64,000 nt of DNA from Subdoligranulum variabile. GTDB taxonomy: Bacteria > Bacillota > Clostridia > Oscillospirales > Ruminococcaceae. The translations under genes and the position numbers were made by a program. Positions 1 through 64,000 of this stretch are shown piece after piece (within the stretch, counting starts at the first letter, position 1; each line of letters opens with the position of its first letter). Location of the stretch: NCBI RefSeq assembly GCF_025152575.1, contig NZ_CP102293.1:1240001-1304000 (forward strand). The letters are read 5' to 3'. The notes beneath the pieces were generated by a model. That model was not told the DNA's origin. It did not search any database and saw nothing but the letters and a program-made list of their open reading frames with translations.

Positions 1-27
1 GTGGCACTGGCGAATTGAGGGCAAATA

Positions 28-456
28 ATGGCTCAAACCAAAAGGATGCGGATCGAAACGCCGCGGGGAAAACTGGTACAGATCAAATTCAAGGGAGGAA
101 AAATCTCCTGCCGCTTGACCTGGAGCCGGGATTTCGGCCCGAAACGCACCAGTCAGTTCCAGACGGTGCAGGAATATATCGACGCAGCGGTGCTGCGGTA
201 TTGCCGCCCCTATGTCCCGATGCAGAGCGCTTTCCTGATGCGCAGCGGTGACTTGGGGACCGTGATCGGGTCCGGCGAGGTCAGCTACATCGCCCCTTAT
301 GCCCACCGTCTGTACTATGGCATCAGTTTCCATTTCGACAAAAGCGCGCATCCCAATGCAGGGGCGCTGTGGTTCGAGCGCGCTATGATCGACCACAAAG
401 CAGATATCCTGCGCGGAGCAGCCGCGCGGGCCGGAGGACAAGCCCATGGAGTATAA
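28..456 (+). CDS. Phage minor capsid protein (Minor_capsid_2-like)
   Basis: This 142-residue protein resembles the second of the small minor capsid or head-tail connector proteins that sit between the capsid and tail genes of Firmicutes siphophages. The recognisable part is the C-terminal half: a YAHRLYYG segment near residues 90-97, then a region where HPNAGALWFERA precedes a helical end, as in the Minor_capsid_2 family. It presumably helps close the head or connect it to the tail. The ATG follows the ribosome site GAGGGCAAATA, and a stop codon at 16-18 probably ends the preceding connector gene outside the window. The end overlaps the next start by 11 bases, which implies translational coupling. 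The family assignment rests on pattern recognition only. Confidence 0.7.
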   Translation: MAQTKRMRIETPRGKLVQIKFKGGKISCRLTWSRDFGPKRTSQFQTVQEYIDAAVLRYCRPYVPMQSAFLMRSGDLGTVIGSGEVSYIAPYAHRLYYGISFHFDKSAHPNAGALWFERAMIDHKADILRGAAARAGGQAHGV

Positions 457-886
457 GAGCATCGCCGAGGCGCTGCACCAGTACCTGCTGTCCTGCCCCC
501 TGCTGGGGGATCACCCTCTGGGCGTGGACTGGTTGCCGGATCACAGCGTGGCGTTTTCAATCGATACCACGCCCGCCAGCCAGATCATTCAGCGGTACTT
601 CAGCGGCAGTACGATGCGGCAATATCAATTTGTTCTGCGCAGCATTTCGGACTATGGTTCGGATACGCTGCAGAACCTTGCAAACAGTGCCCTGTACGAA
701 CAGCTGGCCGCCTGGTTTGAGGAACAGACCCGGCAGCGGAATTTTCCCGATTTGGGGCCGGGGCGCACCGTACAGAGCATCGAGGCACAGAGCACCGGCT
801 ACCTGATGACTGCGGCCCCCGATGTAGGGCGGTACCAGATCCAGTGCCGATTGATCTACTACGAGAAAGGAACCAGAGGAAGATGA
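446..886 (+). CDS. Phage minor capsid protein (Minor_capsid_3-like)
   Basis: A 146-residue protein in the position usually held by the tail terminator or minor capsid 3 protein of lactococcal-type siphophages, just before the major tail protein. The N-terminus is helical (SIAEALHQYLLSCPLL). The middle carries QYQFVLRSISDYG, and the end has a YQIQCRLIYYE strand, which fits the compact alpha/beta fold of the family. The likely role is capping the tail tube or joining it to the head. It overlaps the gene before by 11 bases and the next start by 4 bases (ATGA), so the run is translated as one coupled unit. Confidence 0.65.
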   Translation: MEYKSIAEALHQYLLSCPLLGDHPLGVDWLPDHSVAFSIDTTPASQIIQRYFSGSTMRQYQFVLRSISDYGSDTLQNLANSALYEQLAAWFEEQTRQRNFPDLGPGRTVQSIEAQSTGYLMTAAPDVGRYQIQCRLIYYEKGTRGR

Positions 887-1377
887 AATTATCTGAACTG
901 ATGAAGGGAGTAACGCCGAGCCCTGAATTTGAAGGCGTCGTCACTGCGGGCGACTATGTGCTGGCCGTGGACTTTTCCGGCTCGGCGTCCGGCCCCGCCG
1001 ATTACATCGTGGCCGATGGAGGCGTGACCAAACAGAGTGGTGCGCTGGAGGCCACCACCGCCGAGAGCACCTACCTGCGCAGCGGTACCACTGAGACCAA
1101 GACAGGCACCAAGCGTACCTTTACAGTGGCGGGTGACCGCATGGCGGCGGATGACTTTCAGGAGGCGCTTCTGGCCCACGCCATTAAGTATGGAACCGGC
1201 CAGTCTGTGATCAAAAAGTATGTGTACTTCTGCATGCTGACGGGCAAAGGTGAGCAGGGCTCCCTGAGCATCGCGGTGGAGGATGATCAGGGCGGCGAAG
1301 CCGGAGGCAATGCAACCTGGAGCGCGACCCTCACCGCCGTGGGCACGCCGACGGAATACACCTACAGCGCCAGCTGA
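883..1377 (+). CDS. Phage major tail protein
   Basis: A 164-residue tail tube subunit. I chose the ATG at 883 (MKLSELMKG) rather than the in-frame upstream ATG at 844, because 883 overlaps the stop of the preceding gene and follows AGAGGAAG. The protein is rich in Ser, Thr and Gly and in beta strands: VLAVDFSGSASG, a TYLRSGTTETKTGTKRTFTVAG core and a GNATWSATLTAVGTP end. This is typical of tail tube proteins that stack as hexamers. Its position between the minor capsid genes and the tail assembly genes agrees. The long gap to the next gene start (98 bases) carries a strong AAGGAGG for that gene. Confidence 0.8.
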   Translation: MKLSELMKGVTPSPEFEGVVTAGDYVLAVDFSGSASGPADYIVADGGVTKQSGALEATTAESTYLRSGTTETKTGTKRTFTVAGDRMAADDFQEALLAHAIKYGTGQSVIKKYVYFCMLTGKGEQGSLSIAVEDDQGGEAGGNATWSATLTAVGTPTEYTYSAS

Positions 1378-1475
1378 TGGCGCAGCCCCTGTCTTGTGGC
1401 GGGGGCTTTATGCGGCCAACAGAACAATGCCGGGGCAGTACCGGCGGGCCGCACACTCGCAAGGAGGATATTGTA

Positions 1476-1862
1476 ATGCTTACCGTGCTTGGAAAAGAAA
1501 TCGACTTCGATGTGACATCCCCCGCTGATATGCAGCGGTATCTGGACGCAGAAGCCGCGATGCAGAGAGCTGCGGCTTCACTGCCGCCCGACCCCAATCC
1601 CGCCGCCATGGCGACGATGGAGGGGCTGCGGGCATACCAGGACTACCTGGCCGCACAGTGCAAACTGCTGACCGATTTTATCGATACCGCCTTTGGCGAC
1701 GGGACCTGCAACGCACTGCTCGGCCCCAAAACCAGCCTGTCCACCCTGCTGGACGTAATGGAGGCCCTGCACGATGCCATCAGCAGCCAGGGCGTGCAGT
1801 ACGCCCAGCGGTTTGCCGCCTACAAGCCTAACCGCGCCACCCGGCGCAAGGCGGCGAAATGA
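1476..1862 (+). CDS. Phage tail assembly protein (DUF6673-like)
   Basis: This 128-residue, mostly helical, Ala-rich protein lies where the first tail assembly chaperone is normally encoded, between the major tail protein and Gp15. The N-terminus has a short strand motif (MLTVLGKEIDFDV) followed by helices, and the C-terminus is basic (NRATRRKAAK). The start at 1476 is favoured because AAGGAGG sits 7 bases upstream; the longer frame from 1377 would read through a poorly conserved, non-helical stretch. A role with Gp15 in bringing tail tube subunits to the tape measure is inferred from position. The DUF6673 resemblance is from memory and should be regarded as tentative. Confidence 0.6.
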   Translation: MLTVLGKEIDFDVTSPADMQRYLDAEAAMQRAAASLPPDPNPAAMATMEGLRAYQDYLAAQCKLLTDFIDTAFGDGTCNALLGPKTSLSTLLDVMEALHDAISSQGVQYAQRFAAYKPNRATRRKAAK

Positions 1863-2488
1863 GTTGCCTGTTGTTAGAGGATGGTCTGCCCGAGACCATT
1901 GACGGCGTGCCCATTTATGCCGATTACCGTAATATGATCCGTTTTGAGCAGATTCTTGACGATGACGCTTTGAGCCCAGCCGTAAAAACGGTGCTTGGCG
2001 TAGAGCAACTTTTTGAGGAGCTTCCACCGGGCGGCCTGGAACGGGCGGTAGACCGGCTTCAATGGTTTTACAGCCGGGGAAAGTCCACGGACGCTGAGGA
2101 CAAACAACCGGTCGGAAAAAAGGTCGTGCGAGCCTACGACCTTACCAATGACGCGGACGCATCCTGCATCTACGCCGCATTCCGACAGGCTTACCAGATA
2201 GACCTGACGGAAATTCCCTACCTACACTGGTGGGCTTTCCTGGCGCTGCTGGAAAACTTGCCGGACAGTACGGCCATGGCGCAGCGGATGCAGTTGCGCA
2301 CCATGGATGTCAGCAAAGTCAAAGACAAAAAGATGCGGGAACACTACAAGGCACTACAGAAACAGGTGGCGCTTCCTGCAAAAGCGGCTGCGCGACCGCG
2401 AAAAGTTGAGAGTATGGCCGAACGTCTTGCGCGGCGGTACGCAGAAGCAGAAGCATCTTTGAGACAAAAAAGCGGCCGCCAAACTTGA
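1859..2488 (+). CDS. Bacteriophage Gp15-family tail assembly protein
   Basis: A 209-residue protein with the marks of the phage Gp15 family: ADYRNMIRFEQIL near residue 20, a DASCIYAAFRQAYQIDL segment near residue 100, and the family signature LHWWAFLALLENL near residue 120. The C-terminal 50 residues are charged and helical. In this family it acts as the second tail assembly chaperone, wrapping the tape measure protein during tail building. It overlaps the previous gene by four bases. Its last codons lie inside the stem of a terminator that serves the convergent gene downstream, so the tail operon's transcript must pass through that hairpin. Confidence 0.8.
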   Translation: MSCLLLEDGLPETIDGVPIYADYRNMIRFEQILDDDALSPAVKTVLGVEQLFEELPPGGLERAVDRLQWFYSRGKSTDAEDKQPVGKKVVRAYDLTNDADASCIYAAFRQAYQIDLTEIPYLHWWAFLALLENLPDSTAMAQRMQLRTMDVSKVKDKKMREHYKALQKQVALPAKAAARPRKVESMAERLARRYAEAEASLRQKSGRQT

Positions 2489-2495
2489 CGGCCGC
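2466..2495 (-). terminator. Intrinsic terminator of the reverse-strand moron gene
   Basis: On the - strand a GCGGCCG/CGGCCGC stem (2472-2478 with 2489-2495) is followed by six T residues (2471-2466). It lies just past the end of the reverse-strand gene and partly inside the end of the convergent Gp15 gene. Confidence 0.65.
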
Positions 2496-2504
2496 CATGA
2501 AAAA

Positions 2505-3248
2505 TCATAGTTTCAGAAGCTGTTTCTTTTTGGCTTCAAAATCCTGCTGCGTGATAATTCCATCATCCAAAAGGGATTTATACTTTCGCAGCTCCTCTGT
2601 GGGATCGGACGTTTCGGGCGCATTTTCATGCGAAATGTGGCGTAACAGAAGATTGACTTCATTGGAATTTTTCAGGTAAATCCAGTAGTCCTTGTCGGGG
2701 TTGCTGCTAAAACGAAGATGTACATGAAAGTGTTCTGTGCTGACGGTGTTCCCTGTGGTCGTTTTCTTTGCAGTCACAGCGCCAATTACAGCACCTGTTG
2801 AACCGGCTAACACACCACCGATGATGGCACGTTTGATACCATTATTGGTAGTTTTCGTGTTTACGGAATTGAGAGTATAGCTCTCTACCCAAGTAACCCG
2901 TAAATCATTTAGAGAGTGTACGCCAGTGGTTTCTGGGCATCTATCTCCGGTGCCAGTTAAAAGACCAGTTTTACAGTACCACTGCTTCCCAACAGTATCG
3001 ATACATATGTCCTGGAGTTGCAAACTGACAGGCATTGCTTCTTCCCCCCGCAGTACCTGGCTTGCTGATGATGCTTTTGCGCGAACGTCCGCCAGAGAAA
3101 GCCTGGGCGCATCTTTAGGATTGTACCCGGCGCGCATCAGACAAGACCAGCAGATCGTCCCATCCAGCAATTGTTTCTTTCCTCCGGCGGTGGAACAGTT
3201 CCTTCCGCAGATTTCACAAATTACTGGTGCTCTGGAAAAGAATCCCAT
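2505..3248 (-). CDS. Reverse-strand moron: zinc-ribbon (DUF4428-like) and SHOCT-domain protein
   Basis: This 247-residue protein is encoded against the direction of the tail operon. The N-terminus has a zinc-ribbon pattern (CEIC near residues 11-14 and CWSC near 33-36) like DUF4428 proteins. The centre has a Gly-rich segment (IIGGVLAGSTGAVIGAV, about 140-157) that could lie in or on a membrane. The last 33 residues form a SHOCT domain (ELRKYKSLLDDGIITQQDF). It has a clear GGAGGAATAAAC ribosome site, its own promoter and its own terminator, and its GC content is visibly below that of the neighbouring genes. These are the features of a moron, a cargo gene acquired by the phage. A role in superinfection exclusion or host fitness is possible, but nothing in the sequence shows which. 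Confidence 0.75.
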   Translation of the reverse strand: MGFFSRAPVICEICGRNCSTAGGKKQLLDGTICWSCLMRAGYNPKDAPRLSLADVRAKASSASQVLRGEEAMPVSLQLQDICIDTVGKQWYCKTGLLTGTGDRCPETTGVHSLNDLRVTWVESYTLNSVNTKTTNNGIKRAIIGGVLAGSTGAVIGAVTAKKTTTGNTVSTEHFHVHLRFSSNPDKDYWIYLKNSNEVNLLLRHISHENAPETSDPTEELRKYKSLLDDGIITQQDFEAKKKQLLKL

Positions 3249-3273
3249 GTTTATTCCTCCCTTTTTGATTTAC

Positions 3274-3302
3274 ATCTTATCACGCAAAGGAAATTGATAC
3301 AA
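3274..3302 (-). promoter_or_regulatory. Sigma-A type promoter of the moron gene
   Basis: On the - strand TTGTAT (3302-3297) and TAAGAT (3279-3274) are separated by 17 bases and end about 25 bases upstream of the moron start. The promoter sits in the short gap before the tape measure gene. Confidence 0.5.
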
Positions 3303-3316
3303 GGAGAACGTGCAAA

Positions 3317-6300
3317 GTGGCTTATGATGGATCTATTACTTTCGATACGCAATTAGATACATCCGGCTTTTCCTCCGGCACCGGTGATATCAATAAGCAG
3401 TTTGACACCATCCGAAAGGGGGCGGAATCTGCAGCCAGTGGCATGGAACAGTTGCCCGCTGCAGTGGACAAGACTGCGGAAAGTACCCGCCGACTGTCGG
3501 ATATCGTCAAAGGCGGCGGTGCCCTGAAGATTATCCAAAAAGGCGTTGACGCCGTAACTGCTTCCCTGGATTCGGCGATAAACCGATATGACACGATGAA
3601 CCGCTTCCCCATGATGATGGAGCAGTTGGGATACGGGGCGGATAGTGCCCAGGAGGCAGTACAGCGGCTATCAGAGGGGATACAGGGAATCCCCACCACG
3701 TTGGACAGTGTTGTGTCTACCGCGCAGCGGTTGACAGTGCTAACTGGTAATCTGGACGGTGCCGTAGACACCACGTTGGCCCTTAATAATGCCTTTCTCG
3801 CCAGCGGAGCGGGAAGTGACGGCGCGGCCCGTGGTCTCGAACAGTATGTGCAGGCGCTAAGCCGCGGAAAGTTCGAGATGGAAGAATGGAAGACCATGCA
3901 GGAAACCATGGGTCTGGCACTGAACCGCGTGGCTGAGAGTTTCGGGTATGTGGGTGAAAGCGCACAGACTGATCTGTATAACGCGCTGAAAGACGGCGAA
4001 ATCACTTTTACGCAGTTTAACGACCGGATTATCCAGCTGAACAATGGCGTGGGTGGTTTTGCAGAACTCGCCAAAACCTCCAGTGCAGGCATTAAGACCG
4101 CATGGACCAACATGGGCACGGCCATGGTGCGCGGCACCACAACAATGATTGAGGCGCTTGATACCGGGTTATCTGAAACAAAGTTTAAAAGCATTCAAAA
4201 CGTCATTGAAACGACTGGCGATGTTATCGAGGATTCTATGAGTCTGGCGGCACCGGCCATTGAGATGGTGGCATCCCATGCGGATATCTTGGTTGTGACG
4301 CTGGGCGCTCTGACCGTGGCCTATGGAGCCAATCAGGTGGTCAAGGCGTTTTCCACTGCGCAAGAAACGGCTGCCGCCGCTATCGTTGCTGCGGATGCCG
4401 CAGGCAAGGTGTTGACACCAACACTCAATGCAAAAGCGGTAGCGGAGGCACGTGCGGCCGCTGTGGCCAAGCTGGGAACGGCGGCCACAGAAGAACAGAT
4501 TGTTGCAGAAATGGCTGCTAACGGAGTTATCACTGCCAAGACCTTTGCCCTGGGGGGCATGACTACCGGCATGGGATTGGCCACCGTGGCCAGCGGCCTG
4601 CTGACGGCGGCGACCACCGCCTTGAGCGTTGCCATCAAGACACTGCTCGGTCCTGTGGGTCTGATCACTTTGGGGCTGACGGCCGTAGGTGCGGGAGCTG
4701 TGGCTGTGTACAAAGCCGTCACGGCGGAATCGGAAGCCTTTACCGAGCAGTCGGCAATTTTGGATGATCTGGCTAGTACCCAGGATAACCTTGCCAAAAG
4801 TGAGGAGAGTAACGCCAAGGCTGCTGATAACAACCTGAAATCCATCCGAGCCAATGCGGACGCTGCCAGCGAACTGGCAAAAGAGCTCGGGGAACTGGAC
4901 AGCATCGAAAACAAATCCGCCAGCCAGAAGCAGCGTATTGGTGAGATGGTCGATGAACTCAACGAAAAGTACGCAGACCTGAGTCTGACCTACGATGAGG
5001 AAGCCGACCTGCTTTCTATGAATACCGAACAGCTGCAGGCATACATCGAAGCCCAACAGACCATGGAAGAAGTGGCTGCCCGGCAGGAACGATACAATGA
5101 ACTGCTGGATGAAGAAGCTGCCATCCGCCAGAACGTAGCCGAACTGGAAACCATGCAGACCGAATGGGCCGCCCAACTGGAACAGAAAATTATCAGTCAG
5201 GGTGAGTACAACGAGCTGATGCAGCAATCTGGTGAGACTCTGGCTGCCTATGCCGCTCAGGAGAAGGCGCTCGGTGATCAAAGAAAAGCCTTGGACGAAG
5301 AGCTGGCCGCCATCGACACCACCACTGCCCAGACGATTATCAATAATGCCCAGGCCCAGCAGGAGGCCACCCAGGCCGCCGCCGAAGCAGAAGAAGCCGA
5401 GATGGAGCGCCGCAAGGAGGCCCTGCAAAGCTATACCGAGACGGCTACCAATATGTTCGACGTCATCGACACCAAGAGCGAGTTGAGTGTTCAACAGATG
5501 ATCGCCAATATGCAGAAGAACCAGGAAATTCTTTCCGCTTGGGCCGATAATCTGGTTGCTCTTGGTGAACGTGGCCTCGACCAGGGTCTCCTGCAGCAGC
5601 TGCGAGATGCCGGACCGGAATCCGCTGCCACCGTGGCAGCGCTGGTATCTGCCACTGATGAGCAGTTGCTGACGCTGAGCGAAACGTTCCGCGCTGGCGG
5701 CCAGGCCGCAGCCAACGCGCTGCAGACCGAACTGGGCCTGCCCGAAGTGACGAACGCTGGCAGCGAAATGGTCACCACAATGGCCGAGGGAGTTGCCAAT
5801 AACACAGCCCTAAAAGATGCCACCACGAAGATGATCAGTGAGGCACAGACTGCCGCCAAAACCCAGGCGAACACCGGAGGGCGGGAAATTGGCCTGCAGA
5901 TGGATAACGGCATTACGGCGGGTATTGTCGCTGGTCGATCTGGCGTTGTCAATGCTATGGTGGAAACGGTCCGTGAAGCCATTGCCGCCGCGGCTGCTGA
6001 AGCGGAAATCCACTCGCCTTCCCATGTGATGGAAGACTTTATCGGTCTGAATCTAATGAAGGGCTGGGCGCGTGGTGAGGAAAAAGGGACGGACCTTGTC
6101 ATCGAAAAAGCCAAAGCTGCAATGGACAAGGTGCAACAGGCTTTTGCCAACGGAAGTCTGGCACCAACCCAAATTGTCGCCACCATGCGTGCTATGGTGG
6201 CCGCCAACCAGAGCCGCTTGGCGGTGCCGGTCGGTGTGGCAGCCGGCAGTGCCGCACCTATGCCGATGGCGCAGACGATTATCAATATGAACAACACCTT

Positions 6301-6385
6301 TAACACCCACGACAGCCTGAGCGAAGCCGAACTTACGGATGAGACCGAAGCCATGGCCGAGCGGCTGAAATGGAAGATCCCCTAA
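3317..6385 (+). CDS. Phage tail tape measure protein
   Basis: The 1022-residue length suits a siphovirus tail of medium length, since this protein sets tail length. The N-terminal third carries the tape-measure domain signature: YDTMNRFPMMMEQLGYG near residue 90, followed by AQRLTVLTGN and LEQYVQALSRGKFEMEEWK. Hydrophobic stretches occupy about residues 320-345 and 410-470. A long Glu/Ala/Gln-rich coiled coil runs from about 470 to 720, and the C-terminal part has IHSPSHVMEDFIGLNLMKGW, common near the end of these proteins. The start is a GTG preceded by AAGGAG. It follows the reverse-strand moron and precedes Dit, the normal order in siphophages. Confidence 0.92.
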   Translation: MAYDGSITFDTQLDTSGFSSGTGDINKQFDTIRKGAESAASGMEQLPAAVDKTAESTRRLSDIVKGGGALKIIQKGVDAVTASLDSAINRYDTMNRFPMMMEQLGYGADSAQEAVQRLSEGIQGIPTTLDSVVSTAQRLTVLTGNLDGAVDTTLALNNAFLASGAGSDGAARGLEQYVQALSRGKFEMEEWKTMQETMGLALNRVAESFGYVGESAQTDLYNALKDGEITFTQFNDRIIQLNNGVGGFAELAKTSSAGIKTAWTNMGTAMVRGTTTMIEALDTGLSETKFKSIQNVIETTGDVIEDSMSLAAPAIEMVASHADILVVTLGALTVAYGANQVVKAFSTAQETAAAAIVAADAAGKVLTPTLNAKAVAEARAAAVAKLGTAATEEQIVAEMAANGVITAKTFALGGMTTGMGLATVASGLLTAATTALSVAIKTLLGPVGLITLGLTAVGAGAVAVYKAVTAESEAFTEQSAILDDLASTQDNLAKSEESNAKAADNNLKSIRANADAASELAKELGELDSIENKSASQKQRIGEMVDELNEKYADLSLTYDEEADLLSMNTEQLQAYIEAQQTMEEVAARQERYNELLDEEAAIRQNVAELETMQTEWAAQLEQKIISQGEYNELMQQSGETLAAYAAQEKALGDQRKALDEELAAIDTTTAQTIINNAQAQQEATQAAAEAEEAEMERRKEALQSYTETATNMFDVIDTKSELSVQQMIANMQKNQEILSAWADNLVALGERGLDQGLLQQLRDAGPESAATVAALVSATDEQLLTLSETFRAGGQAAANALQTELGLPEVTNAGSEMVTTMAEGVANNTALKDATTKMISEAQTAAKTQANTGGREIGLQMDNGITAGIVAGRSGVVNAMVETVREAIAAAAAEAEIHSPSHVMEDFIGLNLMKGWARGEEKGTDLVIEKAKAAMDKVQQAFANGSLAPTQIVATMRAMVAANQSRLAVPVGVAAGSAAPMPMAQTIINMNNTFNTHDSLSEAELTDETEAMAERLKWKIP

Positions 6386-6395
6386 GGAGGCACCC

Positions 6396-7268
6396 ATGCA
6401 GACGATCCCCGAATATATCTGCGCCAACCTGGACACTGGGCAGAGCATCCACTTTGCCCCGGATACCTGGTTCTGGGTGACCTCCATCTCCGGCGAGGAC
6501 GGGCTGGACATCTCGTTCTCGGAGACGCAAGCGGCCGGGCAGATCGGCAAGTCCATCAATGGCCGCGCGGTCGGCAGCCGGAGCGTCACGGTCACCGGCG
6601 ACATCGTCGGCGACTACGACGCAAGCGAGCGGCTGCTTAAGCGGCTCATCCAGGCGGGCGCGCCGCTGCGCTGGACGAAGATCCTCGGCACGGAACGGTG
6701 GTATCTGGACGGCGAAGCCCAGCGCTTGCCCGAAGTGGACGGCGAACCGGGGCTGCTGCATTTCCAGTTCAAAATCAAGTGCCCTTACCCCTACTGGCGC
6801 ACCGAGGAGACGGTCACCACCATGCTGGGCGGCCTTGATTCCACCTGGTTTCCCACGCCAGTCAGCACGGCGGGCAGCTGGTATATAAGCCAGTACCGGC
6901 AGAGCCTGTACACGACGGTGGTCAACACCGGCAACCAGGAAACCGCCTTTACCCTGGACCTGCGGGCCACGGCGCGGGTGCTCAACCCCATGCTGTGGCA
7001 CAACGGCACCCGCACCTTTATCCGGCTCAACAAGGAGATGCTGCCCGGCGAGCGGGCCGTGATCTCCACCGAGGAGGACAAGCTCGGCTGTACCTACTAT
7101 GGCGCAGACGGCAGCGAACAGGACGGCTTCCGCTGGATGGACTACGACACCGACTGGTGGATGACGCTGGCTCCCGGCGACAACGTGCTGCGGCTGACAG
7201 CGGAAGAGGGGCGCGAGAATCTGACCGTGACCATCAAGGCTCCCAAGGGGGTGGCGAGCAATGTCTGA
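6396..7268 (+). CDS. Distal tail protein (Dit, Sipho_tail family)
   Basis: A 290-residue hub protein that joins the tail tube to the baseplate. The N-terminal half matches the Dit pattern: a WVTSISGEDGLDISFSETQ strand region, NGRAVGSRSVTVTGDIVG and a galectin-like later half with YPYWRTEETVTT. It lies directly after the tape measure gene with an AAGGAGGC ribosome site and overlaps the next gene by 8 bases. In this family six copies form a ring, and the C-terminal domain supports the adhesion devices encoded downstream. The sequence is complete, with no sign of a break. Confidence 0.85.
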   Translation: MQTIPEYICANLDTGQSIHFAPDTWFWVTSISGEDGLDISFSETQAAGQIGKSINGRAVGSRSVTVTGDIVGDYDASERLLKRLIQAGAPLRWTKILGTERWYLDGEAQRLPEVDGEPGLLHFQFKIKCPYPYWRTEETVTTMLGGLDSTWFPTPVSTAGSWYISQYRQSLYTTVVNTGNQETAFTLDLRATARVLNPMLWHNGTRTFIRLNKEMLPGERAVISTEEDKLGCTYYGADGSEQDGFRWMDYDTDWWMTLAPGDNVLRLTAEEGRENLTVTIKAPKGVASNV

Positions 7269-8355
7269 CGCAGCCGTGAAAGTGTATGTGTACCATGGAA
7301 CGCAGCGTGTGGACCTGGTGGGCAACATCAGCAGCCTGCAGTGGATGCCCGAATGGGCGGACGTGGGCGAGATCAAGATGGTCTGCGCCCTGAGCGATGC
7401 AAACCGGCGGCTGCTGCAGCAGTGGGCGACCCTCTACAACCCCGATACGCCGGGGATCGCGGCGGTCATCACGGCACTGACTAGCGACGTGGACAAGGGC
7501 ACGATCACAGTGCGCGGAAGGTTTTCGCTTTGCCGCTTTGCACAGCGGGTCGCCAAAGGTACCCGCACCGTGACAGATGCGGCGGCGGGGGTGCTGGAGA
7601 TCTGCCGCGCCAACCTTCGCGGCTTGCCGGTAACGATCCCGGACAGCGCGACCTTTACGGCCCCCTGCAGCGAGACCGTGGAGTGGACGGACTGCTGCAG
7701 CGTTATCACCCAACTGGCCCGGACCGGGGGCTTTGGCGTGCGGGTCAGATTTGACCCTCTGACTGGAGCGGAGCGGCTGGAACTGCTGCAGGGCAAGGAT
7801 CGCAGTGTCCAGGGCGGCGAATGGTATCGAGGATACTTTGGTACCCGTCTGCGCAACTTGTCCGCCGTTTCACTGGCACAGGACGCCAGCGACTACGCCA
7901 ACGTGGCGATCTGCGGCGGAGAGGCTCCCACCGAAAGCGATAGCTGGCAGCAGTTGTGGATCGAGGTGGGAGATACGGCCGCCCAAGGCACGGACCGGCA
8001 TGAACTGTGGGTGGATGGGTCCAGCGTGACCCACCGGCACACGGTGCAAGCCGCAGACGGCTCCACCACCGAGGCAGTCTACAGCGAATCTGAATACCAG
8101 ACGGCCCTGACCAACTACGCCACGGCGGCGCTGCTCAACCACTACATAGAGCAGACGCTCAAAGCTACGGCCGCCGATCTGGTCCTGCACTACGGCGAGG
8201 ACTATGACCTTGGGGACCGCCTGCCGGTGCGGGTGCCGGAACTGGGGCTGGTCGCCAGCGCCCAGATCACCAGCATCAAGCTGACCTATGAGGCGACCGG
8301 CCGCAAGGTCATCCCTGTGTTTGACAATATAGAGCTTGGAGGCGATACCACTTGA
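7261..8355 (+). CDS. Tail protein, siphovirus Gp37-like (Tal position)
   Basis: This 364-residue protein resembles the ReqiPepy6 Gp37-like family that takes the place of the tail-associated lysin or gp27-like hub in many Firmicutes prophages. Features include the opening VYHGTQRVDLVGNISSLQW, a FSLCRFAQRVAKGTRTVTDAA segment, and the late DYDLGDRLPVRVPELGLVASAQIT stretch that is typical of the last beta domain. It lacks an obvious peptidoglycan hydrolase motif, so it is probably a structural hub rather than an enzyme. It overlaps the genes on both sides. Confidence 0.75.
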   Translation: MSDAAVKVYVYHGTQRVDLVGNISSLQWMPEWADVGEIKMVCALSDANRRLLQQWATLYNPDTPGIAAVITALTSDVDKGTITVRGRFSLCRFAQRVAKGTRTVTDAAAGVLEICRANLRGLPVTIPDSATFTAPCSETVEWTDCCSVITQLARTGGFGVRVRFDPLTGAERLELLQGKDRSVQGGEWYRGYFGTRLRNLSAVSLAQDASDYANVAICGGEAPTESDSWQQLWIEVGDTAAQGTDRHELWVDGSSVTHRHTVQAADGSTTEAVYSESEYQTALTNYATAALLNHYIEQTLKATAADLVLHYGEDYDLGDRLPVRVPELGLVASAQITSIKLTYEATGRKVIPVFDNIELGGDTT

Positions 8356-9335
8356 TAGAACTGAAAGCCTGGCCGCTGGACAACAAACAATATACCTCGG
8401 TCGATCTGGGCGCAGCCTATGCGGCGCGCAGCCGCGGCCTGCTGACGGCGGAGAGTTTTGCCCTGACCACCAACGGTGACAATACAGTGACACTGGCCAA
8501 GGGCCTGGGCAGCCTGCATGTCAGCGAGTTTTGGGCGTGTTTCCCCTATTCGGAGAATGACATCATCCTGCAGTTTGAGGACGCCGACGGCGTCTACCCG
8601 CGCAAAGATGTGATCGTCCTGGGCTACGACAAAAACGCCAATCAGACGGGGATCTATGTGCGCGCGGGCCTGGCTGCGGAAAATCCTGAAATGCCCGCGA
8701 TTCGCCGGGATAGTGATTACGACGAGATCTATCTGTACTGCGTCACCCGCCCCACCGGCGCGACCAGCATCACGGCAGATAACGTGGTGGACCTGCGGCT
8801 GGACGCTGCCTACTGCGGCCTGATGCGGGACACCATCGACGCCATCGACACCAGCGTGATGCAGGCAGCGTTCGAGGCGTTTTTGGCGCAGATCGAGCAG
8901 GAGCTGGATCAGCTCAACGCCGGGACGGCGACCATGCTCAAGTCGACCTATGACCCCCAGGGAAAAAGCAAAGACATCTTTAAAAGCATTGACGCGGCGG
9001 CAGCCAAGTACGAGGCCACGCTCACGCTGGACGGCTGGGTGACCTCGTCCGGCGAGGAACAGAGCGCCGGGTACCCGTACGCTCAGGAGGTCACGCTGAC
9101 CGCGCTGACGCCGGGCGCGCCGACCGTCATGGAGAGCAGCGAATTTTTGAGCCCGTGTTCGCGAAATCCGGTAGGCGTGCCGGAAACGGACGCGGTGCTG
9201 GATGAGGCCATGGCGATCATCAACAGCCAGGGCGTTACCTCCAGCCTGGACGGGGGAAAAATCCGCACGATCATCCAGGAGAAGCCGACGGCAGACGTGA
9301 CGCTGCAGTGGCTGATCCGCACGGAGGTGAGCTGA
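8352..9335 (+). CDS. Baseplate or tail-fibre protein
   Basis: A 327-residue protein starting at a TTG that overlaps the preceding stop and follows TTGGAGGC. The first 160 residues look like the baseplate wedge proteins that follow Gp37 in related prophages (WPLDNKQYTSVDLG, then YPRKDVIVLGYDKNANQTGIYVRAG). A helical linker (about 165-200) follows, then a domain that repeats the form GWVTSSGEEQSAGYPYAQEVTL, which is seen in proteins that bind or carry tip modules. It most likely forms the upper baseplate and holds the small variable proteins encoded next. Function is inferred from order and composition. Confidence 0.6.
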   Translation: MIELKAWPLDNKQYTSVDLGAAYAARSRGLLTAESFALTTNGDNTVTLAKGLGSLHVSEFWACFPYSENDIILQFEDADGVYPRKDVIVLGYDKNANQTGIYVRAGLAAENPEMPAIRRDSDYDEIYLYCVTRPTGATSITADNVVDLRLDAAYCGLMRDTIDAIDTSVMQAAFEAFLAQIEQELDQLNAGTATMLKSTYDPQGKSKDIFKSIDAAAAKYEATLTLDGWVTSSGEEQSAGYPYAQEVTLTALTPGAPTVMESSEFLSPCSRNPVGVPETDAVLDEAMAIINSQGVTSSLDGGKIRTIIQEKPTADVTLQWLIRTEVS

Positions 9336-9336
9336 T

Positions 9337-9708
9337 ATGGGGACAGCACTTAGGACGGCCGGCGGCGGCACGGGCGCAAAAGAAATGCTGTGTGGCAACT
9401 ACTATTATCCAGGCGAAGGAAACGCCATCACTTGCGGGTTTTATTATCTGACTAAGGATGGGGCCTATGGCGACCCGAATATCGACAGCTCTGTCGCTGG
9501 CGAGTATCTGGAGATCCGTGCCTCGCGGGATGGATCGTCTTGGAGCAAGGGCGCGGAGGTGACAGCAAAAAAACCGTTCTCTGGCGTGCTCTACACATCA
9601 CCGTCCAATGGCATCTATCAAGAGTCTCAAGATGTGACCTATGACAGTGGAGACACGGTAATCGACTTTTACTCAAAAGTCGGGAAGTTTATTCTCGAAA
9701 TAAAATGA
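9337..9708 (+). CDS. Small tail-tip module, unknown family
   Basis: A 123-residue protein rich in Gly, Ser, Tyr and predicted beta strand, starting just after the baseplate stop with GGAGGTGAGCTGAT as ribosome site. It begins MGTALRTAGGG, which resembles the MGTAPRFPGG start of the second small module at 9835, so the two may be alternative or paired tip proteins. Position after the baseplate gene and before lysis genes suggests receptor binding or an accessory to it. I do not recognise the family. Confidence 0.55.
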   Translation: MGTALRTAGGGTGAKEMLCGNYYYPGEGNAITCGFYYLTKDGAYGDPNIDSSVAGEYLEIRASRDGSSWSKGAEVTAKKPFSGVLYTSPSNGIYQESQDVTYDSGDTVIDFYSKVGKFILEIK

Positions 9709-9748
9709 TAGAGCTTTCCGTGAAAACGTCAAGTAAGGAGTGTGTAAA

Positions 9749-9835
9749 ATGACAAATTACCGTATTTTTAGCCCCCCCCCGATAGCTGACGAGGTCGTTG
9801 GCACATTGCACAAACCCCAAAGGGGGTGCGTGTGA
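9749..9835 (+). CDS. 28-residue coupled ORF containing a nine-C tract
   Basis: A short frame with a good ribosome site (AAGGAG, 8 bases before the ATG) and a stop that overlaps the next start as TGATG. The coupling argues that ribosomes do travel through it. Codons 9 to 11 are made of a run of nine C residues (9772-9780), which gives three prolines. It may be a real small protein, a translational leader for the next gene, or the stump of a longer module. Confidence 0.4.
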   Translation: MTNYRIFSPPPIADEVVGTLHKPQRGCV

Positions 9836-10170
9836 TGGGCACGGCACCGAGATTTCCGGGAGGTGTCCAATTGCCAGCAGAGCTGGTCGTCAACTTGGCG
9901 CTGGCGACATATGGCAACTACGAGGACAATAACAACGGCACCGACATCTATACATTTTGCGGATATGGGTCGATGTTGTGCAACTCAAACACTGGCAATG
10001 GCGCGGTGAGCACAATCACGCGATACGACAAGGCTGGCCGGCAACTCGGCGGAACAGATAGCTTTGTCGACGGCAAGACGGTGGATGTGACCGGCGCCTA
10101 TAGGGTCAACATAAGGCTATCCAACAGGCAAAATGGTTTTTTTTACGGAAAAGCGACATTTACAAGGTGA
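9835..10170 (+). CDS. Small tail-tip module 2, unknown family
   Basis: A 111-residue protein rich in Gly, Asn, Thr and Tyr with a beta-strand character (DIYTFCGYGSMLCNSNTGNG, then DGKTVDVTGAYRVNIRLSN). The ATG at 9835 overlaps the stop of the 28-residue frame; a GTG at 9826 is also possible. Its first residues resemble those of the module at 9337. A run of eight T residues (10137-10144) lies near the end of the gene. It is probably an adhesin-like tip or a domain of the tail fibre, but no family was recognised. Confidence 0.5.
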   Translation: MGTAPRFPGGVQLPAELVVNLALATYGNYEDNNNGTDIYTFCGYGSMLCNSNTGNGAVSTITRYDKAGRQLGGTDSFVDGKTVDVTGAYRVNIRLSNRQNGFFYGKATFTR

Positions 10171-10175
10171 AAATA

Positions 10176-10487
10176 ATGAAAACATACGACGAAAAGACAG
10201 GCCTCGAGATCGAGAACCCGGACCTGGAGGCGGGCTACGTATACCCGGGCCGCAAAAAAATCGGCACCGAAGAGCGGGTGCTGGAGGGCACCGTGACGGA
10301 GCGCCGGCCGGAGGGCCTGCGCCAGCTTGTGGATGTGTGGGAGGATTGCCAGTACTACCACGAGTATACGGAGGACGAGCTGGCGGCCATGCAGCCGCCG
10401 GAAGAGCCGAGCGGCGACACCGAGGCGCGGCTGGCCGCGCTGGAAGATGAGCTGGCAGCTGCGAAAATCCTTTTGGGGGTGGAGTGA
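10176..10487 (+). CDS. Hypothetical phage protein with C-terminal coiled coil
   Basis: A 103-residue acidic protein. The N-terminal part has YDEKTGLEIENPDLEAGYVYPG, the middle is charged and the last 25 residues form a short heptad-type helix (TEARLAALEDELAAAKILLG). I chose ATG 10176 over GTG 10167 because AAGGTGA is well spaced from it. Small proteins of this type between tail fibres and lysis genes often act as chaperones or accessory tail proteins. That is a guess from position. Confidence 0.55.
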   Translation: MKTYDEKTGLEIENPDLEAGYVYPGRKKIGTEERVLEGTVTERRPEGLRQLVDVWEDCQYYHEYTEDELAAMQPPEEPSGDTEARLAALEDELAAAKILLGVE

Positions 10488-10927
10488 TGACGCTTACGGA
10501 GCTGGCGCGCAAGCTGCGTCCGCTGATCGAGCAGGCGGTGGAAAGCCTGGACGATGAGACTGCCGTGCAGGGCGTGCAGCTTTTCCCGGCGTGGGCGGCC
10601 GGTGTGGCCGTGCAGGTAGGCCAGCGCTACCAGTACAACGGGCAGCTGTACAAGGTCGTGCAGGCGCACACCACACAGGCCGACTGGACGCCGGACAAGA
10701 CCCCGGCGCTGTGGGCGGCCGTGGCGGCTGACCCGCAGCAAGGTACGGTGGACAACCCCATCCCGGCGGTACGCGGGATGGAGTACACCTACGGGCTGTA
10801 CTACAGCGACGGCGGAACGGTGTATCTGTGCAAGCGCACAGGAGAGGAGGACGGCGGCACGGTGGTACTGCAGTATCTGCCCCACGAACTTGTAGGGCAG
10901 TATTTTGAGGAGGTAAAAGCCACATGA
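10487..10927 (+). CDS. Phage protein with CBM5/12-like carbohydrate-binding segment
   Basis: A 146-residue protein whose central part (about residues 40-75) has the aromatic pattern of chitin-binding type CBM5/12 modules: VGQRYQYNGQLYKVVQAHT, then a tryptophan in ADWTPDKTPALW. Such modules occur in tail fibres and lysins, where they bind sugar polymers on the host surface. The N-terminal 30 residues are helical, and the C-terminal part has a beta pattern ending in an acidic tail. The ATG overlaps the preceding stop (TGATG) and the end overlaps the endolysin start, so it is likely made together with the lysis proteins. Confidence 0.6.
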   Translation: MTLTELARKLRPLIEQAVESLDDETAVQGVQLFPAWAAGVAVQVGQRYQYNGQLYKVVQAHTTQADWTPDKTPALWAAVAADPQQGTVDNPIPAVRGMEYTYGLYYSDGGTVYLCKRTGEEDGGTVVLQYLPHELVGQYFEEVKAT

Positions 10928-11715
10928 TCCAGACTGGTATCTTCAAGGGCCGCGTGCAGATCCCCTACGCCTACGGGCGCTATGGCTGGACGCGCGGCGG
11001 CGGCAAGACCTGGCACGGCGGCATCGACCTGGTAGGGCTGGATGATCCCACCATCTGCATGCCGTACTACACCGCTGCGGACGGCGCGCAAAAGGCAATC
11101 CGGGGCACCGTGACCCGTGCCCGCATCGTAACAGATCACAGCGATAAAACCTGGGAATGGGGGTGGTACATCTGCGTGCAGCTGGATGCTGCTCAGACCC
11201 CCGACGAGGTGAATTTCCTGTATTTCTGCCATTGCGCGCGGTTGCTGGTGCAGGCGGGACAGAAAGTGCAGAGCGGCGACGCGCTGGCAGTGATGGGCAA
11301 CAGCGGGAACGCGGCGCTGAACGACCCGCCGTACAAGCACTGTCACTTGGAGGTGCGCGCCACGTCCACCGGCGTGGGGCTTGATCCGACGCGGTACAGC
11401 GGCGCCGAAAACGCCGTGGGCACATACGGCACGGCAGCGATTCCCGTACCGGCCCCCACAGAACCGGCTGCAAGCATGGAAACGATCCAGCTTGTTACGC
11501 TGGGTCCGTTGACTGTTGGGGAGGCTTCCAAAGTGGCGATTCTGGCCGGATCTCTTCTGCTGGATGAAGATCGGTATAGCATGCTGCAAGTCGACGCCAG
11601 CCATTTCGCGGCAACCATGACTGTAAGCAACGGGGATGCCATGCGCTTTTTGGCGTTGGCGCAAAGTGAGGGCTGGGACAGCCGTAAGATGTACCACAGC
11701 CGCTTTGTAGGATAA
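10924..11715 (+). CDS. M23-type peptidase endolysin
   Basis: A 263-residue lysin. The catalytic domain covers about residues 1-155 and shows the zinc ligands of the M23/LytM family: WHGGIDLVG with His31 and Asp35, and KHCHLEVR with the pair His139 and His141. It should cut peptide bridges or cross-links in peptidoglycan at the end of the phage cycle. After a Pro/Ala-rich linker (about 165-180) a C-terminal domain of about 80 residues resembles a wall-binding or SPOR-like unit. There is no signal peptide, so export depends on the holin encoded next. It overlaps the previous gene by 4 bases. Confidence 0.85.
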   Translation: MIQTGIFKGRVQIPYAYGRYGWTRGGGKTWHGGIDLVGLDDPTICMPYYTAADGAQKAIRGTVTRARIVTDHSDKTWEWGWYICVQLDAAQTPDEVNFLYFCHCARLLVQAGQKVQSGDALAVMGNSGNAALNDPPYKHCHLEVRATSTGVGLDPTRYSGAENAVGTYGTAAIPVPAPTEPAASMETIQLVTLGPLTVGEASKVAILAGSLLLDEDRYSMLQVDASHFAATMTVSNGDAMRFLALAQSEGWDSRKMYHSRFVG

Positions 11716-11734
11716 ACTTAGGAGGAAATACATT

Positions 11735-12046
11735 ATGAGTATGATCGTATTGGCAATCGTTCTGGCCATCACCGTCGAGGGTGTGGTGGAAATCGGCAAG
11801 AGCATCGGCAAGGCTGTGCTGGGGGGCAGCTACAAGACCGCCATCACGCAGGTGGCGGCGCTGGTTTTCGGCTGCCTGTTCTGCGTTGCGGCCAAGGCAG
11901 ATGTGTACAGTGCCCTGGGCATCACCTTTGAAATCCAGTGGCTCGGCATGGTTTTGACTGGCGTACTGGCCAGTCGAGGCTCCAACTACATTTCAGATTT
12001 CATCAAGCGTCTGCAGGATGTTTCCGGCGCAGTGACCGGCAAGTAA
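11735..12046 (+). CDS. Putative holin
   Basis: A 103-residue membrane protein with three hydrophobic segments (about residues 3-20, 36-54 and 66-82) and a basic C-terminal region (SNYISDFIKRLQD). Its size, composition and place next to the endolysin are those of a phage holin, which forms the hole in the cell membrane that lets the lysin reach the wall. The ribosome site GGAGG is strong, which agrees with its need for high late expression. Confidence 0.75.
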   Translation: MSMIVLAIVLAITVEGVVEIGKSIGKAVLGGSYKTAITQVAALVFGCLFCVAAKADVYSALGITFEIQWLGMVLTGVLASRGSNYISDFIKRLQDVSGAVTGK

Positions 12047-12089
12047 TTTTCAATCCAGATCATCTTTTCGCCCCAGAAAGGATGATTAT

Positions 12090-12842
12090 ATGCAAAGTTT
12101 TATGGGTTGGATTGGCGGAAAGCGCGTGCTGCGCAAGACGATCCTGGAGCAGTTTCCTCAAGACATTACCCGCTACATAGAGGTTTTTGGCGGCGCCGGT
12201 TGGGTCCTTTTTGGCAAAGAGCCCGGCGATTGCATGGAGGTTTTCAACGACGCCGACGGCAGCCTGATCAATGTATATCGCTGTATTAAGTATCACCCGG
12301 ATGCGCTGGCTGCCGAGCTGCAAGGACTGCCGCATTCACGGGAGGTTTTCCTCGACTGGAGAGAGCAGACCGAGCAGCACGGTCTGACAGATATCCAGCG
12401 CGCGGCGCGCTGCCTTTACCTGGTCAAGATGAGTTTCGGCTCAGACCGGCGAACATTCGCCACGGCTCCAAAAATTGCAGGCAACATTTCTGCATCTTTT
12501 GCAGAGGTCCAAGAGCGCCTGCGTAAAGTTATCATTGAGCACCTGGACTTTGAGCAGCTCATCCATACCTATGACCGCCCCGGCGCACTCTTCTATTGTG
12601 ACCCACCGTACATGGGCACAGAGTGGTACTACCAGCACCCATTTGCGCGTGAGGATCATGAGCGTTTGGCGCGTGTGCTGCACAGTATCAAGGGGCGGTT
12701 CATCCTCTCGTATAACGATTGCCCGGAGGTGCGCGAACTGTACTGCGACTGCGCGGTTGAGCCCGTCACAAGAATCAATTCTCTCCCTGGCGCGCCCGGC
12801 AAAGACCCAACCTACAAAGAGCTTCTGATCCGCAACTACTAA
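12090..12842 (+). CDS. Dam-type (D12 class) adenine-N6 DNA methyltransferase
   Basis: A 250-residue enzyme that should methylate adenine in a short target, using S-adenosylmethionine. The motifs are in the alpha-class order: the N-terminal WIGGKR (7-12), the SAM-binding FGGAGW (33-38), then the catalytic DPPY (171-174). The length is close to phage Dam proteins. No restriction partner is nearby. This suggests self-protection of phage DNA against host restriction or regulation by methylation. It lies after the holin, in the region where prophages often keep accessory genes. Confidence 0.88.
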   Translation: MQSFMGWIGGKRVLRKTILEQFPQDITRYIEVFGGAGWVLFGKEPGDCMEVFNDADGSLINVYRCIKYHPDALAAELQGLPHSREVFLDWREQTEQHGLTDIQRAARCLYLVKMSFGSDRRTFATAPKIAGNISASFAEVQERLRKVIIEHLDFEQLIHTYDRPGALFYCDPPYMGTEWYYQHPFAREDHERLARVLHSIKGRFILSYNDCPEVRELYCDCAVEPVTRINSLPGAPGKDPTYKELLIRNY

Positions 12843-12917
12843 CGCAATTCGTTATACTCTATCAAAAACGGGACACGCCCCAGCTGGCTCTATTAAAATG
12901 GTCGGCGGGGCGATCAG

Positions 12918-13211
12918 ATGATCAAAAATCATCTGTCTCGTTTGCTTGGGGAAAAGCGTTGGTCGCAAGCACGCCTTGCGCGTGAAACAGGTATTCGGCC
13001 GTCTACGATCTGCGCTTACTATAACGAATTCGCGGATAGGATCAGTCTGGAACACCTGGATCGAATCTGTGAGGCGCTGGACTGCCAAGTTGAGGATGTG
13101 CTGGAGTACATCCCGAACAAGCAGAAGCGGACCGGGAATTGCTTGATTCTCGAAGAACACGGAAACCCAAGAGACAATGAGACAGGAAAAGGGCGTTTAA
13201 GGAGGCTTTAA
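12918..13211 (+). CDS. XRE-family (Cro/CI-like) DNA-binding regulator
   Basis: A 97-residue protein with a helix-turn-helix domain over residues 1-65 (LLGEKRWSQARLARETGI as the first helices and STICAYYNEFADRISLEHLDRICEAL as the recognition helix and following region). It lacks a CI-type cleavage domain. It is last in the prophage segment and transcribed with the Dam gene. Its stop codon falls in the loop region of the terminator at 13187-13238, so the final 8 codons form the first arm of the hairpin. The role may be in control of accessory genes or of the lytic switch; the target is unknown. Confidence 0.75.
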   Translation: MIKNHLSRLLGEKRWSQARLARETGIRPSTICAYYNEFADRISLEHLDRICEALDCQVEDVLEYIPNKQKRTGNCLILEEHGNPRDNETGKGRLRRL

Positions 13212-13238
13212 AAACCTCTTAAACGCCCTTTTCTTTTT
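13187..13238 (+). terminator. Terminator at the right end of the prophage
   Basis: Arms 13187-13205 and 13215-13232 pair over 18 bases with a single bulge and are followed by a T-rich run. The hairpin ends the phage late or accessory transcript and overlaps the last codons of the XRE gene. Confidence 0.8.
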
Positions 13239-13359
13239 TCATTTTATCAGCAAAATGTTCTCATTTTTTTTGCAAAGCGACAGTGGTCGTTACCCCCAGT
13301 ATACCGCGGCCCCGGCGCGAAATCTATCGCATCCCGGTCATATTTGCGTAAAAAAACGG
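13239..13359. other. Prophage-to-host junction region
   Basis: This 121-base stretch lies between the phage terminator and the first host-like gene, which is on the other strand. The base composition changes from AT-rich to GC-rich across it. An attachment site is expected here, but the matching left end lies outside the window, so none can be defined. Confidence 0.35.
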
Positions 13360-14070
13360 TCAACAGGCCCCCACAAAGGCGGCAAAGATGTTACGGCTGT
13401 CCTCGCTGACCTTCCAGGAGAACTCAGGGTGCCACTGCACCGCCCAGACAAACCGCTTGCCCGGCTCGTACACCGCCTCCACGATGCCGTCCGGCGCGGT
13501 GGCCATGGCGGTGAGTCCCGGCGCCAGGGTGTGGATGGCCTGGTGATGGTAGCTGTTCACCGGCAGGGTGTCCTTGCCCAGCAGCTCGGCCAGCGGGGTG
13601 CCGGGCAGCAGCCGCACCGTGTGGATGGGTGCCTCGTAGGCGCCGGTCTGGTGGTGGTTGACCTCCGACGGGTACTCCACCGGCAGGTCCTGCCAGAGAG
13701 TGCCCCCCAGCGCCGCGTTGAGGAACTGGATGCCCCGGCAGATGCCCAGCACCGGTTTGTCCTGGGCGCGGGCCAGCGCCAGCAGCGCCGTCTCCATGGC
13801 GTCCCGCTGGGGGCTGGTCTCGCCGCAGAGGGCCGTCTGCGCCGCGCCGTAGACCGACGGTTCGACGTCCTGCCCGCCGGTGAGCAGGAACCCGTCACAG
13901 GTACGGACCAGCTGTTCCAGCGCCGCCGGATCCTGGGTCAGCGGCAGCATCACCGGCACGCCGCCCGCCTGCTGGATGCCCTCCATGTAGCCGGGCAGCA
14001 TCCAGTAGCTGGCCCGCTGGTAGTCCATGAGCGGCACAAGCCCGATCAGCGGGCGCTTTGCGTTTTCCAT
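13360..14070 (-). CDS. Class I glutamine amidotransferase-like hydrolase (peptidase C26, PuuD-like)
   Basis: A 236-residue hydrolase of the gamma-glutamyl-GABA hydrolase type. The nucleophile is Cys111 in GICRG, the oxyanion region is LTGGQDVEPSVY (63-74), and the triad is completed by His214 and Glu216 in QWHPEF. Family members cut gamma-glutamyl amides, for example in putrescine breakdown. A link to the polyamine operon 33 kb away is possible, but no other puu gene is here. The start at 14070 is favoured by GGAGGAAAGAACG. A terminator hairpin lies only 17 bases before the start codon. Confidence 0.8.
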   Translation of the reverse strand: MENAKRPLIGLVPLMDYQRASYWMLPGYMEGIQQAGGVPVMLPLTQDPAALEQLVRTCDGFLLTGGQDVEPSVYGAAQTALCGETSPQRDAMETALLALARAQDKPVLGICRGIQFLNAALGGTLWQDLPVEYPSEVNHHQTGAYEAPIHTVRLLPGTPLAELLGKDTLPVNSYHHQAIHTLAPGLTAMATAPDGIVEAVYEPGKRFVWAVQWHPEFSWKVSEDSRNIFAAFVGAC

Positions 14071-14086
14071 CGTTCTTTCCTCCCTG

Positions 14087-14121
14087 AAAAAAAAACGAAG
14101 ATGTCCGGGTGGGCATCTTCG
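14087..14121 (-). terminator. Terminator between the HAD gene and the amidotransferase-like gene
   Basis: On the - strand CGAAGATG (14121-14114) pairs with CATCTTCG (14103-14096), followed by nine T residues. It is downstream of the HAD gene and of a good promoter, yet upstream of the next gene's ribosome site, so it could act as an attenuator. Confidence 0.75.
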
Positions 14122-14136
14122 CCTTGTGTCGTTGGT

Positions 14137-14166
14137 ATTGTAGCGCGTTTGGGCCGTTCCCGTCAA
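14137..14166 (-). promoter_or_regulatory. Candidate promoter upstream of the amidotransferase-like gene
   Basis: On the - strand TTGACG (14166-14161) and TACAAT (14142-14137) are 18 bases apart. A transcript from it would meet the terminator at 14087-14121 after about 10 bases. Confidence 0.5.
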
Positions 14167-14169
14167 GGG

Positions 14170-14727
14170 TCAAAATTGTTCCACCTTGAACACCGCGGCG
14201 CCGCTGGCTTTTGCCGCCGCCAGGCCCGGGCCGGAATCCTCGAAGATCATCGTCTCCGCCGGGGTGACGCCGAACTGCGCCATGGCCCGGAGATAGCCCT
14301 CGGGATCGGGCTTGCTCTTCTCCACATCCTCACTGGTGAGGATCAGGTCGAACCAGCACACACAGCCGAAATGGCTGAGCACCTCGGTGGCGTTGCGGCG
14401 GCTGCCGGTGGTGACGCAGGCCAGCCGGTGCCCCGCCGCCCGCATGTTCTGCAGCAGCTCGAAGAGGGCCCGGTTGGGCCGCACCGTGTGGAGGAACTGT
14501 CCGTACAGTTCCTTTTTGCGGTCATGCACCCGCTCCACGTCGGCGGGGTCGGGATCCCCGCCCATGAGCGGGCGGAGAAATTCCTTGTAATAGCCGCCGT
14601 TGCAGCGCTCGGCGTAGTATTCGTCAGTGACGGTGAACCCCTGTTCCTCCAGGGCGGCGCGGTAGGACGCCGCATTGGCGGGGATCGTGTCCAGCAGGGT
14701 ACCGTCCAGGTCGACGCAGATCAGCAT
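14170..14727 (-). CDS. HAD-superfamily phosphatase
   Basis: A 185-residue hydrolase with the HAD motifs in order: DLDGTLLDT (6-14, nucleophile Asp6 and acid/base Asp8), a VTTGS motif II near residue 105, a lysine in KSKPDPEGY near 140, and the metal-binding FEDSGPG near 162-168. The cap is helical, which places it close to the phosphoglycolate phosphatase and beta-phosphoglucomutase group. The substrate cannot be read from sequence. It overlaps the end of the upstream membrane protein by 7 bases, so it is probably the last gene of the polysaccharide operon and may dephosphorylate a sugar intermediate. Confidence 0.8.
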   Translation of the reverse strand: MLICVDLDGTLLDTIPANAASYRAALEEQGFTVTDEYYAERCNGGYYKEFLRPLMGGDPDPADVERVHDRKKELYGQFLHTVRPNRALFELLQNMRAAGHRLACVTTGSRRNATEVLSHFGCVCWFDLILTSEDVEKSKPDPEGYLRAMAQFGVTPAETMIFEDSGPGLAAAKASGAAVFKVEQF

Positions 14728-16355
14728 GTCAAAAGCTCCTTTCCTTGGCAGGCCGTTTTGGCGGGGCAGCGCCGGTTGAACCAGGCGGCCAGGGCGCCAA
14801 AGGCGACCACATAACCAAACAGGTATACCGACATGTAATACATAAAATAGGTGTCCGGGGCGGTGGCAAAAATCAGCGGCACCTTACACAGATTGCAGAA
14901 CACCAGATAGGCAAACAGCCACCGGCGTTTTCGCACCCCATATACCAGGGCCGCCAGGGCAAACACGAGGGGCGGCAGCAAATTCCAGAAAATATGGTTG
15001 CTCAGATTTTTGTTTCCATCTTCATCCCGGCCCGCCAGCAGGCGGATCGTTGCCTCCCGCAGCGAAACGTTCAGGGCCTCCCCGTTTTCTTTCCAGCTCT
15101 TCGCTTCCGCGGTGTCCGGCATAAAGATGCGGATCGTCCGGGTATAGGGATCATACTGGAAATCATTGAAGCCCAGCGTATTCCAGAACATTCCGGCACG
15201 CTCCTGCAGAAAAGCGGCCGGATAGCGCAGGACCAGCTGCAGGCAGGTCTTCTGGAAGGCCCGGTATTCTTCCTGCGTATAGGAGAGTACCGCCCCGTCC
15301 CAGTACAGTGCAGAACCGCTGGCCAGGGGCTCTGCCATCAAACGATCCCAGTCCAGCACTTTGCCGATGGCATCGTGCTGTTCCTCCCGCAGACCGTCGG
15401 GGTGACGTTCGGCCTCCCGGATGACTTCCACCACCGGGTTGATGATCGCCATGACGGCATAATTGTCGTTGCCGATGAGGCCGGTATTGTACCGTCCGAT
15501 GGCCACCACGGCGGCGCAGACCGCCAGCGTCGCCGCCAGGCAGCGTTTCCAGCGGCGGCGTCCGGCAATGAAAAGCAGCAATCCCAGCACAAGGACGATA
15601 TAGTAAAGATTTTCCGACCGCCAGGCAGCCGTCAGGATTGCCGCCGTCAGGAAAAGACACAGATTGCCCACCGTGCGCGCACCGGGCGTCCGGGCCATCC
15701 GCCAGGTGAGCGCCAGCAGCAGAAGCTCCAGATAACTGCACAGTGTGTTGCGGAATTTGGAATAATCGTAAAAAAGGATCGGCGGCAGGAAAAACGCCAG
15801 ATCGGCCAGCAGGACCGCCACGCCATGATATCGCCGGCCGCGGTCCAGAAGCCCGGTATCCACAAGAGTCAGGCAATACCCCGACACAAAGGCCGCAATG
15901 ACCAGCTGGACCACCACGATCCCGCCCGCCGAAGGCAGAAAATAGGCCGAAAGGATCATTGCCTCCGAAGAGAGATAGTGCTGCCAGGCATACAGGCTAT
16001 AGGAGCGTGCCTGGTTGAGCACATGGATGTCATCCCAGGACCAGGTCCCCGGCCAGAGCAGCAGCATAAGCGCCAGCAGGACCAGCAGATTCACCGCCGT
16101 ATAGCGCAGGAATTTACGGGAAAAGGCATCCTTTTGCAGGACCGCACGGCAGATCAGGCGGCGCATTGCCACCACCAGCAGGATCAGCAGCAGCAGAAAA
16201 ATCCGCCGATATTCCCAGCGGGGCTCCTGAAAAAAGTACAGATCCACGCCGAAGCGGCAATAAAGTCCCCAGTACAGTACCGCACCGCAGGCTGCCAGCC
16301 CGTCCCAGCGGGAAAACCGGAACCATTTCTGCCTGTCCGATAGTTTGTTCAGCAT
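14721..16355 (-). CDS. Polytopic membrane protein, GT-C/DUF6020-like
   Basis: A 544-residue protein with about 12 hydrophobic segments. After the third or fourth segment comes a loop with WPGTWSWDDIHVLNQAR, a pattern common in DUF6020 membrane proteins that are thought to be GT-C glycosyltransferases using a lipid-linked sugar. A large extracellular loop (about residues 315-440) precedes the last segments. In a polysaccharide cluster it could be a polymerase or a transferase of a side sugar. It ends at the HAD gene with a small overlap. Confidence 0.65.
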   Translation of the reverse strand: MLNKLSDRQKWFRFSRWDGLAACGAVLYWGLYCRFGVDLYFFQEPRWEYRRIFLLLLILLVVAMRRLICRAVLQKDAFSRKFLRYTAVNLLVLLALMLLLWPGTWSWDDIHVLNQARSYSLYAWQHYLSSEAMILSAYFLPSAGGIVVVQLVIAAFVSGYCLTLVDTGLLDRGRRYHGVAVLLADLAFFLPPILFYDYSKFRNTLCSYLELLLLALTWRMARTPGARTVGNLCLFLTAAILTAAWRSENLYYIVLVLGLLLFIAGRRRWKRCLAATLAVCAAVVAIGRYNTGLIGNDNYAVMAIINPVVEVIREAERHPDGLREEQHDAIGKVLDWDRLMAEPLASGSALYWDGAVLSYTQEEYRAFQKTCLQLVLRYPAAFLQERAGMFWNTLGFNDFQYDPYTRTIRIFMPDTAEAKSWKENGEALNVSLREATIRLLAGRDEDGNKNLSNHIFWNLLPPLVFALAALVYGVRKRRWLFAYLVFCNLCKVPLIFATAPDTYFMYYMSVYLFGYVVAFGALAAWFNRRCPAKTACQGKELLTC

Positions 16356-16386
16356 ATCCGTTGCAACATTCCTTTACGCAGGGATT

Positions 16387-18312
16387 TCAGCGCTCCGCAT
16401 GGTCGGCGGCATCGTTGGCCACCACGACCAGCCCCGCGTAGAACATGGCCGCCCGTTTGCGGTCGCGGGAGAGCTTATAGGGCATCAGCCGCAGCCAGTG
16501 GATGACCTCGTGCATGAGGATGCTGTCCAGCTGGTCGGGATAGCGCCGCCCCAGGTCCGCCATCAGGTCGGCGAACAGGGCGTCGTAGGCCGCCGAGCGG
16601 GTCAGGGCAAAATCAATGTGATTTTCCCGGACGCTGACCCGGGGGGTCATCATCATGAACTCGTAGCCGCCGTGCAGGCTCTGCAGCAATTTGCCGTAGT
16701 CCAGGAAGGGACTTTCGTGCAGATTGCCGGTGTTGGGGTCGATGAGGTACCAACCCTTGTCGTCGGTGCGGCAGATGATGTTCTCGATGGTCAGGTCCCC
16801 GTGGATGGTCGCCACCGGGTCGGCGGCAAAGAGTTTACGCAGCCGGTCGTGGTCAAACAGCCAGGCCAGCTGGTTCAGGTTCCGGTATTCTCTGCCGTTG
16901 ATCCACACGGTGGGATATTCCAGCAGCTCGTGCAGGCCGCGGGCCTCCCGCAGCTTCTGCAGGTTGCCGTCCACCTTCGTGGCAATGTACTTCTCAATGG
17001 TGCCGGGATCGGCGGCCGTGGCCGTGGGGCGGTAGAGCTTCTCCTCCAGGGTGTCCAGCACCCCGTGGAGCACGGCGGCGCTCTTCTCCACCGGGTTGGA
17101 GTGCAGATACCGGAACATTCCCACCGCCTGGGGATCGTAGGTCATATCATACCAGCAGCAGTCGGCGTCCTCCCCGGTGCGCAGGATCTCGCACAGCGGC
17201 AGCCGGTCCTGCTGCGCCCGCAGCCAGTGCAGCTGCTCGGCCAGCTTTTTGCCGTCGGCCCCGAAGGCATATTTGCGGTAGAAGGTCCGGGTCTTGTCCA
17301 TGCAGAGCATGGTGGTGGCGTTGGAACCCGCCGAGTAATCCTGCAGGATGGTGATGTCCTGGTTCATCTGGAGGAACCGGTCCACCCAGGCTTTGTTCTG
17401 CAGCCCGAAATACTGGCTCAGAAAGGCCGCCCGGTCCTGGGGGTCCGCCTGGGGCAGCAGGTTGAGGTAGCTTTCCCCCGCCGGCGCCGCCGCGGTGGCC
17501 TGGTTCATCGCCCCGCGCACCCGCTCGGGCAGCAGGGTGGCCAGCCACATGACCAGCAGCGGCAGCAGATACCAGCTGAGCATCGCCGCACAGGCCGCCA
17601 CCGGCGCCCCGGCCAGCACGCCCCCCGGCAATACCACCCGCAGGTCCCCCGCCGACTGCCCGAACAGCGCGCCGAACACATCCACCAGCTGCATGGGATG
17701 CCCGGCCTCGGTCAGGGCGGCGGCCAGTGCCATGTAGGACCCCAGATAGGCCACCCACATGATGACGGTGTTCGCCGCCAGCCGCACCAGGTTGATCCGG
17801 CGCAGGTCCTTGAAGGTGTTGATGAGGCTCCAGCAGAAGACCATGCCGTCCAGTTTGAGGGTATCGTTGAAGATGCCGCAGACCGCCAGGCAGCCCCGCT
17901 TGATGGCATCCCGGAGCATGACCACCACCACCAGGGCGACGGCCAGCACCACCGCAAAGACGAGATAGATCCGGGCCGCCTGCAGAGCCGCCGTGCCCCC
18001 CTGCCCGGCCAGGGCAAAGGCCGCAAAGCCCAGCGCCACGAACCAGACGTCCAGGAAGCGGTCCATGATGACGGTGGCCAGGGCAAAGCCTACGCCGGAT
18101 TTCATCCGCCGGCCCACGAAGATGGCCCGGAAGAGGTCCCCCAGGTGCAGCGGCAGCAGGGTATTGATGGCATAGCCGCCGGCCATGCCCCGCAGCATGG
18201 TGCCGCGCTGGGGGCGCTCATAGATACGCACAAACTGTTCCCAGCGCAGCAGCCGGAAGGCATGCCCGGCCAGCACCAGCAGGATGGCGAGAAGCAGATA
18301 TCCCATCATCAT
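16387..18312 (-). CDS. Fusion: LPG-synthase-TM/UPF0104 flippase-like domain and APH-like kinase
   Basis: A 641-residue two-domain protein. Residues 1-265 form about seven membrane segments with the signature of the lysylphosphatidylglycerol synthase membrane domain (RWEQFVRIY at 23-31, LLPLHLGDLFRAIF at 52-65), as in AglD-type proteins. Residues 300-641 form a soluble kinase of the aminoglycoside/choline phosphotransferase fold, with Lys347 in FYRKYAF, the catalytic HGDL and Asn (504-511) and the metal-binding LIDPN (523-527). It overlaps the nucleotidyltransferase gene start-to-stop (ATGA). A kinase that phosphorylates a sugar or alcohol and a partner that then makes the nucleotide derivative would be a logical pair. 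The joining of a flippase-like domain to such a kinase is unusual. Confidence 0.8.
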   Translation of the reverse strand: MMMGYLLLAILLVLAGHAFRLLRWEQFVRIYERPQRGTMLRGMAGGYAINTLLPLHLGDLFRAIFVGRRMKSGVGFALATVIMDRFLDVWFVALGFAAFALAGQGGTAALQAARIYLVFAVVLAVALVVVVMLRDAIKRGCLAVCGIFNDTLKLDGMVFCWSLINTFKDLRRINLVRLAANTVIMWVAYLGSYMALAAALTEAGHPMQLVDVFGALFGQSAGDLRVVLPGGVLAGAPVAACAAMLSWYLLPLLVMWLATLLPERVRGAMNQATAAAPAGESYLNLLPQADPQDRAAFLSQYFGLQNKAWVDRFLQMNQDITILQDYSAGSNATTMLCMDKTRTFYRKYAFGADGKKLAEQLHWLRAQQDRLPLCEILRTGEDADCCWYDMTYDPQAVGMFRYLHSNPVEKSAAVLHGVLDTLEEKLYRPTATAADPGTIEKYIATKVDGNLQKLREARGLHELLEYPTVWINGREYRNLNQLAWLFDHDRLRKLFAADPVATIHGDLTIENIICRTDDKGWYLIDPNTGNLHESPFLDYGKLLQSLHGGYEFMMMTPRVSVRENHIDFALTRSAAYDALFADLMADLGRRYPDQLDSILMHEVIHWLRLMPYKLSRDRKRAAMFYAGLVVVANDAADHAER

Positions 18313-19061
18313 TCCAGCGCCTCAAAATCCGCGTCGTGGGCAGGAGCTTCGGCGGCACGGTATTCCTCCGGCGTGCCGAAGGGCAGATGCAGATCGGTGG
18401 CAAAGCCCTGCACCGCCGCACCGTGGGCCGCCAGCACGTTGTAGATGCCCGACACAAAGAATTCCTTGTACTGGCAGGCATGCAGGTACTCGGCACAGGC
18501 GTCGGCGTAGGTCTTTTTGTCCTTGAAATAGTAGGCGCCGCAGATGGCGTCGTGGCTGACCACCTGTTTTTCCACCGTATGGCAGACGTTGCCGTCAGCG
18601 CCGTACTGCAGATAGCTGTAGGCCGGGGAATCGCTCGGGAAGGTCAGCAGCGCCCCCGCCGGGCCGTCGGCAAAGCGGCCGTCGGCGCAGAACCGGTTGA
18701 AGGACCGGCAGACAAACAGATGATCGCAGTCGTTGAAGAGCAGCGGTTCCCCGTCGGGCAGGCCCTCGGCCCCCTTCAGCGCCGTGATGGCCGCCCCGGC
18801 CGTAACTTCGGGCAGGGCGATGATCCGGGCGTCGGGCCAGCAGCGACGGATCTTTTCGTCGATGGCAAAGTCCCGGATGTGCTCCTCCAGCACCACAAAG
18901 GTCAGGTCGGCGCAGTCCACGAACTTTTCCACGCTGCGCGCTGCCCAATAAAAGAAGGGTTTGCCATGGATTTCGATCAGCGGTTTGGGGCAGACGAAGC
19001 CGTTTTCAAAAAAACGGCTGCCACGGCCCGCCATGGGCAGGATCAGATGCAGTTTGGACAT
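18309..19061 (-). CDS. Sugar or alditol nucleotidyltransferase
   Basis: A 250-residue enzyme of the NTP_transferase fold. The N-terminus has the nucleotide loop LPMAGRGSRF (9-18) followed by PKPLIEI with the catalytic lysine. The middle has the metal-binding NDCDH, and later comes GAYYFKDKKTY. It should join a phosphorylated sugar or similar compound to a nucleotide for use by a transferase in this cluster. The substrate is unknown. It overlaps the kinase fusion downstream by four bases, which suggests consecutive steps. Similar proteins are common in capsule clusters. Confidence 0.8.
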   Translation of the reverse strand: MSKLHLILPMAGRGSRFFENGFVCPKPLIEIHGKPFFYWAARSVEKFVDCADLTFVVLEEHIRDFAIDEKIRRCWPDARIIALPEVTAGAAITALKGAEGLPDGEPLLFNDCDHLFVCRSFNRFCADGRFADGPAGALLTFPSDSPAYSYLQYGADGNVCHTVEKQVVSHDAICGAYYFKDKKTYADACAEYLHACQYKEFFVSGIYNVLAAHGAAVQGFATDLHLPFGTPEEYRAAEAPAHDADFEALE

Positions 19062-19082
19062 AAGGCGGCTCCTTTTTGCTGC

Positions 19083-20111
19083 TCAGGCGTTGTCCCGGGC
19101 AGCCAGCATTTTGCATTCTTCCTCGATCACACGGGCAAGCCCGGTCTCGATGTCCACCTGGGGCACCCAGCCGTAGGCTTCCCTGGCGTGGGCATTGTCG
19201 CAGAGGCTGAACTTGTTCACCTCATGGTCCAGAATCTCCGGCTTGATGCCGTAGGCCCCGCCGTACAGTTCGGGATACTTGGCCCAGTAATGGCTGGTGG
19301 GGCAGTATTTGGCCTCGATGTCCTTGCCCATCAGCCGGCAGGCGGTGGCGTAGAGTTCCCGTACCGAGTAGCTCTGGTTGCTGGACACGTTCACCGCATC
19401 AAAGCCGGGCTGGGGCCGTTCGACGACCCGCAGGGCCAGGGCGATGAGGTCATCCACATAGATGTAATCCCGGCGCTGGTTGCCGTCCGAGTGGAATTCC
19501 GGCGTGCGGCCGTAGTACAGTTCCCGGATCATATACCCCACAAAGGGCGGCTGCTTGCGCAGGCAGTCGATGTGAGGACCGTAGACGTTGGCAAACCGCA
19601 GGCAGGTCACCGTCATGCCGTAGGTGTCGGCGAAGCTCTGGCAGAACCGCTCGCCGCAGTACTTGGTGTTGGGGTAGATCAGCGTGGGGGTGTGGAAGGA
19701 AGTCTCCACCGTGGGGAATTCCGTCTCGTTCTCATACATGGCGTTGGTGGACGCCTGCACCACCTGCTTCACGCCGGTGCGGCGGGCGCACTCCAGCAGA
19801 TGCACCAGGCCCAGGGTGTTCACCTCCACCGCCTGCACGGGATCGCTCTGGCAGTCCGGCAGCGGCGCGATGCCCGCAATGTTGTAGACCACGTCGAACT
19901 TTTCCGCCTCGAACAGCGCCGGGATGGCCTCCCGGTCGCGGATGTCCATCCGGCGTACTTCCGGCCCGAAATCGTGATCCTCAAATTTCAGGTTGTCCAG
20001 GTTGCCGTAGGAGAAATTATCGATGCCCACGACCTCATCGCCGCGCTTCCACAGCGCATGCCACAGCTGACCGCCGATGAACCCGGCAGCGCCCGTTACC
20101 AGAACTTTCAT
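19083..20111 (-). CDS. NAD-dependent epimerase/dehydratase (extended SDR)
   Basis: A 342-residue extended short-chain dehydrogenase. It has the NAD site TGAAGFIGG (7-15), an acidic residue at the end of the second strand (GIDNFSYGN), and the catalytic Tyr and Lys in YPNTK near residues 146-150 with a preceding Thr/Ser region (QASTNAMYEN). The middle part, RDYIYVDDL, is typical of UDP-glucose 4-epimerase relatives. It probably makes the sugar nucleotide used by this cluster. The exact epimerisation or dehydration is not clear from sequence. It is 12 bases from the GT2 gene. Confidence 0.85.
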   Translation of the reverse strand: MKVLVTGAAGFIGGQLWHALWKRGDEVVGIDNFSYGNLDNLKFEDHDFGPEVRRMDIRDREAIPALFEAEKFDVVYNIAGIAPLPDCQSDPVQAVEVNTLGLVHLLECARRTGVKQVVQASTNAMYENETEFPTVETSFHTPTLIYPNTKYCGERFCQSFADTYGMTVTCLRFANVYGPHIDCLRKQPPFVGYMIRELYYGRTPEFHSDGNQRRDYIYVDDLIALALRVVERPQPGFDAVNVSSNQSYSVRELYATACRLMGKDIEAKYCPTSHYWAKYPELYGGAYGIKPEILDHEVNKFSLCDNAHAREAYGWVPQVDIETGLARVIEEECKMLAARDNA

Positions 20112-20123
20112 AGAAAAACCTCC

Positions 20124-20918
20124 TTACCGCCGCACCGGAATTTCGGTGTAGGTGTAGTCGTCGATAATCTTGTCCCGCCATTCCCGGGCCACAAAGGCTT
20201 TGGGGCTGCGCAGATACCGCCCGCAGAGTTTGAGCAGGCTGATGCCGAAGCTGGTGAGCTTGTTGTTGCTGACCTGATCCTCCTCCCGCCAGCTGATGGG
20301 GAAGAACAGCACCTTCTGCCGAAGCTGGCAGAGAGCCAGGATCATGCAGTCGTTGAAATAGAGGGTGTCGGGGAATTTTTTGTAGTATTCATTTTTCAGC
20401 GGCGCCACGGCGTAGAGGTTCAGCCCGCTGCCCAGATCGGTGATGCGGTGCCGCGCCACCAGGGTGAAAAGGGCATTGAAGCCGTGGTTGCCCACCACCC
20501 GCAGGGTGCTGTAGCCCTGGATGCGGCTGCCCTTCATGAACCGGGAACCCAGGCAGCAGTCGTATTTCAGATAGGTGCCGTCCTGCAGAATGGGCAGCAG
20601 ATCGGCGATGGCGCCCTGGTCGTCGCCGTGGAGCACCACCAGATGGTCGTACCCGTGGGCCGCCGCGTAGCCGAAGGCCACCTTGTGGCTGCCGCCCAGC
20701 CCGTAGTTCTCGTCGTTGCGCAGAAGGTGCACCGGTGCCTCGGGGTGGCGGCGGCACCAGTCCTGGACGGCGTTTTCGGTGCCGTCGGTGGAGCGGTTGT
20801 TCACCACGATGCATTCCCCCACCCAGGGAGCGATGCGGGGGTCCAGCAGCTGGGACAGCACCCGGGGCACCTGCTTTTCGCAGTTGTAAGCCGGGATGAA
20901 TACGAGCAGTTTTTCCAT
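20124..20918 (-). CDS. Glycosyltransferase family 2
   Basis: A 264-residue GT-A enzyme that begins LLVFIPAYNCEKQVPRVLSQ. It has the nucleotide and metal motif region VNNRSTDGT and the DXD-type HGDDQG in VVLHGDDQGA near residue 95, with a C-terminal part after the catalytic domain (FPISWREEDQVSNNK). It has no membrane segments. It may transfer a sugar to a lipid carrier or to the growing repeat, or, like DPM1-type enzymes, make a polyprenyl-phosphate sugar for the membrane GT-C proteins on either side. The gene order supports the latter idea only weakly. Confidence 0.85.
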   Translation of the reverse strand: MEKLLVFIPAYNCEKQVPRVLSQLLDPRIAPWVGECIVVNNRSTDGTENAVQDWCRRHPEAPVHLLRNDENYGLGGSHKVAFGYAAAHGYDHLVVLHGDDQGAIADLLPILQDGTYLKYDCCLGSRFMKGSRIQGYSTLRVVGNHGFNALFTLVARHRITDLGSGLNLYAVAPLKNEYYKKFPDTLYFNDCMILALCQLRQKVLFFPISWREEDQVSNNKLTSFGISLLKLCGRYLRSPKAFVAREWRDKIIDDYTYTEIPVRR

Positions 20919-20990
20919 GGGTCAAACTCCTTTGCAGCAATTCGGTTTCAGCATAGCACAAAATGGTGCCGTCCGCAACGGGCCGGGACC

Positions 20991-22736
20991 TTATTCCGCC
21001 CAGCCGTCCACCACGAGCACCTGCAGGCTGGCCGTGCCGTGGAGGACGGTGTACCGGTCGGTGATGGCAAAATGTTCCTCCAGCCAGGCATGGAAGGCGT
21101 CCATATCCCGCACCTCGGCGTCGTCATAGAGGATGACGTCGGGGAGTTTGTCGGGCATAAGGGTGTAATATTCCTCGAAGCGGGGGTCGCTGTCGGTGCC
21201 CGAGATCACCGAGGCCTGGGCCACTTTCAGGGTGCCGTCAGCCATCAGGAAGCCCAGGCCGTGCTGTTCACCGATGGCCTGCAGCAGCTGTTTGCCCCCG
21301 TAGGGCTGCAGCGCTTCATAGAGACATTCCTGCATATCGGCGGCCTTCTGGTCGGCCCAGATGCCTTTGGCGGGGCCGTTCTCGATCTGGACCAGAGGGG
21401 TGTCGGTGATGTCGGCGGGTTTCCAGCCCACCGTCTGCACCAGCCACAGCCGGCAGGCCACCAGGTAGAGCAGCAGGGTACCCAGCACCGCCAGGGGCAG
21501 CAGCCGCACGGCGGGGCGCCGCAGCGCCAGCGCCGCCACACTGCACAGCGCCGGCCAGAACAGATACATGAAGGTGGTGGGCAGCGAGGTCAGGGTGGAG
21601 CGCAGGATCATCAGGTAGGCCGCCACCCCGGGCAGCCAGCCCAGCCAGAACAGCAGGGTGCGCGCCGGGCGGCCCTCCCCGCAGCGGCGGTCCAGCCAGA
21701 AGGTCACGCCGCCGGCCACGGTGGCCGCCAGATACATATGGCGGAAATCCAGGTTCTCATCCTGCAGACCGTACTGGGTACAGCGCAGCGCCAGGCAGGC
21801 CACAAACACCCAGAGCAGCCGCTCGGCCAGCCGGGCCGGGGCGGGGCGTCCCCCCAGGCAGGAAAGCGCCGTGACCACCACGGCCGCCAGACCGGGCCAG
21901 GCCATGAACCGGAGCATGGTCACCGTCTGGCTCAGCAGCACCTGTGCCCGCTGGGCGGGGGTGAAGTCGTACTGGGGATCCTCCAGCACCAGCTGCACCC
22001 GCTGGAGGAAGGCGCCCGGGTCAAAGTCCATGCCCTGCAGCACCCACAGCAGGAACGCGACGCCGCAGACGGCGCAGCTGCCCGCAAAGACCAGCGCGCC
22101 CCGGGGCACCGGGCCCAGCCGGGGTTCCCCGCCGCGGCGGCCCAGCAGCACCATCCCCAACAGAAACACCGGCGCCGCGGCCACACTCTGGGGATAGGCC
22201 AGGAAACTCAGGCAGGCGCACACCGCCCCTGCCGCCACCCGGGCCGGGGTGCGGTACTGCCGGGGACCGGGGGCATAGTAGCCGTACCAGCACAAAAAAG
22301 CCGCCAGCGTGTAGTGGAACTGCTGGCTGACGTAATCGGGGCCGAGAAACCATTTGGGGGTGAAAGCCAGCAGCAGGAGCGCCCCGATCCAGGCCGCCGG
22401 TCGGCCCAGCGCCCCGCGCAGGCTGCGATAGAACCAGAAGCTCAGGGCAGCCTTGAGGGCCAGCATCACCACCCGGACAAAGAGCAGCAGGCCGGTGGTG
22501 GTACCGGTGACCGCCAGGAAGAGCGCCACCAGCGGTGCAGCCGTCAGGGCGCTGAGCTGGTGGGGTTCCCACATGGTCTCAAAGAGCCGGTCGCCGCTGA
22601 CCAGCCGGAACCCCAGGGACAGGGCATATTCCTCGTCGATCTCCAGTCCCACGAAAAGGCTGCGCAGCAGCGCGGCCGCGGTCAGCAGGGCGGCCGTCAC
22701 CGCCGCCGTCCGTCGGACCATCGGCTTTTCCGTCAT
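20991..22736 (-). CDS. Polytopic membrane glycosyltransferase, GT-C-like
   Basis: A 581-residue protein with about 12 membrane segments. The first outer loop has VGLEIDEEYALSLGFRLVSGD, where the acidic pair is in the place of the GT-C catalytic acid. A C-terminal soluble part of about 150 residues follows the last segments. Such proteins take sugars from polyprenyl phosphates on the outer face of the membrane. I prefer the ATG at 22736 because AGGAGG lies 10 bases before it. The ATG at 22745 is only one base away from the same ribosome site. Confidence 0.7.
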   Translation of the reverse strand: MTEKPMVRRTAAVTAALLTAAALLRSLFVGLEIDEEYALSLGFRLVSGDRLFETMWEPHQLSALTAAPLVALFLAVTGTTTGLLLFVRVVMLALKAALSFWFYRSLRGALGRPAAWIGALLLLAFTPKWFLGPDYVSQQFHYTLAAFLCWYGYYAPGPRQYRTPARVAAGAVCACLSFLAYPQSVAAAPVFLLGMVLLGRRGGEPRLGPVPRGALVFAGSCAVCGVAFLLWVLQGMDFDPGAFLQRVQLVLEDPQYDFTPAQRAQVLLSQTVTMLRFMAWPGLAAVVVTALSCLGGRPAPARLAERLLWVFVACLALRCTQYGLQDENLDFRHMYLAATVAGGVTFWLDRRCGEGRPARTLLFWLGWLPGVAAYLMILRSTLTSLPTTFMYLFWPALCSVAALALRRPAVRLLPLAVLGTLLLYLVACRLWLVQTVGWKPADITDTPLVQIENGPAKGIWADQKAADMQECLYEALQPYGGKQLLQAIGEQHGLGFLMADGTLKVAQASVISGTDSDPRFEEYYTLMPDKLPDVILYDDAEVRDMDAFHAWLEEHFAITDRYTVLHGTASLQVLVVDGWAE

Positions 22737-22754
22737 CTTGCCCATGCCTCCTCT

Positions 22755-23615
22755 TCAGCGGGTCCGGGGCGGGTCCACCCGGCGGCGCAGCAGCGTGTCC
22801 CGCGCCCACCACAGATAGGGCAGCCAGTTGAGGCAGAAGGCCTCCCACTTGCGCTGCAGATAGTTCTGCCGCCGGCCCTGCTGCCGGACCGCGCTCATAT
22901 CGATATAGTGCGATTTCTGCAGCACCCGGATGGCCTCCTTGCCGGTGGGGGTCTCCTCCGGCGTGCAGTACTCGGGGGGCAGGATGCGGAACCGTTCCGG
23001 GCACTCCGCCACCAGCCGGTTGAGCTGGCTCTCGTCATGGCAGCGGGCGATGATCCCCCGCTGCAGATCCTCGTCGGTGCGGGCTTTCAGTTCCCGGCAC
23101 ATCTCCAGGAACGCCCCGCTGGCACCGCCGTTGATGCCCCCCGCCACATAGTAGGTCCCGCAGTTGTAGGGGATGCCGGCACGGCATTTGCGGCGGCGCT
23201 CATAGGGATGGAAGATGGGGTTGCGCCCGTAATAGGGCAGATGGCAGACCACCGTCAGCTCCTGGCCTTTGGCGGCGTCGGGCAGCAGCTCCCCGGCGGT
23301 AACGTCCCGCAGGCAGTGCAGATTGGCGTTGGCAAAGAACAGATAATCGTAGTCCGCCAGTGCCTCGGCCTGGCTCAGAAACGCATCAAAGCGCTGCATC
23401 GTGCTGTAGGGCCAGGGCAGCGCCTCCTGCTGGAAGCGGCGCACATCGGGCTGGTCCTCATAGTCGATGGAGGCCGCGTCGGTGAAGACGAAGAAGGTGC
23501 GGTCGCAGTCCGGCAGGAAATGCTGCCGGAAATTGGGATAGAAGTCGTGCCAGAAGACCTGGTAGGCGCCGGTGCAGAGATAAAGCACCGCCACACGGAT
23601 ACGGGATTCACTCAT
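22755..23615 (-). CDS. Glycosyltransferase family 6 (ABO-type), bacterial NXN form
   Basis: A 286-residue protein that matches the histo-blood-group transferase family in order: YLCTGAYQVFW near residue 12, WPYSTMQRF (68-76), the sugar-nucleotide site FFANANLHC (93-101), YYVAGGINGG (155-164) and HDESQLN (193-199). The NAN at 96-98 replaces the DXD of animal enzymes, as in known bacterial members, which are independent of metal. The residues equal to 266-268 of the human enzyme read AGG; a glycine at 268 is the A-type (GalNAc) state, so alpha-1,3-GalNAc transfer is the better guess. The gene overlaps the flippase gene stop (ATGA). Acceptors of this family normally carry alpha-1,2-fucose. Confidence 0.85.
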   Translation of the reverse strand: MSESRIRVAVLYLCTGAYQVFWHDFYPNFRQHFLPDCDRTFFVFTDAASIDYEDQPDVRRFQQEALPWPYSTMQRFDAFLSQAEALADYDYLFFANANLHCLRDVTAGELLPDAAKGQELTVVCHLPYYGRNPIFHPYERRRKCRAGIPYNCGTYYVAGGINGGASGAFLEMCRELKARTDEDLQRGIIARCHDESQLNRLVAECPERFRILPPEYCTPEETPTGKEAIRVLQKSHYIDMSAVRQQGRRQNYLQRKWEAFCLNWLPYLWWARDTLLRRRVDPPRTR

Positions 23616-25135
23616 GATTGTTTCCTCCTTGTCTGCAGGATGCGCAGCGCGTAGCTGCGCAGATAGGCGGCATCCGTCCCCCAGGCGTAGACCGCCAGGT
23701 TCAGGGCGTTGGGCAGCAGGCAGACCACCACGGCCCGCAGCACCAGCCCGGCGATGCCGCCGGGCAGCAGGCTGCAGACCGCCGCCGTGCCCAGCATACA
23801 GACCGCCAGGGTCACCAGGTGCAGTGCCTGCATGCGCAGGTAGTGGGCCTCGCTGCCCTTCATATAACAGCGGAAGACCACCCGGATGCGCCCGCCCCAC
23901 ATGATGCAGTGGGCCACCACGGTGGCCGCCAGGGCGCCGCTGATTCCCATGAGGGGGAACAGGATAAAGCTCAGCGCCAGGTTGACGGTAGCGGAAGCCA
24001 CCATGAACCACTGGTCCTCCTCAAAATGGCCCAGCACCGCGCGGTAGGACCCGAGCATGCGGTGGTTCCAGCCCACATATTCGTTGAGGCAGAACGCCAC
24101 CAGGAAGCTGGTGGGCAGCAGCCACTGTTCCCCCATCCACAGCAGCATGAAGGGCTGGAACAGGCAGAAGTAGGCGGTGGCCACAAAGCTGCCGAAGAAA
24201 TAGCTGAACAGGTCCATGCTCCAGAAGACCTGTTTGTCGTGGTCGTTGGCGGTGGCCGTCTTGTCGTAGACGATGTTGCCGATGGCCGCGGCAAAGCTGT
24301 CCATGATCTTGTTGCCGATGTTGGTGGCGCTGTCGGCGATGCCGGTGTAGTTGCCCAGCTCGGTGGTGCGGGTGGCGCCGCCCATGCTGGAGGTGACGAT
24401 GGTGTCCGACGAGCCGTAGATGGTATTGGACAGCCGGTGCACCAGGTAGTACCGCAGATCGTGGAAGATGCCCAGTTCCTTGAAATCGGCCAGGGTGACC
24501 GGGACGTCCCGGACCCGGGGGAAATCCCGGCGGTACCGCCAGGCGATGACCAGGTTGGCGCAGACGTTGAAGACGATGGTGACGCTGAAATACAGCACAT
24601 AGTTGGGCCACCACAGCGACACCGCGATGCGGGCCAGATAGTTGAGCACCGTGCAGACCATATCGATGCGGGTGCACAGATAGCCCTGCTGGGTGCAGGT
24701 GTACATGAGCCGCCGGGTGATGAGGAAGTAGCTGCACAGCGTGGAGATGGTGTTCAGGCCATAGACGGTGTAGCCGGTCTGCAGCGGCACGTCGGGCATG
24801 ATCCAGGGCAGGGCCGCGGCGCCGATAAGGGCCAGCAGGGCGATGGCCAGCCCCACCACGCGGTAGGCCCATTTGTACATCGACATGTATTTGCTGATCT
24901 TTTCATCATCCCGGGCGGCGATCTGCTCGTACAGACGGTAGCTGATGACACTGCCCACGCCGAACTCGGCGATGGAGAAAAAGTTGAAGAGTTTTTCCAC
25001 CACCTGGGAGGCGTTGGTGATCTCGGGGCCGAAATTGTAGACCAGCAGACGGCGGGTGACCAGCCCCAGCAACAGAAGCAGGAAGCTGGACGCCAGGGCG
25101 TAGGCCATATTGATCAGGGTACGTTTGGTTCGCAA
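23612..25135 (-). CDS. Wzx-like polysaccharide flippase (MOP superfamily)
   Basis: A 507-residue membrane protein with about 14 hydrophobic segments. It begins INMAYALASSFLLLLLGLVTRR, the usual opening of lipopolysaccharide and teichoic-type flippases, and has VEKLFNFFSIAEFGVGSVISYRLYE soon after. It should turn the lipid-linked repeat unit across the membrane. The start is a TTG with AAAGGAT upstream; an ATG at 25108 is the alternative. It sits in the centre of the cluster between transferases. No separate Wzy is obvious, so one of the GT-C-like proteins may fill that role. Confidence 0.85.
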   Translation of the reverse strand: MRTKRTLINMAYALASSFLLLLLGLVTRRLLVYNFGPEITNASQVVEKLFNFFSIAEFGVGSVISYRLYEQIAARDDEKISKYMSMYKWAYRVVGLAIALLALIGAAALPWIMPDVPLQTGYTVYGLNTISTLCSYFLITRRLMYTCTQQGYLCTRIDMVCTVLNYLARIAVSLWWPNYVLYFSVTIVFNVCANLVIAWRYRRDFPRVRDVPVTLADFKELGIFHDLRYYLVHRLSNTIYGSSDTIVTSSMGGATRTTELGNYTGIADSATNIGNKIMDSFAAAIGNIVYDKTATANDHDKQVFWSMDLFSYFFGSFVATAYFCLFQPFMLLWMGEQWLLPTSFLVAFCLNEYVGWNHRMLGSYRAVLGHFEEDQWFMVASATVNLALSFILFPLMGISGALAATVVAHCIMWGGRIRVVFRCYMKGSEAHYLRMQALHLVTLAVCMLGTAAVCSLLPGGIAGLVLRAVVVCLLPNALNLAVYAWGTDAAYLRSYALRILQTRRKQS

Positions 25136-25139
25136 GGTC

Positions 25140-26138
25140 TTATCCTTTCTTGAGGCAGGCGGCCGCCCACAGGGCCAGCCGGGGACCGCAGAGGCGCATC
25201 AGCGTCTGGAACAGCCGCCAGTCCCGGCGGGTGCGCACCTGGATGCCGCGGGCGTAGAGCGGCCGCAGCGACTTGAGGCAGGGCAGGCAGCGGCGGCGCA
25301 CTTTGGCGTCACGCACGGCGGCGGTGCGTGCCTGCGGCCAGAAGACGTCGGCAAAGGCGTCCTCCATGCAGCGGTAGACTTCCGGCGTGACCCGGCCGGT
25401 GGCCTGCAATGCCGCCAGATGCCGCTGCGCCGCCGCCAGCGAGGAGAACCGCCGGGGCAGATTGTGGGGATCGGTGAGCAGACTGCCCTGCCGCCCCACC
25501 CGATAGTGGGTGAAGACCAGGTCCAGGAAGTACAGGCATTCACATTCGTTGAGCAGCGTCAGGATGAACAGGCAGTCCTCAGCCCAGCTCACGTCCCGGC
25601 GGAACCGCACCCCGGTCCCCAGCAGAAAGCTGCGCCGCAGGCAGTATTTCCACACCGCCCAGTGGGCGGCGGTGTACAGCGCGTGCAGCCGCTCGCCGTA
25701 GTCGGTGCTGTCAAAAGGGCCGGGCAGCAGCCGCTGGCCGGTGTGCTCGGTCAGGGAGCCGTCGGCCTGCCATTCCAGGTGCCGGCCGATGAACCAGTCG
25801 TACCCCGGATGGGCCGTCAGTTCCCGGCGCAGCGCCGCCAGCAGTCCCGGCGCCATGGCGTCGTCCCCGTCCAGGAAGAGCAGCCACTCCCCCGTCGCCG
25901 CACGGATGCCCGCATTGCGCGCCGCCGACGGCCCGCCGTTTTTCCGGTGCAGGACCTGCACGCCGGGGATCTCCGCCGCAAAGGCATCGCAGAGCTGGGG
26001 GGTCATGTCGGTGGAACCGTCGTCCACCAGCAGGCACTCCCAGTCCCGGGGGCCTTCCTGCTCGGCCACGCTCTTGATGCACGCCGCCAGATAATTCTGC
26101 ACGTTGTACACCGGAATGATGATGGAAAACAGCGGCAC
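25140..26138 (-). CDS. Glycosyltransferase family 2
   Basis: A 332-residue GT-A transferase. It starts at a GTG with AAGGAGG upstream and opens PLFSIIIPVYNVQNYL. The nucleotide site is VDDGSTD (near residues 37-43), then KNGGPSAARNAGI and the metal motif FLDGDD (near 86-91). The C-terminal half is Arg-rich and helical and may touch the membrane. It is of the WaaB/CpsI-like group that adds one sugar to a repeat unit. It is placed between the flippase and the fucosyltransferase genes. Confidence 0.88.
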   Translation of the reverse strand: MPLFSIIIPVYNVQNYLAACIKSVAEQEGPRDWECLLVDDGSTDMTPQLCDAFAAEIPGVQVLHRKNGGPSAARNAGIRAATGEWLLFLDGDDAMAPGLLAALRRELTAHPGYDWFIGRHLEWQADGSLTEHTGQRLLPGPFDSTDYGERLHALYTAAHWAVWKYCLRRSFLLGTGVRFRRDVSWAEDCLFILTLLNECECLYFLDLVFTHYRVGRQGSLLTDPHNLPRRFSSLAAAQRHLAALQATGRVTPEVYRCMEDAFADVFWPQARTAAVRDAKVRRRCLPCLKSLRPLYARGIQVRTRRDWRLFQTLMRLCGPRLALWAAACLKKG

Positions 26139-26160
26139 GGCGGCCCCCTCCTTTCGCGGT

Positions 26161-27078
26161 TTATCGGGTTTCGATAAGATGCCAGCCGGGCTGGTACAGC
26201 GCCGTCTGTTTGGTGTGGGCAAACCAGCGGTCGGGCGCCCAGACGGTGCGTCCCTCCCCCGCCAGATACTGCGCCCACCAGCTGTAGGTGGAATTGCTCA
26301 GGATGAATCCCCGGCACAGGGCCATGAGATTCAGGTCCCCCACCGCATCCCCCCGGGGCATCCAGACGGCGGGCAGGCCCGCGGTGTCCAAGTGTTCCTT
26401 CGCCCAGTCAATGTCGTCGGAAAAGACAAAAAGGGTCGCCTCCGGATATGCGGCGGCCGCGGCGGCCGCCGCCCGGGCATAGTAGGCCGGGCTGCAGACC
26501 TGCAGGATCTCGTTTTCGGGACGGCAGTAGTCCCCCCGGCGCAGATGCAGCGCCACCGGGCAGGCCGCAGCGCGGATCTTTTCCGCCCACACCCCCGCCG
26601 GGGCCTGCTTCGCCCGCAGTTCTGCCCGGATGGTGGGGGCAAAATCCGCAAAGTAGGCTTCACTCTGGAAATAGCCCCAGGCCAGGAAATCTCTGGCCGG
26701 GCCGCGCCGCACCGGAGTGTAGCCGTCGGTGGCAAAGTGCAGCCCCAGCAGATTCAGCACCGGGGCGCAGCGGCGCTCCCAGTCGTGCCAGTCCCGGGCC
26801 ATCAGCCCCTGGCGCTGCTCGTATTTGATCATCAGCGCCTTGGCGGTGTTCTGCCGGGGCAGATGCCGCTTGGCAAACCCCGGCTCCGCCAGGATCTTCA
26901 CCTCCGGGACCAGGTTCAGCCCCTCCAGGGCGCAGGCCGTGTGGGCGGGGGCGCCGTCCCGCCAGTCCTGCCGGTCCAGCAGGGTGACCGCCTCGCCGCA
27001 GCGCAGCCCCAGCGCCCGGGCAAAGGCATAAATGAACATCTGGTTGCCCAGCCCGCCGGCCAGTTCCGCGTAGATCAT
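26161..27078 (-). CDS. Glycosyltransferase family 11 (alpha-1,2-fucosyltransferase-like)
   Basis: A 305-residue protein with the three marks of GT11: GGLGNQMF at 8-15, the GDP-fucose-binding HLRRGDY at 178-184, and SNSTYSWWAQYL near residue 275. It should attach L-fucose by an alpha-1,2 link, usually to galactose. This is the H-antigen type of structure, the substrate required by GT6 enzymes such as the one encoded two genes away. No GDP-fucose synthesis genes are in the window. The start at 27078 overlaps the stop of the previous gene by 4 bases. Confidence 0.88.
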   Translation of the reverse strand: MIYAELAGGLGNQMFIYAFARALGLRCGEAVTLLDRQDWRDGAPAHTACALEGLNLVPEVKILAEPGFAKRHLPRQNTAKALMIKYEQRQGLMARDWHDWERRCAPVLNLLGLHFATDGYTPVRRGPARDFLAWGYFQSEAYFADFAPTIRAELRAKQAPAGVWAEKIRAAACPVALHLRRGDYCRPENEILQVCSPAYYARAAAAAAAAYPEATLFVFSDDIDWAKEHLDTAGLPAVWMPRGDAVGDLNLMALCRGFILSNSTYSWWAQYLAGEGRTVWAPDRWFAHTKQTALYQPGWHLIETR

Positions 27079-28178
27079 CCCTTGCCTCCCAGTTGGTCGT
27101 AGAGTTGTTCCATCCGGGCAGCGGCGGTGTGCAGCTCGTACCCGGCCGCTGCCAGTTCCGCCCAGTGGTCGGCGTGGGGGCCCCGGCCCGCGATGCGGTC
27201 CGCCGTGGCCGCCCATTCCGTCAGGGGTGCGTCCAGCGGCAGAAAATGCACCAGGTCCGTCACCGCGCCGTCGTCGGGCACGTTGGTGGACGCCAGGCAG
27301 GGCACGCCGCAGCCCTGGGCCTCCACCAGCGTGACGGGGCTGCCCTCAAAGTTGCTGGGCAGCAAAAACAGGTCAAAGGCGTTCATGTAGGCGGGCACAT
27401 CGCTCTGGACCCCCGCAAAAATCACCCGGTCGGTCAGGCCGTGCCGGGCGGCAGCGGCCCGCATTTCCGCCTCCATCTCGCCGGTGCCCACCAGCAGCAG
27501 TTTCCAGGCGGGGTCGGCGGCCATCGCCGCGAACACCTCCATAAGGAACAGCGGATTCTTCTGGTGGTTGAGCCGCCCCACAAAGCCCGCCAGCCGGTCG
27601 GTATCGGCGATGCCGTACCGGGCGCGGGTGGCGGCCCGGGCCGCAGCGTCGGGGTAAAACCGCCCCTGGTCCACGGCGTTGCAGGCTACGGCAAAGTTGG
27701 GCCTGCGGTCGATGTGGTCGCCGAAGACGAACCGCCCCGCCGCCACCCCGCAGCCCAGGAAGTAGTCGGCAAAGAGCTGGTAGACGCCGTGGGCCGCCCG
27801 CCAGGTCAGCGTCATGGGCGGGTAGACGATGTGGCTGTGCACGATGATCTTCGCCCGGGGGCAGAGCAGCCGCATCATGCCGCAGACCGGCGCGCCGATC
27901 TTGCTGGCGGTGTGGTAGTGGATGATGTCGTAGTCCTTGTGGGTGCGCAGATGCCGCCACAGGGCCCGGATGCGGTCCCTCTTATGGTCGGGCACCGCCA
28001 GGATGCGCACCCCTCTGGCCTCCAGGGCCGGGGCGGTGCTGGCCTGGTCGGGGGGACACTGCCCCACAAAGAGGTCCACCTGATACCGGGTGGTGTCCAG
28101 GTGGAGCAGCAGATTCTGCACATACCGCTGCACGCCGCTCTGCACGCCCAGGTGGTTGCTGATCATCAGAATGCGCAT
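27075..28178 (-). CDS. Glycosyltransferase family 4
   Basis: A 367-residue GT-B enzyme. The N-terminal domain starts MRILMISNHLGVQSGVQRYV and holds the acceptor region with HYHTASKIGAPV and VHSHIVYPP. The C-terminal domain has GFVGRLNHQKNP for the sugar nucleotide and the EGSPVTLVEAQGCG motif, where the two glutamates are typical of retaining GT4 enzymes. It closely resembles EpsF/CapM-type transferases of exopolysaccharide clusters. The ribosome site is AGAGGAG. It overlaps the fucosyltransferase gene. Confidence 0.9.
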   Translation of the reverse strand: MRILMISNHLGVQSGVQRYVQNLLLHLDTTRYQVDLFVGQCPPDQASTAPALEARGVRILAVPDHKRDRIRALWRHLRTHKDYDIIHYHTASKIGAPVCGMMRLLCPRAKIIVHSHIVYPPMTLTWRAAHGVYQLFADYFLGCGVAAGRFVFGDHIDRRPNFAVACNAVDQGRFYPDAAARAATRARYGIADTDRLAGFVGRLNHQKNPLFLMEVFAAMAADPAWKLLLVGTGEMEAEMRAAAARHGLTDRVIFAGVQSDVPAYMNAFDLFLLPSNFEGSPVTLVEAQGCGVPCLASTNVPDDGAVTDLVHFLPLDAPLTEWAATADRIAGRGPHADHWAELAAAGYELHTAAARMEQLYDQLGGKG

Positions 28179-28195
28179 GCCGTCTCCTCTTTCCT

Positions 28196-29101
28196 TTACC
28201 AGTAGCTGCCGCCCTCCACCGTCTCCCGGTGGGCGATGCCCTCGTTTTCCGCCGGGCGCACCCAGGCGTCGTTGTACAGCCGGGAGATCACCGGGTGGGT
28301 GTCCCAGCGCTTGCCTTTGATGCCGAAGAGCAGCTGGGTGGCGCCGCTCATCTGGATGGCCGTGTGGCCGGTGTCCCGGGCGTGGGCCGCCAGGGGCAGG
28401 CCGTAGGCCCCCGCCCCCACGATGGCCACCTCGTAGTCGGCGGCGTCCATCTGGGCTTCCATGGCCGCCAGGGCGTCGAACCAGCTGGCGTAGCCGGTGT
28501 CCTGCCCCGCCAGTCCCTGCACCGCCCGGATGACCGTGAGGCTGCCCAGTTCCGGCAGCACCCCGGTGCCGGGGAAGAGCCGGGCCCGCTTTTCGTACTG
28601 GCGCAGGATGGTATCCCGGAAGGGATGGACCACCAGCACCTTTTTGCCCGCCAGGGCGCTGCTCCAGGGCTGTGGATGGTAGTAGGGCTCCAGCGCCCGG
28701 AGTTTGCAAAACACCGTGCCCTGGCAGCCCCGGATGACCTCCCGCTCCGCCCCCACGTCCCAGAGGGCCAGCAGGTCGGCGCTTTGGGCGCAGGATACAT
28801 AGAGCTCGCAGAACCGGTCCAGGGTGGCGTCGTCGGTGGGGAAAACCCCGGACAGGTTGCGGATGTCCTGCCGGGTCCGGTCGGTGAAATGGCCGCCGTG
28901 GGCAAGGCGGTCGGCCACGGTGCGCATCTCGGTGGCGCCGCACCGGGCAAAGAGGAAGGGGCCGCCCCGCAGGATGGCCGCCCGGGCCAGGTCGTTGCCC
29001 GCCTCGGCTTCCAGCACCCGGACGCCCCGGTATTTCCACCCGAAGCGCCAGCCTTTATACAGGTTGCGCGCCGCTTCCAGCAGGGCGTTATCGTTGTCCA
29101 T
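28196..29101 (-). CDS. Uncharacterised cluster protein, possibly of the GT-D fold
   Basis: A 301-residue soluble protein without a family I know well. The N-terminal third has PFLFARCGATEMRTV, similar in shape to the AR(F/Y)GDGE motif of GT-D (DUF1792) transferases, and the C-terminal third has YEVAIVGAGAYGLPLAAHARDTGH, which resembles their second conserved block. The middle has VVHPFRDTILRQYEKRARLFPG. The Asp of the GDGE motif is replaced here (GATE), so the resemblance may be remote. It lies among glycosyltransferases and overlaps the upstream GT4 gene by 14 bases, so a role in building the repeat unit is likely. Confidence 0.5.
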   Translation of the reverse strand: MDNDNALLEAARNLYKGWRFGWKYRGVRVLEAEAGNDLARAAILRGGPFLFARCGATEMRTVADRLAHGGHFTDRTRQDIRNLSGVFPTDDATLDRFCELYVSCAQSADLLALWDVGAEREVIRGCQGTVFCKLRALEPYYHPQPWSSALAGKKVLVVHPFRDTILRQYEKRARLFPGTGVLPELGSLTVIRAVQGLAGQDTGYASWFDALAAMEAQMDAADYEVAIVGAGAYGLPLAAHARDTGHTAIQMSGATQLLFGIKGKRWDTHPVISRLYNDAWVRPAENEGIAHRETVEGGSYW

Positions 29102-30209
29102 GGGCAGCCTCCCGCTTGTTGGGCAGCAGCGTCAGCGCCAGCTCGGCGCTGTTCTGCCACAGAAAATGTTCGTTGATCCGCTTCTGGGCGGCGGCGCCCA
29201 TGGCGTCGTCCACCCGGGCGAGTGCCGCGGCCATCTCCTCCACCGAATCGCAGAGGATGCCGCTGACCCCGTCCTCGATGATGAGGTCGGGTCCCGGGGC
29301 GTGGCGGGCCACCGGCGGACAGCCTGCGTACATGGCCTCCAGCAGGCTCATGCCGAAGATCTCCTGCTCATTGAGGTTCACAAAGGCGTTGCAGGCATGG
29401 TAGTAGACATGCACCGCCGTATTGGGCAGTTTGGGAATGAGCCGGCAGCGTCCGGCCAGCCCCGCTTCCTCCAGGGCGGCGCGCAGGGCGTCCCCCTGGC
29501 TGCCCTGGCCGATGATCACCGCCAGCCAGCCGGGAGCGGCCTTCAGCAGCGGCACCAGGTCCAGCGGCCGCTTGTAGGGATCCAGCCGCCCCACAAAAAC
29601 GAGGATCTTCGCGTCGGGGTCCAGTCCCACCGCCCCCCGCAGCTTGGCCCGCTCGGCGGGCACATCGGGGATGATGGCGGTGTCCAGCCCCACCGGCATA
29701 AGCCCCGCGCAGGGCACGCCCAGGCTTTCCAGCTCGGCGGCCACCGCGGGGGTTTTGGCGTAGGTGGGCGTTTTTTTGTAGATGGCCAGGTTGCGGCGCA
29801 GCAAAAGGTCCATGACAAGGCGCACCGCCTTGTGGGGGGAGGTGCTTTTCAGCGCCCCCAGCTGGCTGTAAAAGAGGATGCCGTGCCGCCGGCAGAACCG
29901 GTAGAGGGAGGGCACCCCGGGGGAGTTGTCCCCCATCACGTGGACGGCGTCCACATGCTCGTCCAGCAGCACCTGCCAGCTTTGGTAGAACGCCTGGGAG
30001 CCCAGGGCGCGCACCGGCAGATAGTAGACTTTCACGTTGGGTTCCGGTTCCTCCACCGTGGGGGCGGCGGCACCGGGGTCGGGGTAGAGCACGATGCCCC
30101 GGGCGCCCAGCGCCGCAAAGGCGCGGGCCAGGCCCACCTCCTGCCGGTTGTACAGGCCCTTGCGGCCCGAAGGCCCGCAGTAAAACTGCGGGATAGCGAT
30201 GGTTTTCAT
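29088..30209 (-). CDS. Glycosyltransferase family 4
   Basis: A 373-residue GT-B enzyme that opens MKTIAIPQFYCGPSGRKGLYN. The nucleotide-sugar domain begins LVFVGRLDPYKRP near residue 205 and has NEQEIFGMSLLEAMYAGCPP near residue 300, with the EX7E-type pair of glutamates of retaining enzymes. The first domain carries VHVMGDNSPGVPSLY. The start at 30209 is supported by AGGTGA upstream, and it overlaps the gene on either side by a few bases. The sugar and the acceptor are unknown. Confidence 0.85.
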   Translation of the reverse strand: MKTIAIPQFYCGPSGRKGLYNRQEVGLARAFAALGARGIVLYPDPGAAAPTVEEPEPNVKVYYLPVRALGSQAFYQSWQVLLDEHVDAVHVMGDNSPGVPSLYRFCRRHGILFYSQLGALKSTSPHKAVRLVMDLLLRRNLAIYKKTPTYAKTPAVAAELESLGVPCAGLMPVGLDTAIIPDVPAERAKLRGAVGLDPDAKILVFVGRLDPYKRPLDLVPLLKAAPGWLAVIIGQGSQGDALRAALEEAGLAGRCRLIPKLPNTAVHVYYHACNAFVNLNEQEIFGMSLLEAMYAGCPPVARHAPGPDLIIEDGVSGILCDSVEEMAAALARVDDAMGAAAQKRINEHFLWQNSAELALTLLPNKREAAHGQR

Positions 30210-31183
30210 GAATTTGTCTTCACCTTTGCAAGATACCGCGCGTCGATGACTTCCAGCTGATCGTCGCGGCAATAGGTGTGAATGCCGATCATATCCTTGG
30301 GATCCAGTCCCTGGATGCGCACGGCGGCGGGCAGCGCCGCGCAGAGCGGCACCTCGGAACTGCCCCGCCGGGCGGAAAACTGCAGATAGACACCGTAATC
30401 CACCGTGGTGCTGACCTGGGTGGGATGGATGACCTGCTCCCCCAGCACAAAGAGGGGCCCGGCGTTGCGGCTGATGAGGTCGAATTCCCGGTGCTGCAGA
30501 TTGAAGGCCTCGTCGGGCAGCAGCTCAAAGGGCTCCCCGGTGGGCTCCGGCGGTTCGGTGCCGGGCAGCGGTTCGGGGGGCTGGACGGTCTTGCGCAGCG
30601 TGAAGCGGCGCCACCGCACAAAGAACTGGTTGTCGGGCTTGGTCTCGCTGCACAGCAGGGTCAGGGCATCGGGGGTGCGGTCCACCAGGATGGCGTCGCA
30701 GAGTTCGGCGTCCACCGCGAACCGCTGCACCAGCTCCCACTCCGCGGGGAAAGCCTTGCAGCGGTAGAGCCGCAGGCTGTGGTCATTGCCCGATTCGGGG
30801 ATCATCCAGGTATCGCCGTTCCAGTCAAAGACCGTGGGGAAGGACAGATGGAAGTCCTCCTCCAGCGCCACCTGCCAGCCCTCGGTGGTGCCGTCGTCCA
30901 GCAGATGGCAGACCTCGATGCGCCCCTTGCCAGCGGCCAGGTCCATGGCCTCGGCAAAGAGATACCGCGCCCCGCCCCGGCGGTAGAGCAGCGGGTCGGC
31001 ATACCAGAAGCCCTCCCGCCCGGGCAGCGGGGTGTAGGGGGCGGCCCCCAGGGCGGGCAGCGGGTCGGCGCCCTCCGCCGTGGGCACCGGCCGCACGGCG
31101 ATGGTGTAGATTTCCTTTTCGCCCGTGAGTTTGCGCAGCAGCCGTCCGGGCGGCATGTGCAGGGCGCGGTAGAGTTGATTCAT
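30206..31183 (-). CDS. Beta-propeller protein, GINT1 N-terminal/glucosidase-43-like
   Basis: A 325-residue soluble protein. The pattern FWYADPLLYRRGGARYLFAEAMD, then GRIEVCHLL, FHLSFPTVFDWNGDTWMIPES and RLYRCKAFP is that of the five-bladed, GH43-like domain found next to some glycosyltransferases (as in the N-terminal part of plant GINT1). The residues usual for hydrolysis cannot be verified here. In polysaccharide clusters such proteins may bind or process the glycan. It overlaps both neighbours by 4 bases, so it belongs to the operon. Confidence 0.65.
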   Translation of the reverse strand: MNQLYRALHMPPGRLLRKLTGEKEIYTIAVRPVPTAEGADPLPALGAAPYTPLPGREGFWYADPLLYRRGGARYLFAEAMDLAAGKGRIEVCHLLDDGTTEGWQVALEEDFHLSFPTVFDWNGDTWMIPESGNDHSLRLYRCKAFPAEWELVQRFAVDAELCDAILVDRTPDALTLLCSETKPDNQFFVRWRRFTLRKTVQPPEPLPGTEPPEPTGEPFELLPDEAFNLQHREFDLISRNAGPLFVLGEQVIHPTQVSTTVDYGVYLQFSARRGSSEVPLCAALPAAVRIQGLDPKDMIGIHTYCRDDQLEVIDARYLAKVKTNS

Positions 31184-32343
31184 CGTTCTTCCTTTGTATA
31201 TAAGCGCAGCAGGGCGCGGTAGTTTTCTTCTTCATTGTAGGTGCGGCGGGCCGCGGCGGCGATGGCACCGCAGTCAAAGGTGCCGGCCAGCAGCGCCCGC
31301 ACCGCCCCCGCCAGGGCTCTGGCGTCGCCGGGAGCAAAGCGCAGCCCGTCGATGCCGGGGCGCACCGACGCCCCCACGTTGCCCAGGTCGCTGGCTACCA
31401 CCGGCGTGCCCAGGCAGTGGGCCTCCGCCGGGACCAGGGCGAAACTCTCGTAGCAGAGGCTGGCCGCCAGCACGCCCTTGCTCTCCGCCATGCAGCGGTG
31501 GAGTTCCGCCGGAGGCAGCTGCCCGAGGAAGGTCACCTGTGCCCCGGCGTGCTCCCGCGCCCAGTCCCCCAGAGGGCCCTCCCCTGCCACCAGCAGGGCG
31601 GGCGCGTCCGCTCCCAGCAGGTCCCAGGCTTCCAGCACGGTGCGCAGCCCTTTCAGTTCCTCCAGCCGTCCGGCAAAGAGCAGCTGGGTTTTCCGTTGGG
31701 TCCAGGGGCGCACCGGCCCCTCCGCCACGCAGACGGGATTGGGCTTGACCACCAGCCGGTCGGCGTCGAACATCGGGCGCTGGTGGTTGAATTCCAGCAG
31801 TTTGCGGCGGTCAAAGTCGGTGAGGGCCACCATGGTGACCCTCCGCCAGGTACCCAGCCGCCGGTGGAGGGCGTAGGCGGCGGCCACCACCATGGTCTGC
31901 GGCAGGCTTCCCCGGTAGCAGCGGTGGCGCACCGCGCAGGAAAGGCCGTGGTGGGGGCAGTCCTCGCAGACCTTGCCCTCCCGCAGCAGAATGCCGTTGG
32001 GGCAGAACAGCCGGAAGTTGTGCAGCGTCTGCACCACCGGCACGCCGCTCTGTTTGGCGGCCCGCACCACGGCGGGGCTGAGCAGCAGCAGCGTGTTGTG
32101 GATGTGAACGGCGTCGGGTTTTTCCCGGGCCATGAGCGCCCGGACCTCCCGGGCGGCGCGGCGGTTCCAGACGGCGTGGAGCGGCAGCAGCAGTTTGGCC
32201 AGGCCATGGGCGGCCTCCTCGTTGCTGCGCTCATACACCACCACGGTGTGACCGTGGCGTTCCAGCAGGGCACGCTCCGCCGCAAAGACGGCATCTTCGC
32301 CGCCGGGCAGGCGGTAATGGCAGTGGATGAGCAGGATCTTCAC
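31180..32343 (-). CDS. Glycosyltransferase family 4, first gene of the polysaccharide operon
   Basis: A 387-residue GT-B enzyme that starts MKILLIHCHYRLPGGEDAV at a GTG with GGAGGAAAC upstream. Residues about 120-150 hold a Cys cluster (CPNGILLREGKVCEDCPHHG, then CAVRHRC) found in a subgroup of GT4 enzymes and thought to bind a metal. The donor domain has LLFAGRLEELKG, and the last conserved block is YESFALVPAEAHCLGTPV. It is the first gene after the promoter at 32384-32412 and so begins the long minus-strand operon. Confidence 0.88.
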   Translation of the reverse strand: MKILLIHCHYRLPGGEDAVFAAERALLERHGHTVVVYERSNEEAAHGLAKLLLPLHAVWNRRAAREVRALMAREKPDAVHIHNTLLLLSPAVVRAAKQSGVPVVQTLHNFRLFCPNGILLREGKVCEDCPHHGLSCAVRHRCYRGSLPQTMVVAAAYALHRRLGTWRRVTMVALTDFDRRKLLEFNHQRPMFDADRLVVKPNPVCVAEGPVRPWTQRKTQLLFAGRLEELKGLRTVLEAWDLLGADAPALLVAGEGPLGDWAREHAGAQVTFLGQLPPAELHRCMAESKGVLAASLCYESFALVPAEAHCLGTPVVASDLGNVGASVRPGIDGLRFAPGDARALAGAVRALLAGTFDCGAIAAAARRTYNEEENYRALLRLYTKEER

Positions 32344-32383
32344 GCCGTTTCCTCCCTTGATGCAATAGTTCGCCTATTTTGCT

Positions 32384-32412
32384 ATTATACCCTTTTTAGA
32401 CGGTATGCGCAA
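32384..32412 (-). promoter_or_regulatory. Promoter of the polysaccharide operon
   Basis: On the - strand TTGCGC (32412-32407) and a perfect TATAAT (32389-32384) are separated by 17 bases. The start of transcription would be about 35 bases before the GTG of the first GT4 gene. Confidence 0.7.
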
Positions 32413-32423
32413 GGACGGCCACC

Positions 32424-32458
32424 AAAAAGCCGGGGCCCCGCAGCAGGCGGGGTCCCGG
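32424..32458 (-). terminator. Terminator of the DUF624 gene
   Basis: A 12-bp GC-rich stem (32458-32447 with 32441-32430) followed by five T residues on the - strand ends the upstream unit just before the polysaccharide promoter. Confidence 0.75.
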
Positions 32459-32464
32459 CCGGAA

Positions 32465-33241
32465 TCACTGATCTTTGTACTGTTCGTCGCGCATTTTCTT
32501 GACGGTTTCTTCCACCTGGAAACTCTTGTCCAGCACGGGGTAGATGGCCATAAGGCCCAGCAGGGTGGGCAGCCAGCAGCCGGTGATGACCAGCAGCACC
32601 GAGCTGAAGGGCCAGAAGAGGGCCACGATCAGCCAGTAGGCCAGCTGCCAGACGATGCCCAGCGCCGTGCGGGGCAGATACCCCAGGAAGAGCAGCACAG
32701 CGTTTTTGAGCATGCCGCCGAAGGGCAGTTCCAGCAGCGCCACCTGGGCAAAGATGTACTGGGCCAGCCCCGTGAGGAAGACCACGCCCACCAGCAGAGC
32801 CACCAGCATGCCGGCGCCCTGGCCGCTCATGTGGTAGAGGGTGAAGATCTGCATGGCCAGGATCAGACCGCCCAGGGCACCGGGCAGCAGGGCTGCCTTG
32901 GCGTTGCGTTTCCAGGCACGGCGGTAGGTGGTCCACCAGTAGCCCGGCTCATCCCGCAGGCTGCGCAGGATGGTGTCCTGCAGCCCGCAGAGCTGGGGCG
33001 CGGCGATGGCGCCCCCCACCACACCGGCCAGCAGGGCGGGCAGCACCGCGTGGCTGACGATGGAAAACCAGATGCCGAACACAAAGGGCACCGAGCTGAG
33101 CAGGGTAAGCAGGCCGGCCAGCCAGAAGCTGGTCATATCCCGGCCCAGCAGTTCCACAAAGCGGGCAGCGCCCTTCTTGCGGGGGGTATCGGGGTCCACG
33201 CCGGGACCCGGGCGGTCATAGTGCATGTTGAAAAGAGGCAT
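32465..33241 (-). CDS. DUF624 (YesL-like) integral membrane protein
   Basis: A 258-residue protein with about five membrane segments after a cytoplasmic N-terminus of 30 residues. The region FWLAGLLTLLSSVPFVFGIWFSIV and the following GLQDTILRSLRDEPGYWWTTYRRAWKRN are those of DUF624 proteins, which often accompany carbohydrate genes. The function of the family is unknown. It follows the TrmN6-like gene by 17 bases and is the last gene of that unit, before a clear terminator. Confidence 0.75.
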   Translation of the reverse strand: MPLFNMHYDRPGPGVDPDTPRKKGAARFVELLGRDMTSFWLAGLLTLLSSVPFVFGIWFSIVSHAVLPALLAGVVGGAIAAPQLCGLQDTILRSLRDEPGYWWTTYRRAWKRNAKAALLPGALGGLILAMQIFTLYHMSGQGAGMLVALLVGVVFLTGLAQYIFAQVALLELPFGGMLKNAVLLFLGYLPRTALGIVWQLAYWLIVALFWPFSSVLLVITGCWLPTLLGLMAIYPVLDKSFQVEETVKKMRDEQYKDQ

Positions 33242-33258
33242 GTTCTTTCTCCTTTATT

Positions 33259-33942
33259 TTATACTCCGTAGCGGGCGGCGCCGGTCTCCACCAGCAGGTC
33301 GGGTTCCAGCCGCAGTCCGGGGCGTCGGCCTTTCTGGGCCTCCACCACAAAGAGCCAGGGGGTGCTCCCCGGGCGCTGGCGGGCAAAGGCCAGCCGTTTG
33401 GGTTCCAGCCGGGCGGCCCGCAGGGTGCAGAGCACCTCGGCCAGCTGGTCGGGCCGGTGGCAGAGGGTGAACCGTCCCCCCTCCCGCAGGGCCCGGGCGG
33501 CGGCCTGCACGGCGTCCTCCAGGGTGCAGCTGTCGGTGTGGCGGGCGGCGGCCCGCACCGGGTCGGGGCTGCGGGGTCCGGCGGCAAAATAGGGCGGGTT
33601 GCAGGCGGCGAAATCGTACCACCCCTGCTCGGGGCCCGCCCGGCAGAAATCCCGCAGGTCGGCGCAGAGAGGGCGGATATGGTCAGCACCGTTTTCCCCC
33701 ACCGCCGCGGCGCAGAGGGCGCTGGCATCGGGGTCCAGTTCCACCGCCGTGCAGGGTCCGCGGTGGCCCTCGTCGTGCCAGACCAGCGCCACGATGCCGC
33801 ACCCGCTGCACAGGTCCACCGCCCGCTGCCGGGGTTTGGGCAGGGCGAACCGGGCCAGCAGCAGGGCGTCCGAGCCGAAGGTCGCCCCCGGCGCCGTGAA
33901 GACTTTGGTGCCGTGGTCCAGGATCTCGGGATTATTCAGCAT
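33259..33942 (-). CDS. TrmN6-like SAM-dependent methyltransferase
   Basis: A 227-residue Rossmann methyltransferase. Motif I is DLCSGCGIVAL (43-53), the second acidic strand is AVELDPDA, and the catalytic motif is NPPY near residue 114, which is typical for methylation of adenine N6. The pattern is that of the tRNA1(Val) A37 N6-methyltransferase family (YfiC/TrmN6). The protein starts LDHGTKVFTAPGATFGSDALLLARF, a family mark. It overlaps the Nudix gene by 11 bases. Confidence 0.82.
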   Translation of the reverse strand: MLNNPEILDHGTKVFTAPGATFGSDALLLARFALPKPRQRAVDLCSGCGIVALVWHDEGHRGPCTAVELDPDASALCAAAVGENGADHIRPLCADLRDFCRAGPEQGWYDFAACNPPYFAAGPRSPDPVRAAARHTDSCTLEDAVQAAARALREGGRFTLCHRPDQLAEVLCTLRAARLEPKRLAFARQRPGSTPWLFVVEAQKGRRPGLRLEPDLLVETGAARYGV

Positions 33943-34477
33943 GTTCTTTGCGCAGCAGGGCGTATTTCATCAGGCCCACCTGGGTCTTGGAGTCCCGGAT
34001 GGTGCCGTCCAGCACCATGGCCAGGGCTTTCTCAAAGGGCATCTTCACCACGTCCAGGAACTCGTCGGGGTCAAGATGCTGGTTCACGGGGTGCAGCCCG
34101 TCGGCGGCCCAGAGGTAGATCTTCTCGCTGTCGTAGCCCACCGTGGCGTACACCACGCCCAGGTCGGTGAAGTGGTCGGCGGTCAGACCGCACTCCTCCC
34201 CCAGTTCCCGCTTGGCGGCCTCGAAGGGGTCCTCCCCCGCCTCCAGCTTGCCGGCGGGCAGTTCCCAGATCTCTTCCCCCATGGCATAGCGGAACTGGCG
34301 GACCATGTAGACGTTGCCCTCGGCATCCACCGGCAGGATGCAGGCCCCGCCGTGATGGTGGACCACCTCCCGGGTGCTGGTGTTGCCGTTTTCCAGCCGG
34401 ACGGTGTCCAGCGTGACCCGGATGACCCGGCCGTTGAAGATTTCTTTGCTTTCCAGCATGGTTTCGGTATGCGCCAT
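33932..34477 (-). CDS. Nudix hydrolase, ADP-ribose pyrophosphatase type
   Basis: A 181-residue protein with a full Nudix box (GKLEAGEDPFEAAKRELGEE, near residues 74-93) and the upstream GACILPVDAEGNVYMVRQFRYAMGEEIWELPAG that is typical of NudF-type ADP-ribose hydrolases. It clears ADP-ribose formed by NAD turnover. It is preceded by a good promoter at 34511-34539 and shares an 11-base overlap with the TrmN6-like gene, so the two and the DUF624 gene form one operon. Confidence 0.85.
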   Translation of the reverse strand: MAHTETMLESKEIFNGRVIRVTLDTVRLENGNTSTREVVHHHGGACILPVDAEGNVYMVRQFRYAMGEEIWELPAGKLEAGEDPFEAAKRELGEECGLTADHFTDLGVVYATVGYDSEKIYLWAADGLHPVNQHLDPDEFLDVVKMPFEKALAMVLDGTIRDSKTQVGLMKYALLRKEHAE

Positions 34478-34510
34478 GATGCAGTGCTCCTTTGCGGTTG
34501 GTTTGTCCCT

Positions 34511-34539
34511 ATTGTACCGCAGCGGCGGGCAGGAATCAA
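34511..34539 (-). promoter_or_regulatory. Promoter of the Nudix operon
   Basis: TTGATT (34539-34534) and TACAAT (34516-34511) on the - strand are 17 bases apart, about 30 bases upstream of the Nudix start. Confidence 0.6.
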
Positions 34540-34552
34540 CCGGGTCTTACGC

Positions 34553-34592
34553 AAAAACCAAAGCGGGGTCCGCATGACTGCGGGCCCCGCTC
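34553..34592 (-). terminator. Terminator of the pst-phoU operon
   Basis: A 13-bp stem (34591-34579 with 34574-34562) with a four-base loop, then a T-rich run on the - strand, lies downstream of phoU. Confidence 0.8.
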
Positions 34593-34638
34593 TGGTTGGT
34601 ATAGGAAAATAAGGGAATGGTTTGGAAATCGGCGCGTG

Positions 34639-35325
34639 TTACACGATCTTGCGCGATTTGTGCACGCCGGTCTTGAGGAATTCCACCCACTCGGCCACGT
34701 TGACGGCGTGGTCGCCCAGGCGTTCCAGGTATTTGCTGATCATGAACAGATCCAGCGCGGTCTCGGCATCGGAGGGATGGGCCGCAATGTACTGGGCGAT
34801 CTCGCCGCTGATCTTGCGGAACATAGCGTCGCAGTCGTCATCCTTGGCGATGACCTGGGCCGCCATGGACAGATCCACCTGCACGTAGGAGGCGATGGCA
34901 TCCTTGACCATATGCAGGGCCACCTCGCCCATCCGGTCCAGATCTTCCAGCACGCCCACGCTGCGGGCCCCCTCGGGATGCAGGTGGAGGGTGATCTCGG
35001 CAATGTCGCTGGCCTGGTCGGCGATGCGCTCGATGTCGGTGACCATCTTCAGGGCGGTGGAGACCTTGCGCAGGTCCCCCGCCACCGGCTGCTGGCGCAG
35101 GAACAGCGTCAGGCAGCGGTGCTCGATCTCGTGTTCGGCGGCGTCGATCTCGCTGTCCCGGGCGATGACGCTGCGGGCCAGTTCGATGTCGCCGTTGCGC
35201 AGGGCGGTCATGGCGCTCTCGATGGCGCCGCCCGCCGCGTGGCCCATCCGGGCCAGCATGGTGTCAAGCTGCATGAGCTCGGCGTCGTAAACCTTGCGGC
35301 TGCTGTAGGGCATAGTAAAAGCCAT
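34639..35325 (-). CDS. phoU: Phosphate signalling protein PhoU
   Basis: A 228-residue protein made of two three-helix bundles. Each bundle carries the acidic metal-binding motif: residues ALKMVTDIERIADQASDIAE in the first half and LFMISKYLERLGDHAVNVAEW in the second. PhoU links the Pst transporter to the PhoR sensor and keeps the Pho response low when phosphate is plentiful. It is the last gene of the pst operon, 15 bases after pstB. The Na/Pi cotransporter across the control region has a similar domain of its own. Confidence 0.95.
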   Translation of the reverse strand: MAFTMPYSSRKVYDAELMQLDTMLARMGHAAGGAIESAMTALRNGDIELARSVIARDSEIDAAEHEIEHRCLTLFLRQQPVAGDLRKVSTALKMVTDIERIADQASDIAEITLHLHPEGARSVGVLEDLDRMGEVALHMVKDAIASYVQVDLSMAAQVIAKDDDCDAMFRKISGEIAQYIAAHPSDAETALDLFMISKYLERLGDHAVNVAEWVEFLKTGVHKSRKIV

Positions 35326-35340
35326 AATCTTCTCCTTCCA

Positions 35341-36093
35341 TCAACCGAAACGGCCGGAGATGTAATCTTCGGTGCGCTTGTCCACAGGGGTGGCAAAGAC
35401 ACTCTCGGTGGGCCCCATCTCCACCAGTTCGCCCAGCAGGAAGAAGGCCGTCTTGTCGGAGATACGCGCCGCCTGCTGCATGTTGTGGGTGACCATGATG
35501 ATGGTGTAGTTTTCTTTCAGTTCCATCGCCAGCTCCTCCACTTTGGAGGTGGAGATGGGGTCCAGGGCCGAGGTGGGCTCATCCATGAGCAGCACTTCGG
35601 GTTCCACGGCCAGGGCTCGGGCAATGCACAGACGCTGCTGCTGACCGCCCGACATGCCCAGGGCGCTCTTGTTCAGCCGGTCCTTGACCTCGTCCCAGAT
35701 GGCGGCGTCCCGCAGGCTCCGCTCCACAATCTCGTCCAGCTGGGCCTTGTTGTGGATGCCGTGGGTGCGGGGACCGTAGGCGATGTTGTCGTAGATGGAC
35801 ATGGGAAAGGGATTGGGTTTCTGGAACACCATACCCACCCGCTTGCGCAGCACGTTGACGTCCATCTTGTCCTTATAGATGTCCACGCCGTCCAGCAGGA
35901 TGTCGCCGGAGATGCGGCAGCCCTCCACCAGATCGTTCATCCGGTTCAGGCTCTTCAGGAAGGTGGATTTGCCGCAGCCCGAGGGGCCGATGAAGGCAGT
36001 GATCTCCTTTTCGGGAATGGAGATGTTGATATTTTTCAGGGCATGGAAGCTGCCGTAGTACAGATCCATGTTTTTGACTTCGAATTTATTCAC
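35341..36093 (-). CDS. pstB: Phosphate ABC transporter ATPase PstB
   Basis: A 250-residue ABC ATPase. It has the Walker [10 protein letters not shown] near residue 36, the PstB-type Q-loop [18 protein letters not shown], the signature SGGQQQR and the Walker [13 protein letters not shown]. It drives phosphate import through PstC and PstA. I chose the GTG at 36093 because it gives the standard PstB start ([13 protein letters not shown]) with GAGGGGG upstream; the longer open frame runs into pstA and would be spurious. Confidence 0.95.
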
Positions 36094-36110
36094 GGTAGGT
36101 CCCCCTCGTG

Positions 36111-37025
36111 TTAATGTTTGGCCAGTTTGCGCGCGATGAAGCTGGACAGGCAGTTGATGGCCAGCACCAGCACCAGCAGCACCACGGCGGTGCCGTAGGT
36201 GGCGTCCACATGCAGGCCCTCGCTGGAGAGCAGGTACATGTGCACGGCCAGGGTGCGGGTGGAGCTGAAGACGCTTTCGGGGATCTTGGCCACCGAGCTG
36301 GCGGTGTAGATCAGGGCAGCGGTCTCGCCCACGATGCGTCCCGTGGCCAGGATGATGCCGGACAGGATGCCGGGCATGGCGCTGGGCAGCACGATGGTGA
36401 AGACCGTGCGCAGCTTGCCGGCGCCCAGGCCGAAGGAGCCTTCGCGGTAGGAATCCGGCACGGCGATGAGGGCTTCCTCGGTGGTGCGCATGATGACGGG
36501 CAGCACCATGATGGCCAGGGTGAAGGCGCCGGCGATGAGGCTGTAGCCCCAGTGGAGCTGGGTGACGAAGAACAGCATGCCGAACAGGCCGTAGACGATG
36601 GAGGGGATGCCCTGCAGGGTCTCGGTGGTGACGCGGACCACCCGCACCAGCTTGTTGCCGCGCTTGGCGTACTCCACCAGCCAGATGGCGGCGAAGATGC
36701 CCAGGGGCGTGGCGATGACCAGGGAGAAGGCGGTCATGAGGACGGTGTTGATGAGGGCAGGCATGAGGGAGACGTTGTCGGAGTTGTATTCCCACTCAAA
36801 CAGGGAGGGTTTGAGATTGGGAATGCCCATGACGAGGATGTAGCCGATGAGGAAGAGCAGCACGGCGGCGGTGAGCAGGGCGGCCAGGCGCACCAGCCAC
36901 CGCAGGACACCGGCCTGGACCCGGGCCGCCGTGCGGTTGCGGTTGCCCTGGGGGAAGACCATGCGGGCGTTGACTTTGCCCAGACTGGCGGCCTTTTCGT
37001 TGCCGCCCACGGTGATCTCAGGCAT
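36111..37025 (-). CDS. pstA: Phosphate ABC transporter permease PstA
   Basis: A 304-residue permease with six membrane segments. The cytoplasmic loop that meets PstB is [25 protein letters not shown]. Early parts have [24 protein letters not shown] and the late part has [14 protein letters not shown]. The N-terminal 30 residues form a longer cytoplasmic tail than in E. coli PstA. It overlaps the pstC stop by 8 bases. Confidence 0.93.
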
Positions 37026-37920
37026 TCTTGCTGCCCCCTTTCACGATGCTGAAGCAGAGGTTGATGAGCAGGATGAAAACGAAGAGCACCACGCCGGTGG
37101 CGATGAGGGCCTCCCGGTGAAGGTCGGCGGCATAGCCCATCTCGATGACGATGTTGGAAGTCATGGTGCGCAGGCCCTGGAACAGCCCCTTGGGCATCCA
37201 GGTCTGGTTGCCGGCCACCATGACCACGGCCATGGTCTCGCCGATGGCGCGGCCGATGCCCAGGATCACCGCCGAGAGCACACCGCTCTTGGCGGCGGGC
37301 AGCACGGCGAAGAAGACGCTGCGCTCATGGGTGGCGCCCAGGGCCAGGCTGCCTTCATAGTAGCTGGCGGGCACGGCGTCCAGGCTGGTCTTGCTCACCG
37401 TGATGATGGTGGGCAGGATCATGATGCCCAGCAGCAGGGCGGCGGTGAAGAGGCTCATGCCCTTGCCGCTCTTGACGCCCAGCACATCCTTGAAGAAGTC
37501 GCTCTTGACCATCGCCTGGACGGCGGGGACCATGACCACCATGCCGAAGAAGCCGTAGACCACCGACGGGATGCCGGCCAGCAGCTGCACAGCGGGCAGC
37601 ATGACCTTGTTAACGGCGGGGGAGGCAAACTTGGACATGTAGACGGCGGTGAGCAGTCCGATGGGCACGCCCACGATGATGGCGCCCGCCGTGACGTAGA
37701 TGGAGCCCAGGATCATGGGCAGGATGCCGTAGATGTCGTTGCCGGGCTTCCAGGTGGTGCCCAGCAGGAACTTCAGGGGTCCGATCTCAAAGATGGTGGG
37801 CAGGCCGTTGGCGAACAGGAAGATACAGATCAGCGCGACGGCCAGAATCGAGATGCAGGCACAGGCGGTAAAGACGCCCTGCATGACCCATTCCCGGGTC
37901 TTGGCGGTTTTCGTTTTCAT
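37018..37920 (-). CDS. pstC: Phosphate ABC transporter permease PstC
   Basis: A 300-residue permease with six membrane segments and the EAA-type loop VSKTSLDAVPASYYEGSLAL. The second half has GIGRAIGETMAVVMVAGN, a mark of the family. ATG 37920 is preferred; a GTG at 37932 would be just one base from AAGGAGC. With PstA it forms the channel for phosphate. A stem-loop lies between pstS and this gene. Confidence 0.92.
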   Translation of the reverse strand: MKTKTAKTREWVMQGVFTACACISILAVALICIFLFANGLPTIFEIGPLKFLLGTTWKPGNDIYGILPMILGSIYVTAGAIIVGVPIGLLTAVYMSKFASPAVNKVMLPAVQLLAGIPSVVYGFFGMVVMVPAVQAMVKSDFFKDVLGVKSGKGMSLFTAALLLGIMILPTIITVSKTSLDAVPASYYEGSLALGATHERSVFFAVLPAAKSGVLSAVILGIGRAIGETMAVVMVAGNQTWMPKGLFQGLRTMTSNIVIEMGYAADLHREALIATGVVLFVFILLINLCFSIVKGGSKNA

Positions 37921-37973
37921 TTTCCTATACACGCTCCTTGGGGTTCAGCGAAAAACCTGTGGGGTTCTACCAT

Positions 37974-38009
37974 AAAAAGCGGCTGTCACCGCCGGAGCTG
38001 CAACAGCCG
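37974..38009 (-). terminator. Stem-loop between pstS and pstC
   Basis: CGGCTGT/ACAGCCG arms (38009-38003 with 37986-37980) enclose a second GC-rich pairing and are followed by CTTTTT on the - strand. It could be a partial terminator that gives more PstS than PstC, PstA and PstB. Confidence 0.55.
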
Positions 38010-38028
38010 TTGAGGGGGATGGCGGGAC

Positions 38029-38985
38029 TTACTGGAGGTCAGACCAGACAGTGGTCTCGCCGGTGTAGATGCTCTTGATCTGATCCACGGTCAGGTCGGC
38101 AGTGGTGTTGGCGGGGTTGACCACCACCGCGATGCCGTCCATGGCCAGAACGGTGGCCTGGGCACCCTCGGAAGTCTCGGTGTCCTTCAGTTCACGGCTG
38201 GCCATACCGATGGTGTAGGTGCCGTCCAGGGCGCCGGTCACACCGGTGGTGGAGTCGGTGGTCAGCAGCTCAATGGTGGCATTGGGGTTGACGGTCTTGT
38301 AGGCCTCGATGAGCTTCTCCATCAGAGGAGAGACAGAGGAGGAACCGCCCACCGTGATGCTGCCGCTGGGCTGGGTGGAGGTGTACTCGGTGCCTTCGCC
38401 GCCGATGTAGCCTTCCTCGGTGGCCAGGGCCTGGCCGTCAGGGCTCATGCAGTAGGCGATGAAGTCCACAGCCACCGCATCGGTGGGCTCGCCGTTGGTG
38501 ACGATGTTGAAGGGACGGGCCAGGGTGTAAGTACCGTTGGAGACGTTTTCGGAAGTGGCTTCCACGCCGCCCACGGTGACGGCCTTGACGGTGTCGTTCA
38601 GAGAGCCCAGGCTGATGTAGCCGATGGCGGTCTCATCGTTGGCCACGGCGGTCATGACGCCGTTGGTAGAGCTCTGGATGGCGGCGGCCTCGGTGGTCAT
38701 GTCGACCTTCTCGCCGGCGTCGTTCTTTTCTTCCACACCGGTCAGCTCGATGAAGGCGCCGCGGGTGCCGGAACCATCTTCACGGGAGATGACCGTGATG
38801 TCCTGGTCGGCGTCGAAGTCACCGGCAGCCTCGGCCTCGGTGGACGCGGAAGCGGCTTCGCTGGTGGAGGCGGCGGTGCTCTCCGAGGAGGCGGCCTCGC
38901 TGGAGGAGGCGGTGCTGCCGCAGGCAGCCAGGCTCAGGGCCATGCTGGCGGCGAGAACAGAAGCAACGACAGAAGTACGTTTCAT
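38029..38985 (-). CDS. pstS: Phosphate-binding lipoprotein PstS, with its two halves in swapped order
   Basis: A 318-residue lipoprotein with a signal peptide and lipobox LSLAAC (Cys22), then a Ser/Glu/Ala linker of about 35 residues. The binding domain is in reversed order: the segment normally in the second half (ITVISREDGSGTRGAFIEL at 63-81, IGYISLGSLND, ARPFNIVTNGEP, SPDGQ) comes first. The segment normally at the N-terminus (GSITVGGSSSVSPLMEKLIE at 208-227, GMASRELKD, DGIAVVVNP, IKSIYTGETTVWSDL) comes last. All phosphate-binding motifs remain, so it should work as the receptor of the Pst importer. This is a circular permutation of the common PstS fold. Confidence 0.9.
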   Translation of the reverse strand: MKRTSVVASVLAASMALSLAACGSTASSSEAASSESTAASTSEAASASTEAEAAGDFDADQDITVISREDGSGTRGAFIELTGVEEKNDAGEKVDMTTEAAAIQSSTNGVMTAVANDETAIGYISLGSLNDTVKAVTVGGVEATSENVSNGTYTLARPFNIVTNGEPTDAVAVDFIAYCMSPDGQALATEEGYIGGEGTEYTSTQPSGSITVGGSSSVSPLMEKLIEAYKTVNPNATIELLTTDSTTGVTGALDGTYTIGMASRELKDTETSEGAQATVLAMDGIAVVVNPANTTADLTVDQIKSIYTGETTVWSDLQ

Positions 38986-39354
38986 AACTATTTCTTCTCC
39001 CTTTTAACCAAATCTCTATGTGTTCTTTTGGTAGTTTTGCTGCCCCCTTTCGTCCGGGAGCACGTTCATTGTACCGCGAAACATTTTTTGAATCGACCAT
39101 AGTGGCGTACAATCGGCGTAAAGAATGCGCAAAGTGCACAATCCAAATGCAAAGAAATTGTAAAATAGGTAAAACTTTCGCAAAAAAGAGCCCGTCCCGG
39201 CCCCAAAAATGACGTTTGGCGGCTCATTTTACACAGATTTTACAAAACCTTTACCGTTCCCTGCTGGTGCGGCGGCGAAACAATACATTATAATAGAGAA
39301 CGGTATAGGGCGCGGAATTGTGCCGCGCGGTTTTTACAAAACCTGAATAAGAGA
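38986..39354. promoter_or_regulatory. Divergent Pho control region
   Basis: This 369-base region separates pstS (- strand) from the Na/Pi cotransporter (+ strand). The + side has three TTTAC(A/C) repeats at 39228, 39239 and 39250, exactly 11 bases apart, and a perfect TATAAT at 39289-39294. Towards pstS the reverse-strand repeats TTTACA, TTTGCA and ATTGTG start at 39164, 39153 and 39142 with the same period. A TACAAT lies at 39073-39068. Direct repeats spaced by 11 bases are the form of PhoB/PhoP boxes. Confidence 0.65.
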
Positions 39355-41181
39355 ATGGATGTGTACTACGAGATGAGCATTTTCAACGTGTTCACCCTCA
39401 TGGGCGGCATTGCCATGTTCCTGTATGGCATGGACCTGATGGGGAAAGCTCTGGAACAGACCGCCGGCAGCAAGCTGCAGGGGATCCTGTCCTCGATGAC
39501 CTCCAGCCCCATCCGGGGTCTTCTGCTGGGCATGGCGGTCACCGCCGTCATTCAGTCCAGCGGTGCCACCACCGTCATGGCCGTGGGCTTCGTCAACTCC
39601 GGCCTGATGGAGCTGCACCAGGCCATCGGCGTCATCATGGGTGCCAACATCGGCACCACCGTCACCGGCTGGCTGCTCTCCCTGTCCGGCCTGGAAGGGG
39701 ACAGCTTCTTCATCAACATGCTCAACCCCAATGCCTGGAGCCCCATCCTGGGCTTCATCGGCATCTGGATGTTCATGCTGGGCAAGGACCGCAAGCGCGG
39801 CATCGGCCAGATCATGCTGGGCTTTGCCATCCTCATGGCCGGCATGAACACCATGTCCACCTCCATGGCTCCTCTGGCCGATGAGCAGTGGTTCATGGAC
39901 CTCTTCCTCAGCTTCTCCAACCCCATCCTGGGCGTGGTGGCCGGCGCGGTGCTCACCGCCATCCTCCAGTCCTCCTCCGCCTCGGTGGGTATCCTCCAGG
40001 CCCTGAGCAGCACCGGCGCGGTGACCTACTCTGCCGCCGTGCCCATCATCATGGGCCAGAACATCGGCACCACCGTCACGGCGCTGATCTCCTCCACCGG
40101 TGCCAACAAGAACGCCAAACGCACCGCCTTTGTGCATCTCTACTTCAACCTCATCGGCACCGTGGTGTTCCTGTGCGGTTTCTACGGCCTGAACGCCCTC
40201 ATCGGCTTCAGCTTCTTTAACGAAAACGCCAACACCTTCGGCATTGCCATCGTGCACACCGTCTTCAACGTGGTGACCACCGCCCTGCTGCTGCCCTTCA
40301 ACCGGCTGCTGGAGCGCCTGGCCATCATGACGGTGCCCGATTCCCCGGCGGACAAGGTGGAAGAGCATGCCCTGCTGGACCAGCGTCTGCTCACCACCCC
40401 CTCGGTGGCGGTCAACCGCGCCATGCTGGTGGGCGGCGATATGGCCGAGATCTGCCGCACTTCCCTGCTGCAGGCCATGTCCACCACCCGCAAGTGGGAT
40501 GACGCCATTGCCGACGAAGTCCGCCGCAAGGAGGACGCCGTGGACCACTACGAGGACGCCCTGGGCACCTATCTGGTGCAGCTGTCCAGCCGCTCGCTGA
40601 GCAAGGAGGACACCCGTACCACCAACACCCTGCTGCACACCATCGGCGATTTCGAGCGGATCTCCGACCACTCGGTGAACCTGCTGGAGGCCGCCGAGGA
40701 GATCCGGGACAAGAATATCCGCTTCAGCGACGAGGCCCTGGACGATCTGAGCGTGCTGGAAGCGGCGCTGCAGGACATCGTCAACCGTACGGTGGACGCC
40801 TTCCAGAAACACGACTGCTATGCCGCCGGCAAGATCGAGCCGCTGGAGGAGGTCGTGGACGGCCTGGTGCGGGAGGTCAAGACCCGGCACATCGCCCGTC
40901 TGCAGGCGGGCACCTGCACCATCGAGTACGGCTTCGTGCTGGATGACCTGCTCACCGACTACGAGCGCATTGCCGACCACTGCTCCAACATCGCGGTGGC
41001 CATGATCGAGGTGGCGGACGACAAGTTCGACACCCACGAGTACCTCAACAACATCAAAAACGGCGGCAGCGTCAAATTTGAGCAGCGGTACGAGAAGTAC
41101 CGCGGCCGCTACACCTTCCCCCCGGAGGGTTCCGCCGAATCTGAGCCTGCCGCGGTTTCCGCTCCTGCCGGACAGGCCTAA
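39355..41181 (+). CDS. Na/Pi cotransporter family protein with PhoU-like domain
   Basis: A 608-residue protein. Residues 1-320 hold eight or more membrane segments with the two inverted QSS repeats of Na/phosphate cotransporters (AVIQSSGATTVMAVGF near residue 63 and AILQSSSASVGILQAL near residue 205). Residues about 340-570 form a PhoU-like helical domain (LHTIGDFERISDHSVNLLEA, then DYERIADHCSNIAVAM). It likely moves phosphate with sodium and senses or is controlled through its PhoU part. The ATG at 39373 (MSIFNVFTLMGG) is an alternative start that fits most homologues. It shares the Pho control region with pstS and is followed by the phoB and phoR genes. Confidence 0.9.
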   Translation: MDVYYEMSIFNVFTLMGGIAMFLYGMDLMGKALEQTAGSKLQGILSSMTSSPIRGLLLGMAVTAVIQSSGATTVMAVGFVNSGLMELHQAIGVIMGANIGTTVTGWLLSLSGLEGDSFFINMLNPNAWSPILGFIGIWMFMLGKDRKRGIGQIMLGFAILMAGMNTMSTSMAPLADEQWFMDLFLSFSNPILGVVAGAVLTAILQSSSASVGILQALSSTGAVTYSAAVPIIMGQNIGTTVTALISSTGANKNAKRTAFVHLYFNLIGTVVFLCGFYGLNALIGFSFFNENANTFGIAIVHTVFNVVTTALLLPFNRLLERLAIMTVPDSPADKVEEHALLDQRLLTTPSVAVNRAMLVGGDMAEICRTSLLQAMSTTRKWDDAIADEVRRKEDAVDHYEDALGTYLVQLSSRSLSKEDTRTTNTLLHTIGDFERISDHSVNLLEAAEEIRDKNIRFSDEALDDLSVLEAALQDIVNRTVDAFQKHDCYAAGKIEPLEEVVDGLVREVKTRHIARLQAGTCTIEYGFVLDDLLTDYERIADHCSNIAVAMIEVADDKFDTHEYLNNIKNGGSVKFEQRYEKYRGRYTFPPEGSAESEPAAVSAPAGQA

Positions 41182-41199
41182 AAGGAGTTTGGAATTTTC

Positions 41200-41892
41200 A
41201 TGATCTATATCGTCGAAGATGACGCCAGCATCCGCGAGCTGGAACAGTATGCCCTGCAGACCAACGGCTACGAGGCCACCGGCTGTGAGGACGGCGCCAG
41301 CTTCTGGGCCGCGCTGCGGGAATCCGCCCCCGACCTGGTGATCCTGGACGTCATGCTGCCCGACGAGGACGGCTACCAGATCCTGAACAAGCTGCGCGCC
41401 GATCCCGCCACCCGCACCATCCCCGTCATCATGGTGACGGCCAAGACCAGCGAGATCGACGTGGTCAAGGGCCTGGACCACGGGGCGGACGACTATCTGT
41501 GCAAGCCTTTCGGCATCATGGAGTTTATTTCCCGGGTGAAGGCGGTGCTGCGCCGGGCCCAGGCCGCCGCACCGGCCCCCGCGCCCAAGACGCTGACCTT
41601 CGGGGCCATCGTGATGGACGACGTGGCCCGCACCGTCCGGGTGGACGGCGCCCCGGTGGAGCTTACCTTTAAAGAATACGCCCTGCTGCATCTCTTCCTG
41701 GAGCATCCCGAGCAGGTGCTGGCCCGGGAACGCATCATGAAAGAGGTGTGGGACACCGACGATCTGCTGGAATCCCGCACCATCGACATGCATGTGCGCA
41801 CCCTGCGCCAGAAGCTGGGGGCAGCGGGAGAGTCCATCCGCACGGTACGCAAGGTGGGCTACAAGCTGAGCACGGAGGGCGCCGATGAGTGA
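41200..41892 (+). CDS. PhoB/PhoP-type response regulator
   Basis: A 230-residue OmpR-family regulator. The receiver has the acidic pair EDD (6-8), the phosphorylated Asp in VILDVMLPDEDG near residue 49, and the Lys in CKPF near residue 103. The winged-helix domain begins near residue 130 and ends in TVRKVGYKL. The genes around it make the Pho regulon its probable target, with the 11-base repeats at 39.1-39.3 kb as likely sites. It overlaps the sensor kinase by 8 bases. Confidence 0.88.
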   Translation: MIYIVEDDASIRELEQYALQTNGYEATGCEDGASFWAALRESAPDLVILDVMLPDEDGYQILNKLRADPATRTIPVIMVTAKTSEIDVVKGLDHGADDYLCKPFGIMEFISRVKAVLRRAQAAAPAPAPKTLTFGAIVMDDVARTVRVDGAPVELTFKEYALLHLFLEHPEQVLARERIMKEVWDTDDLLESRTIDMHVRTLRQKLGAAGESIRTVRKVGYKLSTEGADE

Positions 41893-43285
41893 CGAGGAGC
41901 GCCGGCAGATCCGGCCCCGGAGCATGACCCGGCGCTACCGCCGGGGGCTGATCCTGGTGGGGGTGCTCTGTGTGCTGGCCACCCTGACCGCGGCCACGCT
42001 GCTGTTCCAGCGCAGCTACACCGAGCGGGTGGACCGGTATCTCCAGGCCCTCTGCACCACCCTGGCCGACGCCTATGCCCGGTCCGGTTCGGGGGAGGCC
42101 GCCGACCTGGCCGGTCTGGCGGCGGACAGCGGCGTGCGCTGCACGCTGATCGCCCAGGACGGCACAGTCCTCTATGACAACGAGACCAGCGAGCCCCTGC
42201 CCAGCCACGCCGACCGGCCGGAATTCCAGCAGGCGCTGGCCGAAGGGTCGGGCCGCAGCACCCGCCAGAGCAAGACGATGGACCGGGAGACCCACTACTA
42301 CGCCCTGCGGCTGGACACCCCCGCCGGGGTGCAGGTGCTGCGGGTGGGCGAAGAGGTGGACAACATCTGGGGCCTCAGCGCCGACACGCTGCCCCTGCTC
42401 ATCGGGGCGCTGATTCTGATTTTGCTGGGGGCGGGGCTGCTCTCCGCCTGGCTGACCCGGCTGCTGGTCCAGCCCATCAACCGGCTGGCGGAAAACCTGG
42501 ACACCATCGAGGCGGATGTCCCCTATGAGGAGCTGATCCCCCTGGCCCGCACGGTCCAGACCGACCGCAAGCTGCGGGAAAACAACGAGACCATGCGCCG
42601 GGAATTCACCGCCAACGTGAGCCACGAACTGAAAACGCCCCTGACCAGCATTTCCGGCTACGCCGAACTCATCGAGACCGGCATGGCCAAAAGCGAGGAT
42701 GTGCCGGCCTTTGCGGCGCGCATCCACAAGGAAGCCAGGCGGATGATCGCCCTGGTCAGCGACATCCTCCAGCTCAGCGAGCTGGACAGCACCCAGGCGG
42801 CCCGGGGCCAGAGCGCCCCGCCCGACATGGCTCCGGTGGATCTGGCGGCCCTGGTGAAGGAGATTGCCCAGACCATGACGGTGAACGCCCGCAAGGCCTA
42901 TGTGACGCTGCAGTACGACGCCCATCCGGCCACCGTGCAGGGCTGCCGCGACCAGCTGGTGGAGCTGACCACCAACCTCTGCGACAACGCCATCCGCTAC
43001 AACCGCCCGGGCGGCCATGTGGACCTGCGCTGCGGCGTGGGCGCGGACGGCTGCCCCTACCTGGAGGTGGAGGACAACGGCATCGGCATCCCCCAGGACA
43101 GCCAGTCCCGGGTGTTCGAGCGGTTCTACCGGGTGGACAAGAGCCGGTCCAAGGCCACCGGCGGCACCGGTCTGGGCCTGGCCATCGTCAAGCACATCGC
43201 CCTGCTCCACGACGCCCGCATCGATCTGCAGAGCCAGGTGGGCACCGGCACAACGATCAAGGTCACTTTCCCCAAAAAATCCTGA
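41885..43285 (+). CDS. PhoR-type sensor histidine kinase
   Basis: A 466-residue membrane kinase. It has a first membrane segment near residues 18-40, an outer domain of about 120 residues, a second segment near 168-190, and a helical linker. The phosphorylated residue is His247 in SHELKTPLTSISGY. The ATP domain has NAIRYNRPGG, DNGIGIP and GGTGLGLAIV. No PAS domain is obvious. It is coupled to the response regulator gene, and it likely reads phosphate state through PhoU and Pst. Confidence 0.88.
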   Translation: MSDEERRQIRPRSMTRRYRRGLILVGVLCVLATLTAATLLFQRSYTERVDRYLQALCTTLADAYARSGSGEAADLAGLAADSGVRCTLIAQDGTVLYDNETSEPLPSHADRPEFQQALAEGSGRSTRQSKTMDRETHYYALRLDTPAGVQVLRVGEEVDNIWGLSADTLPLLIGALILILLGAGLLSAWLTRLLVQPINRLAENLDTIEADVPYEELIPLARTVQTDRKLRENNETMRREFTANVSHELKTPLTSISGYAELIETGMAKSEDVPAFAARIHKEARRMIALVSDILQLSELDSTQAARGQSAPPDMAPVDLAALVKEIAQTMTVNARKAYVTLQYDAHPATVQGCRDQLVELTTNLCDNAIRYNRPGGHVDLRCGVGADGCPYLEVEDNGIGIPQDSQSRVFERFYRVDKSRSKATGGTGLGLAIVKHIALLHDARIDLQSQVGTGTTIKVTFPKKS

Positions 43286-43289
43286 GAGT

Positions 43290-43323
43290 ACGGAGGAACT
43301 TTGTCGGTTCCTCCGTTGTTTTA
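43290..43323 (+). terminator. Terminator after the phoB-phoR pair
   Basis: ACGGAGGAAC (43290-43299) pairs with GTTCCTCCGT (43307-43316), followed by a T-rich stretch. Confidence 0.75.
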
Positions 43324-43392
43324 TGCGTACCTTTCGTGGTATACTACCATTCGTGAGTGTTTATCCAATGATCTGATAAAGGAGCAGCCTGT

Positions 43393-44931
43393 ATGAACGA
43401 ACAATGGCTCAATCTCTACCGCACCGAGATCGAAGAATTCTATAAAAAGACCCGCGCCTTCGCGGCCGGGGACCTTTCCCGCAAGGATTACAAGGGCGCC
43501 TCCGGCGGCTTCGGCAGCTACGCCCAGCGGGACGGCACCAAACATATGCTGCGCCTGCGCCTGCCCGGCGGCCGCCTGACCGAACCCCGGCTGCAGTTCC
43601 TGGCCCGCATCGCCGGCAAATACGACATTGCCCCGCTGAAGCTCACCACCTGTGAGACCATCCAGCTGCACAACCTGACCCCCGACCTGCTGCCCGTCCT
43701 CATGGAGCAGGCCGCCTACTGCGACATCATCACCCGGGGCGGCGGCGGCGACAACCCCCGCAACGTCATGGCCAGCCCGCTGACCGGCGTACAGACCGGT
43801 GAGGCCTTCGACGTCATGCCCTGGGCCGAGGCTGCCAGCAACTATCTGCTCTCCATCTGCCGGGACATCCACATGCCCCGCAAGCTGAAGGTGGCCTTCT
43901 GCAACGGCGTGGATGACTGCGTCCATGCCACTTTCCGGGATATGGGCTTCATCGCCCAGGCCGACGGCACCTTCCGCCTCTATATCGCCGGTGGTCTGGG
44001 CAACAACCACCGCATGGGCGTGCTGGTGGAGGAGCATCTGCCCGCCTCCGATGTGCTCTACGCCATCCGGGCGATGATCGACGTCTTCTGCGCCCACGGC
44101 AACTACGAGAACCGTGCCAAGGCCCGCACCCGCTATCTCCAGGAGACGCTGGGTGCCGAGGAACTCTGCCGGGTCTACCGGGAGGCCCTGGCCGCCCGCA
44201 AAGCCGAGGGCGGTCTGGACCTGAACCTGACCCCCAAGGCCGTGACCAAGACCGGCGAGGGCACCCTGGAGGATGTCCGGGTCATCGCCCAGAAGCAGCC
44301 GGGCCTCTACGCCGTGGCCTATCACCCCATCGGCGGCATCCTGCCCACCGGCAAGCCCACCGAGCTGGCCGCCCTGCTGCGGGAGATGCCCGCCGCCGAG
44401 TGCCGTGTGGCCCCCCATGAGACCATCTATATCATCAACCTCACCGCCGACGAGGCCCGCCGCATCCTGGCCGCCACCGAGGACGGCGCCAAGACGCTGT
44501 TCGAGACCAGCGTGGCCTGCATCGGCGCAGCCATCTGCCAGCAGGGCGTCCGGGACAGCCAGGCGGCCCTGCAGGCCTGTGTGAAGGCCGTGCGGGAGGC
44601 CGGCATCCCCGACGGTGCCCTGCCCAAGGTCTGCATCTCCGGCTGCCCCTCCAGCTGCTCGGGCCACCAGGCCGGGGCCATCGGCTTCCAGGGCTGCGTG
44701 AAGCCGGTGCCGGGCGGCAAACCCGCCCCCGCCTTCCGGATGTTCCTGAACGGCAATGACGCCCTGGGCGCCGAGCAGTTCGGCGAGGTCATGGGCTTTG
44801 TCTACGAGGATCAGCTGCCCGCCCTGCTGGTGGAGCTGGGCCAGGCCGCTGCCGCCGCCGGACAGGACTGGCAGAGCTGGCACACCACCCACGGCGAGGA
44901 GCTCAAGACCATCCTGGCAAAATACCTGTAA
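43393..44931 (+). CDS. Siroheme [4Fe-4S] nitrite/sulfite reductase family protein
   Basis: A 512-residue enzyme with the two-fold repeated ferredoxin-like halves of the family. The first half has KLTTCETIQLHNL near residue 80, the anion-binding region, and GLGNNHRMGVLVEEHL. The cofactor cysteines are Cys376 and Cys382 (CX5C) and Cys418 and Cys422 (CX3C, in ISGCPSSCSG). It would reduce nitrite to ammonia or sulfite to sulfide; the sequence does not decide which. There are no siroheme synthesis or electron-transfer genes next to it. The gene stands alone between two terminators. Confidence 0.85.
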   Translation: MNEQWLNLYRTEIEEFYKKTRAFAAGDLSRKDYKGASGGFGSYAQRDGTKHMLRLRLPGGRLTEPRLQFLARIAGKYDIAPLKLTTCETIQLHNLTPDLLPVLMEQAAYCDIITRGGGGDNPRNVMASPLTGVQTGEAFDVMPWAEAASNYLLSICRDIHMPRKLKVAFCNGVDDCVHATFRDMGFIAQADGTFRLYIAGGLGNNHRMGVLVEEHLPASDVLYAIRAMIDVFCAHGNYENRAKARTRYLQETLGAEELCRVYREALAARKAEGGLDLNLTPKAVTKTGEGTLEDVRVIAQKQPGLYAVAYHPIGGILPTGKPTELAALLREMPAAECRVAPHETIYIINLTADEARRILAATEDGAKTLFETSVACIGAAICQQGVRDSQAALQACVKAVREAGIPDGALPKVCISGCPSSCSGHQAGAIGFQGCVKPVPGGKPAPAFRMFLNGNDALGAEQFGEVMGFVYEDQLPALLVELGQAAAAAGQDWQSWHTTHGEELKTILAKYL

Positions 44932-44947
44932 CTCCTTATACAATTTG

Positions 44948-44992
44948 CCCCGCAGTGTAAAAGGTTTGTCCCTTTTGCCCTGCGGGGCTTCT
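44948..44992 (+). terminator. Terminator of the nitrite/sulfite reductase gene
   Basis: CCCCGCAG (44948-44955) pairs with CTGCGGGG (44980-44987), with a further AAAAGG/CCTTTT pairing inside. The T run is weak. Confidence 0.6.
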
Positions 44993-44998
44993 GTTTGC

Positions 44999-45027
44999 TT
45001 GACAGGGTCCGCCGGGCAGGGTATACT
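44999..45027 (+). promoter_or_regulatory. Promoter of the binding-protein gene
   Basis: A perfect TTGACA (44999-45004) and TATACT (45022-45027) with a 17-base spacer lie about 33 bases before the start codon. Confidence 0.75.
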
Positions 45028-45060
45028 GGGCAGGCAAACCAACCGAAAGGGAACAAAACC

Positions 45061-46044
45061 ATGATGAATCGTATTTTTCCTGCTCTGTGCGCCGCCCTGC
45101 TGCTGACGGGCTGCGGAGCCTCCGCCTCGGTCCAGAGCACCGCTCCGGCCGCCACGGCGGAATCCGCCCCCGCCACCGCCGAGGCTGCCGCCACCACGCT
45201 GACCTTTACCGACGCCCTGGACCGGGAAGTCACGGTGCCGGTGGAGCCCCAGCGGGTGGCCGTGCTGCTGGGCAGCTACGCCGACGTCTGGTGCCTGGCG
45301 GGCGGCCAGGACTCCCTGGTGGCCGCCGCCTCCGATGCCTGGACCGACTTTGACCTCTCCCTCAGCGACGAGGTGGCCAACCTGGGCAGCCTGATGGAGC
45401 CCAACATGGAGGAGCTCATCGCCGCCCAGCCGGACCTGGTCATTGCCAGCAGCAACACCACCTCCAACGTGGAGCTGCTGCCCAGCCTGGAGGAGCTGGG
45501 CGTGCCGGTGCTCTACTTCGGCGTGAACAGCTTCAACGACTATCTGGGGATGCTGGACGTCTGCACCCAGATCACCGGCCACCCCGAGAACTACCAGACC
45601 TACGGCCTGGACGTGCAGGCCCAGGTGGAGAAGGCCAAGGAGCAGGTGGACGGCAGCGCCCCCACGGTGCTGCTGCTGCGCTCGGCCAGCACCAGCTGCA
45701 AGGTGAAGAACAGCAAGGGCACCGTGCTGGGCGAGATCCTGGCCGACCTGGGCGCCGTGAACATCGCCGACAGTGACGAAAGCCTCCTGGAAGATCTGAG
45801 CCTGGAGCGGATCATCGCCGATGACCCCGACTACATCTTTGTGGTGTTCCAGGGCAGCGACCAGGATGCCGCCCAGAAGACGCTGGATGCGGCGCTGACC
45901 TCCAACCCGGCGTGGGACACCCTCTCCGCCGTGCAGAACGGGCACTTCTACCTGATGGAGAAGGAGCTCTACCACCTGAAGCCCAACGCTCGCTGGGGCG
46001 AGGCCTACCAGAAGGTGGCGGACATCCTGTATCCGGCCGCCTGA
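45061..46044 (+). CDS. Metal/siderophore/cobalamin-type ABC binding lipoprotein (orphan)
   Basis: A 327-residue lipoprotein with a short signal peptide and lipobox LLTGC (Cys near residue 18), an Ala/Ser/Thr linker and a domain of the FepB/BtuF cluster. The opening LTFTDALDREVTVPVEPQRVAVLLGSYADVW, the central ELIAAQPDLVIAS and the late NPAWDTLSAVQNGHFYLME are family marks. It should bind a chelated metal or corrinoid outside the cell. No permease or ATPase gene is next to it, and it has its own promoter and terminator, so it must work with a transporter elsewhere. Confidence 0.85.
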   Translation: MMNRIFPALCAALLLTGCGASASVQSTAPAATAESAPATAEAAATTLTFTDALDREVTVPVEPQRVAVLLGSYADVWCLAGGQDSLVAAASDAWTDFDLSLSDEVANLGSLMEPNMEELIAAQPDLVIASSNTTSNVELLPSLEELGVPVLYFGVNSFNDYLGMLDVCTQITGHPENYQTYGLDVQAQVEKAKEQVDGSAPTVLLLRSASTSCKVKNSKGTVLGEILADLGAVNIADSDESLLEDLSLERIIADDPDYIFVVFQGSDQDAAQKTLDAALTSNPAWDTLSAVQNGHFYLMEKELYHLKPNARWGEAYQKVADILYPAA

Positions 46045-46061
46045 CTTTTCCACGATACAGC

Positions 46062-46100
46062 AAAACCCCGGCGCCTTGGCAGGCGTCGGGGTTCTTTTGT
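46062..46100 (+). terminator. Terminator of the binding-protein gene
   Basis: A stem ACCCCGGCGCCT/AGGCGTCGGGGT with a short loop is followed by TCTTTTGTT. Confidence 0.75.
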
Positions 46101-46110
46101 TGTGCAGGCG

Positions 46111-46128
46111 GCGGGGTCAAGACCCCGC
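46111..46128. repeat. REP-like palindrome, copy A
   Basis: GCGGGGTC-AA-GACCCCGC is a perfect palindrome. The same 18 bases and the same flanks (CG before, CCTACG after) occur again at 49291-49308. Confidence 0.6.
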
Positions 46129-46163
46129 CCTACGGATAACCGGCAAAAGGGCTGCGGTTGTAG

Positions 46164-46183
46164 GGCGGGGATTCATCCCCGCC
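46164..46183. repeat. REP-like palindrome, copy B (variant, inverted)
   Basis: GGCGGGGAT-TC-ATCCCCGCC is a perfect palindrome that shares the GTAGGGCGGGG outer part with copies A and C, in the opposite orientation. Confidence 0.55.
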
Positions 46184-46215
46184 GTGGGAATCAGCGGCCG
46201 GTCTTTCTTCCGGCT

Positions 46216-46650
46216 TCAGAGAAACCGGCGGATGTCCTCGGCCAGCTTTTCCTCCAGAGCGATGAGCCGCTTGGTGATGTCCTTGGCATCCTCGCTGGCA
46301 GCCTCGTACTGGTTGAGGTAGCGGTTCAGCGACTTGACCCCCATGTTGCAGCCGTCGGTGATGAGGTCCGCGATGGTGGCGTCGCTCTCGTTCATCGTCA
46401 GCATGGCGCCGGTCTTGATCCAGGACATTCCCTGGGCGATGGGGTTGGGTTCCTTGCCCTCGTCGTGGAAGTCGTGGAGCGCCGTGACGATCTCCTTCTG
46501 CAGCTGGTCGTGTTCGGCGCGGCAGCGGGCCAGCGCGTCCCGCAGGGACTGGCTTTTGGCCACATCCATCACCTGGTCGATGGCCGAAATGCCCATGGCT
46601 ACCCCGGCGTCGCACTCCCGCAGCAGCTTGATGGTATCCTCTTGAATCAT
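46216..46650 (-). CDS. Small all-helical protein, DUF2383/ferritin-like in pattern
   Basis: A 144-residue protein that appears to be four or five amphipathic helices (RECDAGVAMGISAIDQVMD, then RCRAEHDQLQKEIVTALHDF, and AEDIRRFL at the end). The pattern of acidic and His residues spaced in helices is like the PA2169/DUF2383 group of four-helix bundles, but no fixed metal motif can be shown. It lies 54 bases downstream of the polyamine operon and may be its last gene. I do not know the function. Confidence 0.5.
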   Translation of the reverse strand: MIQEDTIKLLRECDAGVAMGISAIDQVMDVAKSQSLRDALARCRAEHDQLQKEIVTALHDFHDEGKEPNPIAQGMSWIKTGAMLTMNESDATIADLITDGCNMGVKSLNRYLNQYEAASEDAKDITKRLIALEEKLAEDIRRFL

Positions 46651-46703
46651 CGGTATCTCTCCCTCCCGTTTTGGCTAGGATGCCCCGGAAGGGTTGCCGG
46701 TAT

Positions 46704-47912
46704 TCACCGGCCCAGACGGACTTTGAAATCCCGGTAGCCGAACTGCACCAGCTCCCGGCAGGTGCCGTCGGCGCCGCGGGTCCAGATGGCGGGCAGCGGC
46801 ATGCCGTTGAAGGTGTTGTTCTTGCAGGTGGTGTAGATGGCCATATCCCCGAAGACCAGCAGGTCGCCGGGCTGGGGTTCGGCATCGAAGCTGTAATCTC
46901 CGATGACGTCCCCCGCCAGGCAGGTGGGGCCCGCCAGCCGCACAGTGCAGGGCTTCTCCCCCGCATCGGCGGACCCGAGCAGCGGCGGGCGGTAGGGCAT
47001 CTCGATGACGTCCGGCATATGGCAGGCGGCACTGGCATCCAGGATCGCCACCGTGGTGTCGCCGTTGTGCACCACATCCAGCACCCGGGTGAGGAAATAC
47101 CCGGCGTTGAGGGCGCAGGCCTCCCCCGGTTCGAGATACACCGTTACCCCCCAGTCGGCCTGGGCCCGGGCGATGCATTTTTCCAGCGTGGCCACATCGT
47201 ACCCCGGCCGGGTGATGTGGTGCCCGCCGCCCATGTTGAGCCACTGCATGCGGGGCAAAAGGTCCCGGAATTTGGCCGCCACGGCGTCCAGCGTCACCGC
47301 CAGGGCGTCGGCATCCTGCTCACAGAGGGTGTGGAAGTGCAGCCCGTCCAGCAGGTCCGGCAGGGCGGGATGCTCCGCCACCGCGGCGTCCCACTGGGCC
47401 CGGGTGGTGCCCAGACGGCTGCCGGGGGCGCAGGGGTCATAGATGGCGTGGCCCTCCTGGGTGGAGCATTCCGGGTTCACCCGCAGCCCCACGCTTTTGC
47501 CCGCGGCTTTTGCCATGGGGCCGAATTTTGCCAGCTGGGCCGGGGAGTTGAAGACGATATGGTCGGCCCACCGCAGCAGTTCCGCCATCTCGTCCTCCCG
47601 GTAGGCCGCGCAGAAGACGTGGACCTCCTTGCCGGGCATCTCCTCGGCGCCGAGGCGCGCTTCAAACAGGCCGCTGGCCTCGGTGCCCGCGAGACAGGGC
47701 GCCAGCACCGGGTAGAGGTCATAGTTGCTGAAGGCCTTCTGCGCCAGCAGCACTTTGCAGCCGGTGCGGGCGGCAAGGTCGCCCAGGATCTGGCCGTTGC
47801 GGGCCAGTGCCCCCTCGTCCAGCAGGTAGCAGGGGGTGGGAAGTTCGGCAAAATTTGCGGGCACCACCCCGCCCAGGGCTGCAAAATGGGCGCGGGAATC
47901 GGCGGCGGGCAT
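46704..47912 (-). CDS. nspC: Carboxynorspermidine/carboxyspermidine decarboxylase
   Basis: A 402-residue PLP enzyme of the alanine racemase fold. The PLP lysine is Lys59 in LLAQKAFS, the glycine loop is MGGGHH, and the active-site cysteine lies in the late GPTCLAGDVIG. The order TPCYLLDEGALARNG, HTLCEQ and FGDMAIYT is that of NspC. It removes CO2 from carboxyspermidine or carboxynorspermidine to give the polyamine. It overlaps the stop of the dehydrogenase gene (TGATG), so the two steps of this route are made together. Confidence 0.88.
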   Translation of the reverse strand: MPAADSRAHFAALGGVVPANFAELPTPCYLLDEGALARNGQILGDLAARTGCKVLLAQKAFSNYDLYPVLAPCLAGTEASGLFEARLGAEEMPGKEVHVFCAAYREDEMAELLRWADHIVFNSPAQLAKFGPMAKAAGKSVGLRVNPECSTQEGHAIYDPCAPGSRLGTTRAQWDAAVAEHPALPDLLDGLHFHTLCEQDADALAVTLDAVAAKFRDLLPRMQWLNMGGGHHITRPGYDVATLEKCIARAQADWGVTVYLEPGEACALNAGYFLTRVLDVVHNGDTTVAILDASAACHMPDVIEMPYRPPLLGSADAGEKPCTVRLAGPTCLAGDVIGDYSFDAEPQPGDLLVFGDMAIYTTCKNNTFNGMPLPAIWTRGADGTCRELVQFGYRDFKVRLGR

Positions 47913-49171
47913 CAGTCCACCAGCGCCGGAGCGCGGTTTTCGCTGCGGGGCAGGCCGTACTTGTCCAGGGCGTCCAGGAACGGGTCGGGGTTGAATTCCT
48001 CCACGGTGTAGACGCCGGGCTTGGTCCACTGGCCGGTGAGCATCATCAGGGCACCGCACATGGCCGGCACACCGGTGGTGTAGCTGATGGCCTGGCTGCC
48101 CACTTCCTTGTAGCATTCCTGGTGGTCGCAGACGTTATAGATGTAGTAGGTCTTGGGCTTGCCGTCCTTGGTGCCGGTGAAGATGCAGCCGATGTTGGTC
48201 TTGCCCTTGGTGCGGGGGCCCAGGCTGGCCGGGTCGGGCAGCAGAGCCTTGAGGAACTGGATGGGGACGATCTCCTGGCCGTTGTAGTTGATGGGGGTGG
48301 TGGAGAGCATGCCCACGTCCTCCAGGCAGCGCATATGGTCCAGGTAGCTCTGGCCGAAGGTCATGAAGAACCGGATGCGCTTGACCTCGGGGAAGTTCTT
48401 GCCCAGAGACTCGATCTCCTCGTGGTGGAGCAGGTACATATCCTTTTCGCCCACCTGGTCGAAGTTGTATTCCCGCTTGATGCTCATGGCGGGCACTTCC
48501 ACCCAGCGGCCGTTCTCCATATAGCTGCCGGGGGCGCTGACTTCCCGGAGGTTGATCTCGGGGTTGAAGTTGGTAGCGAAGGCATAGCCGTGGTCGCCGC
48601 CGTTGCAGTCCAGGATGTCGATGGTGTCGATGGTGTCAAACTCATGCTTGGCGGCGTAGGCGCAGTAGGCCTGGGTCACGCCCGGGTCGAAGCCGCAGCC
48701 CAGCAGGGCGGTGAGGCCGGCATCCTCGAACTTTTTCTTGTAGGCCCACTGCCAGGAGTAGTCGAAGTAGGCGGAGAAGCCTGCTTCCTTGCAGCGCTTC
48801 TCGTAGATAGCGCGCCATTCCGGGTCGTCGGTGTTTTCCGGCTCGTAGTTGGCAGTGTCCATATAGTTGACGCCGCAGGCCAGGCAGGCGTCCATGATGG
48901 TCAGGTCCTGGTAGGGCAGGGCGATGTTCATGACCAGGTCGGGCTGATAGCTCTTGATGAGGGCGATCAGCTCGTCCACCTTGTCGGCATCCACCTGGGC
49001 GGTGGTGATTTTGGTTTTGGTGATGGGGGCCAGTTTTTCGGCCAGGGCGTCGCACTTGGACTTGGTGCGGCTGGCGATGCACAGCTCGGTGAAGACGTCG
49101 CTGACCTGGCAGCACTTCTGGATGGCTACACTGGCGACGCCGCCGCAGCCGATGACAAGAACTTTGCTCAT
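47912..49171 (-). CDS. Carboxynorspermidine synthase (saccharopine dehydrogenase family)
   Basis: A 419-residue NADPH-type dehydrogenase. The dinucleotide site is GCGGVAS (8-14), and the domain order (MNIALPYQDLTIMDACLACGVNYMDTANYE, then GCGFDPGVTQAY) is that of the Lys1/saccharopine group. In gut bacteria, members next to nspC condense aspartate semialdehyde with putrescine or diaminopropane to give carboxyspermidine or carboxynorspermidine. The start at 49171 is supported by AAGGAG. The next gene overlaps as TGATG. Confidence 0.85.
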   Translation of the reverse strand: MSKVLVIGCGGVASVAIQKCCQVSDVFTELCIASRTKSKCDALAEKLAPITKTKITTAQVDADKVDELIALIKSYQPDLVMNIALPYQDLTIMDACLACGVNYMDTANYEPENTDDPEWRAIYEKRCKEAGFSAYFDYSWQWAYKKKFEDAGLTALLGCGFDPGVTQAYCAYAAKHEFDTIDTIDILDCNGGDHGYAFATNFNPEINLREVSAPGSYMENGRWVEVPAMSIKREYNFDQVGEKDMYLLHHEEIESLGKNFPEVKRIRFFMTFGQSYLDHMRCLEDVGMLSTTPINYNGQEIVPIQFLKALLPDPASLGPRTKGKTNIGCIFTGTKDGKPKTYYIYNVCDHQECYKEVGSQAISYTTGVPAMCGALMMLTGQWTKPGVYTVEEFNPDPFLDALDKYGLPRSENRAPALVD

Positions 49172-49199
49172 GGTGATGACTCCTTTATTACTGTTATGA

Positions 49200-49240
49200 C
49201 CTACTTTCTTTGCACCTACTTTCTTTGCAAAGAAAGTAGG
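49200..49240. repeat. Direct repeat and 26-bp palindrome
   Basis: CCTACTTTCTTTGCA occurs at 49200-49214 and again at 49215-49229. The second copy continues into its own inverse, so 49215-49240 is a perfect 26-base palindrome. It lies between the speB-like gene and the dehydrogenase gene in the polyamine operon. Confidence 0.6.
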
Positions 49241-49290
49241 CAAAGAAACTCCAAACAAATATTCCGGGACAGGGTAGTTGCGGGAGAACG

Positions 49291-49308
49291 GCGGGGTCAA
49301 GACCCCGC
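49291..49308. repeat. REP-like palindrome, copy C
   Basis: Identical to copy A (46111-46128), including the flanking CG and CCTACG. It is inside the polyamine operon, 10 bases past the end of the agmatinase gene. Confidence 0.6.
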
Positions 49309-49318
49309 CCTACGCCCT

Positions 49319-50191
49319 TTACACGTGGGGCCGGTTATGCACCAGCGCCAGCAGCAGTTCCCGCAGGGTCTTGCAGGCGGTGGCGGTGGAGACGCCGGTG
49401 GTGTCCAACGTGGGGGCCAGCTCGTTGAGGTCGGCGCCCACGATGTTGGCCCGGGTCACGGTGCGGATGGCGTCCAGCAGCTGCAAAAAGCTGACGCCCC
49501 CCGCTTCCGGCGTGCCGGTGCCGGGGAAGGCCGACGGGTCCAGGCAGTCCAGGTCGATGGTCAGGTAGACCGGGACCTTGGTTTCGCAGAGCCACTGGGT
49601 CAGTTCCGCCAGGCCGGTGAAATCGAACTTGTGCAGATCGGTATGGCGGGCGGCAAACTCAAATTCCTCCCGGTCGCCGCTGCGGATGCAGAACTGGTGG
49701 ATGCGGCCGTCGCCCAGAATGTCGTGGCAGCGGCGCAGCACGCAGGCGTGGCTGAGCTGGGCGCCCAGGTAGTCGTCCCGCAGATCGGCGTGGGCATCAA
49801 AATGGACGATGTGCAGCTCGGGATACCGCGCCGCCACCGCCCGCACCGAGCCCAGCGTCACCAGATGCTCGCCGCCCAGCAGCAGCGGCAGCTTGCCGTC
49901 CCGCAGGATCTCCGCCGCCCGGGACTCAATATCCACCAGGGCGCTCTCGCTGCTGCCGAAGCAGAGCTCCAGGTCGCCGCTGTCGAAGATCTCGCAGTCG
50001 GTGAGGTCGGTGTTCTGGTAGGGGCTGTAGGTCTCGATGCCGTAGCTTTCGTGGCGGATGGCCGCCGGGCCGAACCGGGCGCCGGGCCGGTAGCTGGTGG
50101 TGGAATCATAGGGCGCGCCGAACAGCACGATCTGCGCCGTGCGGTAGGCGCTGTCGCACCCGATAAAGTTTTCAACATTGCGTGGCAGCAT
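49319..50191 (-). CDS. speB: Agmatinase/ureohydrolase
   Basis: A 290-residue manganese ureohydrolase. The metal ligands are in GGEH (106-109), DAHAD (132-136) and the late TIDLDCLDP. It should hydrolyse agmatine to putrescine and urea. This fits a pathway that starts with an arginine decarboxylase, encoded two genes upstream. The start at 50191 overlaps the stop of the spermidine synthase gene (TGATG). Confidence 0.88.
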   Translation of the reverse strand: MLPRNVENFIGCDSAYRTAQIVLFGAPYDSTTSYRPGARFGPAAIRHESYGIETYSPYQNTDLTDCEIFDSGDLELCFGSSESALVDIESRAAEILRDGKLPLLLGGEHLVTLGSVRAVAARYPELHIVHFDAHADLRDDYLGAQLSHACVLRRCHDILGDGRIHQFCIRSGDREEFEFAARHTDLHKFDFTGLAELTQWLCETKVPVYLTIDLDCLDPSAFPGTGTPEAGGVSFLQLLDAIRTVTRANIVGADLNELAPTLDTTGVSTATACKTLRELLLALVHNRPHV

Positions 50192-51048
50192 CAACGGTCC
50201 TCCACTTCCCGCAGCATCTCCTCCAGAAATGCCGGCAGATAGAATGCCCCGACGTGGAGCCGGGTGGTGTAATATCTTGTGCGCATGTTCAGCGCGTTCC
50301 AGGCCGCGGCGTCCAGATCATCGATGGGATGATACTTTTTGCTGGCAAAGCCGAACAGCCAGTAGCCCGCCGCAAAGGTGGGGATGTGGGCCTGGTACAC
50401 CTTGCTGATGGGGAAGGTGCTGGCGATCCGCTTGTGGCTGCGCTGCATGGCGTTGGCGTCCTCGGCATAGAAGGGACTGCCCTGCTGGTTGACCATGATG
50501 CCGTCGTCCTTCAGGGCGTTGAAGCAGTTGCCGTAGAACTCCCGGGTGAAGAGGCCCTCCGACGGGCCGAAGGGGTCGGAGGAGTCCACGATGATGAGGT
50601 CGTACTCATCCTCGCAGCGGCGGATGAACTTGAGGGCGTTTTCAAAGTAGATATGCACCCGGCGGTCGTCCATGCGGCAGGCGTTGCCCGGCAGGTAGGC
50701 CCGGCAGGCCTCCACCACCATGGGGTCCATCTCCACCAGGTCGATGCGCTCCACCCGGTCGTACCGGGTCAGCTCCCGCACCACGCCGCCGTCCCCGGCG
50801 CCGATGACCAGGATGTCCTTGGCCTGGCGGTGCACCGACATGGGCACATGGGTGATCATCTCGTCGTAGATGAACTCGTCCCGCTCGGTGAGCATGACGT
50901 TGCCGTCCAGGGTCAGCACCCGGCCGAACTCCGGCGTTTCAAAAATATCGATGCGCTGGTAGTCGCTCTGCTTGGAGTAGAGCTGCCGGTCCACCCGGAT
51001 GCTGTGCTTCACGTCGGGGGTGTGAAATTCCGAAAACCACATTTCCAT
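50191..51048 (-). CDS. speE: Spermidine synthase
   Basis: A 285-residue aminopropyltransferase. It has the N-terminal beta domain (FGRVLTLDGNVMLTERDEFIY), the nucleotide loop GAGDGG (83-88) and the catalytic DSSDP (155-159). It transfers an aminopropyl group from decarboxylated SAM to putrescine. The SAM decarboxylase that makes the donor is not in the window. It sits 15 bases after the decarboxylase gene and is coupled to the agmatinase gene. Confidence 0.9.
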   Translation of the reverse strand: MEMWFSEFHTPDVKHSIRVDRQLYSKQSDYQRIDIFETPEFGRVLTLDGNVMLTERDEFIYDEMITHVPMSVHRQAKDILVIGAGDGGVVRELTRYDRVERIDLVEMDPMVVEACRAYLPGNACRMDDRRVHIYFENALKFIRRCEDEYDLIIVDSSDPFGPSEGLFTREFYGNCFNALKDDGIMVNQQGSPFYAEDANAMQRSHKRIASTFPISKVYQAHIPTFAAGYWLFGFASKKYHPIDDLDAAAWNALNMRTRYYTTRLHVGAFYLPAFLEEMLREVEDR

Positions 51049-51063
51049 GAAAGAGCCCTCCTT

Positions 51064-52530
51064 TTATGCCAGCACGTTGAGGCGCAGGATGTCGGGGTCT
51101 TCCGGTCCCGTCATGCTGCAGCCCTTGGCTTTGGCGTATTCGATGTAGTCGAGGATCTCGCCGGTGATCCGCTCGCCGGGCGCCAGGATGGGAATGCCCG
51201 GGGGATAGCACATGACGAACTCACTGCACACCCGGCCCTCGGTCTCCCGCAGGGGCAGGCTGACCTTGTCGGCGTAGAAGGCCTGCTGGGGACTGGCCAC
51301 CACCTCGGGGTCGATGTATTCCTGGTTCAGCAATCCGGTGCCGTCGGTGTGGTAGCGGCGCTTGATCTCCGCCAGAGCGCTGACCAGCCGCTCCAGTTCC
51401 TGGGGCCGGTCCCCCATGGACAGGTAGGCCAGGATGTTGCCGATGTCGCCGAACTCGATCTGGATGTCGTACTCGTCCCGCAGGATGTCGTAGACCTCGA
51501 TGCCCGCCAGACCGATGTCCCGGGTGTGGATGCTCAGCTTGGTGGTGTCGAAGTCAAAGATGGAATCCCCGTTGCACAGCTCCTTGCCGAAGGCGTAGTA
51601 CCCGCCGATGGCGTTGATCTCCTCCCGGGCATACTCGGCCATGTCGGCCACCTGGTGGAAGACCTGGCGGCCCCGCAGGGCCAGGTTTCTCCGGGAAATA
51701 TCCAGGCTGGACATGAGCAGGTAGCTGCCCGAGGTGGTCTGGGTCAGGTTGATGATCTGCCGCACGTAGCCCGCGTGGACATTGGGGCCGCAGAGCAGCA
51801 GGCTGGACTGGGTCAGGCTGCCGCCGCTCTTGTGCATGGACACGGCGGCCATATCGGCCCCCGCCGCCATGGCGGAGACAGGCAGCCCGCCGCCGAAATA
51901 GAAGTGGGTGCCGTGGGCTTCATCGGCCAGGCAGAGCATGCCGGCGTCGTGGGCCATCCGCACGATGGCCCGCAGATCGCTGCAGATGCCGTAGTAGGTG
52001 GGGTTGTTCACCAGCACCGCCACGGCGTTGGGATGCTCGGCGATGGCCTTGGCCACCTGTTCCCGGCGCATGCCCAAGGAGATGCCCAGACGCTGGTCCA
52101 CCTCGGGGTTGACGTAGACCGGCACGGCACCGCAGAGCACCAGGGCGTTCAGCACGCTGCGGTGGACGTTGCGGGGCAGGATGATCTCATCCCCCCGCTT
52201 GCAGGCGGTGAGCACCATGCTCTGCACCGAGCTGGTGGTGCCCCCCACCATCAGGAAGGCGTGGGCTGCGCCGAAGGCATCGGCGGCCAACTCCTCGGCC
52301 TCCCGGATGACCGACACCGGATGGCAGAGATTGTCCAGGGGTTTCATGCTGTTCACGTCCACCCCCACGCACTGCTGGCCCAGAAAGGCCGTCAGTTCGG
52401 GGTTGCCCCGGCCGCGCTTGTGGCCCGGCACATCGAAAGGCACCACCCGCATGCGGCGGAAATTTTCCAGCGCCTCGTGGATCGGCGCGCGGCGCTGGTC
52501 CAGACGGGTGCGGTTGGGATTCCCGTTCAT
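51064..52530 (-). CDS. speA: Arg/Lys/Orn decarboxylase, fold type I PLP
   Basis: A 488-residue PLP decarboxylase. The PLP lysine is Lys234 in SMHKSGGS, the preceding DEAH (203-206) holds the Asp for the pyridine nitrogen, and FDVPGHKRG is at 32-40. The size matches the short Gram-positive form (SpeA/Cad type). Agmatinase encoded nearby points to arginine as substrate, giving agmatine; lysine or ornithine cannot be excluded. The start at 52530 has GGAGGAAAACA upstream. It is the first gene behind the structured leader. Confidence 0.88.
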   Translation of the reverse strand: MNGNPNRTRLDQRRAPIHEALENFRRMRVVPFDVPGHKRGRGNPELTAFLGQQCVGVDVNSMKPLDNLCHPVSVIREAEELAADAFGAAHAFLMVGGTTSSVQSMVLTACKRGDEIILPRNVHRSVLNALVLCGAVPVYVNPEVDQRLGISLGMRREQVAKAIAEHPNAVAVLVNNPTYYGICSDLRAIVRMAHDAGMLCLADEAHGTHFYFGGGLPVSAMAAGADMAAVSMHKSGGSLTQSSLLLCGPNVHAGYVRQIINLTQTTSGSYLLMSSLDISRRNLALRGRQVFHQVADMAEYAREEINAIGGYYAFGKELCNGDSIFDFDTTKLSIHTRDIGLAGIEVYDILRDEYDIQIEFGDIGNILAYLSMGDRPQELERLVSALAEIKRRYHTDGTGLLNQEYIDPEVVASPQQAFYADKVSLPLRETEGRVCSEFVMCYPPGIPILAPGERITGEILDYIEYAKAKGCSMTGPEDPDILRLNVLA

Positions 52531-52562
52531 TGTTTTCCTCCGTCCCGTGGTTCCCGACAAAA

Positions 52563-52609
52563 GAAAAAAACGCAGGCCCGCACCCCATACCGGGATACAG
52601 ACTTGCGTT
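52563..52609 (-). terminator. Leader terminator (attenuator) before the polyamine operon
   Basis: On the - strand an 18-pair stem (with G-T pairs and one mismatch) from AACGCA (52609-52604) to TGCGTT, with a small GGTAT loop, is followed by seven T residues. It is about 33 bases before the first start codon of the operon, so readthrough is needed for expression. Confidence 0.8.
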
Positions 52610-52940
52610 GTGGTTCGACCGTTTTCGCCGCAAAGCGCCCCGTCCCCGGGCAGAGCGGGGGCAAGGCGAAGGCATGTTTCGGGCGTATCGTGTCCAGAGT
52701 CTATATAGCAATTCTACTTTTACTACTCTTATTGACCGTTTCACAAGTCTGCGTGAGGGCACGCAATTTCTGGTTATCAAAGGAACCAACTTATAAAATT
52801 TGAGCTTTTAACTCAATCAATAAGGCAACCCAAGTTGCCGATCGGCAGTGGACCCGGCTGTCCGTATGGCCTTAGCCCCTGATGGGCGGTCCTGGTAAAT
52901 TGCTTTGAAAAACTCCTGCACGATTCGTCTTTCAAAATCG
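52563..52940 (-). ncRNA. Structured 5' leader RNA of the polyamine operon, candidate cis-regulator
   Basis: The transcript from the promoter at 52946-52974 has about 375 bases before the terminator and no convincing ORF. It can form a hairpin at its start (CACGATT/AATCGTG), then a closed domain in which GCAATTT and AAATTGC pair. Inside the domain are a three-way element closed by GGACC/GGTCC, a GGCAAC/GTTGCC hairpin, a TTGAG/CTCAA hairpin and a GGTT/AACC hairpin. A TGCGTG/CACGCA hairpin follows. The shape and the terminator suggest a riboswitch or another attenuator. I could not match it to a known class; T-box and lysine riboswitch motifs were not seen. Confidence 0.55.
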
Positions 52941-52945
52941 TGGTT

Positions 52946-52974
52946 ATCGTATCATATTGACGGAAAAATGTCAA
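52946..52974 (-). promoter_or_regulatory. Promoter of the polyamine operon leader
   Basis: TTGACA (52974-52969) and TACGAT (52951-52946) on the - strand are separated by 17 bases. Confidence 0.7.
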
Positions 52975-52992
52975 TGAAAAATTTTCCATACA

Positions 52993-53026
52993 AAGAAAGG
53001 GGCCATCCCTTTCGGGACGGCCCCCT
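52993..53026 (-). terminator. Terminator of hsp20
   Basis: On the - strand a GGGGGCCGTCCC/GGGATGGCCCC stem with a four-base loop is followed by TTTCTTTG. Confidence 0.75.
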
Positions 53027-53041
53027 TCCTGGAGGTGAATA

Positions 53042-53512
53042 TTACAGAATCTCGATCTGCGTGGGCTGCTTCTCGGGCAGTTTCTTCGCTTCCGCCTTGG
53101 GCAGATTCAGCTTCAGGATGCCATCCTCAAAGCTGGCCTTCACATCCTCGGGCTTCATCTCGTCGCCCACATAGAAGCTCCGGGCGCAGGAACCGGTGTA
53201 CCGCTCCTGACGGATGTAATGGCCTTCCTCATCCTTCTCGTCATGGTCGGCGCTGCGGTTCGCCGTGATGGTCAGGTAGCCGTTCTGCAGATCCAGCTTC
53301 ACGTCTTCCTTCTTGAAGCCCGGCAGATCCACGAAAACGTCATAGCCGTTTTCGGTCTCCCGCACATCGGTCTTCATCACATTGGCACTCCGTTTGCCAA
53401 AAGCGCGGCGAGGATCAGCCGCCGCCATCATACGGTCAAAATCGCGATCCCAATCATTCTGGAACCAATCATCCAGCAAAGCATCATGGAACATATAAGG
53501 CACCATCATCAT
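53042..53512 (-). CDS. Hsp20/alpha-crystallin small heat shock protein
   Basis: A 156-residue chaperone. The alpha-crystallin domain covers about residues 45-140 (VRETENGYDVFVDLPGFKKE, then NGYLTITANRS and the late GILKLNLPKAE). The C-terminus carries the IXI-type tail (QIEIL). The N-terminal part is rich in Phe, Trp and Asp (WFQNDWDRDFDRMM), which is usual for substrate binding. It holds unfolded proteins during heat stress. Its promoter contains a CIRCE site, so HrcA should repress it. Confidence 0.93.
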   Translation of the reverse strand: MMMVPYMFHDALLDDWFQNDWDRDFDRMMAAADPRRAFGKRSANVMKTDVRETENGYDVFVDLPGFKKEDVKLDLQNGYLTITANRSADHDEKDEEGHYIRQERYTGSCARSFYVGDEMKPEDVKASFEDGILKLNLPKAEAKKLPEKQPTQIEIL

Positions 53513-53636
53513 AAGTCATTCCTCCAATTCTCATCGGCTGCCGGTTGTTTTCCCGGCGTCGGACTTTTGATTCGGCCTTTCCGTGGTTTGAGGAGCTCTG
53601 CTTTCGCATCGCCCCTTGTTCCCTTGGAACGCCTTT

Positions 53637-53665
53637 AGTATAGCACCGTGAATTAGCACTGTCAA
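53637..53665 (-). promoter_or_regulatory. Promoter of hsp20
   Basis: TTGACA (53665-53660) and TATACT (53642-53637) on the - strand are 17 bases apart. The -35 box is inside the CIRCE spacer. Confidence 0.8.
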
Positions 53666-53679
53666 GCATAGAGTGCTAA
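53653..53679. promoter_or_regulatory. CIRCE operator (HrcA site)
   Basis: TTAGCACTG, nine bases, then GAGTGCTAA matches the CIRCE inverted repeat at 17 of 18 arm positions. It overlaps the -35 box of hsp20. Confidence 0.9.
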
Positions 53680-53798
53680 TGTTTACATTTCATGCAACGA
53701 TTGTTCACAAAATATGCGATTTTTCCCCGGGGCTGTACAAACGCCCCGTTCTTTTGTATGATAGAAGCACCGCAAACAGATAAAGAAGGTAAGAAACG

Positions 53799-54542
53799 AT
53801 GGTATACCAACTGCTTTTCAGCCCCACCGGCGGCACCCGGGCCGTGGCGGACGCCCTCGCCGACGGCCCGGTCATTGACCTGACCGACCGGAATTTTGAT
53901 TTTTCCGCCGTCACTCTCACCGCCGGGGATGTGGCCCTCATCGCCGTACCCTCCTACGGCGGGCGGGTGCCGGTGCCCGCCGCGGAGCGGCTTAACAAGG
54001 TCCGCGGAAACGGCGCCCGGGCGGTGCTGGTCTGCGTCTACGGCAACCGCGCCTACGAGGACACCCTGGTGGAGCTGGCTGACCTGGCGAGCGCCGCCGG
54101 ATTCCGGGTGGTGGCCGGCGTGGCGGCGCTGGCGGAGCACTCCATTGCCCGGCAGTACGCCGCCGGGCGCCCCAACGAGGCCGACAAGGCCGTGCTGCGG
54201 GGTTTCCGGACGCAAATCCAGGCCAAGCTGGACGCCGGGGAGGATACCGCCCCCGCCCTGCCCGGCAACCGGCCCTACAAGCCGGGGATGGCCCGGGCCA
54301 TGGTGCCCCGCACCTCCAAGCGGTGCATCGACTGCGGCCGCTGTGCCGCCGCCTGCCCCACGGGAGCCATCGATGCCGCCGACCCGCGGCAGACCGACCC
54401 GGCCCGCTGCATCGGCTGCATGCGGTGTGTCCGCCTCTGCCCGGTGGAGGCCCGCCGCCCCGACGCCGACGCGCTGGCCGCCCTGGAGCAGCACCTGGCA
54501 CCGCTCTGTGCCGGGCGCAAGGAGAACGAACTGTTCCTGTAA
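53799..54542 (+). CDS. EFR1-family ferredoxin with flavodoxin-like domain
   Basis: A 247-residue protein. Residues 1-150 form a flavodoxin-like fold with an FMN loop SPTGGTRAV near residue 8 and VPSYGGRVP. Residues 170-220 hold two [4Fe-4S] clusters: Cys176, 179, 182 and 186, and Cys204, 207, 210 and 214. Proteins of this type (EFR1) are common in anaerobic Firmicutes, and their partner reactions are not known in most cases. It has a bidirectional terminator after it. Confidence 0.85.
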   Translation: MVYQLLFSPTGGTRAVADALADGPVIDLTDRNFDFSAVTLTAGDVALIAVPSYGGRVPVPAAERLNKVRGNGARAVLVCVYGNRAYEDTLVELADLASAAGFRVVAGVAALAEHSIARQYAAGRPNEADKAVLRGFRTQIQAKLDAGEDTAPALPGNRPYKPGMARAMVPRTSKRCIDCGRCAAACPTGAIDAADPRQTDPARCIGCMRCVRLCPVEARRPDADALAALEQHLAPLCAGRKENELFL

Positions 54543-54552
54543 AAAACCGCGC

Positions 54553-54586
54553 AAAAAGGGAGCGCCCCGCGGGGCGCTCCCTTTTT
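54553..54586. terminator. Bidirectional terminator between EFR1 and the PTS gene
   Basis: AAAAAGGGAGCGCCCC and its exact inverse flank a GC loop; the A and T runs allow it to work from both sides. Confidence 0.9.
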
Positions 54587-54605
54587 GTATGGCTGCGGGG
54601 AGGGC

Positions 54606-56735
54606 TTACTCCACCCGCAGCAGATCCTGGCCGGGCTTCACTTCGCCCTGGGCCAGCGTCTTGACGGCCGCATAGCGGTCGGTGTTGCAGACGATCAGGG
54701 GGGTGGTGACCATGTAGCCCGCCGCCTTGATAGCGTCGATGTCGAAGCTGATGAGCAGATCGCCCTTCTTGACCTTCTGGCCGTTCTGCACATGGGCGGT
54801 GAAGTGCTCGCCGTTCAGCTTGACGGTGTCGATGCCGATGTGCAGCAGCAGCTCGGCGCCGCCCTCGGTGACCAGGCCGATGGCATGGTGGGTATCAAAC
54901 AGGTTGTCCACGGTGGCATCCGCCGGGGCGTAGAGCTTGCCCTCGGTGGGCTCCACGGCCACGCCGTCGCCCAGGACGCCGGAGGCAAAAGCCTCATCCT
55001 GCACGTCGGCCATAGCCACCACGGTGCCGGCCAGATGCGCGCCGAAGGTCTCCGCCGGGACAGCCTCCTTGGGAGCCTCCTCTTTCTTGGCGGGCTCGGC
55101 CGCCGGGGCTTCCACCGCCAGGGGCGCGTCCGCCGCCGGGCTTTCCATATAGTCTTCCAGGTTGGACTTGATGACGGCTACCTGGGGTCCGTAGATGACC
55201 TGGATGCCGTTGCCCTTGTGGATGACGCCGGAGGCACCGCTCTGGCGGAGCAGGGCGTCGTTGACCTTGTCGGAATCCAGCACGGTGACCCGCAGACGGG
55301 TGGCGCAGCAGTCCACGTCGGAGAGGTTGGCCTTGCCGCCCAGGCCCTGGAGGATCAGGGCAGAGACCTGGTCATGGCTGGCAGCACCGGCAGCGTCGGG
55401 GCCTACACCGGTCTTCTCCTTGAAGTCGGCGCGGGTGTAGAGCTTGGTTTCCTCGTTGTCGTCCTCACGGCCGGGGGTCTTGAGGTTCATCTTGGTGATC
55501 ATGAAGTAGAAGGTGAAGTAGTAGAGCACGAAGTAGAAGACACCCACGATGACCACCCAGATCCAGTGGGTCTTGTCGTTGCCCTGGAGGATGCCGAAGA
55601 GGGTCAGGTCGATGAGGCCGCCGGAGAAGGTCATGCCCACGCCCACGTTGAAGATGTGCATGAGCATGTAGGCCAGACCGGCATAGACACAGTGGACGGC
55701 ATACATGGCGGGCGCCACGAAGAGGAAGGTGAATTCCAGGGGCTCGGTGATACCGGTGAGCATGGAGGTCAGCGCGGCGGAGAGCAGCAGGCCGGCGACG
55801 ACCTTGCGCTTTTCGGGGCGGGCGGCGCGGTACATGGCGAAAGCAGCGCCGGGCAGGCCGAAGATCATGAGGGGGAACTTACCGGACATGAAGCGGGTGG
55901 CGGAGACCGAGAACTCGGTGGTCGCCTTGGAGGCCAGTTCGGCGAAGAAGATGTTCTGGGCGCCCTGGACGGTGACGCCGTCGATGACGGCGGTGCCGCC
56001 CACGCTGGTCTGCCAGAAGGGGATGTAGAAGACGTGGTGCAGGCCGAAGGGGATCAGGGCGCGTTCGATGAGGCCGTAGAGCCAGGTGCCGGCATAGCCG
56101 GAGACCAGGACCAGGTTGCCCAGCATGGAGATGCCGGTCTGGACCACGGGCCAGATGTAGAACATGAGGATGCCCACCACCAGGTAGACGGCGGTGCAGA
56201 CGATGGGCACGAAGCGGGTGCCGCCGAAGAAGGAGAGCACCTGGGGCAGCTGGGTCTTATAGAAGCGGTTGTGGAGCGCGGCCACGCCCAGGCCCACGAT
56301 GATGCCGCCGAAGACGCCCATCTGCAGGGTGGTGATGCCCAGCATGGAGGTGGTGGTGTTGGGGGCCATGGCTTCCACGCCGCCGGCGGCGTTGATCATG
56401 GCGGAGATGGCGGTGTTCATGACCAGGTAGGCGATGGCGCCGGAGAGGGCCGCCACTTCCTTTTCCTTTTTGGCCATGCCGATGGCCACGCCCATGGCGA
56501 AGAGCAGGGCCAGGTTGTTGAAGACCGCACTGCCGCACTGGTTCATGATGTCCAGCACGGTGTAGACCGGCGAGCCGGGATGGATCACGCCGGTGAGGCC
56601 GTAAGCCTGGAGCATCGTCTCGTTGGTGAACGAGCTGCCGATGCCCAGCAGCAGGCCGGCCACCGGCAGCAGGGCGATGGGCAGCATGAAGGAGCGGCCC
56701 ACCCGCTGCAGGACACCGAAGATCTTGTCTTTCAT
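54606..56735 (-). CDS. ptsG: PTS glucose-type transporter EIICBA
   Basis: A 709-residue fused permease. EIIC covers about 1-415, with the sugar-site region GLHHVFYIPFW (231-241) and ITEPLEF (329-335). EIIB covers about 450-530, with Cys477 in CATRLR. After a Pro/Ala/Glu linker (530-560) comes EIIA with His632 in LHIGIDT. It takes up glucose or a related hexose and phosphorylates it. The symbol follows the glucose-type pattern; N-acetylglucosamine is less likely but not excluded. A RAT-type leader with a terminator precedes the gene, and the antiterminator gene is upstream. Confidence 0.88.
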   Translation of the reverse strand: MKDKIFGVLQRVGRSFMLPIALLPVAGLLLGIGSSFTNETMLQAYGLTGVIHPGSPVYTVLDIMNQCGSAVFNNLALLFAMGVAIGMAKKEKEVAALSGAIAYLVMNTAISAMINAAGGVEAMAPNTTTSMLGITTLQMGVFGGIIVGLGVAALHNRFYKTQLPQVLSFFGGTRFVPIVCTAVYLVVGILMFYIWPVVQTGISMLGNLVLVSGYAGTWLYGLIERALIPFGLHHVFYIPFWQTSVGGTAVIDGVTVQGAQNIFFAELASKATTEFSVSATRFMSGKFPLMIFGLPGAAFAMYRAARPEKRKVVAGLLLSAALTSMLTGITEPLEFTFLFVAPAMYAVHCVYAGLAYMLMHIFNVGVGMTFSGGLIDLTLFGILQGNDKTHWIWVVIVGVFYFVLYYFTFYFMITKMNLKTPGREDDNEETKLYTRADFKEKTGVGPDAAGAASHDQVSALILQGLGGKANLSDVDCCATRLRVTVLDSDKVNDALLRQSGASGVIHKGNGIQVIYGPQVAVIKSNLEDYMESPAADAPLAVEAPAAEPAKKEEAPKEAVPAETFGAHLAGTVVAMADVQDEAFASGVLGDGVAVEPTEGKLYAPADATVDNLFDTHHAIGLVTEGGAELLLHIGIDTVKLNGEHFTAHVQNGQKVKKGDLLISFDIDAIKAAGYMVTTPLIVCNTDRYAAVKTLAQGEVKPGQDLLRVE

Positions 56736-56781
56736 ACAGGTTCCTCCTATTTCTTGCAAAAAATACCAAACTTCTTTATAT

Positions 56782-56835
56782 AAAAACAGACCCGCACAAC
56801 CTCCCCGCACGGCGGCGGCGAAGTCATACAGGTCT
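56782..56835 (-). terminator. Leader terminator of the PTS gene
   Basis: A stem of about 16 pairs starting AGACC/GGTCT and followed by GTTTTTATA on the - strand. Its first arm shares bases with the RAT site at 56831-56866. Confidence 0.75.
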
Positions 56836-56866
56836 AGCCTACACAACACAGGTGCAGTCACTATCC
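56831..56866 (-). promoter_or_regulatory. RAT-type antiterminator site before the PTS gene
   Basis: On the - strand GGATAGTGACTG, a spacer and GTAGGCTAGACC form a RAT-like element 36 bases long. It is longer than the usual 29 bases. It overlaps the start of the terminator stem as in known bgl/sac/lic/ptsG systems. Confidence 0.65.
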
Positions 56867-56885
56867 ACGTGGATTCGGTTGTAGG

Positions 56886-57752
56886 TCAGGAGTCGATCTC
56901 CTGCAGATCCCCCGCCACCCGCTTGAGGTGGATGGTCAGGTAGATGAGTTCCTCCTGGGAGAGGGTCTGGTGCCAGGTCTTTTCGATATAGTCGGCCACG
57001 CACTGGGCGCATTTGTAATGCTCCTTGCAGTTGCGGGCGATGAGCGCCCGGAAAGCCGCCTCGCTCTCGTCGGCCGAGTCGGTCATGAGTTTGCCCTGGA
57101 AGAGCCGCTGGGCGAAGTAGCGAAGATGCACCACAAACCGGTGGAAGGTCAGGGATTCCCGGTCAAAGGCCCCCCGGTCCCGGTAGTAGTATTCCACCAC
57201 CTGGATGACCCCCTCGATGAGGCGGGTGATGTCATACATCTCGCTCATGTCGGTGTTGAGCTCGGCGTTGACAATGTGCAGCGCGATGAAAGCCGCCTCG
57301 TCGGGGCTGAGCTCCACGCCGAACCGCTCCTTGACCATCGCCAGGCATCGCTGGCCCAGCTGGTACTCGGTGGGATAATAGCAGAGGATGCTGCCCGCCA
57401 GAGGGTTCTTGAACTCGATGCCCTGGGCCTTGCGCTGGATGGCAAAGCTGATGTGGTCCGCCAGGGTGATCAGCAGGCTTTCGTTGAGGGGCTGATGGAT
57501 GGCCGCCTTGATCTCGGCGATCATGGCTTCGGTCAGGTCCAGGTGCTCGATGGGGATCTGCTCCACCAGCTCCCGCAGACGGCGCTGGCCGGTCTTGTCC
57601 TCCATGCGGTAGACCTTTTCCACCTGGGCGGGGTCCACGAACTGCGCCACCTTGCGGCCAAATCCCAACCCCTTGCCGGCGACGATCATCTCGTTGCCTT
57701 TTTCGTCGATCACACAGAGGATGTTGTTGTTGATGACCTTTTTGATGCGCAT
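56886..57752 (-). CDS. PRD-type transcriptional antiterminator (BglG/LicT/GlcT family)
   Basis: A 288-residue protein. The RNA-binding CAT domain is residues 1-55 (IKKVINNNILCVIDEKGNE, GKGLGFGRK). PRD1 (about 70-170) has His in LADHISFAI and in IALHIVNAE; PRD2 (about 180-285) has His in FVVHLRYFAQRL and LTIHLKRV. Phosphorylation of these by PTS proteins controls RNA binding. The start at 57752 gives the standard family N-terminus. It likely binds the RAT sites in front of itself and the PTS gene. The first RAT is of the LicT class. Confidence 0.9.
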   Translation of the reverse strand: MRIKKVINNNILCVIDEKGNEMIVAGKGLGFGRKVAQFVDPAQVEKVYRMEDKTGQRRLRELVEQIPIEHLDLTEAMIAEIKAAIHQPLNESLLITLADHISFAIQRKAQGIEFKNPLAGSILCYYPTEYQLGQRCLAMVKERFGVELSPDEAAFIALHIVNAELNTDMSEMYDITRLIEGVIQVVEYYYRDRGAFDRESLTFHRFVVHLRYFAQRLFQGKLMTDSADESEAAFRALIARNCKEHYKCAQCVADYIEKTWHQTLSQEELIYLTIHLKRVAGDLQEIDS

Positions 57753-57783
57753 TCCGTCGCCCCCTTTCTCCGTCGGGGCGGGC

Positions 57784-57849
57784 AAAAAAAATAACCAGCC
57801 CCCTAAAATCCCATTCCTGACAACAGAAGAAGATCCTAACGGAGTTGGT
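57784..57849 (-). terminator. Leader terminator of the antiterminator gene
   Basis: On the - strand ACCAACTCC (57849-57841) pairs with GGGGCTGGT (57802-57794), followed by TA and eight T residues. It overlaps the RAT site by three bases. Confidence 0.6.
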
Positions 57850-57875
57850 CTAGCCCGCTTTACCGGTAACAATCC
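57847..57875 (-). promoter_or_regulatory. RAT site in the leader of the antiterminator gene
   Basis: The 29-base element begins GGATTGTTACCGG and ends GCGGGCTAGACC on the - strand. It fits the RAT pattern GGATTGTTACnG ... GCnGGCnAnACC. Confidence 0.85.
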
Positions 57876-57912
57876 AACAGGGCCCCTCGGGCCGCTTGTT
57901 TGTCTGTGAAAA

Positions 57913-57941
57913 CAATAACATACTCACCCCCGGAAAGTCAA
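57913..57941 (-). promoter_or_regulatory. Promoter of the antiterminator-PTS operon
   Basis: TTGACT (57941-57936) and TTATTG (57918-57913) are 17 bases apart; the -10 box is weak. Confidence 0.4.
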
Positions 57942-58166
57942 CCACCTGGGGCATTCTGGCAGCGTTTTTCGGCAGAGTGCTCAATTTTTTTCGTATTCTT
58001 TGGGCAGTTTGGCGAAGCCGGCAGCCGATTGACCGGGTTTTCCCCTGTGTTCTCGCGGTTCGGCGGGCTGTTCCACGCTGCGTGGACCCTTTCCACACGG
58101 CGTTCCTTGCAAATCCACGCAGCGGGGTGTAAGCCGAAAGACAACGAACCGAAGGAGGAACGGACG

Positions 58167-58214
58167 ATGGATGCCAAGAAGATCGGCGCTTTCATTGCGG
58201 CAGCGCGGCAGGCC
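58167..58214 (+). pseudogene. Relic of an XRE-type regulator gene (first 16 codons)
   Basis: A strong ribosome site (AAGGAGG) and an ATG open a frame MDAKKIGAFIAAARQA that is the typical first helix of XRE regulators in gut Firmicutes (usually followed by the helix-turn-helix). Here the sequence changes at once to unrelated, Pro/Gly-rich codons, and no helix-turn-helix follows in any frame. It looks like the stump left by a deletion. The remaining sequence of this 680-base gene-poor stretch (57753-58433) holds the antiterminator leader, a hairpin at 58317-58348 and a promoter. Confidence 0.45.
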
Positions 58215-58316
58215 CCTGGACGCTGCAGGATGTGCGCACCGTCTCCTGACGGTTCCTTCCCGGGTAAGGTCCGGCCCCGAGCAGCCTGCCATGAAATGAT
58301 CCGAACTGTTTTTGCA

Positions 58317-58348
58317 GCGGCTCCGCCTTCCCCGGCGGGGCCGCTTTT
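58317..58348 (+). terminator. Terminator-like hairpin after the XRE relic
   Basis: GCGGCTCCGCC and GGCGGGGCCGC arms with a short loop are followed by TTTT. Confidence 0.6.
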
Positions 58349-58371
58349 GTACAGTTTGTCCTCTTTGTCCC

Positions 58372-58400
58372 TTGCGCGCCGCGCCGCCATACGGTATAGT
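58372..58400 (+). promoter_or_regulatory. Promoter of the AI-2E family gene
   Basis: TTGCGC (58372-58377) and TATAGT (58395-58400) have a 17-base spacer and lie 34 bases before the start codon. Confidence 0.65.
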
Positions 58401-58433
58401 AGTGCTATACGTCTGACAGAAAGGATTGTACCC

Positions 58434-59558
58434 ATGCAAAACAGAAAACCCTGGCTGTATCTGGCGGCCGTGGCGGTGGTCCTGCTGGCCCTCAAATACA
58501 GCGATACCCTCTTCGGCGGCATCCGGCTGTTCTTCTCGCTGCTGGTGCCCCTCTTCATCGGCTGCGGCGTGGCCTATGTGCTCAACATCCTGGTCTCCCG
58601 CCTGGAGACCCTGCCCCCGCTGCGGAACCCCCGTTCCCGGCTCTACCCCGCCCGCCGGGCTCTCAGCATCACCGGGGCGCTGGTCATCATTGTGGTGGTG
58701 GTAGCGCTGCTCATCCTCCTCATCATCCCCCAGCTGGTGGACGCCTTCCGGGTCATGCTGGTCAACGTGCCCCCCGCCGTCAACGAGTTCCTGGCCTGGC
58801 TGGATTCCCTGAACATCGACATGCCCCAGCTGGAAAGCTGGCTGCGCTCCCTCAACCTCAACTGGCCCGACCTGCTGCAGAAGGCCACCACCTACCTGAC
58901 CTCCGGTGTGAGCAACGTCTTCTCCTCGGCCTTCGGCCTGCTCAGCAGCCTGGGCGGCATCGTCATGCAGGTGGTCATCGCGGTGATCTTCGCCCTCTAC
59001 CTCCTGGCCGGCAAGGAACGGCTGGGCCGCCAGTTCCACGCCCTGGCCGACACCTACCTGCCCGCCAGCGTCTGTGACCGGCTGTGGTATGTGCTGGCCA
59101 CCGCCCACGACACCTTTACCAAATTCTTTGTGGGCCAGTTCACCGAGGCCATCATCATCGGCGTGCTCTGCACCCTGGGGATGCTGCTCTTCCGGCTGCC
59201 CTACGCCCCCATGATCGGCACCCTGGTGGGCGCCACCGCCCTGCTGCCCGTGGTGGGCGCCTACCTGGGCGCGGGCATCGGCGCCTTCATGATCCTTACC
59301 GTCAATCCGCTGCAGGCCATCGGCTTCCTCGTCTTCATCGCCGTGCTCCAGCAGCTGGAGGGCAACCTGATCTATCCCCGGGTGGTGGGCACCTCCATCG
59401 GCCTGCCCGGCATCTGGGTGCTCACCGCCGTCACCCTGGGCGGCGGCATCGGCGGCATCGCCGGGATGCTGCTGGCCGTGCCCGTCACCGCCACCGTCTA
59501 CCGTCTGATCCGCGCCGACGTCCGGCACCGCCGCGACCAGGCCAGCATCCCCGTATAA
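58434..59558 (+). CDS. AI-2E family transporter (YtvI/PerM-like)
   Basis: A 374-residue membrane protein with seven or eight segments in the usual order: two near the start, a soluble part (about residues 105-170: LDSLNIDMPQLESWLRSLNLNW) and five in the second half. LPYAPMIGTLVGATALLPVVGAYLGAG and LQQLEGNLIYPRVVGTSIGLPG are the family signature. Members export small molecules or ions; an autoinducer role is shown only for a few. The start at 58434 is supported by AAGGATTG and the promoter. Confidence 0.85.
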   Translation: MQNRKPWLYLAAVAVVLLALKYSDTLFGGIRLFFSLLVPLFIGCGVAYVLNILVSRLETLPPLRNPRSRLYPARRALSITGALVIIVVVVALLILLIIPQLVDAFRVMLVNVPPAVNEFLAWLDSLNIDMPQLESWLRSLNLNWPDLLQKATTYLTSGVSNVFSSAFGLLSSLGGIVMQVVIAVIFALYLLAGKERLGRQFHALADTYLPASVCDRLWYVLATAHDTFTKFFVGQFTEAIIIGVLCTLGMLLFRLPYAPMIGTLVGATALLPVVGAYLGAGIGAFMILTVNPLQAIGFLVFIAVLQQLEGNLIYPRVVGTSIGLPGIWVLTAVTLGGGIGGIAGMLLAVPVTATVYRLIRADVRHRRDQASIPV

Positions 59559-59569
59559 AGCCGCAAAGT

Positions 59570-59609
59570 AAAGCCGCCCTCTGCCCGTTGGGACAGAGGG
59601 CGGCTTTTT
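59570..59609. terminator. Bidirectional terminator
   Basis: AAAGCCGCCCTCTG and CAGAGGGCGGCTTT arms with a 10-base loop lie between the ends of the AI-2E and EamA genes. Confidence 0.85.
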
Positions 59610-59615
59610 CTGCGA

Positions 59616-60029
59616 TCACATAACCATCAGCAGGGTGCCGGTGCCGATGAGCACGCAGCCCAGCGCCGACTTGGGGGTGACCCCCTCGTGGAGGAGCAGC
59701 GCCGCCAGCACCAGGGTGATGACGACACTGAGCTTGTCGATGGGCACCACCTTGCTGGCCGGGCCCAGCTGCAGCGCCTTGTAGTAGCACAGCCAGGAGA
59801 CGCCGGTGGCCAGCCCCGACAGGATCAGGAACAGCCCGCTGCGGCGGCCGATCTGGATGATGCCGCCCTGGGCATGGGTGAGGAAGACCATGCCCCAGGC
59901 CATGGCCAGCACCACGGTGGTGCGCACCGCCGTGGCCAGGTTGGAGTTGACCCCGTCGATGCCGATCTTGGCCAGGATGGAGGTAAGGGCCGCGAACACC
60001 GACGACCCCACAGCAAAGACAAACCACAT
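59616..60029 (-). CDS. EamA-type half transporter (DMT superfamily)
   Basis: A 137-residue protein with five membrane segments, equal to one EamA repeat (FAVGSSVFAALTSILAKIGI at the start and VVPIDKLSVVITLVLAALLL near residue 100). Half-size members usually act as dimers. I chose the ATG at 60029 since the ATG at 60086 lies in the -10 box of the probable promoter. The gene is divergent from the MarR-MATE pair and shares the operator region with it. Confidence 0.8.
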   Translation of the reverse strand: MWFVFAVGSSVFAALTSILAKIGIDGVNSNLATAVRTTVVLAMAWGMVFLTHAQGGIIQIGRRSGLFLILSGLATGVSWLCYYKALQLGPASKVVPIDKLSVVITLVLAALLLHEGVTPKSALGCVLIGTGTLLMVM

Positions 60030-60084
60030 GGGAAAAACGCTTCCCTTACTGCAAAAAGTACAACCCCTGCGGGCTGCCGTCTTC

Positions 60085-60114
60085 ATTATACCACCCTTTT
60101 AGGGAAGGTGGTAA
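60085..60114 (-). promoter_or_regulatory. Promoter of the EamA gene
   Basis: TATAAT (60090-60085) with TTACCA (60114-60109) 18 bases upstream on the - strand. An ACCACC/GGTGGT inverted repeat covers the spacer. Confidence 0.55.
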
Positions 60115-60130
60115 AGAATTTTCCGGGAAA

Positions 60131-60170
60131 ATCATTGCGCGCGCAAAATACTACTTGCGCGCGCAATGAT
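60131..60170. promoter_or_regulatory. Twin palindromic operators, probable MarR sites
   Basis: ATCATTGCGCGCGCAA, eight bases, then its exact inverse. Each half contains the 12-base palindrome TTGCGCGCGCAA (60135-60146 and 60155-60166), 20 bases centre to centre. The second covers the -35 box of the marR-type promoter. Confidence 0.75.
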
Positions 60171-60183
60171 TTGGGTGTATACT
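60155..60183 (+). promoter_or_regulatory. Promoter of the MarR-MATE operon
   Basis: TTGCGC (60155-60160) and TATACT (60178-60183) with 17 bases between. The -35 box is part of an operator palindrome. Confidence 0.75.
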
Positions 60184-60208
60184 GGAAAGCAGGAAAGGAA
60201 GACAGCCT

Positions 60209-60661
60209 ATGGACGATTTCATCAAATGGGTGTCGGTAGCGTCGCGGCACACCGTCATGCACATGGACCGGGTGATGGCCCCCTACGGGCTGAACGCCAG
60301 CCAGTACATGTACATTGTGCGGGTGTGCGAGCAGCCGGGCCTGACCCAGGACCGCTTTTTGCGGATGTTCTACATCCACCCCAGCAACGTGACCCGCGCC
60401 CTGCTGGCGCTGGAAAAGCAGGGGTTCCTGGAGCGGCGCCCCAACCCCAAAGACCGGCGGACCTTCTGCGTCTATCCCACCGGGAAAGCGCTGGAAGTCT
60501 ACCCCATCATCACCCGGCTGCGGCGGGAGTGGCAGGATGTTCTGCTGGCAGACCTGCCCCCCGACACCCGGGCCGAACTGCAGGAAGCCCTGCGTGCCGC
60601 CGCGCTGCGCGCCGTGGCAGCCAATCAGGAGGAGGAGGATATACCCTATGGCGACAACTGA
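60209..60661 (+). CDS. MarR-family transcriptional regulator
   Basis: A 150-residue winged-helix repressor. The recognition part is near residues 52-75 (RMFYIHPSNVTRALLALEKQGFLERRPNPKDRRTF), with the wing DRR typical of the family. The N- and C-terminal helices form the dimer. The two palindromes just upstream make autorepression likely, with release by a drug or metabolite. It overlaps the MATE gene by 14 bases, so it should control that pump and perhaps the divergent EamA gene. Confidence 0.9.
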   Translation: MDDFIKWVSVASRHTVMHMDRVMAPYGLNASQYMYIVRVCEQPGLTQDRFLRMFYIHPSNVTRALLALEKQGFLERRPNPKDRRTFCVYPTGKALEVYPIITRLRREWQDVLLADLPPDTRAELQEALRAAALRAVAANQEEEDIPYGDN

Positions 60662-62024
60662 AAACCCGCTGGGCGTCAAGCCCCTGCCCCAGCTTCTGCG
60701 CAGCTTTGCCGTGCCCAGCATCCTGGCCATGCTGGTCAGTTCCCTGTACAACATCGTGGACCAGATCTTCATCGGCCAGGGCGTGGGCTACCTGGGCAAC
60801 GCGGCCACCAACGTGGCCTATCCGCTGACCACCATCTGCCTGGCCATCGCCCTGCTCATCGGCATCGGCGCCGCCGCCAACTTCAACCTCAACCTGGGCG
60901 CCGGCCGTCAGGAGGCCGCCCGCCGGGTGGTGGGCGCCGCCGTGACCATGATGGTGGTGCTGGGCGTTGTCTATATGGTGCTGGTGGAGCTGTTCCTGCC
61001 CCAGCTGCTGCGGCTGTTCGGCGGCACCGACAGCGTCATGCCCTACGCCCTGACCTACACCCGCATCACCGCCCTGGGCATGCCGCTGCTCATCGCCACC
61101 AACGCCACCAGCAACCTCATCCGCGCCGACGGCAGCCCCCGCTTCTCCATGGTCTGCATGCTGCTGGGCGCCGTCATCAACACCATCCTGGACCCCACCT
61201 TCATCTTCCTGTGCCACTGGGGCGTGGCCGGCGCCGCCTGGGCCACCGTCATCGGCCAGGCAGCCTCCTGCCTGCTGGCGGTGTCCTACCTGCCCCGGTT
61301 CCACAACATCCACCTCACCGGGGAGGATTTCCACTTCCGCCCCGCCCTGTGGCAGCGCATCGCCTCCCTGGGCCTGAGCAACAGCCTGAACCAGGTGGCC
61401 ATCACCTTTGTGCAGATCGTCCTCAACAACTCGCTGACCTTCTACGGCGCCCAGTCGGTCTACGGCAGCGAGATCCCCCTGGCCACCAGCGGCATCGTCA
61501 TCAAGATCAACGCCATCCTGCTGGGCATCATCGTGGGCATCTCCCAGGGGACCCAGCCCATCATCAGCTTCAACTACGGCGCCGGCAAGTACGACCGGGT
61601 GCGCGGCATCTATCTGCTGGCCGTCAAACTCAGCCTTGTCATCTCCGTCGTGGGCTTTGCGGCGTTCCAGCTCTTCCCCAAGGAGATCGTTTCGCTGTTC
61701 GGCACCGGCGACCATCTCTACTTTGAATTCGCCGTCAAATTCATGCGCACCTATCTGTTCATGGTCACCGTCAACGGTGTGCAGCTGCTCTCCTCCAACT
61801 ACTTTGCCTCGGTGGGCAAACCCATCCGCGGCCTGCTGCTGGCCCTCACCCGCCAGGTCTTCTTCCTGGTGCCGCTGCTGGTGATCCTGCCCCTCTTCTG
61901 GGGTCTGGACGGCCTGCTCTTCGCCGCCCCCATCGCAGACTTCATCGCCTTTGTGACCTCCGCCCTGACTATGCGGGTAGAACTGCGCCGTCTGCGGCAG
62001 CTGCCCGCCCCGCAGCCCGTTTGA
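60648..62024 (+). CDS. MATE-family efflux transporter
   Basis: A 458-residue membrane protein with 12 segments in two halves. The N-terminal LLRSFAVPSILAMLVSSLYNIVDQIFIGQGVG and GIGAAANFNLNLGAGR, and the second-half QGTQPIISFNYGAGKYDRV are marks of the MepA/DinF-like group. It uses a sodium or proton gradient to export drugs or metabolites. It has GGAGGAGG upstream and is coupled to the MarR gene. Confidence 0.92.
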   Translation: MATTENPLGVKPLPQLLRSFAVPSILAMLVSSLYNIVDQIFIGQGVGYLGNAATNVAYPLTTICLAIALLIGIGAAANFNLNLGAGRQEAARRVVGAAVTMMVVLGVVYMVLVELFLPQLLRLFGGTDSVMPYALTYTRITALGMPLLIATNATSNLIRADGSPRFSMVCMLLGAVINTILDPTFIFLCHWGVAGAAWATVIGQAASCLLAVSYLPRFHNIHLTGEDFHFRPALWQRIASLGLSNSLNQVAITFVQIVLNNSLTFYGAQSVYGSEIPLATSGIVIKINAILLGIIVGISQGTQPIISFNYGAGKYDRVRGIYLLAVKLSLVISVVGFAAFQLFPKEIVSLFGTGDHLYFEFAVKFMRTYLFMVTVNGVQLLSSNYFASVGKPIRGLLLALTRQVFFLVPLLVILPLFWGLDGLLFAAPIADFIAFVTSALTMRVELRRLRQLPAPQPV

Positions 62025-62041
62025 TGGCTGTTTACACCAAA

Positions 62042-62083
62042 AACCGGGAGGCCCCCGTCTGGGGGCCTCCCGGTTCTTTGTTT
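62042..62083. terminator. Terminator between the MATE and MurR/RpiR genes
   Basis: AACCGGGAGGCCCCC and its exact inverse with a four-base loop, then CTTTGTTTG on the + strand. Confidence 0.8.
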
Positions 62084-62085
62084 GT

Positions 62086-62934
62086 TCAGAGCAGTTTGGG
62101 CGCCAGCGCCTTGCTGGTGCGCTCCCGGGCGATGGCCGCAAGCTCCTGGTTGTCCAGGGTGAAGCGCAGCACCAGCACCTCCGCCACAAAGAGCACCGCG
62201 ATCTTGGCCGCAATGCTGCCGCCGTCCAGGGGACTTTCCTTGGCGCCGCAGAGCAGCACCACGTCGGCCAGGGCCGTGCCCGGGGCGTCGGCGTAGTGGG
62301 TCAGCAGGATGACTTTGGCGCCGTTGCCCTTGACGATGCGCAGCGTCTCCATCATATCCCGGGTGGAACCGGAGTAGGAGATAAAGAGTACCACGTCCTC
62401 CGGCACCATGAGGCTGGCCGCAATGGTCTGCATATGGCTGTCACCGGCGGTGCGGAACTTGGTGGACACCGTGGCGAACCGGGCCCAGATATCGTTGGCC
62501 AGGATCTGACTGCCGCCCTGGCCGAAGCAGAAGACCTGGCGTGCCCGCTGCAGCAGGGTGGCGGCCGCGTCGATGGCCTCGGGGTTCAGCACCGAGCGGG
62601 TACCGTTGATGGCCTCCAGGGCCACGGCGCTGGCATGGGTGCAGAGGGTGGCCGTGTCGGCGCCGGGTTCCAGCTTGTCGGCCCCCGCCGCCGTGGGGAT
62701 GGCGTTGGCCTGGGCCAGAGAGATCTTCATTTCATTGTAGCCGTCGAATCCCAGGGAGCGGCAGAACCGGAAGATGGTGGCTTCCGCCACGCCGCATTCC
62801 GCCGCCAGCGACGAGATGGAAAGGTACTGGGCTTCTTCGGCATGCCGGGTCAGGTAGTCGGCCACCCGGCGGCCCGACCGCGTGAGCTCGCTGTAGCGGG
62901 AGCGCAGCAGTTCCCAGAAATTGCAGGAATTCAT
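62086..62934 (-). CDS. MurR/RpiR-family regulator with SIS domain
   Basis: A 282-residue regulator. The helix-turn-helix is in residues 1-75 (RRVADYLTRHAEEAQYLSIS, then CGVAEATIFRFCRSLGFDGY). The SIS domain is in about 125-255 (VFCFGQGGSQILANDIWARF, ISYSGSTRDMME) and binds a phosphosugar, often GlcNAc-6-P, MurNAc-6-P or a sialic acid product. It is divergent from a sugar-binding lipoprotein gene, its probable target. It has a strong promoter with an operator-like palindrome next to the start of transcription. Confidence 0.88.
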   Translation of the reverse strand: MNSCNFWELLRSRYSELTRSGRRVADYLTRHAEEAQYLSISSLAAECGVAEATIFRFCRSLGFDGYNEMKISLAQANAIPTAAGADKLEPGADTATLCTHASAVALEAINGTRSVLNPEAIDAAATLLQRARQVFCFGQGGSQILANDIWARFATVSTKFRTAGDSHMQTIAASLMVPEDVVLFISYSGSTRDMMETLRIVKGNGAKVILLTHYADAPGTALADVVLLCGAKESPLDGGSIAAKIAVLFVAEVLVLRFTLDNQELAAIARERTSKALAPKLL

Positions 62935-62982
62935 CCTTGGTATCTCCTTCTATAATATGGGGGCGAGGCAGGGCGCCCGTGA

Positions 62983-62998
62983 TGAAACTTTTTTTCTA
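62983..62998. promoter_or_regulatory. Candidate RpiR operator 1
   Basis: TGAAACTTTTTTTCTA is an imperfect palindrome at the expected start of transcription of the RpiR gene. Confidence 0.4.
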
Positions 62999-63003
62999 TT
63001 ACT

Positions 63004-63032
63004 AGTATAAATGAAAATCGGCCGCTTGACAA
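63004..63032 (-). promoter_or_regulatory. Promoter of the MurR/RpiR gene
   Basis: TTGTCA (63032-63027) and TATACT (63009-63004) on the - strand are separated by 17 bases. Confidence 0.75.
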
Positions 63033-63469
63033 GTATCGGAGCCGCCCACATTTGCCCCGCAGTTTTTGTACACTATGTACAGGAATTTGAAAAAAATAGC
63101 CAAATGTCGTCCTTTCCCCTTCAGGAGCCGGAAGCCGCTTTCCGGGGCCGGAGCAGCCCCGGAGAAACAGCCTCTCCCCGTCCCCGCCGCCTCCTCACGC
63201 CTAAAAATGCAAATCCTTTTCAATTTTTGGGCCGTGAAAAAACTTTTTTCGCGGCATTTCAGGGGTCTTTTTTCCGTGTAATCATTGCAAATTGGCAACA
63301 AAGCCGAATGCGTCGAAAATTTCTTGTGCATTATTACCAGAAAACCACCAAAACATTGGTGAAAACGCATCTGAACAAATGGAAAAAATTTTCTAAAACG
63401 GAAATTGTCAAAGGGACGGAGCGCCTCCGCCCCACCTATCCGCAAACACACATACAAAAGGAGATTACC
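63033..63469. promoter_or_regulatory. Control region between the RpiR and sugar-binding genes, with two further palindromes
   Basis: This AT-rich stretch holds the perfect palindrome GAAAAAACTTTTTTC (63236-63250) and the near-palindrome TGGAAAAAATTTTCTA (63380-63395), both like operator 1. No gene is evident. A clear sigma-A promoter for the + strand was not found. Confidence 0.45.
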
Positions 63470-64000
63470 ATGAAAAAGCAGTTGTCTTTGCTTCTGGCCG
63501 CAGGCATGACCGCCGGCCTGCTGGCGGGCTGCGGCGGCGCCACCAGCTCCACCGCAACGGAGTCCGAATCCTCCGCCTCCACTTCCACGGCGGCGACCGG
63601 CGAGACCTCCGGTGACAGCCTCTCCGCCGACATCACCATGTGGACCTACCCCATCGGTCAGTTCGGCGACGCCGAGACGGTGGACAGCATCATCGCCAAG
63701 TTCCAGGAGAGCCACCCCGGCATCAACGTGACGGTGGAATACCTGGACTACACCAACGGTGACGACCAGGTCACCGCCGCCATCGAGGCCGGCACCACCC
63801 CCGACATCGTCATGGAAGGTCCCGAGCGCCTGGTCTCCAACTGGGGCGCCAAGGGCAAGATGCTGGATCTGAGCGACCTGTGGACCGAGGAAGCCACCGC
63901 CGACATCTCCGCCGTGAGCGAGAGCGTGGTGAGCGCCTGCAAGGGTGCCGACGGCAACTACTATGAATATCCCCTGTGCATGACCACCCACACCATGGCC
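63470..64000 (+). CDS. Sugar ABC transporter binding lipoprotein (family 1), cut by the window end
   Basis: The first 177 residues of an extracellular sugar-binding protein. The signal peptide ends in a lipobox LLAGC (Cys near residue 19) followed by a Ser/Thr/Ala linker. The mature part begins DITMWTYPIGQFGDAETVDS and has FQESHPGINVTVEYLDY and AAIEAGTTPDIVMEGPERL, typical of family 1 binding proteins. The AAAAGGAG ribosome site is clear. Permease genes are expected beyond the window. It is probably controlled by the divergent RpiR-type regulator. Confidence 0.88.
   Translation, partial: MKKQLSLLLAAGMTAGLLAGCGGATSSTATESESSASTSTAATGETSGDSLSADITMWTYPIGQFGDAETVDSIIAKFQESHPGINVTVEYLDYTNGDDQVTAAIEAGTTPDIVMEGPERLVSNWGAKGKMLDLSDLWTEEATADISAVSESVVSACKGADGNYYEYPLCMTTHTMA

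Follow-up and report, generated by a model that had tools for sequence, protein, structure and literature searches.

Exchanged GT6 glycosyltransferase alleles in a conserved GT11-GT6 glycan operon of Gemmiger

Results

Organisation of the glycan operon

The window, as we term the whole 64,000-nucleotide stretch analysed here, comes from a genome of the gut genus Gemmiger, which agrees with the gut origin predicted by the initial annotation. It contains a block of glycan genes with the following features:

14721..16355, minus strand: DUF6020 membrane protein (PF19484, 39.9 bits)
16387..18312, minus strand: LPG_synthase_TM membrane domain (PF03706, 63.5 bits), with a C-terminus weakly like APH kinases (PF01636, 19.8 bits, below the cut-off of 23.2)
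18309..19061, minus strand: nucleotidyltransferase (PF12804, 27.2 bits, cut-off 27)
19083..20111, minus strand: NAD-dependent sugar epimerase/dehydratase, SDR (PF01370, 176.7 bits; nearest NCBIfam galE TIGR01179, 125.7 bits, below the cut-off of 262.3)
20124..20918, minus strand: GT2 glycosyltransferase, GT2b (PF00535, 48.1 bits)
20991..22745, minus strand: 584-aa probable membrane protein, adjoining GT6 and within the exchanged segment
21300..23900, no strand: segment exchanged between species (sliding nucleotide identity; tree tests)
22755..23615, minus strand: GT6 glycosyltransferase, class I allele (NAN, AGG, CHDES), 286 aa (PF03414; BoGT6a; residue table)
23612..25135, minus strand: Wzx-like oligosaccharide flippase, 507 aa (PF01943, 29.9 bits, cut-off 28.2)
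25140..26135, minus strand: GT2 glycosyltransferase, GT2a, start codon uncertain, reading frame open to 26222 (PF00535, 120.9 bits)
26161..27078, minus strand: GT11 fucosyltransferase, 305 aa (PF01531, 94.5 bits, cut-off 23.9)
27075..28220, minus strand: GT4 glycosyltransferase, GT4a (PF00534, 88 bits; synteny in relatives)
28196..29101, minus strand: 301-aa protein, syntenic, with a weak GT-D-like match (PF22882, 17.6 bits, below the cut-off of 27)
29088..30215, minus strand: GT4 glycosyltransferase, GT4b, reading frame open to 30272 (PF00534, 92.9 bits)
30206..31183, minus strand: GINT1_N-type protein, of the glucosamine inositolphosphorylceramide transferase N-terminal family (PF24793, 80.3 bits)
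31180..32343, minus strand: GT4 glycosyltransferase, GT4c, which starts a nine-gene block (PF13692, 82.9 bits; synteny)

The GT6, flippase, GT2a and GT11 genes share the minus strand and adjoin or overlap in an operon-like arrangement. They fill the originally annotated span, 22755 to 27078, from the stop of GT6 (whose ATG lies at 23615) to the start of GT11. The Pfam matches, common strand and adjoining genes bear out the earlier placing of GT11 and GT6 in one glycan operon, and the Wzx-like match and GT2a likewise confirm a flippase and a transferase between them. A Pfam search of the block returned no match to a polymerase, a ligase or a priming enzyme; the DUF6020 protein has a weak Wzy_C match (E 0.027). 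Some relatives carry a DUF6020 copy, 29-32% identical, between the genes for the nucleotidyltransferase and LPG_synthase_TM.

Profile searches with the 584-aa protein found no Pfam or NCBIfam match. We aligned 17 genus members, and the database holds 920 relatives, with no Pfam domain among the 120 matches listed. Five PDB entries were matched, all of them antibody light chains with E values of 0.16 or above, which we attribute to chance. The first loop of the protein may be GT-C-like.

GT11 and the supply of GDP-fucose

The GT11 protein is the sole GT11 match in the whole genome. Its sequence contains HLRRGDY, which we take to be a motif of GT11 fucosyltransferases. A sequence search for solved relatives gave none at E values up to 1. 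We regard source names that specify alpha-1,2 as automatic. Since the GT11 family includes HhFT2, an alpha-1,3 enzyme according to PMC4202792, the alpha-1,2 linkage of the window protein stays provisional. The initial annotation had called for a search of the genome for GDP-fucose synthesis genes. Using profile searches we found gmd elsewhere in the genome (531.5 bits), adjoined by a 325-aa fcl-like reading frame, named from its sequence and position in place of an HMM of its own.

Donor site and acceptor pocket of GT6

The window GT6 scores 59.9 bits against PF03414, above the curated cut-off of 25, and 227.4 bits against NCBIfam Gltr_6, below the cut-off of 250. Its best solved relative is BoGT6a, the metal-independent enzyme of Bacteroides ovatus (PDB 4cj8 and 4ayj; E about 1e-38), with which it shares the GT6 family and most donor and catalytic residues. 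NAN aligns with Asn95-Ala-Asn97 of BoGT6a, where Asn-X-Asn replaces DXD, and at this motif level the predicted metal-free NXN type appears correct. AGG aligns with residues 155-157 of BoGT6a and is the identical triplet; BoGT6a is a proven A-type enzyme with published UDP-GalNAc activity (PMC3961637), which supports the earlier suggestion that the triplet favours GalNAc. Thr10, Tyr13, Trp66, Thr70, Arg73, Asn95, Asn97, Gly157, Asp191, Glu192 and Lys231 are also retained, as is His190 in class I enzymes; our residue table uses BoGT6a positions, with Arg243 and His239 left out, and takes residue roles from PMC3961637. BoGT6a acts on 2'-fucosyllactose (PMC3961637), whereas the window enzyme is known here from its sequence alone, from which we infer its donor, linkage and acceptor.

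The differences from BoGT6a include the pocket. His122 is kept, Thr134 is replaced by Pro and Trp189 by Cys; Asn69 is Ser, Phe125 is Tyr, Phe133 is His, and the C-terminal stretch is unlike that of BoGT6a. Trp189 is absent from all nine class I enzymes (the window and its eight nearest operon relatives) and retained in 49 of the 52 readable non-Gemmiger enzymes, whereas Pro at the Thr134 position is also common outside Gemmiger (24/52). The corresponding tryptophan of the mammalian enzymes plays a role in the pocket. For BoGT6a, PMC3961637 names Trp189 as key and places the product GalNAc in the acceptor site. As the pocket differs from that of BoGT6a, action of the window enzyme on an H-type acceptor (Fuc-alpha-1,2-Gal) can only be presumed.

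A second GT6 gene lies 1.0 Mb from the operon copy (contig C1 of the window genome, G000:C1:2260347-2261000). This class IV enzyme retains His122, Thr134 and Trp189 and has CGG at the donor site, and its neighbours encode an ABC exporter ATPase, a GtrII-type protein and GT2s. Reading 18-20 kb at each of eight loci with canonical-pocket GT6 copies, we found no GT11 nearby. We considered the second locus as an alternative source of A antigen and rejected it on its CGG donor site and the lack of a nearby GT11. Genome G297 has a GT6 with two internal TGA codons. An extra class III GT6 of G006 (L076) has none of the other 16 of the 17 window genes alongside, and we excluded it from the class trees.

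GT6 and GT11 are linked across the genus and beyond

We compared 35 Gemmiger genomes, the genus of the window genome, with 26 outsider genomes. GT6 was present in 29 and GT11 in 30 of the Gemmiger genomes, and both were found in 0/26 outsiders. In 28 of these 29 GT6-bearing genomes the two genes share a contig and a strand, with less than 5 kb between them; in the 29th they are split across two contigs. The nine-gene order from GT4c to GT6 is intact in 22 of 30 loci read.

Outside Gemmiger, 42 of 53 GT6 loci, from taxa of many phyla, have a GT11 (>50 bits) within about 10 kb, and in 33 of these 42 the genes are on the same strand within 2 kb. For comparison, which is not a matched control, any GT11 over the cut-off occurs in 14 of 390 other genomes of the class. 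The linkage makes a shared pathway likely and suggests that in bacteria a GT6 and a GT11 generally contribute to a single product.

Exchange of GT6 alleles between species

Three GT6 allele classes, differing in donor and acceptor residues, share one operon slot and have been swapped between species. Of the 29 operon GT6 genes of the genus, 15 have SGG as donor triplet and one has EGG, and class III enzymes carry Gln at the position of BoGT6a His122, the residue that bovine alpha-1,3-GalT has in the alignment. Among cultured strains, G. formicilis ATCC 27749 carries a class I allele and G. gallinarum DSM 109015 a class III allele.

GT6 can be 51% identical inside an operon core that is 93% identical. 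Against the near relative G026, sliding in 300-base steps, nucleotide identity drops from 84-97% to 58-74% over 21300..23900. For pairs whose cores are at least 85% identical, mean GT6 identity was 89.8% within a class (19 pairs) and 51.6% across classes (8 pairs). Each class forms one clade in the GT6 tree and is scattered on the core tree. The GT6 data reject the groupings of the window with G026 and G034 (AU p 2.3e-31) and of G005 with G016 (AU p 1.3e-53), and the core data reject a single clade for class I (AU p 1.5e-37). The core tree requires seven class changes, where the minimum possible is two; class labels are nevertheless clustered on it, with 0 of 200 shuffles needing as few changes, which indicates mostly vertical inheritance with occasional exchange. 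One exchange looks recent, with G012 and G006 94.7% identical across 5.6 kb, from part of the SDR gene to part of the flippase gene, and 75-79% identical in other aligned pieces. Most relatives are draft MAGs, in which chimeric assembly might account for any one exchange; but the window genome and G026, each a single contig, show the classes too, as do cultured strains, G. formicilis ATCC 27749 among them.

It is possible that the class-specific residues reflect drift within allele lineages and not altered specificity. The idea that the 584-aa gene co-varies with GT6 class was not upheld, as its identity tracks class only untidily.

Discussion

In the literature covered and among solved structures we found no glycan, assay or structure of any Gemmiger GT6 or GT11, and no paper joining Gemmiger with glycosyltransferase family 6; older GT6 papers may hold an earlier mention. 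A close known arrangement is that of E. coli O86, in which, according to PMC4202792, WbwK (GT11) and WbnI (GT6) both act on one O-antigen to give the blood-group B determinant. The Gemmiger locus is similar in having GT11 and GT6 in one operon, a flippase and a GDP-fucose supply in the genome. O86 is a Gram-negative LPS O-antigen with a Gal donor; Gemmiger, in contrast, belongs to the Bacillota and has an AGG donor site, a genus-wide operon and exchanged GT6 alleles. BgtA of Helicobacter mustelae, likened here by its description in PMC4202792, is a bacterial GT6 that makes blood group A on fucosylated acceptors, in a different host lineage and surface glycan from Gemmiger. The human ABO locus (GTA/GTB) likewise holds alternative GT6 alleles. 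There the donor-site residue Leu/Met266 distinguishes GTA from GTB (PMC4202792) and would presumably correspond to position 155, where the operon alleles have A, S or E. Unlike human ABO, the Gemmiger alleles are about 50% identical, swapped between species, of the metal-free NXN type and known from sequence. The allele pattern resembles an ABO-like or serotype-like polymorphism.

We think it reasonably probable that the locus is a conserved Gemmiger operon for a surface or exported glycan, in which GT11 fucosylates, GT6 caps, the flippase exports, and GT6 with its neighbour can be swapped. The GT4, GT2 and related enzymes would make a lipid-linked oligosaccharide to which GT11 would add an alpha-fucose. 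The NXN-type GT6 would attach an alpha-linked GalNAc, or less likely Gal, on or beside the fucosylated residue, and the flippase would export the finished glycan. Most of the genus retains the core, with GT6 and the adjoining membrane-protein gene as a swappable segment; the outermost sugar epitope probably varies and the backbone stays constant. Taking gene content, synteny, residues, allele exchange and the GDP-fucose genes as established, we infer surface display and epitope variation.

The initial annotation went further. Its proposal, that the cells display a genuine blood-group A trisaccharide (GalNAc-alpha-1,3-[Fuc-alpha-1,2]-Gal) and would bind anti-A reagents, now seems rather doubtful. 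The donor half of this proposal is supported by a triplet identical to that of BoGT6a, and the GDP-fucose genes, the GT11-GT6 linkage across many taxa and the B trisaccharide made by the O86 pair all favour it. Against it count the loss of Trp189 throughout class I, given its near-universal retention elsewhere, and the change of Thr134 to Pro, although Pro is widespread at this position; beta-Gal as acceptor and the GT11 linkage are both assumptions of the proposal. These class I pocket changes would also suit GT11 and GT6 acting on separate residues of one repeat, with a non-fucosylated GT6 acceptor and no ABH-like determinant. The Gln of class III points the same way, as bovine alpha-1,3-GalT is listed with the non-fucosylated acceptor Gal-beta-4-GlcNAc (PMC4202792), as do the GT2 and flippase genes between GT11 and GT6 and the eight canonical-pocket loci lacking a GT11. 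We consider this unlikely, since a shared substrate best accounts for the linkage at 42 of 53 loci in taxa of many phyla.

Loss of a near-invariant tryptophan might otherwise mark the class I enzyme as decaying or inactive and retained by hitch-hiking. This is highly improbable, because the frame is open in nine genomes, Asn95, Asn97, Glu192, Asp191, His190 and Lys231 are retained, and dN/dS is far below 1 in class I pairs (0.08-0.33 in nine same-class GT6 pairs; for GT4a the pair G007-G015 gave no ratio and was dropped). We give equally little credence to ordinary divergence of a fast-evolving segment with no exchange. Within same-class pairs too, the 584-aa gene diverges faster than its flanks (82.1% identity, compared with 86-96% for the other genes, where cores are at least 85% identical), but same-class GT6 keeps pace with the flanks, the identity edges are sharp, two distant species share a near-identical segment, and the classes are single clades on one tree and scattered on the other, and the AU tests agree.

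To return to the swappable cap, the main new point is that GT6 allele classes are exchanged between species in one conserved operon slot. We tentatively entertain a bacterial counterpart of the ABO polymorphism, in which the capping GT6 of a genus-core fucosylated glycan is swapped, together with the adjoining membrane-protein gene, for alleles whose donor and acceptor pockets differ. Closely related gut species would then carry different alpha-GalNAc/Gal caps, blood-group-like or entirely new, and host anti-glycan antibodies, mucus glycosidases or phages may be what selects for them. According to a 2014 paper all bacterial GT6 then known, save one, were from Gram-negative species (PMC3961637), whereas most of a Bacillota gut genus has GT6 beside GT11, with exchange of GT6 alleles. 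The cultured strains make direct testing feasible. If the products are new, a class I pocket without Trp189 would represent a GT6 with potentially new acceptor specificity. Gemmiger species may show varying blood-group-like sugars, the exact sugar being provisional. Should the products prove to be ABH-like, common commensals of the gut would present blood-group-like antigens continually and in varying form, which would bear on how natural anti-A/B antibodies arise and on virus binding by gut bacteria.

The GT6-GT11 operon is a conserved feature of Gemmiger

The window takes up bases 1240001-1304000 of a 3.24 Mb single-contig genome. Its adjoining glycan genes form one minus-strand run from approximately 32.3 to 14.7 kb, and the extent given to the GT6-GT11 stretch in the initial annotation (22755-27078) proved exact. 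No polymerase or ligase was recognised within the glycan block.

Gene order of the glycan run and the nearby prophage region, in window coordinates
From approximately 32.3 kb, minus: GT4c, GINT1_N-type protein, GT4b, 301-aa protein, GT4a, GT11 (26161-27078, 305 aa), GT2
Following that GT2, minus: Wzx-like flippase, GT6 (22755-23615, 286 aa), 584-aa probable membrane protein without a family (20991-22745), GT2
Towards 14.7 kb, minus: sugar epimerase/dehydratase, nucleotidyltransferase, LPG_synthase_TM protein, DUF6020 protein
3317-12842, plus: prophage tail region close to the end of the operon, with a tape-measure protein, SPP1 Dit-like and Gp37-like tail proteins, an M23 peptidase and a D12 adenine methyltransferase

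A scan of genome contigs identified Gemmiger records as the nearest relatives, including the cultured G. formicilis ATCC 27749 and G. gallinarum DSM 109015. Among 61 compared genomes GT6 occurs in 29 and GT11 in 30, all within the 35 of the same genus and none in the 26 others. In 28 of the 29 the two genes share a contig and strand less than 5 kb apart; in the remaining genome (G008) they sit on separate short contigs. One further genome (G004) keeps GT11, its flippase truncated by the contig end, and five have neither gene (G002, G017, G023, G027 and G028), G027 being 99% complete. GT6 is rare in wider samples: 6/297 family genomes carry it, of which five belong to the genus, as do 2/391 class genomes, the window counted.

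The nine genes from GT4c to GT6 keep their order in 22 of 30 fetched operon loci (L038-L067). Elsewhere the GT2a match is found beyond GT6 (G003), no GT2a match was found (G006), or other genes, LPG_synthase_TM and a nucleotidyltransferase, precede GT4a (G011, G025); contig ends cut the block in G021, G004 and both G008 loci. In 11 of the 30 loci the 584-aa gene was not found; a contig end interrupts four of these at that place.

The GDP-fucose genes that the initial annotation proposed to look for are present in the genome, with gmd at 3.21 Mb (531.5 bits, cut-off 415) adjoined by a 325-aa fcl-like ORF. Over the cut-off, gmd occurs in 28/61 genomes, 27 of them within the genus; it is split into two pieces in G032, and three draft assemblies with GT11 (G010, G018, G022) have no gmd above the cut-off. 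A full galE elsewhere in the window's genome (445.6 bits, cut-off 262.3) may make UDP-GalNAc.

GT6 alleles have been exchanged within a conserved operon

Gene-by-gene identity was calculated across the 29 genomes, and pairs with an operon-core identity of at least 85% were analysed. GT6 identity was 89.8% in pairs of the same GT6 class (n=19) and 51.6% in pairs of different class (n=8), while GT2b held steady at 94-95%. Between the window and two relatives, G026 and G034, the core is 93% and GT6 51% identical. Nucleotide identity to G026 is 84-97% below 21.3 kb, falls to 58-69% over 21.3-23.6 kb, is intermediate (73-87%) through the flippase and GT2a, and returns to 83-96% beyond 27 kb. The 584-aa gene sits within this exchanged segment; its product has 920 relatives in the database (E ≤ 0.001), with no Pfam domain among the 120 listed, and carries an invariant GLEIDE stretch at the start, plus EPHQL.

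Each class forms a single clade in the GT6 tree. On a core tree of five genes and 27 rows, 26 with a class label, seven class changes are required, against a possible minimum of two and a mean of 11.7 for shuffled labels (0/200 shuffles as few as seven); the classes are therefore mostly inherited, with several exchanges. In AU tests the GT6 data reject the grouping of the window with G026 and G034 (p 2.3e-31) and of G005 with G016 (p 1.3e-53), and the core data reject class I as a single clade (p 1.5e-37; five nearer members, p 1.9e-8), although these p-values are optimistic because the groups were picked after the trees and identities had been seen. Two metagenome-assembled genomes, G012 and G006, are 94.7% identical over 5.6 kb, whereas three other aligned pieces show 75-79%; in 300-base steps identity is 94-100% from a point inside SDR to the GT6 end, and this pattern seems to reflect a recent exchange. 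Within classes, GT6 dN/dS is 0.08-0.33 (nine pairs).

The donor side of GT6 fits GalNAc, the pocket is atypical

Residue roles were taken from structures of the Bacteroides ovatus enzyme BoGT6a, as described in PMC3961637. The window GT6 matches BoGT6a at Thr10, Tyr13, Trp66, Thr70, Arg73, Asn95, Asn97, His122, Ala155, Gly156, Gly157, His190, Asp191, Glu192 and Lys231, and differs by Asn69 to Ser, Phe125 to Tyr, Phe133 to His, Thr134 to Pro and Trp189 to Cys. In BoGT6a, His122 and Thr134 contact the GalNAc product, and Trp189 to residue 192 are key for substrate binding and catalysis (PMC3961637). Trp189 is present in 49 of 52 readable non-Gemmiger GT6 enzymes (2 Tyr, 1 Ile; one further locus unreadable), and Pro134 is also common outside Gemmiger (24/52). 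In mammalian GT6 the equivalent tryptophan touches the acceptor.

Class I (nine genomes) has Pro134 and AGG, with Phe (6), Cys (2) or His (1) at position 189. Trp189 is retained in class II (five genomes; His122, Pro134, AGG) and class III (15 genomes; Gln122, Ser/Thr134, SGG). The G010 enzyme (L060) is a class I outlier with Asp122, His189 and EGG at the donor site, which sets it apart from the 28 remaining operon enzymes. Judged by the comparison with BoGT6a and the non-Gemmiger enzymes, the donor side of the window GT6 fits GalNAc, as first proposed, but its pocket is unlike that of a textbook ABO enzyme, given the changes at 134 and 189. Donor triplets in the 52 readable non-Gemmiger enzymes include AGG (16), MGG (10) and CGG (8), with further x-G-A/S/C types (IGA, YGA, QGA, QGC, QGS, FGA, MGS), a variety that might allow GalNAc and Gal donors to be told apart from sequence.

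The window's genome has a second GT6 (L001:1477-2322; G000:C1:2260347-2261000) of class IV, with canonical pocket residues and CGG at the donor site; its neighbours include an ABC exporter ATPase and a GtrII-type protein. Class IV copies in eight genus genomes have His122, Thr134, Trp189 and CGG, and no GT11 was found near the second-locus enzyme in eight Gemmiger loci (18-20 kb read each).

GT6 and GT11 are linked beyond Gemmiger

We took the best 80 of 155 loci of relatives, 27 from Gemmiger and 53 assigned by title to Lachnospiraceae, other Clostridia, Helicobacter, Chitinophagaceae, Patescibacteria and others, and searched flanks of up to 10 kb with a GT11 profile derived from sequences of the genus and their relatives in the database. 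GT11 lay near GT6 in 24/27 Gemmiger and 43/53 non-Gemmiger loci, 42 of the latter over 50 bits; in 33 of the 53 it was on the same strand and within 2 kb, start to start. Several of the 11 non-Gemmiger loci recorded without GT11 have cut flanks. Among 19 loci taken as Clostridia by title, one of which (1xD8-48) we presume to be Clostridia, 15 have GT11. As a rough base rate, GT11 exceeded the cut-off anywhere in 14/390 other class genomes, an indicative contrast that is large but drawn from unmatched samples.

Since this linkage extends across many phyla, our best guess from sequence is that GT11 and GT6 act on a shared substrate, in which case the product would be broadly ABH-like. The initial annotation had proposed an H-type unit capped with GalNAc or Gal, the A-type GalNAc being favoured, and display on the cell surface; a glycan identical to the human A antigen is only one of several possibilities, and less likely than not. 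Bacterial GT6 enzymes forming A or B determinants, and the GT11 and GT6 pair of E. coli O86, were already known (PMC4202792). Literature searches, which covered few subscription papers, returned no paper linking Gemmiger with glycosyltransferase family 6, and matches for Gemmiger, fucosyltransferase and blood group that look unrelated by title. Surface-antigen loci combine a conserved backbone pathway with variable caps. The conserved block with repeated GT6 replacement in Gemmiger resembles such loci, and its product may be attached to the cell and displayed at the surface.
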